Assembly (NCBI RefSeq): GCF_042453785.1
Contig: NC_091661.1
Location: forward strand, 28,635,501-28,699,500
Source of the DNA: Malus domestica
Lineage: Eukaryota > Streptophyta > Magnoliopsida > Rosales > Rosaceae
Direction of reading: 5' to 3'
DNA length: 64,000 nucleotides
Position numbers and translations under genes: made by a program. How positions within the stretch are numbered: position 1 is the first letter of the stretch; the number at the start of each line of letters is the position of its first letter. The notes under the pieces are model-generated. The model was given only the letters and a program-made list of their open reading frames with translations. It searched no databases and was not told where the DNA came from. Below, piece by piece: positions 1 through 64,000 of this stretch.

Positions 1-1380
1 TCATATTCAATTGAATCATATAGAAAAGTATCACATTGGATAGTAGACATGAAACAAACTATCACTCAAACAATGTGATTAAAAGTATTGTATTAGAGAA
101 TGACCGTATTGCATTGTAATTGTAACTGGATAGGTTCTCCAACCACTTCTACTTAGCCTGGGTAGCCATGACATACTGCTAGGTGTCACTCATGATTTGT
201 GGAATCCCTGAAGATTAGCAAACACTAATCTTCATTAAAGGGAGAATTGAAATGTAGTTTCAATTCACAATCAATCGTTAAGAGTAACAATCGCCTACTG
301 CCTCGCTAATTGGAACCTAATGGATCGTACATCGAGTAAGGATAAAAGTGAAGAAATAAAAATGAGATGGATAAGCAATTAAATGGTTTAATTGAGAATG
401 GTCAAGATTAATTAATTATACGAAAGGTTCGTATTGCGCTTTCAAGTTCATTTCGGGTCTCGGGGCCCAAAAGGGTTTTGGTCCACAAGGCCCATTGAGT
501 TTAAGTTGTGTGACAACTAAAACTAAATAGAAATTAACCCAAAGACAAAGTCAAAACCAGCCATAGGGTGAATGGTAGCAAACTTGGGTTAATTGCAAGT
601 TTGCCACTCACATGTGAGGTGGTATAAAGGCATCTTTATAGCCATTCTCTCACTAGGGTTTTCTTGAGGCAAAGAAGAGAAATTTTTTCTCCCTTTTTTT
701 CTCAATAAAGGCCGGCCTTCCTAGGGGAGTTCACTAGCATCCAACTTCCTCTAGGTAATCCATTTTATCTTCACACCATCATCCTTGGTGTGGAGAATTA
801 GAGGTACCAAACTTTTGGTATCTTTGGAGTTCCTTTCCTCATATCCTCAAGGAGCAAAGGAGCATCAAAAGGGAAGAAAATCACAAGGAAGATCTGAGGA
901 GCTAGGAGGTGACTTGAAGGCCCTTCATTTGGTTGAAGACCTTGTGTAAACAAGGATGAGCTTCAAGGGTAATGAATCTCAAAATCCTGTCTTCTCTTTA
1001 ATGTTGTTAAAGAGTCTTGTGGTTCACCATTCGCCAGGCTTTGAAAGTCATGGGTTTTAGAATTATTTTTTAATGTTTGCCTACTTTAAAGTGTTGTTAG
1101 TTTGCTTATGTGTTCAAATGTTTTCACATGTTCTTAACTAGGACAAATAATTCCCTTCAAGATCACACAATCCTATATCACCCTTATTTTTTTGTGCACA
1201 AATCTGAGACCAAGAAACTGTGACAATTTTCTTTGAAGTCACGTCAGCTGACTATATAAAATTGTGAGCACATCGCGAAAGAGACCTCAGCAAGGAAGAA
1301 GGTCACTGATAAACAGAGATAATATGCAAAAGCATAGATTGAATAAGCTAAACTTTTCCTGCCATTGTTAAAAGTTTTCC
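1..1380. other. Intergenic, no gene recognised
   Basis: No convincing coding sequence in either strand. A TATA-like box (TATAAAGG) lies at about 613-620, followed by CT-rich and AG-rich leader-like sequence. This could be the promoter part of an old LTR or of a lost gene, but I see no terminal repeats to prove it. Confidence 0.4.
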
Positions 1381-2176
1381 TTTCCAACCTGTTAACTTAG
1401 CTTTAGCTTTATCTGCCAAGGCCTAAAGATGACACCTCATATGCTTGCCATGAAAAATTGGAACTCCTAAATAAACAAATGGTACTTTACCTTCTTAGAA
1501 CCCCAAGTATCACTCGACTACAACTTTGCGATGCTTTGAAGTAAAGCCCAAATAGAAAGTACTTTTGTCCTTATTGATATATTGACCAGAGGCCCTACTG
1601 TATCTGTCTACGAAACCTTGCAAATTACACAAAGTGACGACATCACTTCTGCAAAAAAATGAAAATATCGTTTGCATAAAGTACATGAGAAAGAGAAATA
1701 CAACCTCCTGGAGCAAAAATTGGTTTAGTAAGCCTATCAAGTTGGAGCCAACTCAGACCCTTGGATAGAGCTTCCTCAGCTAGGCAGAAAAGCAATGGAG
1801 AGAGATGATCCCTTTGTTGCACTCCTCGAGAACAAAAGAAAAATCCATGCAGGGAACCATTGATTAAGATGGACAATTTAGCTGATCTCAAGATAGTAGA
1901 AACCCAGTCCACAAAACAAGTGGAGAAATCAAAATTAGTAAGCACCCGTAATAGGAAGGACCAATTTAAGGTATCAAAAGCCTTAGCTGTATCAACTTTA
2001 ACTCCAACATTAGCACCGCAAGATTTTTTGTCACGCACATTGAAGCATTTTGAAACTAGGCCAATATGGTGAAAGAAATGGCATTTCATGTGCTTATAAA
2101 AAGTTTGGCTACTCATTTCAACTTCTTTCATTGTATTATAGAGCAGATTAACCCATGTAGAAAGCCCAACGAGCAC
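1380..2176 (-). pseudogene. LINE (non-LTR) reverse transcriptase remnant
   Basis: The minus strand from about 2075 to 1675 reads as the core of a plant LINE reverse transcriptase: a VDxAKAFDTLNW block, a SILINGS block, a degenerate RGVQQRDHLSPLLF block (family usually RGVRQGDPLSPLLF) and a degraded catalytic box YAND where YADD is expected. The reading frame then shifts, and the downstream region continues at 1740-1510 (INKDKSTFYLG) and further to about 1440, where the family's YLGVPIFHGK motif appears. It is a 5'-truncated, frameshifted fragment; I see no endonuclease domain, tail or target-site duplication. Inactive. Confidence 0.8.
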
Positions 2177-2969
2177 ACACTCTCCGTGTCATCCACTTTG
2201 TTTTATTCACGTGTCAGACTTGAAATTTCGTCACATGTGAGATGACATGTTCAAAATGAATACACCGGAGAAAGAAGAGACGTGACATATGCTTTTAAAG
2301 AGTTAGGCTGCTCCCATATTACCAATTTGTTTAACGATGAAACCTTAACTTATTTCAATATTGATTTAACTATAGTGTGAGACAAAAAATTTCATTGATT
2401 TTAGTTGAAGAGGATAACTATTTTAATTGACATGTGATTAGAAATAAAATATCTGAAATATAAAATGATTTATTGACCATAAATTAAATTTTTATTTTAA
2501 AAATGACAGTGTTGTAATTTTCTCACATCACACTTAAGTTCTTATAAAATGGATTTGAATCCTCTACTTTGTTTTTCTCAGGTAAGATATATGTACATTG
2601 TGTTGACAACATTATGCATAAGTCCTATAGGAAAACAATCTTATGACACTTGCTGGACGAATGTGAATGCAAGAACGTACGGGAGAGGGCTTGAACAAGG
2701 TCATTACCCAAATCAGAGTCTCTAATTTTTACACAAGATGAGTATTCTTTGTACGTCGGTTGTCTCCTCCATTATTCTTCCCTACTATTTACTAATTTTG
2801 AATAGGAAAAAATTATGAACCTCATATTAAAATCTGGATAGGGTTGTTCCGACAAAATGCTAGAAATATGGTCGTTGTTTATTCAAACTGAATGAATAAA
2901 TGATTACCTTTTCGATTACATTTAATAATTAAAAAAATATCTCATAAGTGCTATCTGGTATGGGTATAA
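2177..2969. other. AT-rich spacer
   Basis: No gene, RNA or clear repeat structure recognised between the LINE remnant and the Harbinger element. Confidence 0.4.
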
Positions 2970-3440
2970 GATCATCTCCAACCGAAGGGTCCAGAGGGTC
3001 GAAAATAGCCCAAAAATCGTCTCCAATCGAGGGCTAGGCCAAAGGACTCGTAGGCCCCACTGGACAAAAAAGGGCCAAAAGGCTAACCGGCTGGCCCAAC
3101 TCAGCCAGCTAGCCAGCCTCGGGCTGGCCAAAAATTTCATTATTCCTGTCGGTTAGGCCATCTCTAACCGAAAGTTGGCCAGATGGCTCGTTTTAGCCCT
3201 CTGGCCCTCCAAGAAATTAATATTTTAATGAACAGTATAGGATCATATTTGCCTCCATCTCCAACCGAGGGCTAAAGGGTCATAGGGCTCGTTTTAGCCT
3301 TATCACAAAAAATCGTCTCCAACCGAGGGCCAAAAGGCCAAACATAATTTATTTTTAAAAAACTACAACTTAAATTCAAATCCAACGGCTAAGTGACATC
3401 AGCTAGCCGTTGGATTTGAATTTTTATTTTTATTTTTTGC

Positions 3441-3448
3441 TATAAATA
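3441..3448 (+). promoter_or_regulatory. TATA box of the Harbinger transposase
   Basis: TATAAATA about 64-71 bp upstream of the transposase ATG at 3512, inside the element. Confidence 0.45.
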
Positions 3449-3511
3449 AGGTGGATATTGGGCTATAATTCACACAACTTTGAATTCAATCTATTTCAAT
3501 TCAAGTTTGCA

Positions 3512-4915
3512 ATGAATTCCAACTTTGGATCATCTTCAGATTATAACTGGGGGTCCTCATCCAATTCCAAATTGGAAGAAAAATGGGTGCAAATGAGACG
3601 AGAAGATGAGGAGTCTGATGAAGAAGTTCAAGTAAGGCGCAACAAACAAAATAGAGCAGCAGCCATAACTGTGGCCATGGTGTGTCAGCCAACTGAGGAA
3701 CAACCTCAATGGGGTGGCTTTGTTGTTGGTTACTCTTACAAACCACAAAACAGAGCGATGACGCATGCCAATCTGATGAACAACTACTTCAAACTCAACT
3801 CGGTGTACACAGAAAAGGATTTCAGACAACGCTTCCAAATGAGGCGTCATGTCTTCAAGCGTTTACTTCGTGATATCCAGCAGGTCAATCCATACTTTCG
3901 ACAGAAGCGAGACAGAGCAGGCCGCCCTGGTTTCTCACCTCATCAGAAGGTTACTGTTGCACTCCGAATGATGGCCTATGGCTCCCCAGTTAATTCGATG
4001 GATGAAACCCATGATATGTTTGAGTCTACATGCCTTGATACTCTTAAACAATTATGTGACATAATTGTTCATGTTTACAAAGACTAGTACCTCCGTGAGC
4101 CAAATCAAGAAGATCTAAATCAGCTCATTCGCAAAGCTAAAGACCATGGGTTTCCGAGCATGAAAGGGTTATTAGACTGCATGCATTAGGATTGGAAGAA
4201 CTGTCCCACCATATGGCAATGAGGCTTATGCGAAAGGTCGAGAAAGCCAACTGTTGTGTTAGAGGCGGTTGCCTCATATGACACATGAATCTGACATGCT
4301 TTTTTTGGAGTCCCTGGATCCCAAAATGACATTACAGTTCTTGGGCGTTCACCCCTCTTCAATCACCTGACGGAAGGTAAAGCACCTTAACTTGACTACT
4401 ACATCAACGACCGTCCATACAATATGGAGTATTACTTGGTAGATGGCATCTACCCAAAGTGGGCGACACTTGTCCAAGCAATTCCAAACCCAAGGAATGA
4501 CGAGGAAAAGTTGTTTACCTTACACCAAGAGGCATACCGGAAAGATGTTAAGAGAGCTTTCGGCATTCTACAAGCACGGTAGAAGATCATCAGCGAACTG
4601 ACAAGAGGGTGGAGTCGAGAAAATTTGGACTCCATCATGATGTCTTGCATCATATTACACAATATGATAATGGAGGATGAGTGAGATGGGTATATTGATG
4701 GAGAGTCCGATGATGACCAAGAAGATCCAAATATGTCAAGAAGGGCTCGTGCAAAAATATATGATGGGCCTAATTTGCCTTTCAATCCAAGAACTGGTAG
4801 TATTTCTATAAATGAGTACATGAGGTGCTATAGAATGATACGTTCCCGTGCCACAAACAAGTACCTACAACAGGATCTTGTTGCACATCTTTGGGCCAAA
4901 AATAGCATGGAGTAG
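3512..4915 (+). pseudogene. PIF/Harbinger (HARBI1-like) transposase, eight in-frame stops
   Basis: From the ATG at 3512 one frame runs to the final TAG at 4913-4915, 467 residues long. It has the N-terminal block of plant ALP1/HARBI1-like transposases (NLMNNYFKLNS, FRQRFQMRRHVF), then in the same frame the CMH-stop-DWKNCP, PTVVLEAVASYDT, HAFFGVPGS-ND, YYINDRPYN, GIYPKWATLVQ and SCIILHNMI blocks. Stops interrupt it at 4085, 4187, 4220, 4286, 4292, 4388, 4580 and 4682, with no frameshift. At least four stand where the family has Trp and one where Gln is expected. A TATA box at 3441-3448 suits the ATG. Inactive, but little else in the frame is damaged. Confidence 0.85.
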
Positions 4916-5262
4916 GCATTTAAGTTTTATGTTGTATAATTATTATGTTTGTTAATGTTATTTAATGTTGTTTTATGTTGCTTAATTTAATTTAACGTTG
5001 TATAATGACTTAGGAAGTTATAGGAAAAAAATAGAATTTAAAAAATATATGAAACAAATTTTGTAAAATTGAAGTTATAGGAAAAATATATAATTAAAAA
5101 AAATATGAAACAAATTTTGTAAAATAGAAGTTATAGAAAAAATATAAAACAAATTTTAAGTTATAGAAAAAAAATAGAAGTTATAGGAAAAAAATTGTGT
5201 AAAAAAAAAATAACGGCTAGCTGACGTCCGCTAACCGTTGCATTTGAAATTTGGCCTAAAAC

Positions 5263-5286
5263 TCCTGTCGGTTATATCCGACAGGA
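5263..5286. repeat. Palindrome, 9-bp perfect arms
   Basis: TCCTGTCGG-TTATAT-CCGACAGGA. A near-identical palindrome with 10-bp arms occurs at 5551-5580, and a half site lies at 3142-3155. All are subterminal in the Harbinger complex, so they are candidate transposase-binding or hairpin-forming sites. Confidence 0.7.
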
Positions 5287-5550
5287 AGGCTAGAATTTCT
5301 GGCCCAACCAAGGGCTGGCTGGATTGGGCTAGCCAATTGGCCTTTTGGCCCCTTTCAAATTCTGTGGGAGCCACGAGCCATCTGGCTTAGCCTTAGTTTG
5401 GAGACGGTTTTTAGGCTATTTTCGGCCCCGTGGGAGCCACGAGCCCTCTGGCCTAGCCCTTGTTTGGAGACGATTTTTGGGTTATTTTCGGCTCTCTGGC
5501 CCTATGGACCATTCAGTTGGAGATGGCCTTATATCCGATAGCATTGTACT

Positions 5551-5580
5551 TATTCCTGTCGGTTATATCTGACAGGAATA
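5551..5580. repeat. Palindrome, 10-bp perfect arms
   Basis: TATTCCTGTC-GGTTATATCT-GACAGGAATA, the second copy of the palindrome seen at 5263-5286, at the junction between the two inverted right-hand ends. Confidence 0.7.
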
Positions 5581-5930
5581 GTAGGTCTTTTTTTTTTTTT
5601 TTAACAAAATTAAATTATTTTTTTTTAATTCTATGTTTTTCTTATAACTTCCTAAGTCATTATACAACATTAAATTAAATTAAGTAACATTAAACAATAT
5701 GAAACAACATTAAATTTTAATAATAAATTATGTATGACCCTTGGTTGGATATGTAGGCAAATATAGTTTTGCACTGTTCATTAAAATATTAATATCTTGG
5801 AGGGCCAGAAGGCTAAAATGACCCTCATTCCGTTGGAAATGGTCTAAGGTTTTGAGGAGGTGAAGCTGTCACTTGTCTCTCGTCCGTCACCGGCCCTGCT
5901 TTCCATTAAATGAGCCGATCTTCTCTATAT

Positions 5931-5938
5931 TATATATA
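5931..5938 (+). promoter_or_regulatory. TATA box of the CYP704 gene
   Basis: TATATATA in CTATATTATATATAGG, about 55 bp upstream of the P450 ATG at 5991 and only about 85 bp downstream of the transposon end at 5846. Confidence 0.5.
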
Positions 5939-5990
5939 GGTAATACAAAGTGTTTCTGGAGGTACGTTCTTCACCATCCTACCGAGTACC

Positions 5991-7093
5991 ATGGATGTTC
6001 TTTCCTTTCGTTTTCCTCCTCCCATTGCAATAAGTTTAGCGGTAGTAATTTTAACTGTGCTTGTGATAAGATTCCGTGCTAGAAGGTTGGGTGCTGAGAA
6101 AAAAAAGAGATACCATCCTGTCGTCACAAATTTCTTGAACACACTCATCAACTTCCCTAGGCTGCACCATTATATGACCGAGTTTGAACACAAACACAAA
6201 AGTTACAGGGCTTATAATGTGATCATAGATTACATTATCACCACGGATCCTGCAAATGTTGAATACATCCTCAAAACAAACTTTGCAAACTATGGCAAGG
6301 TATGCTGTCTCTGACTAGTTAAATGAGAAGTTCATGATATTATAAAATTTCAAAAGTATTTTTTTGATTCTTTGTCGCGTGTATATTTGAAGGGTGAACA
6401 TCTTAATGATTTTATAAGGATAATATTTATGTTAATCACCATAGTTATCTAATAACAGAAGTTCCAATTCCTGAGCTGCTGCAGGGTTGGTACCATTCCG
6501 GCGTGCTGTCAGATGTTTTAGGAGACGGGATTTTTGCTGTGGACGGAGAAAAATGGTTGCATCAAAGAAAGGTAGCGGGCAATGAATTAACCACCAAAGT
6601 TTTGAAAGACTTCAGCAGTACAGTCTTCAAAACCAATGCAGTAAAACTGGCCCGGATAATTTCTGAAGCTGCAACCTGCAACAAAGCAGTTGAGATCCAA
6701 GTAAGCTTGCCATGTAGAATTAGTTCCTTATATATTTAGCATGATTAGTATTAGTTCCTTATATATATTAGGAGTTTCAGAAGGAGATCCCACGGCACAA
6801 TAGCAAACACATGTTTAGTTATCACCAAAACCTGGAGTACTATGCAATGAGGATTAAATAATTGGAACCGTTTAGTTTTTAGATCTCCATCCAAGAATCA
6901 ACCTTGTAAATTAAAATCATTAGAATCCAAATAGTTTGATTTGATTATATTTATAAACATTGTCTTTTAAAACATTGCATTCGTCTATTTATGGACTAAT
7001 GATTTTGAGATGTGGTTAATTTTGTAAAGATAATTATCTTTGAATGAGGTTCCTAATTCCTGTACATAAATACAACACACACACACACACACG

Positions 7094-7146
<53 letters not shown>

Positions 7147-8575
7147 AATTCTTGGCGTATATATATTGAATTCTTGGCGTTTTCTTTTTGGAACGAAGGA
7201 ATTGTTTATGAAAGCAACCTTAGACGCCATCGTCAAGATTCTGCTTGGAATTGAACTAGACACTATGTACGGAACAAATGAAGAAGGTATTCAGTTTGCC
7301 CATGCTTTTGATGTAGCAAACGAAATGACCATCTATCGTTATGTTGATTTCTCCTGGAAGATCAGAAGGTTCTTAAACATTGGATCAGAAGCACTGCTAA
7401 GGAAGAATGTCCAATTGATAGATCAATTTATTTATAACTTAATCAAAAGAAAGATTGAAACAGATACTTCATCAGAAGATGAGCTACTGGCAGTGAGTAT
7501 TTAACCTTCCACTCCATGAACTGTTATATTAATTCCAAAATGAATAATAAATTTAGTATGAGTAGTATTATTGTAAAATAAATAATAAAGTTAATAGTGT
7601 GGATGACTGGCAATATTGGCAGTTAAAGAAGGGAGACATCATTTCAAGGCTTTTGAAATCTCCAGATGCCGATCCAAAGTACTTGAGAGACTTGATCCTT
7701 TGTCTCATTGCTGCCGGAAGAGACACAACGGCGAGCACTCTTACGTGGTTTATTTATATGCTATGCAAGCATCCTCATATACAAGAAAAGGTTGCAAAGG
7801 AAGTTAGAGAGGCAACAAATCTGAAAGACAGTTCACGCATTGATGAGGCTGTTGCCACCCTTACTGAAGAAGCTCTTGAAAAAATGCAATATCTACATGC
7901 AGCTTTGTCTGAGACACTCAGGCTGTACCCTTCAGTTCCACTGGTAATTAAGTACTTATTATCTAAAATTAAATGCATGCACAAATACATCAAACATTTC
8001 ATCAATTTTCTGTATTTGAATCGTTGCGTGTTACTTTTTAAATATTTAACAATTTACTTTGTGCGATGCACGCTGTCATATATAGAATGCAAAAATTTGT
8101 TTAGCTGATGATACTTGGCCAGATGGATTTAGTGTGAAAAAAGGGGATTTTGTGGGATTCCATGTTTACGGAATGGGCAGGATGAAATATCTATGGGGTG
8201 ATGATGCAGAAGAATTTCGACCAGAGAGATGGCTAGACAAAAATGGCCTTTTCCAGCAAGAAAGCCCCTTCAAATTTACAGCTTTTAATGTATGTAAGAA
8301 ATTACATGCATGTTGATTAATGAAAAAATATGCACAAAGGATGAGATTATTTCTGAAGAATTTTGATATATATATGTCATTCACGTATACAGGCTGGGCC
8401 AAGAATTTGTATAGGAAGGGACTTTGCCTATAGGCAGACAAAGATCATGTGTGCCACACTTGTAGGATGCTTCAAATTCAAGCTGAGTGACGAGAAGTGG
8501 GTGGCTCATTACTTGACCAAGATCTCCCTCCATATCGACGGGGGACTTTATGTGCATGCCTCTCCAAGGCCTTAA
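5991..8575 (+). CDS. Cytochrome P450, CYP704 family, six exons
   Basis: Predicted exons are 5991-6299, 6485-6700, 7199-7492, 7623-7943, 8086-8289 and 8393-8575. All have GT-AG junctions and all are phase 0, giving 508 residues, normal for CYP704. Visible features: an N-terminal membrane anchor (residues 10-26), the I-helix AGRDTTA oxygen-binding motif (about 304-310), ExxR in SETLRLYP (E370/R373), FRPERW, and the heme loop FNAGPRICIG with ligand Cys454. Nothing essential is missing, so this is probably a functional ER-bound monooxygenase. CYP704 enzymes belong to the CYP86 clan, best known for omega-hydroxylation of fatty acids (CYP704B in sporopollenin); the substrate of this C-like branch is unknown to me. 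Exon 5 starts with Asn, where I recall Asp in related proteins. Intron 2 holds a long AC/AT microsatellite. Decayed relatives lie at 12366-13010 and 19970-20375. Confidence 0.9.
7074..7144. repeat. AC/AT compound microsatellite in P450 intron 2
   Basis: About nine AC units run into about 23 AT units. It is followed by two copies of a TATATATTGAATTCTTGGCGT segment, a short tandem duplication just upstream of the exon 3 acceptor at 7197-7198. Confidence 0.9.
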
Positions 8576-8744
8576 ACAGATGCCTCCTTTCCACCCCCAT
8601 GCAGTTTGCTTAATATATAATTATCAGAATATATACTACTGTATTAGATAATAAAAGAAGAGTTACTAAAATGAAGCCTTCTTTACGTATTCGATCATAA
8701 TCATGTATGTCCTATGATAATATATATTCAATCGTTGTGTCAGA

Positions 8745-8795
<51 letters not shown>

Positions 8796-10383
8796 TACAT
8801 TAAAATAAGTAACTTTGGTTGTAAAACATTAAGTTTGATTTGCAATATAAGATATTTTTGTTTCCATTTAAATTCTGAATTATTGGGTATTTGTAAACAA
8901 AAAGAAAAAAATAATAATGATCATCTTACTGTAGGAAATTTAGTTTTCTAGCAATAGGAATAGCATGGCGAGTGATGTTTTCCTCGCTGATTTCCCTTAA
9001 AATTTTCAGGTTTTTCCTATTCTCGCTATATCCTATGGGGAAACAGATTATAGCGAGAAATGGGAACTTTGAGGGAGGAAACGTTTTGCTACTAAATGGT
9101 CAACCAAACATATTTCTTCGCGGTAGGCTTTCCCCGGGGGCCTACGACCTCGTGAGGAATTGTTTAAACGCTGAACCATTTGTACGACAATTTTGGAATT
9201 ATTAGAACGAATTTTGTGTTCGCTAAAAGGTGTTTTTTTGTAAGGCTTAGAACACTCTTTTATCTTTTAATGTAAATAATATCGTTTATTAAAAAAAAAT
9301 TATTTAAAAGAGGAGATAAAGGGCCAAGACCTTTCACTCTTCTACATAAAGTTATACCTACCACTCCTTCAAATCTTCTCTCAAACTCATACTTCTCTTT
9401 TCTTTTTCTTTTTTTCCCGTCATTTCTCTTGTGATCGGTCCTTTTGATAGAAATAGGGTTCTCCATTGATTTTTTTTGTGCTGTTAAAATTAGCCTACTT
9501 CTTTTACGATCATCGTCTTTTGCATTCTTTCATGATATAACAATATAAGTGTAAACACAAAAATTCTGTGACAAATGAAACAAGAACACGTGTACCAAAT
9601 AATTGTTATTGTATTAATGTAAATGTAGAGTTACAATCTCTGTTTACAAAGTTCCTCTGATTCGATCTCTGAAGATGTGTAGATATGACTTGTTGATCCG
9701 AGGGTCATGATGACTTGATATCAGATGCACGATTGCCGTAAGGATTTAGCTTGTGGTGATTAAAGAACAGGCACGGGTAGTAGTGCTTCTTGATGAAATC
9801 AAATAATTCATTTGACGAAAATGAATTATTTGATTAAATTAAATTAAAATCAAATAATTCATTTTCGTCAAATGCTGACACGTGTCATTCTTGATGACTC
9901 GTCCAATTTCGATGAGTCACATCTATGTGTACAATTTGTGAAATACATGGTGCATGCCACATTTGTCCTGGCATGTCAAAACTTTAATGTTTTGGAAATA
10001 TACATGTGAAGGTTTTCTCAGGACTCTCCTAATGTTTGGTACGCGTCTTTTTTGTGCTTACTAAAAGTTTGATGTAATACATGCGAGGGATATCTCGACA
10101 TATTGCGTTGATAGTACTTGACAAGTTTTCTATATCACTCATTAGATTACTTCGGCATATACCGATATTTGTTGACATATCCCACTAAGTTAATAAACTT
10201 TTTTTTTCTTTTTTTTTTTTGCACTTCGTGCCCTGTTCTTATCTTAAAAACTTTTTTTTGACACTAGGAACCCCAAGTTCAAATCTTGGGCCCGCCGCTG
10301 CTTCCCTTTTTTTATTCAGAAAAAGCATGTTAACACGACAATGGCCTCGCGCCCAATTTTAGAACTCTCTGTATTTAGAGAGG
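8576..10383. other. Intergenic region with repeat fragments
   Basis: No gene recognised. It contains an (AT)n tract at about 8750-8784. A truncated SINE tail lies at about 9231-9299 (AATGTAAATAATATCG plus oligo-A, like the SINE ending at 24872). A foldback lies at 9796-9874, where AATCAAATAATTCAT-type arms occur in both orientations. A segment at about 9990-10310 resembles the MITE at 24493-24813. A 77-codon open frame at 8972-9205 matches nothing I recognise and I do not call it. Confidence 0.5.
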
Positions 10384-12018
10384 ATGATTGAAACCCAAAT
10401 GGCAAGTGTTAGGAGCACACTACTACATTTGCTCCATGAATGCAAGAACATGAGAGAGCTTAAACAAATCCATACCCAAATCATAAAGTCTCCACTTTTA
10501 CCCAAAGATGACCAAAATTTTCTCATTACTCGTCTCCTTTTCTTCTCGGCCATTTCTGATTCGGGTTCTCATGGCTACGCCATCGATGTTTTTCGAGCCA
10601 TAGAGAACCCGAATCTCTACGTGTATAACGTCATGATCAGAACATATGCGTGTAGAAAGATCGGCGGCAGGGATGAAGCTCTTTCTTTTGGGTCCTTGTT
10701 GCTGTATAAGCAGATGCTCTGTGATGGGATTTCGCCGAATTGTCTCACTTTTCCGTTCCTTGTGAAAGAATGCACGAGCAGGGTTGATGGCAGCGCAGGA
10801 AGGAGCATCCATGGTCAAGCCGTTAAGTATGGGTTGGACAGTGATGTTTTTGTTCAGAATTCTTTGATGAGTATGTATTCTGAGTGCGGGTTTTTTAGTA
10901 GTGCACGTAAACTGTTTGATGAAACGCCGGGGAGGGATGTTGTCTCTTGGAACTCGATGATTAAGGGGTATTTGAAAAGTGGGAGTCTTGATGAGGCATT
11001 GAAGCTGTTTCGGAAGATGAAGAAGAGAAACATTTTTACTTGGAATTCCGTGATCACAGGGTTTGTTCAAGGTGGACGACCAAAGCAGGCCTTGGAACTT
11101 TTTCACGAAATGCAGATCACCGGTGGTGATATTGTTAGACCGGATAAGATTACAGTTGCTAGTGTGCTAGCAGCCTGTGCTCATCTTGGTGCAATTGATC
11201 ATGGGATATGGGTTCATGGGTATCTGAGGAGAAGTGGTTTGGACAGTGATGTGGTTATCGGGACAGCGCTGGTTGACATGTATGGTAAGTGTGGATTTGT
11301 GGACAAAGCATATGAGGTATTCCAGGAAATGCCGAAGAAGGATACTCTGGCATGGACAGCTATGATTTCAGTGATGGCTCTCCATGGGTTAGGTAATGAG
11401 GCTTTTGGTCTTTTTAAACAGATGGAAACAGCCGGGGTGAAGCCGAACCATGTGACATTTGTTGCGCTATTTTCAGCTTGTGCTCATTCTGGTTTTGTAG
11501 AGAAAGGTCGCTGGTGTTTTGATGCAATGAAGCATGTTTACTTAATTGAACCACAGCTCTATCATTATGCTTGCATGGTTGATATACTCAGCCGTGCCGG
11601 GCTGATTGAAGAGGCAGAACAGTGTATAAGAAGTATGCCAATGAAACCAGACACATTTGTTTGGGGTGCATTACTTGGAGGCTGTCAAATACATGGAAAG
11701 GTGGAGTTAGGAGCAAGGGTGGCACAGTATTTAATTGATTTGGAGCCTCTGAACCATGCTTTTTATGTGAACTTGTGCGATATATATGCCAAAGCTTGTA
11801 GATTTAATGACGTAAAGCGAATCAAGTCATTAATGAAAGAAAGAGGTATAAAAAAGGAAGTCCCGGGCTGTAGCATGATTGAAATCAATGGGTTTGTTCT
11901 TGAATTCTCCGTGAGAGGATCACCAAATGTCGAAATGGAGGGATTATTGTGGATCTTGAATCAGTTGAATAACGATATATCTAGAGACAATGACACACGC
12001 TTCAGGGAATCACTGTAA
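10384..12018 (+). CDS. Pentatricopeptide repeat protein, PLS class, E subgroup
   Basis: A single exon of 544 residues. Starting with the leader block LLHECKNMRELKQIHTQIIKS, it carries about ten P/L/S-type PPR motifs (for example DVFVQNSLMSMYSECG, DVVSWNSMIKGYLKSG, NIFTWNSVITGFVQGG, DVVIGTALVDMYGKCG, DTLAWTAMISVMALHG). It ends with an E-type tail (WGALLGGCQIHGKVELG, then VPGCSMIEING). There is no DYW deaminase. Such proteins bind organellar RNA base by base and act in C-to-U editing, splicing or stability, usually in plastids or mitochondria. The organelle is not obvious from the N-terminus. Met7 is an alternative start. The right edge of the gene coincides with the left edge of the tandem duplication, so the PPR gene itself was not copied. 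Confidence 0.93.
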   Translation: MIETQMASVRSTLLHLLHECKNMRELKQIHTQIIKSPLLPKDDQNFLITRLLFFSAISDSGSHGYAIDVFRAIENPNLYVYNVMIRTYACRKIGGRDEALSFGSLLLYKQMLCDGISPNCLTFPFLVKECTSRVDGSAGRSIHGQAVKYGLDSDVFVQNSLMSMYSECGFFSSARKLFDETPGRDVVSWNSMIKGYLKSGSLDEALKLFRKMKKRNIFTWNSVITGFVQGGRPKQALELFHEMQITGGDIVRPDKITVASVLAACAHLGAIDHGIWVHGYLRRSGLDSDVVIGTALVDMYGKCGFVDKAYEVFQEMPKKDTLAWTAMISVMALHGLGNEAFGLFKQMETAGVKPNHVTFVALFSACAHSGFVEKGRWCFDAMKHVYLIEPQLYHYACMVDILSRAGLIEEAEQCIRSMPMKPDTFVWGALLGGCQIHGKVELGARVAQYLIDLEPLNHAFYVNLCDIYAKACRFNDVKRIKSLMKERGIKKEVPGCSMIEINGFVLEFSVRGSPNVEMEGLLWILNQLNNDISRDNDTRFRESL

Positions 12019-12365
12019 TGAGAGATGAAAATTCAGTATATCGTGGTCTATTTGTTTACAAAAGAAGTATTTCTTACGGATGAGAATAATTTTGCTTATG
12101 GAATGAACTCAGTTGCTGGAAGAATTTTCCCGAGGTATGCTCTAATATTCAGGCCTTAATCACCACGTGATTCTTACTTTATTGGCAGGTAGACAAAATC
12201 TGTACTCGAAATTTGTCCTCAGTTGCTCATGAAATTATTTCATTGTGTCTTGTTGCCAAGCAATAGTTATGGGATGAGGGCATGTGCGACAGCAATTTGG
12301 CCAGCCAATGTGTGTTGTGCTCACCATGGAATACAAAGCTTGCAGCCAACTGTCGGATGCTATCA

Positions 12366-13010
12366 TAGGATGCAAAGACTTATCGGATGAAACTTGGTCA
12401 GATGGATTTAGTGTCAAAAGGGGGGATGGCTCGACGAAATATCTATTGGGTGATGATGCAGAAGTGTTTCGGCCAGATAGCTGGCTCAACGAAAATGGCC
12501 ATTTGCATCAAGAAAGCCCTTTCAAATTCACAGCCTTCCAGGTCGTACCCAGTGCACAAGGCTTCCGCTTTACGCAGGGTTTGGGAGAGGTGAATGTCGG
12601 CTAGCCTTACCCCTATTTATGAGGAGGCTGCTCCCAAGTCTCGAACCCGAGACCTACCGCTCATGGGCGAAGGCACTTGCCATCGCACCAAGTGCGACCT
12701 CTAAATTCACAGCCTTCCAGGTAAGAAGGAAAATATTGATTGCATTCACATCCATCACACATCCTTTGAACACAGGAATGCAAAATACTAAAGAGATTTT
12801 GTGATTCTACGCAGGAGAGTCCAAGAATATGTATCCGAAAGAAATTCAGTTACAGGGAGATGAAGATATTTTCTGCTGTGCGTTTAGACAGCTTCATATT
12901 CAAGCTAAGTGATGAGGAGAAGGCATCAACTGCAGGACGATGGTCACCCTACACGTTGATGGGGGCCTTTATGTGCATTCTTCTACAAGATTGGGGTATT
13001 TAGTTTACCG
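12366..13010 (+). pseudogene. CYP704 pseudogene fragment, copy 1 (exons 5 and 6)
   Basis: The last two exons of a CYP704-like P450. The exon 5 relic reads CKDLSDETWSDGFSVKRGD, then a deletion, then LGDDAEVFRPDSWLNENG and QESPFKFTAFQ. The exon 6 relic (about 12812-13003) reads ESPRICIRKKF-YREMKIFSAV, FKLSDEE, and HVDGGLYVH in another frame. The heme loop GPRICIG has become SPRICIR, and frameshifts follow. An Au SINE sits exactly at the exon 5 end. Exons 1-4 are absent. It is probably an old duplicate of the gene at 5991-8575. Confidence 0.85.
12542..12702 (-). mobile_element. Au-type SINE with 18-bp target-site duplication
   Basis: A 161-bp insert flanked by perfect direct repeats AAATTCACAGCCTTCCAG at 12524-12541 and 12703-12720. 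On the minus strand it has the pol III B box GGTTCGAGACT and the 3' block GCACTGGGTACGAC typical, from memory, of plant Au SINEs. Unit 2 retains the uninterrupted site at about 20123-20145. The insertion hit the exon 5/intron 5 junction of an already decaying P450 copy. Confidence 0.92.
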
Positions 13011-13574
13011 CTTAACTCTACTGTAGGCAGTGTGTTGCTCACTTGCTCCTCATCAGTGTCATCACTATACAATTTATGTACATTTACTTATGGTATCATC
13101 AATGGCATAACCAAATGTTTTCCTTCTTTTCTTATCAATGGCATAACCAAATGTTTTCCTTCTTTTCTTCTATACTTGCCTTTTAAGAACGTGCCTCATT
13201 CAAGTCTTAGAGAAAAACTTGGGTAGGACACTCCGACCGAATCATCACAAAAAGTTAAACACGGAACTTTTTATCTCATCAGGTGAAACCTATCCTTGTA
13301 AACGAGCCCTATCGAAGTTTCTGACTGTATGTCTAAGAAAGTAATCATTACCGAACTCGCATTCGGTATTGGAGCTTGCAGGTAATGTGTCTCCATCAAT
13401 AATGTCGTCCAAAATGGAAAATACAGGCTCCTTTTTTGAAAGTATTCTGTCCTACTTAACTACTAATAATTGAACCTTTGACAAAAAAAAAAAAACCTAC
13501 TGCTAATTGACCAAAAAAAACTCAACTACTAACCACAACTTGAGACTTGCGCACAAGCTTTTCTTATTGTTTTT

Positions 13575-13909
13575 GGGAAGTGTTAATTCCAGTTTGGTAC
13601 TGAGATGTTTTTATAAAAAAAGTGGGTATAAAAAAAATTGAGCTCAAAAAAATGTTTGGTAAACACTTAAAAACAGCTTATTTTCACAGTTTTGGATGAA
13701 AAAAAAAAACTGAAAATGTGAAGCAGCAAAAATGAGCTTATTCTCACAGTATATCAAAAACAGTTTTTTTTTCAAAGCACAGCAATACCAAACCAGCCCT
13801 TATTGGCATTCCAAAAATCTCATTCTACACTTTTCACAAGTGTATTTTGTTTTCCTAATATAGAAAGTTTGGAGTGAAAGAAAATTTTGAAGTGCTAATA
13901 ACAATTCCC
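13575..13909. mobile_element. hAT-type MITE (family A, copy 1), interrupted by a second MITE
   Basis: Perfect 8-bp target duplication TTGTTTTT at 13567-13574 and 13910-13917. Termini are GGGAAGTGTTA and (reverse complement) GGGAATTGTTA. It is absent from unit 2 at about 20800, which proves the insertion. Without the nested element it is about 120 bp, like the copies at 18792, 30154 and 39748. Confidence 0.88.
13586..13799. mobile_element. Tourist-like MITE nested in the hAT MITE
   Basis: 214 bp flanked by TTA (13583-13585 and 13800-13802). Imperfect 14-bp inverted ends ATTCCAGTTTGGTA and GGGCTGGTTTGGTA. The TTA duplication and GTTTGG termini fit PIF/Harbinger Tourist elements. Confidence 0.75.
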
Positions 13910-14176
13910 TTGTTTTTAACAAAATATTTTTGCCTGTGTCAAACAGTGATTTCTTCATATGTGTCGTTAAGGAGTCAAAACGAACTTAGGAAGCCGATTA
14001 CTGTTAGAAAACGTGCCTTAATTTTGTCTTGGTCTACAGAAAACGCAGAGCATGGTCCGTTGGCTATAAAAAAAACAGAGCCCTTTCAGACAACAGATGC
14101 AGAAAAGGCATAAAAAAAATACGAAGAGAAATTCTCAGAGCCTACACTTTTATTTTTTATTGTTTTAGCCCTATTT

Positions 14177-16338
14177 TTATTGCGATGGCTGCCCAATTGG
14201 GTGCCAAAAGGGATCAAAATGCAGGCCAATGGAAGAAATTAAGGGCAGCCCCCTTGAATCTCCAATTTTTATTCTTACAAGTTTGCCATGTACAACTCCC
14301 CCTCCAAGTCTGTGAAGCCTCTTGTGCCCTACTGTGGTTCCATTTACCACTCTTTTACCGTCCACGTAAATTTCGTGCCGTTTGATCCTCTGACCAAGCC
14401 CGATCGCCTCCTGGATCCGAATCACATTGAATCTCAGCCCTTCATCTGATCCTGTGCTTCTAAATTCAATCCAATGGCTCTCCTTTTCATCATCCCTTGG
14501 AGCCCAATATGTCCACAAATGGTCATTGTCTAGCATATTTTCAGGTCCAAAACCTCCTCCTTTGCCTCCTCTTCGGCTACTAACTTTGATAGAACATTTC
14601 TCTGCTAAATTGGTAGAAAATATTGCGTCGATTGCACTTCTGAATTCTCTCAGTCTTTGAACATCTTCGTCGGCTATGAGCCCAGTCGGATTAGGAGGCA
14701 CATTGAGTAGCAGCACACAATTTCTCCCCACCGAGTTGTAGTAAATTTCAAGTAGCTTGCTTAGCCTCTTGGGTGACTCTGATTTATGCCAAAACCATCC
14801 ATCTCGGATCGAAACGTCGCACTCTGCCGGCAACCAATCCGTCCCTTTTGGATCGCCCTTGTTGAGATAACTGCATTCAGTAACAAGACATTCGTTAGGT
14901 GGTGGATTAAGATATGAGAGAGGTCACTTTCCTACAATAACATCAATCAATCAACCAGTGTCCCTGTATACACGTTAAGCCAAATGAGCTACAGTTACGA
15001 GTTATATCGAAATGAATCGTAATCCTGAATCTACCCTAATTCTAACTTGTAACCCTCCCATCCATCACTAAACTAGCTACAACTTCAATTAATCTGTAAT
15101 GCTAAGAGTTTGGCAATCTACAAAACACTCCATCTTAAACAAAATAAAATGACAGAGGTGGGTTAAGCTTGTAAGTTAGGCAGTGCTCGCCGGCCTAAAC
15201 ACTTCCATCTTAAACAAAACCAAATGACAGGTGCGGGTTAGGATAGTTGACTAAGACAACGTATCAGTCTGTCTTGCATTCAAGTACATCTACTTTTTCG
15301 TAAACTAGAGTTGTTCAAAATATTGCATTGTCAGGGAAAAAAAAACAAATATAAAACAAGATATACCAAAATGATGGGATTTTATTACAAAGAGAAGAAA
15401 AGTGAATTTCCGTGAAGTAGAAAATAAAAAAAAATGGTACTCACTCTTCAATGCTTGCATTGCCAATTGATAGTGAGGTCCGATTAATGGTGGACCAACA
15501 CGTACTCCCGGCAAACCCTTGCTCATTTCCAACCCATCTAACATCCGGACCAGCATCCGAAAATATGTTAATGGAGCTCTGCAACTCCTTCACCATGGAG
15601 AACCAATCTGTGAAATAATAGGACATGTTTGGTGCATTCTTCCCCTTATTCCCATCAAACCAAATCTCTTTCACACCCCCATATCTATCAACAACAAAAC
15701 CAAAAATCAATAGAAGTTTAGTATTCTTAACTATTAAAGTTAATATTTTGTAACAGACTTGAGTTACATCAGTTGATCAATGCGGCGAGGCCTTACCTGC
15801 TGAGGAGCTCTTGCAGTTGAGCTAAGTAGTACTGGTTGTAGGCAATCTCATGCCCGTATCTCCGATCATGTCTATCCCACGGTGAGAGATAGAGCCCTAT
15901 ATCAATCCCACGGGGATTTGCTGCATCAACCAGCTCATGCACAACATCCCCGTGACCATTTCGCCAAGGACTATTTGCCACGGAGTGATCCGTGTACTTT
16001 GAAGGCCACAAGCAAAACCCATCGTGGTGTTTGGCAGTCAGTATCATCAGTGATATGCCGGCGTCCGACGCTGTTCTGGCCCATTGGTTGGCGTCGAGAC
16101 CGACTGGGTTGAATATTCCGGGGCTTTCGTGCCCCGTTCCCCATTCGGAGTCGGTGAATGTGTTCACTCCGAAGTGGAGGAACATGATGATCTCCCTTTG
16201 CTGCCATTTGAGCTGGGCGTATGTGGGAAGGGGCAGGATTGGCAGTGGAGGTGTTGGGACTTGCTCAAGCTTGGAGAAGGTGCAAGTGCACAGCTGAAAG
16301 AATGCGATTATCCACAAAGAGCACCATATTTTAGCCAT
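14177..16338 (-). CDS. Alpha-L-fucosidase (GH29, plant FUC1-like), copy 1
   Basis: Three exons on the minus strand: 16338-15797, 15684-15445 and 14870-14177, with GT-AG junctions, both in phase 2, giving 491 residues. A signal peptide (about residues 1-22) suggests secretion to the apoplast. The GH29 core shows HFGVNTFTDSEWGTG (fucose-binding loop, E65-W66), LTAKHHDGFCLWPS, LSPWDRH and KEIWFDG, whose Asp191 stands at the nucleophile position. A C-terminal beta-sandwich region ends in DPLISSIGLHFDPF-like sequence (here GLPLISSIGLHFDPF). The enzyme removes alpha-linked fucose from glycans such as N-glycans or xyloglucan fragments. No lesion is visible, and this copy keeps the family loop residues. 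A second copy with an altered loop lies at 21101-23366. Confidence 0.93.
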
Positions 16339-17290
16339 AATTATAATGGCCTTGGCCTGTTGAGTTCTTTTCTTTGTTGTCTATTTAGCACCTTTTAAAT
16401 AGGACTGGAAATTTTGTAACCACAATAAATCCCAGAAGTTGAAATTGGCCTCATAGGGTTTATCTCACTCTCTTTTTCTTTCTTATATATCTTTTTGGGT
16501 TTATGTTACTTAATTTGCACAATTTTAGTTTTGTTTCTTGTTGAAACTCTTGCATGTACATTATAATTGCTAGAGTATTTACTATTTTAAGGGTTTCTTT
16601 TTCTATTCTAGCGGTTTTCTAATTCAATTTAATCTATGAAGAGAGATATTCGAACTTGAGTGCATGTGAATACATTGTTCTGATTCTCAGCTCAAACTTG
16701 CTGTTATTTTTAGAATTAAAATGAAAACAATCTAAACAAACCCAACCAAATGAAAACAACTAAACAAGCATACATCAATAAAAAAAAATCAAGGGAAAAT
16801 GTCCAAGAAAATCATTTATAAACTAAAAAGGATGTAGATGAGGACCAAGCATGGAGAGATTGATGGAGAAATGCGAAAGCAACAACAACAACTAATAATT
16901 CTTCACGAAAAGTGAATTATTTAGAAGTGGGAATAGAGGGACCAAACACATGTAATGTAAGAGAATATTCTCCCAATAAAGAAAGCCAAACATGCATGAC
17001 ACCAAGCAACCTTTTTCTGCATGAATTTTTGTTTTCTTCACTTAATCTTTGCAATTGTTGTTGCATGTGATACAATCGTTCACGGATTTCTTGCCTTTTG
17101 GTCTGAGTGCATAGGCGAAGGATCATTGTATGGATAAACATCTCCCATCACCAATTTATCATAACAAGCTTTTATTAGATGAGTAGTTCATATTTTGAAA
17201 ATTCTACAAGTATTTATCATAAAAGTGTCGCGACGGAAACTATATTGCAAAACAGAACATCTCCATTACATGGGTTATTGACTTTGGAGG
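16339..17290. other. Upstream region of fucosidase copy 1
   Basis: AT-rich and collinear with about 23367-25610 of unit 2. An open frame at 17141-16917 (minus; RQEIRERLYHMQQQLQRLSEEN) has a coiled-coil look. Its counterpart in unit 2 is frameshifted, so it may be an old gene fragment of unknown origin. Confidence 0.4.
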
Positions 17291-18275
17291 GTGAGAAAAT
17301 CTCTCACAGTGACTGTCTTTCTAGAAGAAAAATATGGACGCTTTAGTGGAGAATATTGATGTACGCACAGCATACCATGAAACATGCTTAAATATTTAAA
17401 ATACTATGAAGGCCACATAATGGAGTTAGGTTGTGGATCGTCAAGGACAATCTGTCACTATAATTAGGTGAGATTTTGTAAGGTTTCATATGCTTCGGCT
17501 ACACGTAAAATAAAGATACAACTACAACCATGTTCATACAACTAATTCAAAACAAAAATAAAACTACAAAAGCAATGAAAAAGAGATTTTTGGATAGGGA
17601 TTTTTGTACCAGATCACTCCCTCATTCAAGATACACATATAGAGAGATTCCCGCATTCAGATTTTGTAACAACCCATTTTAGAGGATCGGAATGCAGAAT
17701 ATCTCCATACGCGCGTTTTGGGCGCACGAATAACGTGATAAGAAAGTTTCTACCAAAAAAATTTCCCATGCAATGTCATGTGTGAAAATCTCTCACAGTG
17801 ACTGTCTTTCTAGAAGAAGAATATGGACGCTTTAGTGGAGAATATTGATGTACGCAAAGCATACCGTGAAACATGCTTAGATATTTCAAATACTATGAAG
17901 GCCACATAATGGGGTTAGGTTGTGGATCGTCAAGGACAATCTGTCACTATAATTAGGTGCGATTTTGTAAGGTTTCATATGCTTCGGCTACACATAAAAT
18001 AAGGATACAACTACAACCATGTTCATACAACTAATTCAAAACAAAAATAAAACTACAAAAGCAATGAAAAAGAGATTTTTGGATAGGGATTTTTGTACCA
18101 GATCACTCCCTCATTCAAGATACACATATAGAGAGATTCCCGCATTCAGATTTTGTAACAACCCATTTTAGAGGATCGGAATGCAGGATATCTCCATACG
18201 CGCGTTTTGGGCGCACGAATAACGTGATAGGGAAGTTTCTACCAAAAAAAATTCCCATGCAATGTCACGTGTGAA
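17291..18275. repeat. 489-bp tandem direct duplication
   Basis: Copies about 17291-17782 and 17783-18275 align at a 489-bp offset with only a handful of differences (for example GTACGCACAG against GTACGCAAAG). Both contain TATGGACGCTTTAGTGGAG and GGATCGTCAAGGACAATCTG. Unit 2 carries a single diverged copy (about 25600-25830), so this arose in unit 1 after the large duplication. Confidence 0.9.
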
Positions 18276-18791
18276 ATTGACCTCTAGCAGGCCAGACCAT
18301 AAACCTTGGGCTGATATGAATCATCTTAAGGGCCTAATTTTCTTACCCACTAATTGTATTTACCAAAGGAGAGTGCAACTAAGCCCATCATGCAACAATA
18401 AGAATTTCTTCTTCTTTTTTTTTTCTTCCAATTTTATCCATATAAGAAATAAAAAAACAAAAATAAAATCAGAGGAGAAGGGTTACAAAATAAAAATTGT
18501 TAGGTATCAAGACTCTCAACATCAAACTTTTGGGCTAAAAGAATTGTCATACTTTAAAAAAGGATATTTATCACAAATAATCTCTAAAAATTGACCCATT
18601 TTAATTAAGATGATTTTTAAAATTAAAAATTAATCATTGTAGTTCCTGAATATGAATGACGCTAATCAATGTTGTCATTCTGTTAAAATTTTGTCAAAAC
18701 TTCTATTAGTGGTTTATGTGGAACATATGCGAGACCTGTGAGTCTAATTAAATAGTGCTACATGGATAAATTTTCAAAACTATATAAAAAT

Positions 18792-18911
18792 GAGAATTAT
18801 TATTGTCACTCTAAAAATCTTATTTTGCACTCCAACTTTCCATAATTAAGAAGAAAAATGCACTTGTCAGGAGTGTAGAATAAGATTTTTGGAGTGCTAA
18901 TAACAGTTCCC
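18792..18911. mobile_element. hAT-type MITE, family A, copy 2
   Basis: 120 bp with inverted ends (GAGAATTATTATTGTCACTC and GGGAACTGTTATTAGCACTC). The target duplication is 7/8 identical (ATAAAAAT at 18784-18791, ATAAAAAG at 18912-18919). The empty site is kept in unit 2 at about 26050. Confidence 0.85.
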
Positions 18912-19301
18912 ATAAAAAGTAAAAAGAAATGCGAAGAAGACTTTCTCATAATTGGGACTTTCGATGAATTCTCTTTCACCTCATGTTTTTAGAACAATAT
19001 TTTATAATGTTGACACATGCATTGATGCTAAAGTTAAACTATGAAGTAGCAGAGAGTCCATAAAGAGTTATACTTTTGAGAGAGTCTCCTAAACATTTCT
19101 AAAAAAATAATTTAAATCATTAAAATTTAATTAAAATTTTAATAAAAACGTTAGTGTAATGTGAGAGATGAAAATTCAGTATGAGGATATGGAAGTCTAT
19201 CTCTTTACTAAAGAAATATTTCACACGGATGAGAACTATAATTTTGCTTATGGAATGAACTTAGTTGTGGAAGAATTTTCTTGAGGTACACTTCAGAGTA
19301 A

Positions 19302-19478
19302 GATTCTCTTATCTCTTTTTTTCATCTCTTTTTCCTTCATCTCTTCTCACACTCTCCCTTTTATTTTATTGTTTCTATGTAAAAATCAATATAAAATCTT
19401 AATATTGCTTAATCGTAACGTTTAAGTAAGAATGGAGAAAAATTGAGAGAGATGAGGAAGAGAGAATCCACCTCCCTA
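19302..19478. mobile_element. MITE-like insertion
   Basis: Present in unit 2 and absent from unit 1 (GAGGTATGCTCTAATATTC at about 12132). Inverted CT/AG-rich ends: AAGATTCTCTTATCTC on the left and GGATTCTCTCTTCCTCATCTC as the reverse complement of the right. Exact ends are uncertain. Confidence 0.6.
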
Positions 19479-19620
19479 AAATTCAGGCCTTCATCACAGT
19501 ACATTCTTACTTTATTTGGCAGGTAGCCAGCGTCCGTACTCCAAATTTGTCCTCATTTGCTCACGAAATTATTTCACTGTATATTGTTGCCAAGCAATAT
19601 TTATGGGATGAGGGCATTTG

Positions 19621-19870
19621 TGTTAACTACATTGAAATGTTTGGGAATTGAAGAAAAAATCAAGAAGAAATGATGAATAGAAGGATGAATACAGAGATCT
19701 AGAGAGAGAGAGTTTAGAGAGAGAAATATGATTTATATTGACTTACTGAATGAAAATTACACACTGTTTTTATAAGAGAAATCCTAACTACTTTAACCAA
19801 ATACTAACAAACTTATTAACTGTATTGCTAACTGTATTTCTAATTGTATTACTGACTTGTACCCTTAATA
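19621..19870 (-). mobile_element. Solo LTR, 250 bp
   Basis: Flanked by a perfect 5-bp duplication ATTTG (19616-19620, 19871-19875) and missing from unit 1. Termini are TGTTAA on the plus strand and TATTAA at the other end, which reads as LTR ends with one TG-to-TA change. On the minus strand it has a TTATAAAA box followed by a CT-rich stretch, as in small plant LTR promoters. Confidence 0.8.
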
Positions 19871-19969
19871 ATTTGTCACAGCAATTTGGCCAGCCAATAT
19901 GAATTCCTTCCAGTGTTATGCTCACCATGGAATACAAAGCTGGCAGCCAACTGTAGCATGCTATCATAG

Positions 19970-20375
19970 GATGCAAAGACTTGTTTTCCGAATGATACTT
20001 GGCCAGATGAAATTAACGTCAAAAGGAGGGATGGCTCGGCGAAATTATCTACCGGGTGATGGCGCAGAAGTGTTTTGGCCAGATAGATGGCTTGACGAAA
20101 ATGGCCATTTGCATCAAGAAAGCCCTTTCAAATTCACAGCCTTCCAGGTAAGAAAAAATGTTGATTGCATTCACACCCATCGCAAATTTTATTACCACAG
20201 AAATGCGAAATTCTAAAGAGATTTTGTGATTCGATGCAGGCTAGTTCAAATTTACTTAAAGGGAGATGATATTTTCTGCCGTGCGTTTAGACGTCTTCAT
20301 ATTCAAGCTAACTGGTGAGGAGAAAGCGTCAATTGCAGGACGATGGTCACCCTCCATGTTGATGGGGATTGGGGT
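19970..20375 (+). pseudogene. CYP704 pseudogene fragment, copy 2
   Basis: Duplicate of the relic at 12366-13010, without the SINE. The exon 5 relic keeps NDTWPD, GDGAEVFWPDRWLDENG and QESPFKFTAFQ followed by GTAAGA. The exon 6 relic keeps the FKLTGEE and TLHVDGD regions, with the heme loop deleted or shifted. Non-functional. Confidence 0.82.
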
Positions 20376-21100
20376 ATGTTAACTTATACAATTTATGTAC
20401 ATTTTACTTATGGTATCATCAATGGCATAACCAAATGTTTTCCTTCTTTTCTTCTTTACATGCCTTCCAAGAATGTGCCCCATTCAAGTCTCGTCTTTAG
20501 GAGAAAAACTTAGGGTAGAGACACTCCGACCTAATCATCCTGTATTTTGGTTAGGGTCACAAAAACAAAGAACTCTCTTGTATTTTCCCCTAGTAAACGA
20601 GTCCTACCAAAGTTTTCTTGATTATATGTCTAATAAAGTAATCATCACTGAACTCACATTTGGTATTGGAACTTGAAGGTAGTGTGTCTCCATCAATAAT
20701 GTCCTCCAAAATGGAAAATACTGGCTCCTTTTTTTGAAAATATTCAGTCCTAGCTACTTACTAATCACAGCTGGAGAGCTGCGCACAAGCTTTTCTTTAT
20801 ATGTTTTTAACATAATATTTTTGCATGTATCAAACTGTGATTTCTTCGTATGTAGCGTTGAAGAATCAAAATGAACTTTAAGAAGCCGATCACGGTTGCA
20901 AATTAAAACATGCCTTAATTTTGTCTTGGTCTACAGAAAACGCAGAGCATGGGCAGCTGGCTATAAAAAAACAGAGCCCTTTTTATTGCCTTTATCTGGT
21001 ACAACAGAGAATAACGTATTCCAAACAAAATCAATTGATTCAGAAAAGGCATAAAAAAATATTAAGAGAAATTCTAAGAGCCCACAATTTTATTTTTTTA

Positions 21101-23366
21101 TTACCCTATTTTTTGTTGAGATGGATGCCCAATTGGGTGCCAAAAGGGATCAAAATACAGGCCAATGGAAGAAATTAAAGGCAGCCCCCTTGAATCTCCA
21201 ATTTTTATTCTTACAATTTTGCCATGTACAACTCCCCCTTCAAGTCTGTGAAGCCTCTTGTAACCTACTGTGGTTCCATTTGCCACCCTCTTACCGTCCA
21301 CGTAAATTATGTGCCGTTTGATCCTCTGACCAAGCCCGATCGCCTCCTGGATCCGAATCACATTGAATCTCAGCCCTTCATCTAATCTTGTACTTATAAA
21401 TTCAATCCAATGGTTCTCCTTTTCATCATCCCTTGGAGCCCAATATGTCCACAAATGGTCATTGTCTAGCATATTTTCAGGTTCAAAACCTCCTCCTTTG
21501 CCTCCTCTTTGGCTACTAACTTCAATAGAACATTTCTCTGCTAAATTGGTTGAAAATATTGTGTCGATTGCACTTCTGAATTCTCTCAGTCTTTGAACAT
21601 CTTCGTCGGCTATAAGTCCAGTCGAATTAGGAGGCACGTTGAGTAGCAGCACACTATTTCTCCCCACCGAGTTGTAGTAAATTTCAAGTAGCTTGCTTAG
21701 CCTCTTGGGTGACTCTGATTTATGCCAAAACCATCCATCTCGGATCGAAACGTCGCACTCTGCCGGCAACCAATCCGTCCCTTTTGGATCGCCCTTGTTG
21801 AGATAACTGCATTCAATTACAAGACATCAATTAGATGGTGGATTAAGACTTGAGATATCACTTTCCTACACTAACATCAAGTCATCAACCAATGTTCTTG
21901 TTTACAGGTTAAGCTAAATGAGCTACAATTATGCAATGGCGAAGCCAGAATTTTAGTCTAAGAGAGGCCCAAATGTTTCAATTTGAAACGCTCTCCTAAT
22001 CTTACAAAAATTATTGTGTCGTGTGATGAGCAACCGACCAACGTCATTTGGGTCTGGTATGGTGTCATCCTCCTCATCCTCTTTTTTAAACCAAAACTTC
22101 AAGCTTCTCTGACTTTCTTCATCTCTCCCTCCACTGATCCAAGACCAAAGTCCTCTTCAAAGCTCACAAGCAACATATTGCTTGAACTTTATAGGAGTCA
22201 CCAACCTCAAATCAAACCCAATAAAAAAAATTAAAGTAAAAGCGTTGAATTCGGACCCTGAGCCTACGGAAAACCTTAAAAATCATAAGCATAACAATAA
22301 ATTTTTCTGTGTCAAGATGAGTGGGACCATATTCGTATGTTCATGCTTCGCCTAAAAACTTACTAGTCATATATAGAAAGAAATCCAACCCTCAATCTAT
22401 CATAATGATGGAATCTTATTACAAAGAGAAGAAAAGTGAATTTCCTTGAATAGAAAGCAAAAAATGGTACCCACTCTTCAATGCTTGCATTGCCAATGGA
22501 TAGTGAGGTTCGATTAATGGTGGACCAACACGTGCTCCCGGCAAACCCTTCCTCATTTCCAACCCATCTAGCATCCGGACCCGCATCCGAAAATATGTTA
22601 ATGGAGCTCTGCAACTCCTTCACCATGGAGAACCAATCTGTGAAATAATAGGACATGTTTGGTGCACTCTTCCCCTTATACCCATCAAACCAAATTTCTT
22701 TCACACCCCCATATCTATCAACAACAAAAACAAATCAATAAACGTTTACTACTCATTAAAGTTAATATTTTGTATCAGACGTGAGTTAGATCGAATGATA
22801 AATGCATTGGATCAGGGGACTTACCTATTGAGAAGCTCTTGCAGTTGAGCTAAGTAGTATTGGTTGTAGGCAATCTCATGCCCGTATCTCTGATCATGTC
22901 TATCCCACGGTGAGAGATAGAACCCTACATCAATCCCACGGCGATTGGCTGCATCAACCAGCTCATGCACAACATCCCCGTGACCATTTCTCCAAGGACT
23001 ATATGCCACGGAGTGATCCGTGTACTTTGAAGGCCACAAGCAAAACCCATCGTGGTGTTTGGCAGTCAGTATCATCAGTGATATGCCGGCGTCCGACGCT
23101 GTTTTGGCCCATTGGTTGGCGTCGAGACCGACTGGGTTGAATATTCCGGGGCTTTCGTGCCCCGTTCCCCGTTCGAAGCCAGTGAACGTGTTCACTCCGA
23201 AGTGGAGGAACATGATGATCTCCCTTTGCTGCCATTTGAGCTGGAGGTATGTGGGAAGGGGTAGGATTGGCAGTGGAGGTGTTGAGACTTGCTCAAACTT
23301 GGAGAAGGTGAAAGTGCACAGCTGAAAAAATGTGATTACGCACAAAGAGCACCATAATTTAGCCAT
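21101..23366 (-). CDS. Alpha-L-fucosidase (GH29, plant FUC1-like), copy 2
   Basis: Three exons: 23366-22825, 22714-22475 and 21806-21101, with the same phases as copy 1, giving 495 residues. It has a signal peptide and the nucleophile region KEIWFDG intact (Asp191). It differs from copy 1 in the fucose-binding loop: HFGVNTFT-GFERG in place of HFGVNTFT-DSEWG, so the usually conserved Trp66 is Arg, and DS is GF. The last residues are also extended (HPSQQKIG). The open frame is complete, so the gene may make a protein with weak or altered activity. Intron 2 carries a unit-2-specific insertion (21938-22352). Splice donor 2 is GTGGGT rather than GTGAGT. Confidence 0.9.
21938..22352. mobile_element. 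Non-autonomous DNA element in fucosidase copy 2 intron 2
   Basis: Left end TGGCGAAGCCAG and, inverted at the right, TTAGGCGAAGCATGA. It is absent at the matching place in unit 1. I could not fix the target duplication because the surrounding intron has diverged. Confidence 0.5.
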
Positions 23367-23600
23367 AATTACAATGGCTTTGGCCCTTTGAGTTCATTTA
23401 TTTGTTGTCTATTTAGCACCAATTAAATAGGACTGGAATTATAGTCGTGCTTAATTTTATAATCTCAATAAAACCCATAAGTTGAAATTGGCCTATAGGA
23501 TTCATCTTAATCTCTTTATTTCTTTTATATCTTCTTTGGTTTATGTTACTTAGTTTGCACCGTGTTAGTTTTGTTTCAGGTTGAAATTCTTGCATATACA

Positions 23601-24148
23601 GCAAAAATGCTATTTTACCATCTATTTGTACTATTTTTCTAATAGAAATGAAACCAACATGTGTTGTGTGCTCTACCTTTATTAGAAAGGTGATACAAAT
23701 GATGATACAAATAAATGATAAGTGTAACACTACTATATGTACATGGGCTAAGACCCCCCCTCTGTAAGTCTTCAAAGAGGATTGTGGTATGCCTAATCAT
23801 GGGATTAGGGACGGAGCTAGAGATTTTTTTTAATGGGGGCATTAAACCAAAAATTTATTAAGCGAAATGAAATTAATGATATCCACACACCTCTTTTTTA
23901 TCCTTCTACCACACCTTTGCTTATTTTTATCGATTGGTTTTCTTTTAGTTATGGAACTCAATAGCTAGAAATGCACAAGAATGTGTAAGGAGAGAAGGGA
24001 ATGTGTGGAAATTGATATTACATGTACTCTTTTTTCTTTTAAGATCAATGTGAGTGGGGGCATTTGCCCCCAATGAATATAAGGTGCCTCCGTCCATGCC
24101 TGGGATGAGGTAGCCTCCCCTTCTCCTGAAGTTTTTGTTACCGAAAAA
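23601..24148 (+). mobile_element. SINE-like retroposon with nested hAT-type MITE
   Basis: A perfect 18-bp duplication GAAATTCTTGCATATACA lies at 23583-23600 and 24149-24166. Unit 1 has a single such site at about 16545. The 3' end is short and A-rich (ACCGAAAAA). Removing the nested element leaves about 250 bp of SINE-like size, but I do not recognise clear pol III boxes. Confidence 0.75.
23808..24100. mobile_element. hAT-type MITE nested in a retroposon
   Basis: Near-perfect 8-bp duplication, TGGGATTA (23800-23807) and TGGGATGA (24101-24108). Inverted GGACGGAG ends, with an inverted TGGGGGCA-type subterminal word. Confidence 0.7.
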
Positions 24149-24366
24149 GAAATTCTTGCATATACATTATAATTGCTAGAGTATTTACTATTTTATGAGT
24201 TCCTTTTCTATTTGAGCCGTTTTATAATTTAATTTAAACTATGAAGAGGGGGATTCGAACTTGAGTGCATGAAGAATACATTGTTTTAATCTCAACTTAG
24301 CTCAACCCAAACTTGCTATTATTTTTGAAGTTAGAAAAAGAAAACAATCTAAAGAAACCCAACCAA

Positions 24367-24872
24367 GCCACTTAGTACTACAGTCTAGTGATATTCCTCT
24401 TCACTTGTAAGTTAAAGGTCTTATGTTCGATTTTTGCTATAGACGAGTTTGAACCACATTATTATTAGCACATTGTAAGGCTAAGCCCACCCAAAGGCGG
24501 ATGCACACTGGGACCTAGGTGGTCCTAGGACCACCCTGAGTTCAGAAAATATACATGTTAAGGTCTTCCGAGGACCATCTGAATGTTTTGTACGGGTCCT
24601 TTTGTATCTACCAAGTGTTTGATGTAATACCTGCTAGGACTACACTCGACAGGTTGCGCAGCCTACACTCAATAAATTTTCTCGATATCGCTCATCAAAT
24701 GTTTGACGAAATGCCTCAGTGAATAAACTAAAACTTTTTTTGCGTGCTTTGCGCTCTGTTTCTATCTAAAAAACTTGGACTGCCCAAGATTTAAATCCTA
24801 AATCCGCCATTGAGCCCACCCCTCCTCCTTAATGTAAATACTATCGTTTGTTCAAAAAAAAAAAAAAAAAAA
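24367..24872 (+). mobile_element. tRNA-derived SINE interrupted by a hAT-type MITE
   Basis: Perfect 12-bp duplication AAACCCAACCAA (24355-24366 and 24873-24884); unit 1 has the empty site at about 16740. The head CCACTTAGTACTACAGTC and the B-box-like TTATGTTCGATTTT fit a pol III promoter. It ends in a poly-A tail of about 20 A. About 177 bp without the nested element. Confidence 0.85.
24493..24813. mobile_element. hAT-type MITE nested in a SINE
   Basis: Perfect 8-bp duplication GCCCACCC (24485-24492 and 24814-24821). Inverted GGCGGAT ends. A related sequence occurs at about 9990-10310. Confidence 0.8.
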
Positions 24873-25301
24873 AAACCCAACCAAATGAAAACAACTAAAC
24901 AAGCATACATCAATGAAAAAAAATCAAGGGAAAGTATTCAAAAAATTAAATCATTTCTAAACAGATGAACACATCTAAAAGTGATGTAGCGAGGACCAAG
25001 CATGGAGAGATCGAAATTATCTTGATGGAGCAATGCCAAAGTAATAACAACTACTACTAATTGTTAAAGGAAGATGAATTTTTATAGGTGGGAATAGGGG
25101 GACCAAACACATATATAAAACCTAAAAGAATATTCTCCCATATAAAGAAAGACAAGCATGCATGACACCAACCAACCTTTTTCTGCATCAAGTTTTGTTT
25201 TCTTCACTTTATCTTTGCAATTGTTGTTATGTGCTGCAATCGTTCACGGATTTCTTTGCGTTTTCGTCTGAGTTCATATGCGAAGGACCATTATAAATTT
25301 A

Positions 25302-25449
25302 GAGGTGTGATAGCCACACACCTCATTTTACTTCTCACACACCTTTTTAATTTTCGGCCGTCAGATCAGATGAATTGATGAAGATCAACGGACAAAAAAT
25401 ATCAAGGGGTGTGTGAAAAATAAAATGGGATGTGTGGATAGCACACCCC
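25302..25449. mobile_element. hAT-type MITE, family B, copy 1
   Basis: 148 bp with long inverted repeats (GAGGTGTGATAGCCACACAC against GGGGTGTGCTATCCACACAT). Perfect 8-bp duplication TAAATTTA (25294-25301 and 25450-25457). Absent from unit 1. Confidence 0.88.
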
Positions 25450-25866
25450 TAAATTTATAAGGATAAATACTCTCCCGTCACCAATTTATCGTGATAAGTG
25501 TTTATTAGATGAGTAGTTTGTATTTTGAATATCTGACAAGTATTTATCAAACAAGCGTCGCTACGGAAACTATATTGCAAAGAGAGTCTCCATTACATGG
25601 CTGTCGACTTTGGAAGTTTACAGTGATTGCGTTTCTAGAAAAATATGGACGCATTAGTGGAGAATATTAATGTATGCAAAGCCACATAATAGGGAAGTGA
25701 GATGTCTTATAAAACATTCTTAAATAGTTAAAATACTATGAAGGCCACATAATAGGGTTATGTTGTGGATCGTCAAGGACAATCTGTCACTATAATTAGG
25801 TAAGAGATTTTGTAAGGTTTCATATGTGAGATCCATAAATCTATTTAAATATTGCCACATGGATAA

Positions 25867-26028
25867 TTTTTTTTAGTACATCAATATTTTTACATTAAGG
25901 GAATGGTGAGTTCGGTTAAGTCACGTAATTGGCAACCTAATTTGGTATCGAATTCATCACGAGATTCGAACCTAAGACATCTCACTTCCAAGTGAAGAGG
26001 AATACCAACAGACCGTAGTATTAAGTGG
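25867..26028 (-). mobile_element. tRNA-derived SINE
   Basis: 11-bp duplication CACATGGATAA (25856-25866 and 26029-26039), with the empty site in unit 1 at about 18760. On the minus strand the head CCACTTAATACTACGGTC and the B box GGTTCGAATCTC lead to an oligo-A tail (plus-strand T run at 25867-25874). The head matches the SINE at 24367 but the body differs. Confidence 0.85.
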
Positions 26029-26353
26029 CACATGGATAAATTTTAAACTATATAAAAAGTAAGAGAAATGCCAAGAATACTCTCTAAAAAATGAGACTTT
26101 TCATGGATTTTTTGTCATATGTTTTTGGCACAATATTTTATACTATTGGCACAAGAATACTCTCTCCTTAACATTTCTTAAAAAAAAAATTTAAAATCGT
26201 TAAAATTAAATTTAAAAAAATAAAAAATTACGAGATGCGCCTGCATTTTCACAATAGCAAGAATAATACTCAATGCCAAGAAGAGAAAGGAGGAGGCCAT
26301 CGGCAAAAGGAGATCATCGTCAACGAAAGGCCATCTTCACGGTCCGCCCTAAG

Positions 26354-26661
26354 GTACCGTTTGGTACGTGGGACGGGACGGAACGAAGTGGGATGAGACA
26401 TTCTGTCTCACGTTTGATATGCCTAAAATGGGTGGAACGTGTTGTTTCACGGGACGAATTTTTGGTGAATTTTCGTTTCACCTCATCCCCTGGAACGACT
26501 CGTTCCACATATGTGGAACACAAAATTATAACATCTCCGTCTCCTTCTTCTTCCTCCTTGTTTCCATCCGATGGCATCTTTGCTCCCTCTCAATTCCGTC
26601 CTATCATGTCATGTCTCGTCCCATTCCGTTCCATCTCGTCCCGTCTGCATACCAAACTATA
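26354..26661. mobile_element. MITE with CCTAAG target duplication
   Basis: Direct CCTAAG at 26348-26353 and 26662-26667. Inverted ends GTACCGTTTGGTAC and TATAGTTTGGTAT, followed by GACGGGAC-GGAACG words in both orientations. Open frames seen across it are by-products of the inverted repeat. Confidence 0.75.
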
Positions 26662-26667
26662 CCTAAG

Positions 26668-29600
26668 AGCATTCTCAATGGAGGTTTTATCCTCTATGAA
26701 ATTACTATCTTTTAAGTCTTAATGAAACATGTAATCTCTAATGAGTTGGAAAATGGGGTTAGATCCACTACTGGAGCTATCAACTTCATTTCTTGAGTAG
26801 CATAAAATTGGGCTACATCTAGCCCCAAAAAATAATGGGTCCCACAAAAAAGTAGCAACTCAAATGAGGAAAATTCTATCACTCACTCTCTACTTGCGAA
26901 TGCACTTATACTCACATTTTATTCTTTTTTTTTTAATTCTTTTTTCTTACATATTTTTATTGCAATTTGACTAATTAATAATTTTTTTAAAATTCCATAA
27001 GAATTAAAATTTCAAATTGATTTAACGTTCATGGATATTTGTGGGTGAAATTTTCAAATAATTTTTTTTAAGATTGTATGATATTAATTTACTAATTGGT
27101 GCTAGGTAAATTGTTGTGTTGTACTTGAAAATCAAATTATTTCAGATGGCAAAGTGGGGATTTGTATATTTCAACTGATAAGATTGAGATAAGATAATCT
27201 AATCAAACGAACGATTCATAAGTGATGAAATCTAATTTTGTTATAACTTGAACTTTTTCAAGTTGAAAGGGTTCATAAAAAAATTTAAGATAACACGTCC
27301 AAAAATCAACTTAAGAAAAGTTAACACAAAAAAAAAAATCATCGCATAATCAAATTACTCCATAAATAAAAATATATAATTGCATATAGAGCTCTAAATA
27401 AATAACTCTTCATTGGTAGAGATTCTTTTATAAAGTTTCAAAGATTCCTCAGAATTCTAAAATGTATCCACCACTTTTTCAGCCCCTATAAAGGCTCCCA
27501 CAAAAAATGCTCTAAAGGTAGCCAGAAGAGTTGGCCGCTTGGGCCCAATTTCGGGGGCCCAATTTTTTCTTTTTTACTCAATAGATACATGTTATATATA
27601 GTAAATGTAGAAGAAAAATAATTGATTACAAACTGACAAGTAATGTAGTGGACTTCTTATACTTCCTCTGTTTTGAAAATGAGCCCATACCATGCATACC
27701 AATTTAGGAATCTGCTTTGCCGGTCCCATCTAGATGTTCACAATTGATGATATGGTAATATAATTAAAATTAATTATAAAAAGACAAATTATATGATTGT
27801 TGTTATACATTGAAAGACTTATAAACTAAGGGCCTCCTAACAATGCCTCGCCGAACTCCCGAAATCTCAAAGCCGGCCCAGATCATCGTTGTAATGACCG
27901 AGTAGAGGATGTCATCCAAGCTTGTCTAATTGCAAATTTCTTGTTCAGATTGGCATGCTGTCTCAAATTGAGGGAGAGAGGCTGCAATGGGAGACTGTCG
28001 GTTGTTGTTTGGTGTCAGACACCAATGGGGATGAGCTGATGGATGGGTCAGATGGAAGTTGGTGTGGCTGGATTGGGGTGGTGTATCTGTGTGGCCAGAG
28101 TGAGGAGGGGAGGAGCTGACGTATCGACGGTGAAGGGATGAGATTGAAAACAGTGGTATCAGAGGTGGAGTGTGGATGGGCTAGGGGTATTTGGGTGAGG
28201 TCAGAGTGGGGAAGATAGTGGCTTGCGGCGGGAAAGATGATGGCTTTGTGGTTGAGTGCTTTCACGGAGGCCAAATCCTCTACACTCAAACTCTTACTGA
28301 GGCTATAGAGAGGCCACTAATATTTTGGTCGTAGAAGATTTGATCTCGTTTTTACCAAGCTTTTCTTCTTCTTCTTCTTCTTATTTTTTTGTTAATTATT
28401 TAATTATTTATTTGTTATCATTTTTTTTTTAATTTAAATTAATTGATTTTTTATTTTTTTTAATCCATGTGGAATCCTCATGTGTACATCAACAAACTAA
28501 CAGAAGTTTTAACAAAAAAATAATATTGATTTTCACCATCAATATCCAGAGACTATATTAATTAATTTTTAATTTTAGAAACAATCTGAATTGGATGCGT
28601 CAACTTTATAAAGGCATTTTAACCAAAATGGTTATTGAAATTAGCATAATTATTCACTTTGGTCCGTAAAAAATCTTTGTTAAATAAAGAAGAACGACAA
28701 AAATACCCTCAAAGACCAAAATATAAAATTATGCAAATTTCCAAAATTATTTTGACTAAAATAACTTTTATGAATCATATGATAAAAATCTTTGAAAATG
28801 TTATCTAGAAGATTTTCAATTTCGAAAAGCAAAAAGGTGATGTGATAAGTCAAAGTCACTATATATCATACCACCACATTGGTATAAATGCATAAAGTGA
28901 AATGCACCACAAGTAGCAATCCCATTTCTATATCATGATTCATTTTCAATAGTATACACCCCAAAGCTTATCTTGATCTAAGGTATAAAATATCGATGAT
29001 ATCGGAAATATCGGTAGTTAAAAAACACGAAAATTTCGATGGAAATATTGGAATATTATCGATATTGATAAAAATTGAATAAAAACCACGAAAATTGTAA
29101 GAAAAACTTGGAAATTTTTATTGAAACTTTGCAGGATGTTTATTTAGTCAATTATCTATTAGTTTATCACAAAAAATTAGAAGGAAATGCATTGCATGAT
29201 AGATATAACTGATTTAAGTTGATTATATAACGAGCTGACAAACATTGTGAGTGTAGAAAATATGTAGTAATTAATGAAAGAAGTTTAAACACACCATAAT
29301 CATTTATATATAATGAATTAGTACAATATTTTACACTTTATACATTGCATAGTAAGATACATGAGTGACTTAGCAAGGTCTAAAATATCGATGATATCGG
29401 AAATATCGGTAATCCAAAAACACGGAAATTTCGATTAAAATATCGGGATATTATGGATATTTTAGACCATGATCTTGATAATACAACAACAGATAGACAT
29501 CGATCCTTCATGTGATCAACCTCATTTGACCGTTGAGTTATTCTACCTTTAACCAAAATATAGATGAACATGAATTCATAGATGATGTCCATTGAATGGA

Positions 29601-30153
29601 AGGGAGTAATTCTAGAAATTGAGACTCTTTTGGATCTGGAATTGACGGATATAAAGATCTAGACCACTCATTTTAAATTCTGTAGTTTTCATTAACCCAT
29701 TTCACTAATCCACCTCACACAAATCAGAGGTGCAGATTTCTCTTTCTCTCTCTTTTTAACGGCTTGAAACTCCGAGTCTTTGGACTCCAACTACATAAAT
29801 CCAAAAAGAATCTCGACTCCAATTTTAAGGTATTTTATATGTTTGTCTCTTTTATCATATAATTTGTAAATAACCGTGATACATTAAAGTCAAATAGATG
29901 TCAAACAAGCAGCTAATCTATAATTTATAGAGTGACCTTATAAAACCATTTGAATGTCACCCTTTTTTAGAATCATGTCATTATGAAAGATCAAATAGAC
30001 GTCCAAAAAGTAGTCAATATGCAACTATTAGACGATCTTACAAGCTCAAATGTCTCTCTCGTCAAACAATATCATCCACAAGATCAAATAGATGTTAAAG
30101 AGCTAATATGCAATTATGTTGTGATATCTTCATTATAACCCCACTTAAATTAA
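26668..30153. other. Intergenic, AT-rich, diffuse repeats
   Basis: No gene recognised. A possible decayed element spans about 26668-27516, with inverted AGAGCATT words at its ends. A GGCCGG-ended debris block lies at 27530-27885. A pair of direct repeats of about 88 bp (TAAAATATCGATGATATCGG) occurs at 28981-29068 and 29378-29467, 395 bp apart. Confidence 0.45.
28981..29467. repeat. Pair of direct repeats, TATCGATGATATCGG type
   Basis: Two copies of about 88 bp, each rich in ATCGAT/ATATCGG words, flank about 310 bp of AT-rich DNA. They might be the ends of a small TRIM-like element, but I see no primer-binding site or target duplication. Confidence 0.4.
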
Positions 30154-30273
30154 GAAAATTGTTATTAGCATTCCAAAATCTCATTCTACACACATAACTT
30201 TTTATATTTAAAAAGAAAAATACACTTATGAAGAGTGTAGAATGAGATTTTTAGAATGTCAATAACACTTCCC
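30154..30273. mobile_element. hAT-type MITE, family A, copy 3
   Basis: 120 bp with a perfect 8-bp duplication TAAATTAA (30146-30153 and 30274-30281). Inverted ends GAAAATTGTTATTAGCATTC and GGGAAGTGTTATTGACATTC. Confidence 0.9.
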
Positions 30274-30664
30274 TAAATTAATTGCATTTGTGCTTTCAGA
30301 TACTAAATCAAATCAACATATCCGGTACTTCGGAGTATTCAAAAAGTTTTGGTAATGGCCATTCTCTTACACAAAATCCTGCAATTTTCCTGACACATGG
30401 TAAAAGCGCAAATTTTGACTACAACACCACTATCATAAAGTGTGGCCATTGAAACTGTGCTTCTGGATTTTATTGCAATGCAATGAACCTCACCTGCCTC
30501 CTGCAACTCCATCTCACCATTCAAGAACCCTCATTTAGTTTTCTTGCACTCTCCATTAATATTTATACACTTCTGTGGCTAAAGACTTTATGTTCAAACC
30601 CTCAACCCCCCAACACCAACCAAATCGCTTCTGATTTTCTTCCTCTGTACTTTCTTCTTCTCCC

Positions 30665-32345
30665 ATGGAACTTCAAAGACTTTTGCTCCTCATAATTGTA
30701 ACTTCAGTGGAAACCCTAATTGTCCTGCAAAAAAGAGAACCCATTTTCCACTTCATCCATCTCCCATGCCTGATCATTTTCTTCACCCTCCAGTCTTGCT
30801 TCTTCTCAAACCCTACCCAAGTCTATTTGGTGGACTTTTCATGCTTAAAACCACCAAGCTCCTGCATTGTTCCCTTCTCCAAATTCCTCGGAAACGCCTC
30901 AAAGTTCGAATCTTTCGACAAGGAAAGCCTCGCTTTCATGGCGAAAGTGCTCGCTTCTTCAGGTCACGGCCAAGAAACCTACCTTCCTCCAGCCCTACAC
31001 CACATTCCACCATTGTCCCACCACCAAGAATCCATCGAAGAAGTCCACATGGTGCTCTTTCCCATCATGGATGATCTTTTGGCCAAAACAAACCTTTCTC
31101 CGCAAGAAATTGACATTTTGATAGTGAACTGCAGCGGCTTCTGCCCTTCTCCTTCTTTCGCCTCCATTGTCATCAACAAGTACTCGATGCGAAGCGACGT
31201 AAAGAGCTACAGTCTCTCTGGCATGGGGTGCAGCGCAAGCGCTTTAGCCATTGATTTGGCTAAAAATCTTCTGAAAGTTCACAAGAATTCTTATGCCGTT
31301 GTTCTTAGCACGGAGATTTTATCAACGGGCTGGTATGCAGGACACGAGCAGCCTAAGTTGATCCTCAATTGCGTCTTCCGAATGGGGAGCGCGGCAATCT
31401 TGCTTACGAACAAGAAACGAGAAAAAATGAATTCGAAATACCAACTGTTCCTGACACTAAGAACCCAGAAAGCGTTTGATGATAGGGCTTATCTTTCGAC
31501 CATACGCGAAGAGGACTCTAATGGAAAACTTGGCGTCACCATCAAGCGAGATATTCTAGAGGCATGGTCTGAAATTTCGATAGTAATCTCGAAATTTCTT
31601 CAATTTTTTTCTGAATACAGCATTTTTTCGATTTTACCTTAAATTTCCATATAGTTTCTCCAGACATTGGTATCAATAATCCTTGCGTGATCACATTGAT
31701 AAGTTAAGAACAGTTCGTATTATCTATATAAATGTGATCAGCGATGTGATTAATAAACATGATACAAATAGCAACACTTGTAAGAATAGTTGCAAATACT
31801 TGTGTGTTTGAAAGCTCAAATAATTTCTGCTAACATCGATATTTAATACCTTACCACAGGTGGCTGGAGAGTTACTTCGTTGGAATGTGATGGTTCTCGG
31901 CTCTTCAATCTTGCCATTCTTGGAAAAATTTCGATATGGGGTTTCAGTAATCCGGAAGAGGTACATTGACAAGTCTACAGAGATTTACGTGCCGAATTTC
32001 AAGACTGTGATCGAGCATTTTTGTTTGCCGACTTCCGGGAGGCAGTTGGTGAGCGAGCTGGCCAAAGGGTTGAAGCTTGGGGACAGGGAAATGGAGGCTG
32101 CTCTGATGACACTGCACAGATTTGGGAACCAGTCATCGTCTTCGCTGTGGTATGAATTGGCATACTTGGAGGCCAAACAAAAAGTGAAGAAAGGTGATAG
32201 GGTTTGGCAGCTTGGAATGGGGACTGGGCCAAAATGCACTAGTTTGGTTTGGAAATGCATAAGGTCCATGGCTGAAGATGAGTCCAAGAAGGGCCCATGG
32301 GCCGACAGCATCCATCGATATCCGATGGTTGCCATGGATCGATGA
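30665..32345 (+). CDS. 3-ketoacyl-CoA synthase (KCS/FAE1-like), two exons
   Basis: Exons 30665-31561 and 31860-32345 give 460 residues. KCS is the condensing enzyme of the ER fatty-acid elongase; it joins malonyl-CoA to a long acyl-CoA for waxes, suberin and sphingolipids. Visible are hydrophobic N-terminal segments, the active-site Cys in GMGCSASALAIDLAKN, NCVFRMGSAA, the His in IEHFCLPTSGR, and the catalytic Asn in HRFGNQSSSSLWYELAY. All three catalytic residues are present. The frame joins only if intron 1 starts with GC (GAG|GCATGG) and ends at ACCACAG. No GT donor nearby keeps DILE-VAGELLR in frame, so I infer a GC-AG intron. A slightly shortened N-terminus is possible. Confidence 0.88.
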
Positions 32346-33180
32346 GTTTGAATGGAATTCGTGGATCACATGATCAAATCGGCCAAGAACCGACCTAATT
32401 AACGTTTGCAAATTTTCATTTATCAACTTTCACAAATTTGCCGGCAACGAAGCAAACTATCAAAATTTGAAAGACTGCTATTGTGGATTTTAAGTTGAAA
32501 AATTGTACCCGGTTCTTTTCTTATTGTCTTTTATGTGACATTAATTCTAGATGCATGGGATATCACTTGTTCCTACATATTTAAGAGTTCAAATTCTTAC
32601 AAACAACAAAGTAGAAATGTGAAAATTTGTTTTATACTCCCAACATATTTAAGGCCATGAAATTGAAAGTTTAATACTCACAAGTTTAAGTCTTGAAGGA
32701 TGCCCTTGAAGTAAAGGGACAAACGTCTGAGACTCTGTGACAAGAGATTGTATACAATACATATATTTTCTCTAAGTGAGCCGGAAGCATCTTCACGTAT
32801 ATTACCTACCACTCCACCATTCTGTGTCTATATAACATCCATGTAAATTTATGACATTCCGATTCCAAGTTCCAACCCAATTTATGAACCTCATCTAAAT
32901 CTGTCCTTATCAACTGTCCTCAAATTACACAAACCTATACCACGATATTTTTTTTCCCCAAAACGATAGCCTTGAATGCTGGAAGAAGAAGAAAAATATA
33001 GACGTTGAGAGCAGTAAATATATGGGGCAAATATTTATGGTTTTAGCAACGGGACCAAAAGAGTACACAAGTAACCATATATATCGCCATTGTTACCTGT
33101 GATGGTGGTGAATCATGCGTTCCCTTCATCTGTGATAGTGATCACTGGTGCCATCTGTAACCTGTTGTGATGGAGCATTT
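32346..33180. other. Downstream flank of KCS
   Basis: 3' flank and spacer; no gene or repeat recognised before the copia element's target site. Confidence 0.4.
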
Positions 33181-33778
33181 TGTTGGTATATGGTCCAGCC
33201 CATGATCAATGTTCTAGATTATTCTAGTAAGCAAGAGAGATGGCTGGAGCATGCTAGACAATTCTAGCATGTTATTAAGTTGATGGAAGAAGCTAGAGAG
33301 TACTAGCTTCCTTGGTTGCAAATGGAAAGATCTAGAAGCCACACTTTTGTGGCTAGTCTAGATCTTTCTATGCTAGAGGTTTGAAGAATACACTAGAAAC
33401 TAGTAGAATGCCAAACCCTCACCTATAAATATGGGTGTGATGTTGTAGTGAAACAACAAATCAAGAGAGTAGTGAGCAGCAAAGGATCAAGTCCAAAGCT
33501 AGAGTTCCACTCCAAGAGTGAGAGTGAGAGTGTTCCACTACACATTGTGTGAGTGAAGTTTAGTGTGATAGAAAGTGTGTGTCCTACTTTCTTGTATCCA
33601 TCAAGCCTTGTCTTTGGCTTGGTAAGACTACTCTTGTTGTACTCATCTTTTCATATAGTGAAGATTGATCCTTGTTTGGTGGACGTAGGCATAAATTGCC
33701 GAACCACATAAATTTTTGGTGTCCATTTTCTACTTTACTTTGTGCATTCTCTATCTTGTAGTACCGACATTCCTAACA
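33181..33778 (+). repeat. 5' LTR of the Tnt1-like element
   Basis: 598 bp, TGTTGG...TAACA. A TATA-like CCTATAAATATGG box at about 33422-33434 lies in the promoter position. It is rich in CTAGA/TCTAG words in its first half. Confidence 0.95.
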
Positions 33779-33780
33779 AG

Positions 33781-33792
33781 TGGTATCAGAGC
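33781..33792 (+). promoter_or_regulatory. Primer-binding site (tRNA-iMet)
   Basis: TGGTATCAGAGC, the standard plant copia primer-binding site, two bases downstream of the 5' LTR. Confidence 0.92.
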
Positions 33793-33813
33793 CCGGTTGG
33801 CTCGTACTACGAG

Positions 33814-36800
33814 ATGGAAGGAAGTGGCACTATGATCAAACTCACCAACTCCAATTGGGTAACATGGAAGCCAAGGATGGAGGACATTCTCTATTGCAAG
33901 GATTTGCATGAGCCAATTGAAGGAGATGCCGCTAAGCCCGAGAGCATGTCCGATGCCGAGTGGAAGAAGATGAATCGCAAGGCTATTGGCACAATTAGAC
34001 AATGGGTGGATGATAGTGTTTTTCACCATGTGTCTAATGAAACCAATGCTCGCGAGTTTTGGACGAAGCTTGAGTCCTTGTTCGAGAAGAAGACCCCAGC
34101 CAAGAAAGCCTTCTTGATCAAAGAGCTCATCAATGTGAAGTACAAGGATGGTTTAAGTGTAGCAGAACACTTGAACAATTTCCAGAATATCATCAACCAG
34201 TTGGCTACTATGAAAATGACGATCGAGGACGAGCTACAAGCGCTCTTGTTACTTGGATCCTTGCCAGACAGTTGGGAGACCTTTGTGGTGAGTATAAGTA
34301 ACTCTGCTTCTAATGGTGTTCTTACTCTTGATAATGTTAAAAATAGCATGCTCAATGAAGAAACAAGGAGAAAGACTTCTGGCACAGATAGCAGCCAAGT
34401 ATTTGTCACAGAGAACCGCGGAAGAAGCAAGAGTAGAGGGCCTAGAGGTCATGGCAGGAGTCCTAGCCGATCCAAGTCAAGGTTCAGGGGTGCATGCCAC
34501 CATTGTGGCAAAGAAGGCCATATGAAGAAAAATTGTCGAGTTTGGAAGAGAGAGCAAAGGGAAGGAAACAATCAGAAGAAAGATGATACTGGCAATACCA
34601 CCGCTGTCATATGTGGTGATGTACCAGAAATATTGTCTGTTGGTGAATGTCTGCATATGGGCAACTCTGACAGAGACATTGAATGGATCTTTGATAATGG
34701 AGCTTCCTTCCATGCTACGTCCAAACGGGAGTTCTTCAGTACATACAAAGAAGGTGACTTTGGCATAGTGAAGATGGGGAATGAAAGCTATTCCAAAATT
34801 CTTGGAATTGGTGATATCTGCTTAAGAACTAATCTCGGCTGCCAATTGATGTTGAAAGATGTGAGACATATTCCTGATATACGTCTCAATCTGATATCCA
34901 TCGGTACCCTTGATCGACAAGGATATTATCACCATATTGGCGAAGGAAAATTGAAGCTTACTAAAGGCTTAATGGTGGTAGCAAGAGCACGACTTTGTTG
35001 TACGTTGTACCGGTCAAATGCCAAGGTTTTGAAAGGTGAGTTGAATGCTGTGGAAGACTCATCCCTAGACTTGTGGCATAAGAGGCTAGGCCACATGAGC
35101 GAGAAAGGCCTACAAGTTTTGGCAAAGAAGTCTCATATTCCCTTTGCCAAAGGTACGTCGTTAAACTCTTGTGAGCATTGTTTATTCGGAAAACAAAGAA
35201 GAGTTAGTTTTTCTGTTCCATCTACAAAGAAAGGAAACTTGTTAGATCTTGTTTATTCAGATGTGTGTGGTCCCATGGAAGTCGAGTCACTTGGAAGAAA
35301 TAAATATTTTGTTACTTATATTGATGATGCTTCACGAAGGGTGTGGGTGTATTTGTTGAAATCCAAAGACCAGGTGTTTCAGACATTCCAGGAGTTCCAT
35401 GCCATGGTGGAGAGGGAAACTGGGAAACCTCTCAAGTGCCTTCGTAGCGACAACGGCGGCGAGTACACATCTCACCAGTTTAGAGAGTATTGTGTAAAAC
35501 ATGGCATACGTCATGAGAAGACAGTTCCTGGAACTCCACAACATAACGGTGTTGCTGAAAGAATGAACCGAACCATCATGGAGAAAGTCAGGTGTATGTT
35601 GAGGACTGCAAAGTTATCTAAGCAGTTCTGGGGTGAAGCTGTAAGGACAGCCTGCTATTTGATCAACCGATCTCCATCAGTACCATTAGGTCTTGATGTT
35701 CCAGAGAGAGTATGGACTGGTAATGATGTGTCTTACTCTCATCTGAAGGTGTTTGGTTGCAAAGCTTTTGTGCATGTGCCCAAAGAGCAGAGATCGAAGT
35801 TAGACTACAAAGCTACACCGTGCATCTTTCTTGGTTATGGTGGTGAAGATTTTGGTTACAGATTATGGGACCCATACCAGAAGAAGTTTATCCGAAGTAG
35901 AGACGTGGTCTTTTATGAAGATCAAACAATTGGGGATTCGGATAAAGAGGCACAACCAGATGGCGCAGTCAGAGGAGTTGATCCATTAGCTTCAGATGAA
36001 GAAAGTCACGATGACATCCCTGAAGCAACTGCCAATGAAGTGCCTGCAGAATCAGATAATGCTGATCAAGAGGAGCCTGATCAAGATGTGCCAGACCATG
36101 AGATTGCTGATCAGGGGGAGCCTAGTCAAGAAGAGCAGATTCAAGGAGAATCCAATCAGGGGGAGCCTCTAGCCCCGCAAGAGAATGAAGATCAGGTCAG
36201 AAGATCCAGCAGAAGTCGAAGACCGTCTACCAAGTATTCTTCATCAGAGTATATCATGTTGACTAATTATGGAGAGCCCGAAACTTATGAGGAGGCCAGA
36301 GCTCATAACGACAGTGATAAATGGATGAAGGCAATGGAGTCAGAGATGGATTCCTTATTAAAGAATAATACCTATGAGCTGGTGGAGCTTCCAAAGGGCA
36401 GAAAAGCATTGAAAAACAAGTGGGTGTTCAAATTGAAAAATGACGACAACATGACAAGGTACAAGGCTCGTTTGGTTGTCAAAGGTTTTGGTCAAAAGAA
36501 AGGAGTTGACTTTGATGAGATTTTCTCACCGGTGGTGAAGATGACTTCCATTCGAGTTATCCTTGGTATGGCAGCAAGATCTTGAGCTCGAGCAGTTAGA
36601 CGTTAAAACTGCATTTCTCCACGGTAACTTAGAAGAGGAGATATATATGGAGCAACCCAAAGGCTTTGAAGTCAAGGGTAAAGAAACTTTGGTGTGCAAG
36701 CTCAAGAAAAGCTTATATGGTCTTAAGCAGGCTCCGAGACAGTGGAATAAGAAGTTCAACTCATTCATGGTGAGTAATGGGTACAAGAGAACTCATGCTG

Positions 36801-37822
36801 ACTCTTGTGTCTATATCAAACAATTTTCTGGAGGTAAATTTATCATTTTGTTGCTTTATGTTGATGACATGTTGATTGTCGGTCAAGATGCTTTTATGAT
36901 TAAAAAGCTCAAAGAAGAGTTATCTAAGTCCTTTGACATGAAGGACTTAGGGCCAGCCAAGCAGATTTTGGGCATGGAGATAATTCGTGACAGAAAATCC
37001 AAGAAGTTGTGGCTGTCACAAGAAAAGTATGTTGAACGGGTGCTTGAAAGGTTCAACATGAAAGCAGCCAAATCGGTAAGCTCACCTTTAGCCAATCATA
37101 TCAAGTTGAGCAAAGAGTCGTGTCCAAAAACATATGAAGAAAAGGAGAAAATGGCAGTTGTTCCCTACTCTTCAGCAGTAGGAAGTATCATGTATGCAAT
37201 GGTGTGCACACGGCCAGATATTGCTCATGCAGTAGGTGTGGTGAGCAGGTTTCTCTCTAATCCAGGGAAAGACCATTGGGAAGCTGTTAAGTGGATTCTC
37301 AGATATTTGAAGGGGACTTCTAAGATGTGCTTGTGCTTTGGCGGTTCCAAACCAATCTTGGAAGGATTTACAGATGCTGACATGGGAGGTGACCTGGATG
37401 GTAGAAAATCTACGTCTGGGTACTTGTTTACTTTTGCAGGGGGAGCCGTGTCTTGGCAATCCAAGTTGCAAAAGTGTGTTGCTTTGTCTACAACCGAGGC
37501 TGAATACATAGCCGCTACAGAAGCATGCAAGGAGTTGTTGTGGCTGAAGCGGTTTCTCCAAGAGTTGGGTTTGAAACAAAGTGATTATGGCGTTTATTGT
37601 GATAGTCAGAGTGCTCTGGATTTGAGCAAGAACACTGCATACCATTCACGCACCAAGCACATTGATATTCGTTATCACTGGATTAGAGATGCTATCGAGA
37701 ACAAGATGCTACAGCTGAAGAAGATTCATACCGATAATAATTCTTCAGACATGTTGACAAAGGTGGTCACAAAATCAAAGTTGGAATTCTGCATTAAGGC
37801 TGCTGGGATGGACTCCAGGTAA
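33814..37822 (+). pseudogene. Copia gag-pol polyprotein with frameshift in RT
   Basis: From the ATG at 33814 the frame runs to a stop at 36583-36585, then continues in another frame to 37822. Domain order: gag (UBN2-like), zinc knuckle CHHCGKEGHMKKNC (from residue 228), aspartic protease, integrase (HH-CC zinc domain in WHKRLGH and CEHCLFGK, DDE in SDVCGPM / SDNGGEY / GVAERMNR), reverse transcriptase (KNKWVFKLK; VDVKTAFLHG-type block as LDVKTAFLHG; LYVDDM) and RNase H (TDADMGGDLDGRKSTSGY; STTEAEYIA). This order marks Ty1-copia. Two lesions are visible: a small length change at about 36570-36585 shifts the frame inside RT, and the protease motif reads DNGAS at residues 294-298, where DSGAS or DTGAS is usual. 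I do not reconstruct the broken frame. Confidence 0.92.
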
Positions 37823-37870
37823 CTTGGAGTCATGATCGGAATTCCTCCCTCATGGACTGGAGGGGGAGAT

Positions 37871-38468
37871 TGTTGGTATATGGTCCAGCCCATGATCAAT
37901 GTTCTAGATTATTCTAGTAAGCAAGAGAGATGGCTGGAGCATGCTAGACAATTCTAGCATGTTATTAAGTTGATGGAAGAAGCTAGAGAGTACTAGCTTC
38001 CTTGGTTGCAAATGGAAAGATCTAGAAGCCACACTTTTGTGGCTAGTCTAGATCTTTCTATGCTAGAGGTTTGAAGAATACACTAGAAACTAGTAGAATG
38101 CCAAACCCTCACCTATAAATATGGGTGTGATGTTGTAGTGAAACAACAAATCAAGAGAGTAGTGAGTAGCAAAGGATCAAGTCCAAAGCTAGAGTTCCAC
38201 TCCAAGAGTGAGAGTGAGAGTGTTCCACTACACATTGTGTGAGTGAAGTTTAGTGTGATAGAAAGTGTGTGTCCTACTTTCTTGTATCCATCAAGCCTTG
38301 TCTTTGGCTTGGTAAGACTACTCTTGTTGTACTCATCTTTTCATATAGTGAAGATTGATCCTTGTTTGGTGGACGTAGGCATAAATTGCCGAACCACATA
38401 AATTTTTGGTGTCCATTTTCTACTTTACTTTGTGCATTCTCTATCTTGTAGTACCGACATTCCTAACA
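37871..38468 (+). repeat. 3' LTR of the Tnt1-like element
   Basis: 598 bp, identical to the 5' LTR except at one base (38167). Confidence 0.95.
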
Positions 38469-39747
38469 CATTTTGTGTTATGTACAATATATAGCTCCCT
38501 TCCATGGAGGATATATCAAATAAGTTTGTTTGAGGGGAATTTTGTAGGGCTATCTTCGTACTGTGTTTCAACTATCTGAATCGTCTTTTTTTTTTCAAGT
38601 ACCACTCCACTTATATATCAACCCCTAAAGCCTCAGTTATATATATGCACATCACCTTGTGCGTTTGGTCTAATTAATTATCAACATATGAAGTAGGAGC
38701 TCTTAATTAAGTCAACAAAACAGCTTCTCCTACCTCCAATTATCAGTTTAAGCGGCTAAACCTAAACCTACCCGATTAATTAAAAAGTAAGGTAACTTCA
38801 TGGATGATTTTAACCTCGTTGGTGGTTGAAATTGAACAGTGTTTTTTCTCTTCTTTTTTGTATAGCATTTACTGCCACCAGCATTGCTGGTAAATTTAAC
38901 ACCACCGGTCCACCGAGACCGCTATAGTAACCACTGCATGCAGATGCAGCAAGTTAGCAACCACCTTTATAGAGATCACCGCGAAATTAAACGGCCAAGT
39001 GGGTGGCTGAGCTTGCCGTGGGGATGGGGGGTTTCCAAAATTTTCTTCCCTCCACAAACATAAAAAGCTGGGCATTTTCTGACCCGCATGTGTGTATTTA
39101 CTCTGCTATCAGAACAAAGGATTTAATCTACCTTTCTCCTTAGTGGCATTGAGTTGTCATACATATTTGCTCCCCATCCAACCTCATCCTTTTTTCCACA
39201 CCAAGAAAAAATAATTGAATTTTGTTTACTTCAAATAGATAGATGCCATTCAAATAATATTTTTTTCTTGTTCTTTGATATATATATATATAAACAAACA
39301 AAAATCATTTGCCAACAAAATTAATTACAACGACTAATGATCTTTTTGGGTTATATTTGAGAAATCTTTTACATGCACATTATCATGCAATGTTACCGAT
39401 CCGTGCGTTAGAATTCGAAACAGACTATTGCAGTGAACTTGTAGCAATAGTCAAATCCATGTGTTCTAGCATATGAGTAATACTACTTTGTAGTGTGACA
39501 TTCAGATCATCTCCAACCAAGAGTTATATGTCGAGTTTAGCTCTAAAATTGACAAAATCAATCTCCAATCAAAATGCTAAAGGGAATTGGGCTAAAAAAA
39601 TCATGCTAAGTTCAGCCCCAACGTAGGCAACATGTAGCTTAGGCAGGCTAAGTTTGGCCCCCAAAAGCAATAAAATAAGAGAAAGAATAAAAATATAGCC
39701 CTGCATGGTTAGAGATGAAAAATTTAGCACTAAAATAATATTTAATA

Positions 39748-39866
39748 GGAATTGTTATTGACACTTTAAAAATCTCATTCTACATTCCAAACTTTCTATA
39801 TTTGGAAAGAAAAATACACTTGTGAGGAGTGTAGAATGAGATTTTTGAAGTGCCAATAACATTCCC
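39748..39866. mobile_element. hAT-type MITE, family A, copy 4
   Basis: 119 bp with inverted ends GGAATTGTTATTGACACTTT and GGGAATGTTATTGGCACTTC. Duplication 7/8 identical: ATTTAATA (39740-39747) and ATTTAAAA (39867-39874). Confidence 0.82.
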
Positions 39867-40779
39867 ATTTAAAATATTAATTTTTAGAGACCTAAGATAT
39901 AGTCAACGCTACTGTTAACCCTTCATGATTAGAAAGGACATTACATTGAGAATTTCCTCTGACATGATATACATGAATTCCTGGGGACAAGATCAAAATA
40001 GATGTTAGTTTTGCACAACATCATTTAACCTCAATCAAGATTCTGCAATGTCTTGGAAATTTGATAGGACGTTAAAATATGAGAATAAACCTACACGAAA
40101 CGCACAGTTGTTTGACAATTGGGACAAAACCATCAATTTCTTTCATGCTCCCCACTAGAGGAGCTAGCTTTGTAGAATGGCAGTATTTGACTAGATTATC
40201 GAAATTCACAGAAGTTGGATACCAATGCATGGAAAAGCCCTTCACCATCCTTCCCTATGTTCCAAAAACTTACGCCTGTAAGGTTACAACGGTCAGATTA
40301 CTGTGACGGTATTTTAAATTAATTATAGTATTGTTATGCAATATGATTTTCTCATTTAACAATACTTGATTGATTTAGAATATTGTTACAATAACATTTT
40401 CGTAATATACAAAGTCATTCTCTTTGAATATATACGATCACCTGGATTATCTAACTTATTAACGGTTTAAATGGCGATCTTAAGTCAATAAGGCTCCTCG
40501 CTTTGCGAGAGTCGAAAAAAAAAACGTCTATGGTACGCAACCTTACTCTAACTTTACAAAAAGACTGTTTTCACGACTCAAATCCGTGACCAGAAATATT
40601 CAATCACGGACCAAATGCAGCATCATCCAAACTCTTTAGGATCGATTTTTGCGGTGCTGAGATAAAGTTCCATTTCTGTGGGACTGGATGGCCCATAACA
40701 TTGTAGACAAAGTTACAGTCCCACTATTATTAAAGCAATTCTGTACAGTTCATTTGTTATTCTTGCCTCATAATATTAT

Positions 40780-40928
40780 AGGGATGTGATATCCACACAC
40801 TCTTTTTTACTTCTCACACACACCTTTAATTTTCAGCCGTCGGATCGGATGAATTGAAGAATATCAACGAACAGAAATTAGCAAAGGGTGTTTGAAAAGT
40901 AAAATGAGGTGTGTGGATAGCACATCCC
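40780..40928. mobile_element. hAT-type MITE, family B, copy 2
   Basis: GGGATGTGATATCCACACAC and its inverted partner GGGATGTGCTATCCACACAC, about 149 bp. Duplication 7/8 identical (AATATTAT and AATATTCT). Confidence 0.82.
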
Positions 40929-41748
40929 AATATTCTACTCCCAACTGCCCACCTTACTTACCACCAGTAATGCCAATGTGGCATTCAATACTCCAGACCA
41001 AATTATAATGTTTCTGTTTTACTTTATTCCGGAGGTGAATTTAACTCTAGTACTGTACAAGGCTACAAATGCAAACTTAATATTTATGATTTATGCATAC
41101 AAAACATATGGTTCAATCAAGCATACAAATTATACCATGCAAGAAAATTGAAACACATGACCGTGCATAATTGGAATGGAACACAGTGACATCTCAAGTA
41201 TAGGTAAGTTTATCTCTTGCTGAAGACTCGATTTCTTTTTTAACGAGGAAAATCATCAATCGAGAGATGATAAGAAGGAATTGGTATATTATCAAATTCA
41301 TTAACATAAGTAATCGATTGTGTATATTATCGTGGAATCCAAACTTTTTTTTTACTGCGTGTATTTCATGAAGGAAAATTGAGTTCAATAATTTTCAAAA
41401 TTCACATTATAGTAAACATGAGAAAGTAAAGAATCGAAATGGTTTCAATTCTCATTTACCGTACCGTAAGTAACGATATCACAACAATCAAAGGGAATTC
41501 AACTTGTTCCATGACAGCAGCTGGCCAACTCTGCAATATCTACTTAGCAATAGTGCATTCATGAAAAAACCAACCATCTTTAATACGTGCACATGTTGCC
41601 GCAGCAGATGTCCCTCTCCCTCCTTTCTCACTGATATTTCTACCCTCCAAAATACCATTTTCCATAAACCCTCACTCGCTCGCTCACTCCCCCACTTCAC
41701 TATCTCTTCCTCAACACTTCTCTTCTTCTTCTTCCTCCTCATTGCCTG

Positions 41749-44100
41749 ATGAAAATGGTGGAAAAACCAGAGAAATGGCAGGTTTTAACCCTAACAATCT
41801 TCATGTTCTTCAACATTGCCCTCTCTGCGAAAACCCCATTGACAAAAAAGACCTACATTGTCCAGATGGACAAGTCAGCCAAGCCAGAGTCTTTCTCCAA
41901 CCACATAGATTGGTACTCATCAAAAGTGCAATCCGTACTCATCAATCCAGAGAATCAAGAAGACGGAGGCGAAGATCAACAGAGGGTAATCTACACTTAC
42001 CAGAACGCCTTCCACGGCGTCGCTGCCCGGCTAAGCGAGCAAGAAGCCGAGCGGCTAGAGGAGCAAGACGGAGTCTTGGCGATTTTCCCAGAGACTAAGT
42101 ACGAGCTCCACACCACAAGGAGTCCCCTGTTTCTTGGGCTCGAACCGCATGTCAGAGCCAGCACCACCAATGTCTGGTCACAACGAGTCACCGACCACGA
42201 CGTCATTGTCGGGGTGCTGGACACGGGTGTCTGGCCGGAGAGCCAGAGCTTCAACGACACTGGCATGACCCCAGTGCCGGCCCACTGGAAGGGAGCGTGC
42301 GAAACCGGCCGTAGCTTCACCAAAAGCAACTGCAACAAAAAAATTGTTGGAGCGAGAATTTTTTATCACGGATATGAGGCAGCCACGGGGAAGATCAACG
42401 AGCAGACGGAGTTTAAGTCGCCGAGAGATCAGGACGGGCATGGGACCCACACTGCCGCCACAGTTGCCGGGTCTCCGGTGCGCGGTGCTAATCTTCTCGG
42501 GTATGCTCGTGGAACGGCCAGAGGAATGGCGCCGAGTGCGAGAATTGCGGCGTACAAGGTTTGCTGGGTCGGCGGCTGCTTCAGCTCAGATATTCTGTCG
42601 GCGGTGGACAGAGCGGTGGCCGATGGAGTCAATGTGTTGTCTATATCTTTAGGAGGAGGTGTGTCTTCTTATTACCGGGACAGTTTGTCCGTGGCGGCTT
42701 TTGGGGCTATGGAGATGGGAATTTTCGTGTCCTGCTCCGCCGGAAATGGAGGGCCGGATCCTGTTAGTCTGACCAATGTGTCCCCCTGGATAACCACGGT
42801 TGGAGCTAGCACCATGGATAGGGATTTTCCAGCTACTGTGAAGCTCGGAAATGGCAGGACTATTACCGGGGTTTCGCTCTACAGGGGAAGGATGAAGCTG
42901 TCAACAAACAAGCAATACCCTGTTGTGTATTTGGGAAGCAATTCAACTAGTCCTAATCCGAGCTCGCTGTGTTTGGAGGGGACGTTGGATCGCCGAGTTG
43001 TGGCCGGAAAGATTGTGATTTGCGACCGTGGGATTAGTCCTAGAGTGCAGAAGGGAGAAGTGGTGAAAGAAGCCGGAGGAGTTGGGATGATCTTGGCAAA
43101 CACAGCTGCAAACGGAGAGGAGCTTGTGGCGGATTGCCACCTTGTTCCGGCGGTTGCTGTGGGAGAGAACGAAGCAAAGGGAATCAAGCATTATGCTTCA
43201 ACAAGCCCGAGAGCCACCGCAACTCTAACATTTCTTGGAACTAGAGTTGGGGTTAGACCGTCGCCTGTGGTGGCAGCGTTTTCATCCAGAGGGCCTAATC
43301 TGGTAAGCCTTGAGATTCTCAAGCCGGATATGGTGGCACCAGGAGTTAACATCCTCGCCGCTTGGACAGGCGCATTAGGCCCGTCCAGCTTGCCAGCAGA
43401 TCGTAGAAACGTGAAGTTCAATATACTGTCCGGGACTTCAATGTCCTGCCCCCATGTGAGCGGCATTGCCGCTCTGCTCAAGGCAAGGCACCCGGATTGG
43501 AGTCCGGCTGCAATAAAGTCCGCCTTGATGACAACCGCGTATGTCCACGACAACACGCGAAAGCCTCTACAAGACTCCTCAGCAGCTTCAATTTCAACCC
43601 CGTATGATCACGGTGCAGGGCACATAAACCCGGTTAGGGCTCTTGACCCGGGATTGATTTACGACATTGAGGCGCAGGACTATCTTGAATTTCTCTGCAC
43701 ACAAAGGCTAACACCAACACAGCTCAAAGTTTTTACCAAGTACTCGAACAGAAGTTGCAAGAACAATCTAGCCAGTCCCGGGGACTTGAACTACCCGGCA
43801 CTTTCGGTTGTGTTCCCGGAGAGAACAAATGTTTCTGTTTTGACACTTCACAGAACTGTCACTAACGTTGGCCCTGCGGTTTCGAATTACCACGCCATTG
43901 TTTCACCGTTCAAAGGTGCTTATGTGAAAGTCGAGCCTCGGACGCTGAAATTCACCAAAGCCAATCAGAAGCTGTCATACAAAATCATCTTCACTACGAA
44001 ATCCCGGCAGGCAGTCCCGGAGTTCGGCGGGTTGGTGTGGAAGGATGGAGTGCACAGGGTGAGAAGCCCCATTGTTGTAGTGTGGCTGCCACCACTATAA
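41749..44100 (+). CDS. Subtilisin-like serine protease, SBT1 type (SBT1.3-like)
   Basis: A single exon of 783 residues, typical of plant subtilases. Signal peptide (about 1-27), I9 propeptide (about 35-125, TYIVQMDKS), then the S8 domain with catalytic Asp158 (VGVLDTG), His231 (DGHGTHTA), oxyanion Asn333 (SAGNGG) and nucleophile Ser564 (SGTSMSCPHVSG). A protease-associated domain is inserted between Asn and Ser (KIVICDRG ... GVGMILAN). A C-terminal fibronectin-III-like domain begins at LNYPALSVVF. The enzyme should be secreted, self-cleave its propeptide and act in the cell wall on proteins or peptide hormones. Assignment to SBT1.3 rests on overall resemblance. All catalytic residues are intact. 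Met3 is an alternative start. Confidence 0.95.
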   Translation: MKMVEKPEKWQVLTLTIFMFFNIALSAKTPLTKKTYIVQMDKSAKPESFSNHIDWYSSKVQSVLINPENQEDGGEDQQRVIYTYQNAFHGVAARLSEQEAERLEEQDGVLAIFPETKYELHTTRSPLFLGLEPHVRASTTNVWSQRVTDHDVIVGVLDTGVWPESQSFNDTGMTPVPAHWKGACETGRSFTKSNCNKKIVGARIFYHGYEAATGKINEQTEFKSPRDQDGHGTHTAATVAGSPVRGANLLGYARGTARGMAPSARIAAYKVCWVGGCFSSDILSAVDRAVADGVNVLSISLGGGVSSYYRDSLSVAAFGAMEMGIFVSCSAGNGGPDPVSLTNVSPWITTVGASTMDRDFPATVKLGNGRTITGVSLYRGRMKLSTNKQYPVVYLGSNSTSPNPSSLCLEGTLDRRVVAGKIVICDRGISPRVQKGEVVKEAGGVGMILANTAANGEELVADCHLVPAVAVGENEAKGIKHYASTSPRATATLTFLGTRVGVRPSPVVAAFSSRGPNLVSLEILKPDMVAPGVNILAAWTGALGPSSLPADRRNVKFNILSGTSMSCPHVSGIAALLKARHPDWSPAAIKSALMTTAYVHDNTRKPLQDSSAASISTPYDHGAGHINPVRALDPGLIYDIEAQDYLEFLCTQRLTPTQLKVFTKYSNRSCKNNLASPGDLNYPALSVVFPERTNVSVLTLHRTVTNVGPAVSNYHAIVSPFKGAYVKVEPRTLKFTKANQKLSYKIIFTTKSRQAVPEFGGLVWKDGVHRVRSPIVVVWLPPL

Positions 44101-45262
44101 ATCCTGCACCGGATTAATTTTAATGTGTGTTTTATTAATGCTCTTTTGAATAAACAAATTTTCTGTAATAGTTAGCATCCTTCCTCTGCTTCTTGCTGTG
44201 ATCTTCTAGCTACTGTCAACCTTAGAACACAAGCGAAACAACGATGTGTAGTGAAAACGTAGATTACGCAAGTTCAAATCACATTGATGTTGTTAATTAG
44301 AAGATTCAGAACTAGATTAGAATAATTTCTTAATTTGCTCAATTTCTATATTGATTCACATGTTTCTGCACTATTTTCATGTCACGACTCACAAGCATTT
44401 TGTAGGAGTTCTGGTAGTTTTTGCGAGAATGACAATTTCAGACATGCACGAAACAAAACAAATTTAAACACGACACGTTATAGGACATGAGATTCACGAT
44501 ATTTGTAGCCGCATAAATATGAAGATTTTATGGTAGGTTATACCTTACCAAAATTTCAACTTGTCCAAAGGATTAAGTGCACTTGATATTCGAGATGTCT
44601 CACTAATTGTGTGAATATTTCAATTCGAATATGTCTCCAGTTATACTCAAGTTTTTCTCCGAACTGTTTGAGTACAATTTGGATCAAATTCAATACCGTC
44701 ATGAACAGCTTACAAACTAAACTCAAGAAATGGGATTACCAATTTACCAGCATTAACCTTTTTGTTTCTTTTGACGAAAAAAAAAAAAATTTAATGCTGG
44801 CGGGACGTGGGCCTATTTGGACTCATTCTGATGGGCCTTCTAAAAATTTAAAACCAGGCTAGTCCAATTCGTATTTGAATTTCCCAATACGTTGAAGAAT
44901 TATTTTAGGATGATGTTATCCAAACACTCATTTCTTCCTTTCATACACTTCTTTTGATTTTAGGCAATCGAATCAAATAAATTGAAGAAGATCAAATGAC
45001 AAAATTAATAAAAATATGTGAGAGGTAAAAAATATGTGTAAATAGCACTACCCTTATTTTATTACTAGCTTCTTTCTTTTGCATTTGATTTTTTTTGGAT
45101 ACTTTATTCTTTCTTTTTTTAAATTGGCTTAATTTTATATTTAGAATAAATTCAACAAAAAAAAAACTATTAACTTCTCAATAAGAAGCGGTTATTTCTT
45201 TTTAATTTTTTAATTACTAAATTGTTATTTAAAATTTACTAGAATATGCTACGTACAAACTG
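44101..45262. other. Intergenic downstream of the subtilase
   Basis: AT-rich; the only recognisable element is a family B MITE at 44908-45053. Confidence 0.45.
44908..45053. mobile_element. hAT-type MITE, family B, copy 3 (diverged)
   Basis: 146 bp, degraded relative of the 25302 copy, with a perfect 8-bp duplication TTATTTTA (44900-44907 and 45054-45061). Confidence 0.8.
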
Positions 45263-45942
45263 TCACTTGTTGTGGTCTATTTTTATCTGACAGAGAGACT
45301 AAGGCCGTCGGCAGAGAAAGAGAGGAGAGATGTGTGTTTGTAGAATTGTAGGGGAATGTATGTGTTGTTATCCCTCCTACATTGTGCCTTTATTTATAGT
45401 AGTAAATGGAGAGAAGATATTCCTTCTCCTCCAAGTAATACAAGTTGTAATAGGAAAGGATAACTAGAATCAAATCTAATATAGGATTTACACAATCATA
45501 CTTATTCTAGGAATGTTTACAACACTCCCCATTGAGTGTGCAAATACTTAAGGTAGATTCAGCATCATGCAAAAGTTGAGAAAGTCGACTCGTCGACATT
45601 GATTCAAAGGAACAACGCTTATTCTCAATAAGGTAGGAACTTGCATAAGTAGTAAGTGTCACTAAAAAAACCCTAAGGCTATGGCAAAAACCCGAGTAGG
45701 GACAAAATTCATAGTCTAAGGAAAAATGCGTGAGAAATGCAAAGTCAAAAGAAATGTCTACAGGACGTCATCAGGGATATGACCAGCCCAAGGTGGGTGC
45801 CTCGTTAAAACCTAGTTAGGTAGCAAAAACCCAGTGGGAAAAATGCTTCTAATCGTAGGGAAAAAGAGTACATTAAGATCAAGCAAGTATCCAGAAGATA
45901 CTCCCCCTAAGTTTGACATAATTCCAAAGAGAAATAGCAAAG

Positions 45943-47369
45943 TTACAACTCAGAAAGTTTATGCATACCAATTCCATGAGCAAGCTTCTGAAACGTCGCC
46001 TTCGGTAGTGATTTGGTGAAGAGGTCGGCCAGATTGTCTTGTGATCGGATTTGCATGACTTCAATCTTCTGATGTTCTTGTTGTTGATGTGTAAAGAAGA
46101 ACTTCGGCGCAATATGCTTGGTGTTGTCTCCTTTGATGTAACCCTTCTTGAGCTGTTCGATGCAAGCTGCGTTGTCTTCAAAAATCGTCATCGCGGCATT
46201 AACGGCATGATGAAGATCACAGGAGCTTCGAATATGACCCACTACTACTCTCAACCAAAAGCATTCCCGAGTTGCTTCATGTAAGGCGAGAATTTCAGCA
46301 TGGTTAGACGAAGTGGCAACTAAGGTCTGTTTAGTTGACCTCCAAGATATTGTGGTGCCTCCAACGGTAAAGACATAACCCGTTTGAGAACGCGTCTTGT
46401 GGATCAGATAAGTATCCAGCGTCGGCATAACCAACAAGGCGAGAATCAACCCGACGAGCATAGGGTGCGGCATCACTCGAGGATTCGTAGGGATAGAATA
46501 AGCCCAAATCCGTAGTACCCTTAAGGTAACGGAAGATGTCTTTCACGCCAGTCCAATGTCTGCGTGTTGGTGCATTAATGTATCTTGCCAAAAGATTAAC
46601 AGCGAAGGAGATGTCGGGTCTAGTGCATTGAGCTAAGTACAATAAAGCGCTTATCGCACTTAGATAAGGAACTTCAGGTTCTAGAATCTCTTCATCATCC
46701 TCCTTCGGACGGAAGGGATCTCGCTTTGCATCTAGCGTACGAACGACCATAGGAGTACTCGAAGACTTCGCTTTATCCTCATTAAAACGGCGCAACACCT
46801 TTTGGGTGTAGTTCGATTGATGTACTAAGATTTCATCCGAACAATGCTCTATCTCGAGACCGAGACAGTATCGAGTCTTACCTAGATCTTTCATCTCAAA
46901 TTCCGAGTTCAGGTGCGAAGCAGTTCTCGCTAGCTCTTCAGGAGTTCCGATGAGATTCATGTCATCGACATATACTGCAACAATCGCAAATCCGGAATGT
47001 GACTTCTTAATGAACACACAAGGGCATAGTTCGTTGTTCACATATCCCTGACTAGTCAAATACTCACTCAAACGGTTATACCACATTCTTCCGGATTGTT
47101 TCAAACCGTATAGTGAACGCCTCAGCCGAATTGAGAGCGTGTTCCGGGGTTTGGACATATTTGAACCAGTCAATGTAAGTCATTCGGGAACTTTCATATA
47201 AATTTCCGTATCAAGATCCCCATAGAGATACGCGGTTACTACGTCCATCAGCTGCATATCCAGTTTTTCGGAAACTACCAAACTGATAAGGTATCGAAAA
47301 GTAATCACATCCATAACGGGTGAGTAAGTTTCGTCATAGTCAATCCCGGGGCGTTGTGAGAAACCTTGT
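45943..47369 (-). pseudogene. Copia reverse transcriptase/RNase H remnant
   Basis: The minus strand reads RT from about 47369 (FSQRPGIDYDETYSPVMDVITFR, given here as separate blocks FSQRPGIDY, DETYSPVMD, VITFRYLISL), with a stop near 47180, then IRLRRSLYGLKQSGRMWYN, the catalytic AVYVDDMN, YLAQCTRPDIS, and RNase H GYADAGYLSDP. There the frame shifts and continues as KTRSQTGYVFTVGG, ATSSNHAEILAL and DNLADLFTKSLP. Broken by at least one stop and one frameshift. Confidence 0.88.
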
Positions 47370-47374
47370 GCTAC

Positions 47375-49109
47375 TAATAAGTCTCATTTTGCATGCATTT
47401 ATATCTACCTTATTGGGCGTCTTTGTGATGTTTTTTTTATTAAGCTAGTTGCATTTTACATTATTTGGTGTTAGTGTGCAGCCAAGTGTGTATTTGGATC
47501 AATGGGAAGGCAAATGAAGTAAAAACATTCCTTTTGGTAGCTGAGCATTATTCCAAATGTGGAGAGGATTCTAGGGAGTTAATTTGAAGTCCAAATGAAG
47601 AATCTAGGAAACATTTGGCTGCTGGAATTTCAGGAAAGGATGTGGAAGTGTTAAGTGGTGAAATTCGGCCATATTGGGTGATTCTAAACAAGGCAAAAAC
47701 ATTGAAGTCAGATTATGTGGTTCTAACACCAAAACATGCATTCACATGCATGTTCACAACCTGGCCGTGCATTCCATTACCTTTCCAGCTCCCTTTTGCA
47801 CCAAGAACATGCACTTCCATTACTTAATTCACATTATGCCATCCCAGCTCCCTCATGCCCATGCCGTGCACTGTCATACCTTTTCCAGATTTGTACAACC
47901 AATTCCAGGTTGTCCATTTCAGCTTTGCAGCCAATACACATGCATGTTCAATTAAAATAGCTATATGCATGCATATACACCTTGTGCCGTGCATCCACCA
48001 CCTCAGAAACTCACTCATTCCAGCTCATTTATGCACTTCCATCTCACATGTGCAATTCCAGCTCCATTCTTAATGATGGCAGTGACATTTCCCTTCTATA
48101 AAAACCGTGCAAACTCACTTCTTTTGGGGGTTCTTCCATTATTTTGGGGGATGATTCACACATTCTAAGCCGCTCCATCTCTGTCCATTTACTCTCCCAT
48201 TTGCAGAGAACATCCAACCTTAAGCCGATCCATTTCCGTTTCATCACACTTGGAGAATCAACACCGAAGGCCACTCTTAAAGGATTTCAGCATCAGTTTT
48301 GCTTCAAGGGTTTCTTTTTATTAATTCTATGTTCACTCATGTTATTTATTATTATGTCCAACCTTTTGTAAACATGAAGTGTAACTAATCTCTCTCTAGG
48401 GATTCGATGTAGCCTTGCAAGATTGCTATGTAGTTAATTCAGAATTCTCAGTTAGTCTATCTATTTCTTGTTTCATTCTCTGGTTTAATTGTGACTTAGT
48501 GAGTTGATTTTAATGCTTGATCATCATTTGAGTTAACCATAGGTTGTTTAGCCAAGATTAAAGCACACATCATGCATAATCTTGGTGGATATGTGAATGA
48601 ATGAAGGGAATGTTTTGCAAACATCCTGCCGAGTGCTCCCTTGGGTTTTATGAAAGTTTCTTGTGCATTACATGTTCTTGATTAGGAACCAAAGTTGCAC
48701 ATCACAATTAGGTTCATGATTAGAGACATTTGATCAAATCCACACATCATATGGTTGATCATATCCATGTGAAACAAACTCAAGAAATAGGTAGATGACT
48801 GAGTATAAACTGATTTAACAAACATGGCCTTAGGTTAGCAATGGTAAAATCGAATCCCTAGCTTCATTTCCATTGGTACTATTCCATTCTATTAGTTGTT
48901 GATTCATTTATTTGTGTTCACTTCATTTTCTTATGTTTTTAAGTTACAACTACAAAATCTGCCTACATTGATTAGTTTTATTTCTCTAATAGGAGCTTTT
49001 GCAAAACAAGTGGTTATATAAGATCAATTAGTCTCTGTGGATTCGACACCCTTACTTGTGCCATTATACTAAACATATTCTAGCCCTAGCAAGGAATAAA
49101 ACATCAACA
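47375..49109 (+). mobile_element. Solo LTR, 1735 bp, nested in the copia RT
   Basis: Perfect 5-bp duplication GCTAC at 47370-47374 and 49110-49114. Removing it rejoins the copia RT frame (KAHLVA, then QGFSQ-type sequence). Ends are TAATAAG and ATCAACA: a TG...CA pair with one TG-to-TA change. A promoter-like CTATAAAAA box lies at 48096-48104. The 3' part has GTGGATTCGACACCC, a word I associate with plant Ty3-gypsy LTRs. No coding sequence inside. Confidence 0.85.
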
Positions 49110-49114
49110 GCTAC

Positions 49115-50176
49115 AAGATGAGCTTTGTAACGCACAATTTCATTCTTCTCATTACGCTTCCGAACGAAAACCCACTTGGTACGTATGACCAACGATCGAG
49201 CAATCATTTGTAAACGCTTAATGAAAGCCTCTGCCAGGCCGTTCTGGGTGTGAACATGGGGTACATGATGTTCAACTTCAACCCCAACCGACATGCAATA
49301 GTCATCAAAAGTTTTAGATGTGAATTCTCCAGCATTATCTAATCGAATAGATTTGATCGGATAATCAGGGTGGTGAGCCTTGAGCTTGATAACCTGAGCC
49401 AACAGTTTAGAGAATGCAGCGTTCATTGTGGACAATAAGCACACGTGTGACCAACGTGTAGAAGCGTCAACCAAAACCATAAAATATCTAAATGGTCCGC
49501 AGGGAGGTTGAATCGGTCCACAAATGTCCTCCTGAATCCGTTGTAGAAAAATGGAAGGATTCGAACAAATCTTGTCATAAGAAGGCTTAGTAATAAGCTT
49601 TCCCATAGAACATGTTTGACATGCAATTTCATGGATCGAACCTAAGCTTCGGGTTAGTGGATGCCCGTGTGAAGTTTTGAGGATACGGCGCATCACTATT
49701 CGTCCAGGATGTCCCAAACGATCATGCCAAAGTGTAATTTCGTGCGCGGTCCCTGTGGTAGGGCCGGCCACATAATGGCATTCTATGGGGCATATGGTCG
49801 TAGTATACAGACCACTCGGGTTACGCTCCATCTTCTCTAGAATACGCTTCTGGCCATATTCGTAGGAAGTTACGCACAGAAATTCAACTCCGTTTTCTAC
49901 GTGGGTTTCAGCGTGGTAATGGTTATCTCTAATGTCCTTGAAACTTAGTAACGTTCTTCCGGAACGTGGAGAATAGAGTGCCTCAGCAATGGTCAAGATT
50001 GTACCATTGGACAACATTATACGTGCCTTACCGTATCCTTCAATCAGGTTGGATGGGCCTGAGAGGGTTGTCAGAGGTGCATTCTTAGGTACGAAGTTAG
50101 TGAAATAGATGCGTTCACGCAAAACAGTATGTGTGGTTGCACTATCTGCCAGACAACTAACTTTCCCACTAGTCAT
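49115..50176 (-). pseudogene. Copia protease-integrase remnant fused to RT by deletion
   Basis: From the Met at 50176 the minus strand reads protease (CLADSATTHTV), then integrase with WHDRLGHPG and CQTCSMGK (zinc domain), DICGPIQPP, IRLDNAGEF and NGLAEAFIKRLQ. It then jumps directly to RTKWVFVRKRNEKNE of RT. The integrase C-terminus and the start of RT are missing, in frame, so an internal deletion fused the two. Confidence 0.87.
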
Positions 50177-50423
50177 ACCTAGAATGAAAAATTAATTTGA
50201 ATCGGTCACATGCATAAAAGTTTATAAAAACAAGTATCAATTCAAAATAATTTCATTTATTAAAAAAAAACTTAATATCCAAAATAAACCGCCAACTAAT
50301 AATCCAAAACATAAAGGAAAATTGTTCAAAATCAACCAAAAAACAAGTTGGGGTTCGGCCACTAGGTGGAATTCGGCCCCAATTGTCTTATTTTAACTGA
50401 AAAATAAGTCTATGTCTAAGATT

Positions 50424-50748
50424 CTAATCTTCCATAGGAGTGGTATCCTCCTGAAAGTCAGAAACCTCCATCTTTGTAGTCTCCGGTGCGTCCACTTGCA
50501 TGAAGTTTGATTCAAACTTCTTACGACGAGAATGATATTCATCTACAACCTTCTTGGGAGCACGGCAAACACGGGACCAATGGTCCTTTGAACCACAACG
50601 ATAGCATATATCGTCATTCATTGTGGAAGGTGCTTTGCCCTTATTCTTGAAGTTCGGGCCCTTAGGAGCGAGGTTTGGGCGCTTCGGGGCTTTGTTTCCT
50701 CCCAGAGACCTCCAAAGCGGTGAAGTCGAGTTTGTTCAAATTCGACAT
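50424..50748 (-). pseudogene. Copia gag remnant with zinc knuckle
   Basis: The ATG at 50748 (minus) starts SNLNKLDFTALEVSG, the usual gag start of this lineage. Most of gag is then missing and a second frame resumes before the zinc knuckle CYRCGSKDHWSRVC (C-X2-C-X4-H-X4-C). Confidence 0.82.
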
Positions 50749-52591
50749 GTTCCTATCACAAAATAGATGGACAAGATGTGGTTAGTGTAATGGAGAAAAA
50801 TCAATCCATTCACATAGGAGTAGAACATACAGGTTCTAATAGACATGTATTGGTTTAATTTCGCATGAAAAACTTCGGGTTTCATGGGTGATATGTTTAA
50901 GTGAAAACTTCAGGTTTTCAAATAAGGCATGTTTATAAGAAACTTCGGGTTTCAAAGTAATTATGAACTAAAGGTTCATATATTCCTGCAGGCAAACACA
51001 AATATATATGCAAACAAATATGCAACAAATATTGTATGCAAAAATATTGTATAATGATAATTGAATGAATGTTATTTTGGTCTTCGAGGCCAAATTAAAG
51101 TGTGGGTGAAAATATAAAAACCCATATTATTTAAAAAAAATATATATTAAATAATAAAATCTCGGGGCCTAAAAATATAGGCCGAGAACCCTCGGGTGGG
51201 GCTACAGGCCCACGGGGAGAGCAGGGGGTTGGGCTGCTGCGGGCAGACCCCCCAAAACATATTTTTTTCACAAAGGGCTGCATCAAGCAGGCCCAAAAGA
51301 AAACTAAAAAAATCTTTTTTTTTTCTTCAGACTGGGCCGCTGAAAGCGAGCCCAGAAACAAACAAAATTTGTGTTTTTTTTTCGCGCGGGCCGCTTTAGG
51401 CTGGCCCAAAAAAAAATCTCTTTTTTTTCGTACGGGCCAAGAGGCTGGAGCCTACTAGGGCTCGGGTTGCAGGTAGCAGACACCCCAGCGACGCTGGGTG
51501 TGCTTGGCCGAGGAAAAAGGCCGGAAAAACTAGGACGACGCCACTGCAGGTGGTTGTCCTTGGTGTGTGCAAGCCATGGTTCGTCGGAGAACCAAGTATC
51601 TATCGACGGAGATGAAATGTCGACATGATATCAAAACCCTACAAATTGAAATCGAATTTTCAAAAAATTATGACGAGATTCCGTTGAATCTCAGTTCAAT
51701 TGTCGACATGGGACGACTTCAGGTCGTCGAGAATATGAACCAAAGGTTCAAGGCTGTGGCTGCAGGCCATGCCATGGTCGGGGGACACCAGGAAGGGTGT
51801 CAGGATTTTGGGTTGGGGGTTTGGCTTTGTGGGTTTTTTCTGGGAACAAGGAGAGCTGCATGCTCTCTGCTTGCGTGGAGACCCCATCTGCAGGATGGTG
51901 GTCACGGGTTCTAAAGAACCGAGGTCCCAATCGCAAAAAAAAAATGTTTTTTTTTTCAATTCAATTATATTATATGCATGTATAATTTTAATGAATCACA
52001 TATTTACGTTGATGCATATGCAAATAATAGTTTCAATGCATGTACATATGTAAGATTCAATTCATGACAAATATCAAATTCACATAATTGTAGCAATTTT
52101 GGTTATGAAGCATACACAATTTATGTAGAATCTAAAATACGTAAAACGTAAAGTTGGGTCATGCATCATGGTGAATGTTCATGCTATCAGGGCTTACAAA
52201 ATATCGAGTTAAAAACCGTTGTTTGGAAAGAACCTGATTGCGTGATGATATGGATGAACTGGTTTGATGCAGAAAAAAAATCTCCAACGTCAGATTCCTA
52301 AGCGCAGCGGTAGGAGCGTGCTGATAACGTGTTGTGGTCTATTTTTATCTGACAGAGAGACTAGGGCCGGCGGCAGAGAAAGAGAGGAGAGATGTGTGTT
52401 TGTAGAATTGTAGGGGAATGTATATGTTGTTATCCCTCCTACATTGTGCCTTTATTTATAGTAGTAAAGGGAGAGAATATATTCCTTCTCCTCCAAGTAA
52501 TACAAGTTGTAATAGGAAATGATAACTAAAATCAAATCTAATCTAGGATTTACACAATCATACTTATTCTAGGAATGTTTACAACATCACT

Positions 52592-53046
52592 TAATTTTTT
52601 GTTTTTGTTTTTAAAGTTAAAGCAGAGCAGCAAGAGAGTGAGAGATAACGTAAGAGTGAGGAGAGAGAGTATTATTTTTTTATTTTTTAAAATAGATATG
52701 TTAAAATTACCTATAAGTGGGGTTTGAATTAAAAATAACAAAATTTTGTTTTGTAAAATTACGTTATTGCCTTTAACGTTTTTATTGTAATAATAATTTT
52801 TTCATCTTCTTTTAATTGACAAAGATAATTCTATTAATATGTAGTTTAGTTAAGATAAACAAAAAACCTTTTTGGCATAAGTGATGTTCCAACAAAGTTT
52901 ATTATTATTTTTCTTTTTTTTCTTTCCGTTTTTCTTCTTATTTTTTTTGCTAATTTTCCTGGTTCGTTTAATTTTTTTTACAAAAATACCCTGTGACACC
53001 TTGTGACTTTAAAGTAAAGTTCTGGCTTCCTAATGACAAAAATAAC
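52592..53046. other. AT-rich spacer
   Basis: No gene or repeat recognised. Confidence 0.4.
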
Positions 53047-53202
53047 TTTTTTAACAAACGATATTATTTGTACTAAGAGAAAGGGTGAGCTAAGCCTTAC
53101 AATGACCTAGCAATAATGTGGTTCAAATTCACCTTTAGCGATAATTGAAACTAAAAATTAGAAGTGAAAATGAATACTATTAGACCAGAATATTAAGTGG
53201 TA
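53047..53202 (-). mobile_element. tRNA-derived SINE (same family as 24367)
   Basis: On the minus strand it starts CCACTTAATATTCTGGTC, keeps TTGAACCACATTATTGCTAG and the 3' AATAATATCGTTTGTT block, and ends in an A run (plus-strand T run at 53047-53052). The B box is decayed and target duplications are not clear. Confidence 0.75.
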
Positions 53203-53602
53203 ACAGTGAAGATAAATTAGTAATATTATTATTTTTATGTACAAACCTAGTAGAAAGAAACTCATTAACTTCCCGAACATTTTTCAGAGTATTCTCTCTT
53301 TCCAATTTTATAGAATTACATTTTTTTTTTTTGAGATGGTGCTAGGAAACCACCTAGTAAAAAGAAACTTATTTTCGTTGACTCATTTGACTCTCCGACG
53401 ATTTTACAGAGTTTTTTTCTTTCAAATTTTATAGAATTATATATTTTTAATAATGTTAAGGAAATCAAAAATTTAAATCAAATTTACAAGTTAAATAATA
53501 TTTCACCAATTAAAAACATCACGTTAATCGACATTCAATGAATAATCTAATCTCTACTAATTAATAAAACTTTTTTTGTCAACCAAAAGAGGGTGAAAAG
53601 AC
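53203..53602. other. AT-rich spacer
   Basis: No gene or repeat recognised. Confidence 0.4.
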
Positions 53603-53607
53603 AAATT

Positions 53608-54242
53608 TGTCACATCCTGGCCCGGGTCCACCACTTTCCGGGCCCGTTCCACCATCGTAGTACGATATTGTCTGCTCTGGGCTTACCATTCCCTCACGGT
53701 TTTGTTTTTGGGAACTCACGAGCAACTTTCTAGTGGGTCATCCATCCTGAGAGTGCTCTGACCTCCTTCTCGCTTAACTTCAGAGTTCCTATGGAAACCG
53801 AAGCTAGTGAGCTCCCAAAAAGCCTCGTGCTAGGTAGAGATGAGAATATACATTTAAAGATCACTCCCCTGGGCGATGTGGGATGTTACAATCGACCCCC
53901 TTAGGGGCCTGACGTCCTCGTTGACACACTTCCGGCCAGAGATTGGCTCTGAAACCATTTGTCACATCCCGGCCCGGGTCCACCACTTCACGGACCCGTT
54001 CCACCACCGTAGCATGATATTGTCCGCTTTGGGCTTACCATTCCCTCACGATTTTGTTTTTGGAAACTCACGAGCAACTTCCCAGTGGGTCACCCATCCT
54101 GGGAGTGCTCTAGCCTCCTTCTCGCTTAATTTCAGAGTTCATACGGAACTCGAAGCCAGTGAGCTCCCAAAAGGTCTCATGCTAGGTAGGGATGAGAATA
54201 TACATTTAAGGATCACTCTCCTGGGCGAAGTGGGATATTACA
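53608..54242 (-). mobile_element. Cassandra-type TRIM retrotransposon with 5S rRNA-like LTRs
   Basis: Two 283-bp LTRs (53608-53890 and 53960-54242), TGTCACATC...TTACA, flank a 69-bp interior. On the minus strand the interior begins with TGGTTTCAGAGCCA, a near-perfect tRNA-iMet primer-binding site, and ends with a purine run, AAGGGGGTCGA. The interior encodes no protein. The LTRs contain a 5S rRNA-like block on the minus strand: AACTCTGAAATTAAGCG, then CCCAGGATGGGTGACC and CTGGGAAGTTGCTCGTG, matching 5S positions that hold the internal promoter. This is diagnostic of Cassandra TRIMs. A target duplication of 4-5 bp (AATT/AAATT) is compatible. Confidence 0.92.
54060..54190 (-). repeat. 5S rRNA-like segment in the Cassandra 5' LTR
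   Basis: The TTAAGCG, GGATGGGTGACC and TGGGAAGT words lie in 5S order on the minus strand; the partner LTR has them at about 53708-53840. This is part of a retroelement, not a 5S gene. Confidence 0.8.
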
Positions 54243-55049
54243 AATTAGTCTTCTATCACAAAAAAAAAATGATGGTCAATAATGTAATTTCACAAGTCCA
54301 AATTTTACTTTTTTTTATTGAAGTTTCACCTACGAGTGATGTTAAAATACCTCTAATATTTATATAAAAAAAACCAAAAAAAAAAAAACCTCCCACTCCT
54401 CCACGTTCTCTCTCTCTCTTCCTCTTTCTCCTTCTCATTTTCTAAAAAAAAATGTGTTCAAATACACAAAATGTGTAGGCAAATACTAGCCATCTATAAC
54501 TACAACTTAATTTATAAATTTAACTTAAAAAATTTAGTTTTCTTAAAATTACATTTTTTTTTTGTTGTTTTAATATTTCATTAAAACAAACAAAAAAATC
54601 ACAACGGAAACGAAACAAGCCCCCAAAAACAGAGATTAGGCCCAAACAGAAACAAAGCTCAAAGAAGAAGAAAACCCTAGCAGCAGAGAAACTGTTGAAG
54701 TCGTCGTCCCCATCGCCGCACTGCTGAGCCAAACGGATGAACGGCCGCAGGGATCCAGAAGAAGATAAGGTCAAGCAAAAAACCTCCCAACACAGAACCT
54801 CCAACAGATGCACGAGATAAACCAAAAGACAGCCCAAAAAGTGCAGGACACGAATGCTCCATCATCCTCCACGAACCCAACATCGCCGCACCGGTGAGCC
54901 AAACAGAATCATATCTTTGGGTACAATTTTTCCAGCCAATCGTTTAACTCCCAACTCCAAAAGCTGACGCTCAATCGGCCATTTCAGCTTTTACGTTGCA
55001 TTAGGCGAGTCGGTAGCTGACCATCTGCTGTGGATATTGTCCCTGTCAG
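54243..55049. other. 5' flank of the TNL gene
   Basis: No separate gene. AG-rich leader-like sequence lies at 54590-54700. Open frames on the minus strand here show no family resemblance. Confidence 0.4.
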
Positions 55050-58000
55050 ATGTCAATGGCTGCTCCTTCCTCTTCCTCATTGAAATACAACGTCTTCCTG
55101 AATTTCAGAGGCGTAGACACTCGCAAGATCTTCGTCGGCCATCTCTACAGAGCTCTGGATCAGAAATTAATCACCTTCATCGACGCCGAAGAGATCAGAA
55201 AAGGCGACGATCTTTTGCAGCTCCTCTCAGCTATCGAAGAGTCGAGGATTTCGATCGTGGTTTTCTCCCAGAACTACGCTTCTTCGACGTGGTGCTTGAA
55301 AGAACTGGTCAAAATCCTGGCGTGCATGGACGCAAAGAAGCAGATAGTGGTGCCGATTTTCTACGAAGTTGATCCATCTGAAGTTCGTAAGCAAAAGAAA
55401 ATTTTTGCAGAAGCTTTTGCTCAACACGAACGCGAATCGAACGCCGACATGGAAGAGGTGGAGAGCTGGAGGTCCGCGGTAACCAGAGCTGCCAATTTAT
55501 CCGGCTGGGATTCGCGAAAATACGAGTAATTACTGTTCGATTATATTCTTAATTACTTATGAATTGAGATTTTTATAGCATTTAGTTTAATTCGGTGCTG
55601 TTTTTCGTATTACACAGGGATGATGCCAAGCTTATTGAGGAAATTGTGGATGACATATATAAGAGATATATCCAAGTCTCGCCAAGCAAAGATAATGGCT
55701 TGGTTGGAATGGATTACCACATAGATGCAGTGAATTCACTATTACGTCCTGGGGTGGATGATGTTTTCACTGTTGGAATATGGGGTATGGGAGGTATAGG
55801 CAAAACCACCATCGCTCGCGCTGTTTATGATGGAATCGCATGTCAATTTGAAGCTTGCTGCTTTCTCGAAAATGTCAAGGAAGGCTTCTCGAAGAATGGT
55901 GCAGTACATATGCAAGAAATGCTTCTTTCTAGAATCTTGAAGCAGGAAAAGGTGCAGAGTTTAGGCACGTTGGAAAGGCTACAAAGGCTACAAAGGAAAA
56001 AAGTTTTCATTGTTCTTGATGACGTTGATGAATTATCCCAAATCGAAGCCTTACTTGGAAAGCAGCATTCATTTGGTGGTGGAAGTCGGGTCATTATAAC
56101 AACTAGAGATAAACAATTATTAAGTGGAGCTGGTGCTGTATATAAGCCCGAGAACTTAAGTGAGCCAGAAGCTCTTAAACTCTTCTACCAGTATGCCTTC
56201 AGAACAATCCAACCCACCCGAAATTATGGTCAGCTCTCAAGGCGTGCCATACAATATGCCCAAGGTCTGCCTTTAGCACTCAAAGTGTTGGGAGCTTTTC
56301 TTGATAACAAAACTGTGCCCGAGTGGGAAGATGAGTTGGAAAAAATAAGGAAAATCCCGCAAAAGGGAATTCATAATGTGCTTAAAACGAGCTTTGATGG
56401 ACTAGATGAGTCAGACAAGGACATCTTTCTAGATATTGCATGTTTCTTGAAAGGAATGGATATAGACAGTGCAAAAAAAAGTCTGGACAGTTGTGGCTTA
56501 TATCCCCATCGTGGAATAAGAGTTCTAATCGACCGAGCTCTCATATCTGTGTCAAAGTGGGGGGAACTGGTGATGCATGATTTACTAGAGGAAATGGGTC
56601 GGGAAATCGTTCGCCAAGAATGTATCAAAGAGCCTGGGAGAAGAAGTAGGTTGTGGAGTTATGAAGATGTTCGTCATGTGCTGACTCAAAAAACAGTGAG
56701 ATATCTTTCTCTTATGCAATGTTTCGTAGAAAGCTTCAGCTTTCGACGAAAATCTATTTTATAGCAAACATGCATTGTTTATAATATTCAATAAGGTTCT
56801 TTGTGTTTTCCTTCACTTTAATTTACATTGTTGGTTTATCCAGGCTACAGAAGCAATTGAAGGCATAATCCTGGATTCAGCAATCTTTAAAGAGAGATGC
56901 TCAAATACTGAAGCATTTGTTAGTATGACAAAACTAAGACTGCTCATGATACGTGATGGTTACTTTGACGAATATGGGTTTGTATCCGAGGATTCATTTG
57001 ACAGTCAAACTTCAACTGAAGCAGAAGATGAGCTTGCATTCGGGGATTCATTTGACAATCGAGCTCCACATGATTGCTTCATAAAACACTGGATTGCGGA
57101 CTTAAAGTTCCAAAGTTCTCAGTTGAGGTGTCTCATCTGGCGTGGTTGCCCCCTCAAGTCTTGGCCATCCAACTTCCAGTTCAAGAATCTTGTAAACCTT
57201 GACATGAGCAATAGTCGCATCGAACAACTTTGGACAGGAGCTGAGGTACGATTTTTCATTTACGTAAATATATTTATTTTCAATGTTTAGGTTCTGAGAT
57301 GTGTTGTGCATGTTTTCCTGTACTTTTTAACAGCCTCTGGAAAAGTTGAAATTCATCAATTTAAGTTATTGTGAAAGCCTTAAGAAAACCCCCGACTTCA
57401 CAAAGGCTACAAGTCTTAAGGAACTAAATCTCAAAGGTTGTACAGAGTTATATGAGGTTGACCCATCCATTTCAGCTCTGAAAAACCTTGCTATATTGAA
57501 TCTAGGAGACTGTGAAAATCTTAAGAGCCTTCCGGGCATCATTCGTATGGGATCTCTTCAAACCCTTGATCTTTCTGGTTGCTCAAACCTTGAGAAGTTT
57601 CCTGAGATTTCGGAAGTTATGGAGGAGCTGTCAGAGCTTTATTTAGTTGGGACTGCAATTAAAGAACTGCCTTCTTCAATTAATAAACTCACAGGCCTCA
57701 CTGTTTTGGACCTATCTCAGTGTCGAGAACTCAAGAGCCTGCCGAGCAGCATTCATATGGGATCTCTTCAAACCCTTAAACTTTCTGGTTGCTCAAACAT
57801 TGAGAAGTTTCCAGATATTTCAGATGTTATGGGGAATCTATCAAAGTTATATTTAGATAGCACTGCCATTAAAGAACTGCCTTCGTCAATTAATAAACTC
57901 ACGGGCCTTACTTTTTTGGACCTAAGAGGCTGTGAAAATCTTAAGAGCCTTCCGGGCATCAATCATATGGGATCTCTTCAAACCCTTAATCTTTCTGGTT

Positions 58001-61000
58001 GCTCAAACCTTGAGAAGTTTCCTGAGATTTCGGAAGTTATGGAGGAGCTGTCAGAGCTTTATTTAGTTGGGACTGCAATTGAAGAACTGCCTTCTTCAAT
58101 TAATAAACTCACGGGCCTTACTCTCTTGGACCTAAGACGCTGTGAAGAACTGAAGAGCCTGCCGAGCAGCATTCATATGGGATCTCTTCAAACTCTTAAT
58201 CTTTCAGGTTGCTCAATGCTTGAGAAGTTTCCAGATATTTCAGATGTTATGAAGAAACTATCAAGGTTATATTTAGACAAGACTGCAATTAAAGAACTGC
58301 CTTCGTCAATTAATAAACTCACAGGCCTCACTGTTTTGGACCTATCTCGGTGTCGAGAACTCAAGAGCCTGCCGAGCAGCATTCATATGGGATCTCTTCA
58401 AACCCTTAATCTTTCTGGTTGCTCAAACCTGGAGCAGTTTCCAGATATTTCAGGTGTTATGGAGAAGCTATCAGAGCTTTATTTAAACGAGACTGCAATT
58501 AAAGAACTGCCTTCGTCAATTAATAAACTCACAGGCCTCACTGTTTTGGACCTATCTCGGTGTCGAGAACTCAAGAGCCTGCCGAGCAGCATTCATATGG
58601 GATCTCTTCAAACCCTTAATCTTTCTGGTTGCTCAAACCTGGAGCAGTTTCCAGATATTTCGGGTGTTATGGAGAAGCTATCAGAGCTTTATTTAGACGA
58701 GACTGCAATTAAAGAACTGCCTTCGTCAATTAATAAACTCACGAGCCTTACTATTTTGGTCCTAAGAGGCTGTCGAGAACTCAAGAGCATGCCAAGCAGC
58801 ATTCATATGGGATCTCTTCAAACCCTTAAACTTTCTGGTTGCTCAAACATTGAGAAGTTTCCAGATATTTCAGATGTTATGGGGAATCTATCAAAGTTAT
58901 ATTTAGATAGCACTGCCATTAAAGAACTGCCTTCGTCAATTAATAAACTCACGGGCCTTACTTTTTTGGACCTAAGAGGCTGTGAAAATCTTAAGAGCCT
59001 TCCGGGCATCAATCATATGGGATCTCTTCAAACCCTTAATCTTTCTGGTTGCTCAAACCTTGAGAAGTTTCCTGAGATTTCGGAAGTTATGGAGGAGCTG
59101 TCAGAGCTTTATTTAGTTGGGACTGCAATTGAAGAACTGCCTTCTTCAATTAATAAACTCACGGGCCTTACTCTCTTGGACCTAAGACGCTGTGAAGAAC
59201 TGAAGAGCCTGCCGAGCAGCATTCATATGGGATCTCTTCAAACTCTTAATCTTTCAGGTTGCTCAATGCTTGAGAAGTTTCCAGATATTTCAGATGTTAT
59301 GAAGAAACTATCAAGGTTATATTTAGACAAGACTGCAATTAAAGAACTGCCTTCGTCAATTAATAAACTCACAGGCCTCACTGTTTTGGACCTATCTCGG
59401 TGTCGAGAACTCAAGAGCCTGCCGAGCAGCATTCATATGGGATCTCTTCAAACCCTTAATCTTTCTGGTTGCTCAAACCTGGAGCAGTTTCCAGATATTT
59501 CAGGTGTTATGGAGAAGCTATCAGAGCTTTATTTAAACGAGACTGCAATTAAAGAACTGCCTTCGTCAATTAATAAACTCACAGGCCTCACTGTTTTGGA
59601 CCTATCTCGGTGTCGAGAACTCAAGAGCCTGCCGAGCAGCATTCATATGGGATCTCTTCAAACCCTTAATCTTTCTGGTTGCTCAAACCTGGAGCAGTTT
59701 CCAGATATTTCGGGTGTTATGGAGAAGCTATCAGAGCTTTATTTAGACGAGACTGCAATTAAAGAACTGCCTTCGTCAATTAATAAACTCACGAGCCTTA
59801 CTATTTTGGTCCTAAGAGGCTGTCGAGAACTCAAGAGCATGCCAAGCAGCATTCATATGGGATCTCTTCAAACCCTTAATCTTTCTGGTTGCTCAAACCT
59901 GGAGCAGTTTCCAGATATTTCAGGTGTTATGGAGAAGCTATCAGAGCTTTATTTAGACGAGACTGCAATTAAAGAACTGCCTTCGTCAATTAATAAACTC
60001 ACAGGCCTCACTGTTTTGGACCTATCTCGGTGTCGAGAACTCAAGAGCCTGCCGAGCAGCATTCATATGGGATCTCTTCAAACCCTTAAACTTTTTGGTT
60101 GCTCAAACTTTGAGAAGTTTCCAGATATTTCAGATGTTATGGGGAAGCTATCAAAGCTTTATTTAGGTGGGACTGCCATTAAAGAACTGCATTCGTCAAT
60201 TAATAAACTCACGGGCCTTACTGTTTTGAACCTAAGAGGCTGTCGAGAACTCAAGAGCCTGCCGAGCAGCATTCATGTAGGATCTCTTCAAACCATTATT
60301 CTTTCGGGCTGCTCAATGCTTGAGAAGTTTCCAGATATTTCAGATGTTATGGAGAAGCTATCAGAGCTTCATTTAGATGGGACTGCTATTAAAGAACTGC
60401 ATTCATCAATTAATAAACTCACGGGCCTTACTATTTTGAACCTAAGAGGCTGTCAAGAACTCAAGAGCCTGCAGAGCAGTATTCATATCGGATCTCTTCA
60501 AACCCTTAATCTTTCTGGTTGCTCAAACCTTGAGAAGTTTCCAGAGATTTCAGATGCTATGGAGAATCTATCAGAGTTATATTTAGATGGGACTGCCATT
60601 AAAGAACTGCCTTCATCAATTAATAAACTCACGGGCCTTACTGATTTGAACCTATCTTGGTGTCAAGAACTCAAAGAGCCTGCCGAGCAGCATTCATATG
60701 GGATCTCTTCAAACCCTTATTCTTTCGGGTTGCTCAATGCTTGAGAAGTTTCCAGATATTTCAGATGTTATGGAGAATCTATCAGAGTTATATTTAGATG
60801 GGACTGCCATTAAAGAACTGCCTTCGTCAATTACTAAACTCACGGGCCTTACTGTTTTGAACCTATCTGGGTGTCAAGAACTCAAGAGCCTGCCGAGTAG
60901 CATTCATATGGGATCTCTTCGAACCCTTATTCTTTCGGGTTGCTCAATGCTTGAGAAGTTTCCAGATATTTCAGATGTTGTGGAGAAGCTATCAAGGTTA

Positions 61001-62023
61001 TATTTAGATGGGACTGCCATTCAAGAACTGCCTTCGTCAATTAATAAACTCACGGGCCTTACTGTTTTGGACCTATCTGGGTGTCAAGAACTCAAGAGCC
61101 TGCCGAGCAGCATTCATATGGGATCTCTTCAAACCCTTAATCTTTCTGGTTGCTCAAAACTTTGAGAAGTTTCCAGACATTTCAGATGTTATGGAGAAGC
61201 TATCAAAGTTATATTTAGATGGGACTGCAATTAAAGAACTGCCTTCTTCAATTAGAAATCTTCCAGGTCTTGTTACGTTGAACGTAAGAGATTTTAGAAA
61301 ACTCAAGTCTCCCAAGCAGCATTTGTGATCTCAAGGCCCTTCACTATCTTAGTCTTTCTGGTTGCCCAAAGTTTGAGGTGTTGGAATTATTGGGTATTGC
61401 TCATTTATCATTATTGAGTACATTAGAACTCTGCAGAAACAATTTTGAGAGCTTGCCTGCGGAAATGAATTGGCTTCATTGGTTAACAAGTCTCAAATTG
61501 GAAGGTTGCAAGGGACTGAAATCAATACCAGAGATTTCATCAACTATAAGGTTCATAGATGCCCATGATTGCACGGCTTTGGTATCTGTTTCAAGACCAA
61601 GCAAGTTTTTTCCGAAGAATCTTTACTTGACATTTTCAAACTGCTTCCAGCTGGTGCAAAATCTATTTGAAGATGTTGTGGAAGCTCATCAGGTCTCTCT
61701 CTCTCTCTCTCTACGTGCAAAAGTATGAAACATATCTAATGCAAGTCCAGTTTACCTTTGTTTTCATTCTGCAGGGTAATCCGCAACCTCTTTCCTTGTT
61801 TATGTATCTTCCTGGAAGTAAACTTTCAGATTGGTTCAGCCATCAGTGTAGCAGATCTTCCGTAACTGTGCATCTACCACCAGTCTTGGATCATAAGATT
61901 TTAGGATTCGCTGTGTGCGGTGTTACTAAGTTCAAGTATGCACATTATGCATCTGATCTATCTGCTCTGTGTTTTTGTACCTTCAAAGGAGAGCATGCAT
62001 GGCGAGCGCGGTTTCTGCTTTGA
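55050..62023 (+). CDS. TIR-NB-LRR resistance-type gene with giant LRR, frameshifted near 3' end
   Basis: Predicted exons: 55050-55525 (TIR), 55618-56695 (NB-ARC), 56844-57245 (linker and first LRRs), 57334-61692 (LRR array) and 61775-62023 (C-JID-like). TIR: NFRGVDTRKIFVGHLYRAL, with the NADase-type Glu85 in SSTWCLKEL. NB-ARC: P-loop GMGGIGKTT (Lys221), VFIVLDDVD, GSRVIITTRD, GLPLALKVLG, FLDIACFLKG, MHD. All are intact. Intracellular immune receptors of this class sense pathogen effectors and signal through TIR NADase products. The LRR exon is an 18-unit array of 70-residue modules. Extra A bases at about 60673-60675 and 61156-61159 and a 2-bp loss at about 61305-61312 shift the frame three times and restore the original frame. 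As read, the protein stops after 1788 residues. A further shift lies at about 62000. These may be true decay or assembly errors in homopolymers. The C-terminal LPGSKLSDWFSHQ block is conserved. Confidence 0.88.
57550..61330 (+). repeat. 18 tandem copies of a 210-bp LRR module
   Basis: Units begin at GSLQTL every 210 bp (57550, 57760, ... 60490, then 60701, 60911 and 61122 after the single-base insertions). Each encodes 70 residues, roughly three LRRs: GSLQTLNLSGCSNLEKFP, LSELYLDGTAIKELPSSIN, KLTGLTVLDLSRCRELKSLP. A five-unit block (57745-58829) recurs 1050 bp later (58795-59879) with no mismatch I can find. Confidence 0.95.
61693..61715. repeat. CT microsatellite at TNL intron 4 donor
   Basis: (TC)n immediately after the GT of the intron following the LRR exon. 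Length variation here could affect donor use. Confidence 0.6.
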
Positions 62024-64000
62024 TTTGCTTGATTTGAGCATCACAAGAGGCAGGTTACTTGAGTCAGATTATGTGATTCTGGGGCACCAGTTCAGCAGCA
62101 TCGCGTCAGAAGGAGTGGAGTTCGTCTCTTTTATGCCAACTGTGAGGAGGTGCATAATCTCTTTTATGCCAATTGTGAGAGGAAGCTAATTGTAAGCCCG
62201 TGTGGTCCCTTTTATCCCAAATTTGAGGTGGTGCGTTATTGAAGCATGATACAGCCGGATCAATTCCACTTTCAAGAACAACACTATCATCATGAGAATT
62301 CTGAAGCCGAACTTCGTGCTTTTGGCAAATCAATGGTAAGAGTTGCACATTCTGAGAGGAACCGTGAAGGGTGTTGCTATAACGAGGGTGAACAAAATGG
62401 AAGTGATACCTCTGACGCAGAGGATTTGTATTCTAAAAGATTGGTACTTCCTGATGGGGCAAAGGAAAACTGAAGAGAACAATCCCTCTGTGTTGGATTT
62501 GATGGCTCAGTCCTGTTGGGTCTCAACACTTTCTACGCGGACCTAAAACCAAACTGTTGTGGCTCTTTAGTTGGCATATGCGGATCCCATGCTAGGTCTC
62601 TTTAGTGCTCGTATTTAAAGCCTCGCATTGTGTCGAATTTGGATGAGACGGTGGGAAATGTGAATACAAGCAGCTGCACTAGTGTAAAGGAAAGAGAAGA
62701 GCCGACACCCAATGGAAGAGAGAAGTAAAATGGGGAGCTGCTGCGTTTAAGGTTCTGTAAGAGTGAAACCAATTAGCGATTGTTGTAGTTGTAGAGAAAC
62801 AAATATTTTGTTTGTAATTCGTTTTTTCCCTCTTCTATTTGTGAGTGTATCTGGGTGTATTTTGGGTTTGAGTTTGAGAGTACTCTTTGTAATCTCCTTT
62901 TCCTTTTGTTTATTAGTGAAACTTCCTTGCTGTCCCCGAACTGGATGTAGGTTTACGCCGAACCAGTATAAATCTTTGTGTCATTTTAATTGTTTGTTTT
63001 GTCATATTTTTCCGTATTAGTTTATTGGTTTCAAGTTAGTGTTTCCCGCACAACACATTGAACCCCGAGCTTGTTGTATTTGGAAGTGCCAATTCAGATA
63101 ATGTGAGTCGTCCAATTTGACATTGACAGAGGTTGAGATGAGCTTGTTGTAATGTTAATTCAAAATTAGAACAAGAGAAATGGCTCGATGTGCTGAAATT
63201 GAAAAATTCAAGGGGTGTGATATCCACACATCCTATTTTACTTCTCACACATTCTTTTAATTTTCGACTGTCGGATCGGATGAATTGAAGAAGATCAACG
63301 GACAGAAATTATCAAGGGGTGTGCGAGAAGTAAAATGAAGTGTGCTATCATGAAAACAAGATTAATTAGAATAATTAAGTTTTTAATTGCTCAATTCTGT
63401 TCCATACGAACTTAGAATATCACTTTGTAGAGCTGTAATAACTTTGCAGCCACAAGACATAAATACCAAGTACCCTTAATTGCTCTTCCGGACGTTTCTG
63501 GTTCGTGTTGACATAAACAATAGATTTTTTAGTGTGCTTGACATACGGCTCAGTACACCAAATTTAATAATAATTGGTTGGAAACTTAAAAAAAAAAATT
63601 ATAATGAATTGTATCATTAATTCTTGGTGTACCAAATAATTTGCCGGCCGCACGAAAAAACTTCTCGACATGAATACAACCCAAAGGCGTCACTATTAGC
63701 TACTACTAAGAATACAAAGTTTACATGAAAGAAAAAGGTTAAACTATCATTTCACGTTCAACTTAAATAATTACACACGAGTTATCTAGTTACACAATTG
63801 TGTAAGCGTGCTAAAATGTACGTCACTTTCAAATTAGGTGGGTTGGATGGGAACACAAACTCTTATTAACCACGATAAATGGGTCAGCACGATTATGCCC
63901 AACCCAAACAAACTTATTTTTTGTCCTTTTCAAGTCGGATTATCGAATCTGTCTAAAATTGTTACCTCTACTCTTTCTTGGCACACCCAAATTCAAACAA
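62024..64000. other. TNL 3' region and spacer
   Basis: 62024-62470 still shows TNL tail-like blocks in several frames (GERGFCFDLLDLS, RRSGVRLFYANCEE, MIQPDQFHFQEQ), so the C-terminal coding end is frameshifted here or has unrecognised introns. Beyond about 62550 I see no gene, only a family B MITE remnant at 63212. Confidence 0.5.
63212..63345. mobile_element. hAT-type MITE, family B, truncated copy
   Basis: GGGGTGTGATATCCACACATCC and the internal CGGATCGGATGAATTGAAG block match the 40780 copy. The right inverted end is cut off at about GTGTGCTATC. Confidence 0.78.

Follow-up and report, generated by a model that had tools for sequence, protein, structure and literature searches.

The window, by which we mean the whole stretch of 64,000 nucleotides analysed here (C1:28635501-28699500, part of a 651-Mb genome that was searched as 19 contigs), carries a TNL gene in which Pfam recognizes a TIR domain, an NB-ARC with winged helix and a C-terminal LRR domain (Table 1, where the splice borders of the exons are predicted from conserved junction motifs). 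The DNA for a C-JID is also present, but it lies behind the stop at 60742 and not in the same reading frame, and exon 5 comes to a stop of its own after 82 codons and covers only positions 1-45 of the 98 in the C-JID profile. We note that an in-frame C-JID is a usual, not a universal, feature of TNLs. The closest solved chain by sequence is ROQ1 (PDB 7jlu/7jlv; E=1.9e-71 for the NB-ARC and E=3.3e-57 for the LRR), part of whose LRR aligns in register with that of the window gene and has the same TxIxxLPxSI and CxxLxxLPSSI pattern. Both have the domain order TIR, NB-ARC, winged helix, LRR and C-JID (for ROQ1 as given in an excerpt of PMC8813719). ROQ1, however, has 24 LRRs and its C-JID in frame, whereas the window gene encodes 54 array LRRs in the form of near-identical modules and is truncated.

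Table 1. Features of the TNL gene in the window (positions are those of the window).
Feature	Positions	Strand	Basis or remark
Exon 1, TIR domain	55050..55525	+	Pfam TIR (PF01582) E=3e-45 on ORF 55017-55529
Exon 2, NB-ARC and ROQ1-type winged helix	55618..56695	+	Pfam PF00931 E=9e-28; PF23282 WHD_ROQ1 E=5.1e-24
Exon 3, NB-LRR linker and first LRR	56844..57245	+	Pfam LRR_3
Exon 4, LRR exon with array	57334..61692	+	Pfam LRR_13 E=1.3e-190 on 57331-60741
Array, 18 units x 210 bp (70 codons, three LRRs each)	57544..61322	+	Unit profile and Tandem Repeats Finder
Five-unit block, copy 1 (1050 bp)	57745..58794	+	1085-bp exact self-match
Five-unit block, copy 2	58795..59844	+	Without counterpart in near-identical gene C1:28773133
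35-bp identity common to both block starts, interval containing the putative exchange	59845..59879	+	Exact self-match
Extra A, frameshift in unit 15	60673..60673	+	Absent from C1:28773133
First in-frame stop (TGA)	60742..60744	+	948 bases before exon-4 donor
Unit 18 shifts, +1 near 61156 and -2 near 61305	61150..61310	+	Frame changes
Exon 5, C-JID (post-LRR) coding region	61775..62021	+	Pfam C-JID E=1.8e-9, ORF 61631-62020

A preliminary description of this DNA had proposed about 18 units of 70 codons in exact register within one exon, together with a five-unit repeat free of visible mismatches. A unit profile search does return 18 full units from 57544 onward, and Tandem Repeats Finder reports 57523-61254 with a period of 210, 17.8 copies and 89% matches, but the register does not hold throughout, as unit 15 measures 211 bp owing to the extra A at 60673 and the frame shifts within unit 18. 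The repeat itself was confirmed: the longest exact self-match in the array comprises 1085 identical bases at an offset of 1050 (57745-58829 = 58795-59879). One to one, window units 2-6 are 100% identical to units 7-11, as compared to 79.6-95.7% identity among the remaining unit pairs, with the exception of units 5 and 10, each of which is 99.5% identical to unit 12. The sequence of the 35-bp identity occurs nine times within 57301-61700. A chance origin of the five-unit repeat is ruled out by the 1085 identical bases.

Three LRRs had been proposed for each unit, in agreement with a predicted model of units 1-6 in which strands come up three times in every 70 residues, around unit positions 7-9, 31-33 and 54-56. 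This 420-aa model drew on nine stretches of the array, staggered against one another, and serves for strand spacing only; the best of five models reached a pLDDT of 82.4, and the remaining four ranged from 58.0 to 41.2. Predicted from its single sequence, the 1111-aa array reached a mean pLDDT of 46.8 and gave no usable model, and a fold search had no discriminating power, because generic LRR proteins, for instance SHOC2, ranked above RPP1 (rank 28). The earlier figure of about 54 LRRs, said to be far above the usual TNL count, stands as the number encoded in the array, and this is far above RPP1 and ROQ1 with 21 and 24 LRRs, respectively (PMC8813719). At most about 45 of the 54 lie in frame, however, because units 16-18 do not share the frame in which units 1-15 are read.

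Exons 2-3 used as a query returned five close relatives on C1, with 90-98% identity. As compared to the 18 units of the window gene, there are 13 in C1:28773133, 12 in both C1:28752707 and C1:28833055 (the final unit being partial in each), 11 in C1:28844996 and 6 in C1:28875296. Only one of the six C1 copies, the 6-unit C1:28875296, carries a single predicted open frame (1558 aa) through TIR, NB-ARC, LRR and C-JID, and its C-JID match is full-length (profile positions 1-97 of 98). C1:28773133 has a 23-bp deletion in the NB-ARC and a stop after 255 aa, while C1:28844996 loses its frame in unit 6 (1124 aa). The pair of 12-unit copies, which lie 80 kb apart and share 99.85% identity over 7.5 kb, are open to 1583 and 1585 aa (exon 4 read to the first stop). 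Pfam identifies TIR and NB-ARC in C1:28752707 and, for each 12-unit copy, LRRs but no C-JID in the 3' part of its LRR exon; the window C-JID used as a query likewise had no match in the DNA fetched for either of them. About 36 array LRRs can remain in frame, without a C-JID, in these two near-identical copies.

In the window gene the open frame 57331-60744 (1137 aa) is closed by a stop, and the predicted exons, joined unchanged, give 1788 aa with a frameshifted tail, ending before units 16-18 and the C-JID. The predicted coding sequence is thereby interrupted about 26 codons past the unit-15 frameshift. The extra A responsible turns the AA of a short A-run into AAA and might be an error in the sequence; because it is absent from C1:28773133, it would either postdate the split from that gene or represent such an error. 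Without it, the window frame would still end in unit 18, where the shift giving ...LNLSGCSKL-stop is common to the window gene, C1:28773133 and C1:28844996 (three of the six C1 copies). This unit-18 frameshift is no random error, because it is shared with the clearly diverged paralogue C1:28844996, which also rules out that all of the frameshifts are sequencing errors. Since the unit-18 shift is found in C1:28773133 as well as in C1:28844996, the C-terminus was already off frame before the five-unit gain. The window TNL is probably a pseudogene, i.e., a receptor without function, and its transcript would presumably be subject to nonsense-mediated decay.

The gene C1:28773133, 82 kb downstream of the window gene, is nearly identical to it. 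Of the 13 units in C1:28773133, 12 have a perfect (100%) match among the window units, and a single base, the extra A, sets the remaining one apart. Its unit order is 1, 2-6, 7-13 and that of the window gene is 1, 2-6, 2-6, 7-13, i.e., the near-identical copies differ by a whole number of repeat units (18 versus 13) in an otherwise unchanged order. The flanks are 100% identical over 2401 bp upstream and 1501 bp downstream, and their offsets, 82,013 bp upstream and 80,939 bp downstream, differ by 1,074, which is exactly the sum of 1050, the 23 of the deletion in C1:28773133 and the 1 of the extra A. Over about 8.3 kb outside the array the two genes are separated by 14 substitutions, of which 12 fall within 56186-56260; the total of 14 leaves out one in-array substitution and paired 210-bp gaps, both alignment artefacts by unit-by-unit comparison. 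In a comparison with paralogue variants that used positions 55863-56260 only, the window gene agrees with C1:28844996 at 11 of the 12 clustered differences, and C1:28773133 agrees with C1:28752707 at 10 of those 11. Ectopic gene conversion would be expected to leave such a pattern, but a chimeric assembly could produce the same picture. In the assembly the 18/13 difference amounts to exactly one five-unit block. The preliminary description had ascribed the repeat to very recent unequal exchange or slippage; very recent amplification of whole modules is supported, in that C1:28773133 has the same order minus exactly five units, whereas a gain in the window copy and unequal exchange as its cause are inferred.

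We propose that the LRR exon of this TNL consists of head-to-tail copies of an old module of 70 codons that holds three LRRs. Such modules could misalign in recombination or repair because they are approximately 80-100% identical in DNA, and the array might as a result gain or lose whole modules. In the window copy, a 13-unit ancestor would have acquired a second set of units 2-6 (+1050 bp) through one such event, placed within the 35-bp identity where unit 2 and unit 7 start. The simplest history is a single gain of five units in the window copy, because both blocks are identical and both genes hardly differ; a loss in C1:28773133 after an earlier gain would be an alternative that needs two events. 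When the expansion took place, the C-JID of this lineage was already off frame; a second frameshift, in unit 15, would later have been gained by the window copy. We favor, as a reading that is rather likely, that unequal exchange duplicated units 2-6 and that the array owes its length to neutral drift of copy number in a TNL-cluster gene that is decaying.

Alternatively, the five-unit step, if real, might have come about by replication slippage or single-strand annealing instead of unequal crossing-over, a possible but less probable route that overlaps with the explanation just favored. The junction identity extends over just 35 bp between window units 2 and 12 (numbers 2 and 7 in the copy with 13 units), which are otherwise 84.8% identical, as might be expected if slippage or annealing had been at work, but the whole number of units and the conversion-like paralogue patches suit homologous exchange equally well, and the two routes are inseparable from the sequence alone.

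It might also be argued, although we regard this as unlikely, that the approximately 81-kb segment with the window gene and its near-identical copy is one locus assembled twice (uncollapsed haplotypes or a false tandem duplication) and that the five-unit difference is allelic or a mis-resolved repeat. At the level of the assembled sequence, a segmental duplication of about 81 kb and a pair of haplotypes placed in tandem have the same appearance. An exact repeat of 1085 bp is a hard case for assemblers. The flanks without a single difference and the paucity of substitutions outside the array would agree with such a double assembly, as would the second pair on C1 with comparable identity and offset, the two 12-unit copies; the 12 clustered differences, however, behave as true paralogue variants, as in gene conversion, with the reservation about chimeric assembly made above. 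Similarly, the extra A sits in a short A-run where an error could arise, but the unit-18 frameshift is also present in a clearly diverged paralogue and the length arithmetic is exact. If the copies were two haplotypes, the five-unit change would be real but allelic.

Under our favored reading of drift in a decaying gene, the modules may nevertheless carry the trace of an earlier role. The earlier claim that units vary mainly at exposed positions came with a proposal of dN/dS by LRR position, which we computed for pooled classes in 37 of the 72 units of six C1 genes (of the 35 dropped, 30 came from two genes with near-identical partners and 5 were frame-broken, partial or the divergent last unit). 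The pooled estimate of omega is 1.03 at exposed positions, a set of 15 LxxLxLxx positions assigned from the motif at which the predicted model places strands, and 0.49 elsewhere, and nonsynonymous change is enriched at the exposed positions (permutation p=0.0004). To this extent the claim stands, but several of the most variable unit positions (15, 61 and 21) are outside the exposed set. The modules look as if they had been under receptor-like selection in the past, and the exposed-position pattern fits a past recognition domain, short of proof of positive selection.

The array had further been taken for a recognition surface grown by amplification, which is at odds with a frame broken in units 15 and 18, a C-JID past the stop and a unit-18 shift older than the duplication. 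An excerpt of PMC8813719 calls the C-JID indispensable for TNL-mediated immunity and mentions degenerate C-JIDs in some sensor TNLs. We find it highly doubtful that the window gene is a working enlarged receptor, in which amplification would have been selected for a larger effector-binding surface and a protein of about 1788 aa without C-JID (about 45 array LRRs) would function or act as a sensor or decoy, since the enrichment at exposed positions, the two near-identical paralogues that hold 12 units open without a C-JID and the sensor TNLs of paired systems with degenerate C-JIDs in that excerpt, all of which would suit it, are set against two frameshifts in the window gene, a C-terminal frame lost before the expansion, frame breaks common among the long arrays examined, and five added units that bring no new residues because they are exact copies.

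Changes in LRR copy number are known from other resistance genes. The flax M gene has few long repeated units, in contrast to the 1-27 units of about 210/213 bp in the present family. Loss of a repeated unit in the LRR coding region of M, a TNL for rust resistance, is linked to inactivation in a title cited in PMC4945094. The tomato Cf-2/Cf-5 (Hcr2) genes have 25-38 LRRs, a number that varies through recombination according to an excerpt of PMC10515242; the change of LRR copy number by recombination is the likeness, although these are cell-surface receptor-like proteins and not TNLs. Ma-type TNLs of Prunus and Malus, in which post-LRR exons are duplicated and one chimeric copy is frameshift-truncated near the recombination site (excerpt of PMC6141779), are likewise Rosaceae TNLs with internal module growth, there of C-JID (PL) exons and here of LRR modules. 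Unequal crossing-over is also reported for the Rdr1 TNL cluster, again in Rosaceae (excerpt of PMC3503547). In view of the Cf-2/Cf-5, flax M, Ma-type and Rdr1 precedents, we regard the window array as a further case of a known kind of process, LRR copy-number change; titles and opening lines of abstracts on apple TNLs and 210-bp LRR repeats gave no account of this array. Pairs of LRR arrays one resolvable step apart are, to our knowledge, uncommon. Here, two copies or alleles are five modules apart with nearly all else identical, in a family with 1-27 modules in the genome, and long reads across accessions make the rate and fate of module gain testable.

One 210-bp unit has at least 203 matches in the genome, and C1, C2, C4, C7, C8, C9 and C17 are represented among the matches listed. 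At least a piece of the unit is present in the fetched stretch of 29 of the 30 relatives retrieved, the fetched stretch of the other (L036) having none, and the unit is absent from all eight of the best NB-ARC loci chosen irrespective of family, with 1.5 kb of flank covered. Arrays were followed to their ends in 18 of the 30 retrieved loci, which have 27, 18, 18, 13, 11, 11, 11, 11, 11, 10, 8, 7, 7, 6, 6, 5, 3 and 1 full units per gene (both 12-unit genes enter as 11, their last unit being partial).

A stop interrupts the array in eight of the ten genes with at least nine units as compared to one of the eight with fewer (Fisher p=0.015), or in 7/8 versus 1/8 once two near-identical copies are left out (p=0.010), where the nine-unit cut was picked after inspection of the data, the genes are related, and C1:28773133, one of the eight, is stopped only in its last unit. 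First breaks number 8 in 108 units for the long arrays and 1 in 42 for the short ones, and the break rate may be no more than proportional to array length. Given the post hoc cut, the kinship of the genes and this possible proportionality, all that can fairly be said is that nothing points to long arrays being specially protected from frame breaks. We caution that annotated long LRR arrays are not necessarily bigger sensors, eight of the ten examined here being interrupted.

More speculatively, and as an idea we put forward only tentatively, this TNL clade might rest on a three-LRR module prone to recombination, with a copy number that mutates actively, in keeping with the whole-module step between near-identical copies, the spread in array size and the frame breaks that cut most long arrays short; array length would then act as a contingency-like variant generator from which intact long forms are occasionally kept. 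The open 12-unit copies would then be examples of such forms. Family units measure approximately 210/213 bp and number from 1 to 27 per gene, and the 27-unit array, at C4:2487634, rules out that the window array is a unique record.

In the NB-ARC exon of the window's TNL gene, the stretch 56186-56260 carries 12 clustered differences from C1:28773133, the near-identical 13-unit copy of this gene, and at 11 of these 12 sites the window sequence is instead that of C1:28844996, the more diverged 11-unit paralogue on the same contig. This agreement at 11 of the 12 differences leads us to read 56186-56260 as a likely gene-conversion tract. The same exon (exon 2, 55618-56695) is 1078 bases long in the window gene as compared to 1090 in four of the five other C1 copies, an in-frame shortfall of 12 bases.

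On a larger scale, the gene set between 28.69 and 28.88 Mb of C1 seems, from the placement of its sequence matches, to recur as a module of about 80 kb. Matches to exons 2-3 fall in three sets, the first at 28691, 28737 and 28753 kb, the second at 28773, 28817 and 28833 kb, and the third at 28845, 28869 and 28875 kb; in the parts compared, hardly any difference separates the first set from the second.

The window array is exceeded in length by one on another contig of the same genome, C4, where a TNL relative encoded by the minus strand (region C4:2487634) has 27 units of 213 bp and a single frame change.

Other features of the window are collected in the table.

Genes, retrotransposon coding regions and repeats in the window
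Feature	Position	Strand	Remarks
PPR protein gene	10363-12015		
Tandem pair of 489 bp	17291-18276		96% matches
FAE1/type III polyketide synthase-like gene	30635-31639		
Copia-type retrotransposon coding region	33712-37819		split across two overlapping frames
Subtilase gene	41668-44097		
Copia-type retrotransposon coding region	46331-47179	-	
Copia-type retrotransposon coding region	49064-50191	-	
~640-bp element	53607-54243		upstream of TNL gene; ~90% matches on many chromosomes
~135-bp element	63210-63344		MITE-like; genome matches at many places, both strands

The element at 53607-54243 is a repeat, either satellite-like or mobile; matches to it lie in tandem, spaced by about 354 bp, at C11:20451759-20454886.
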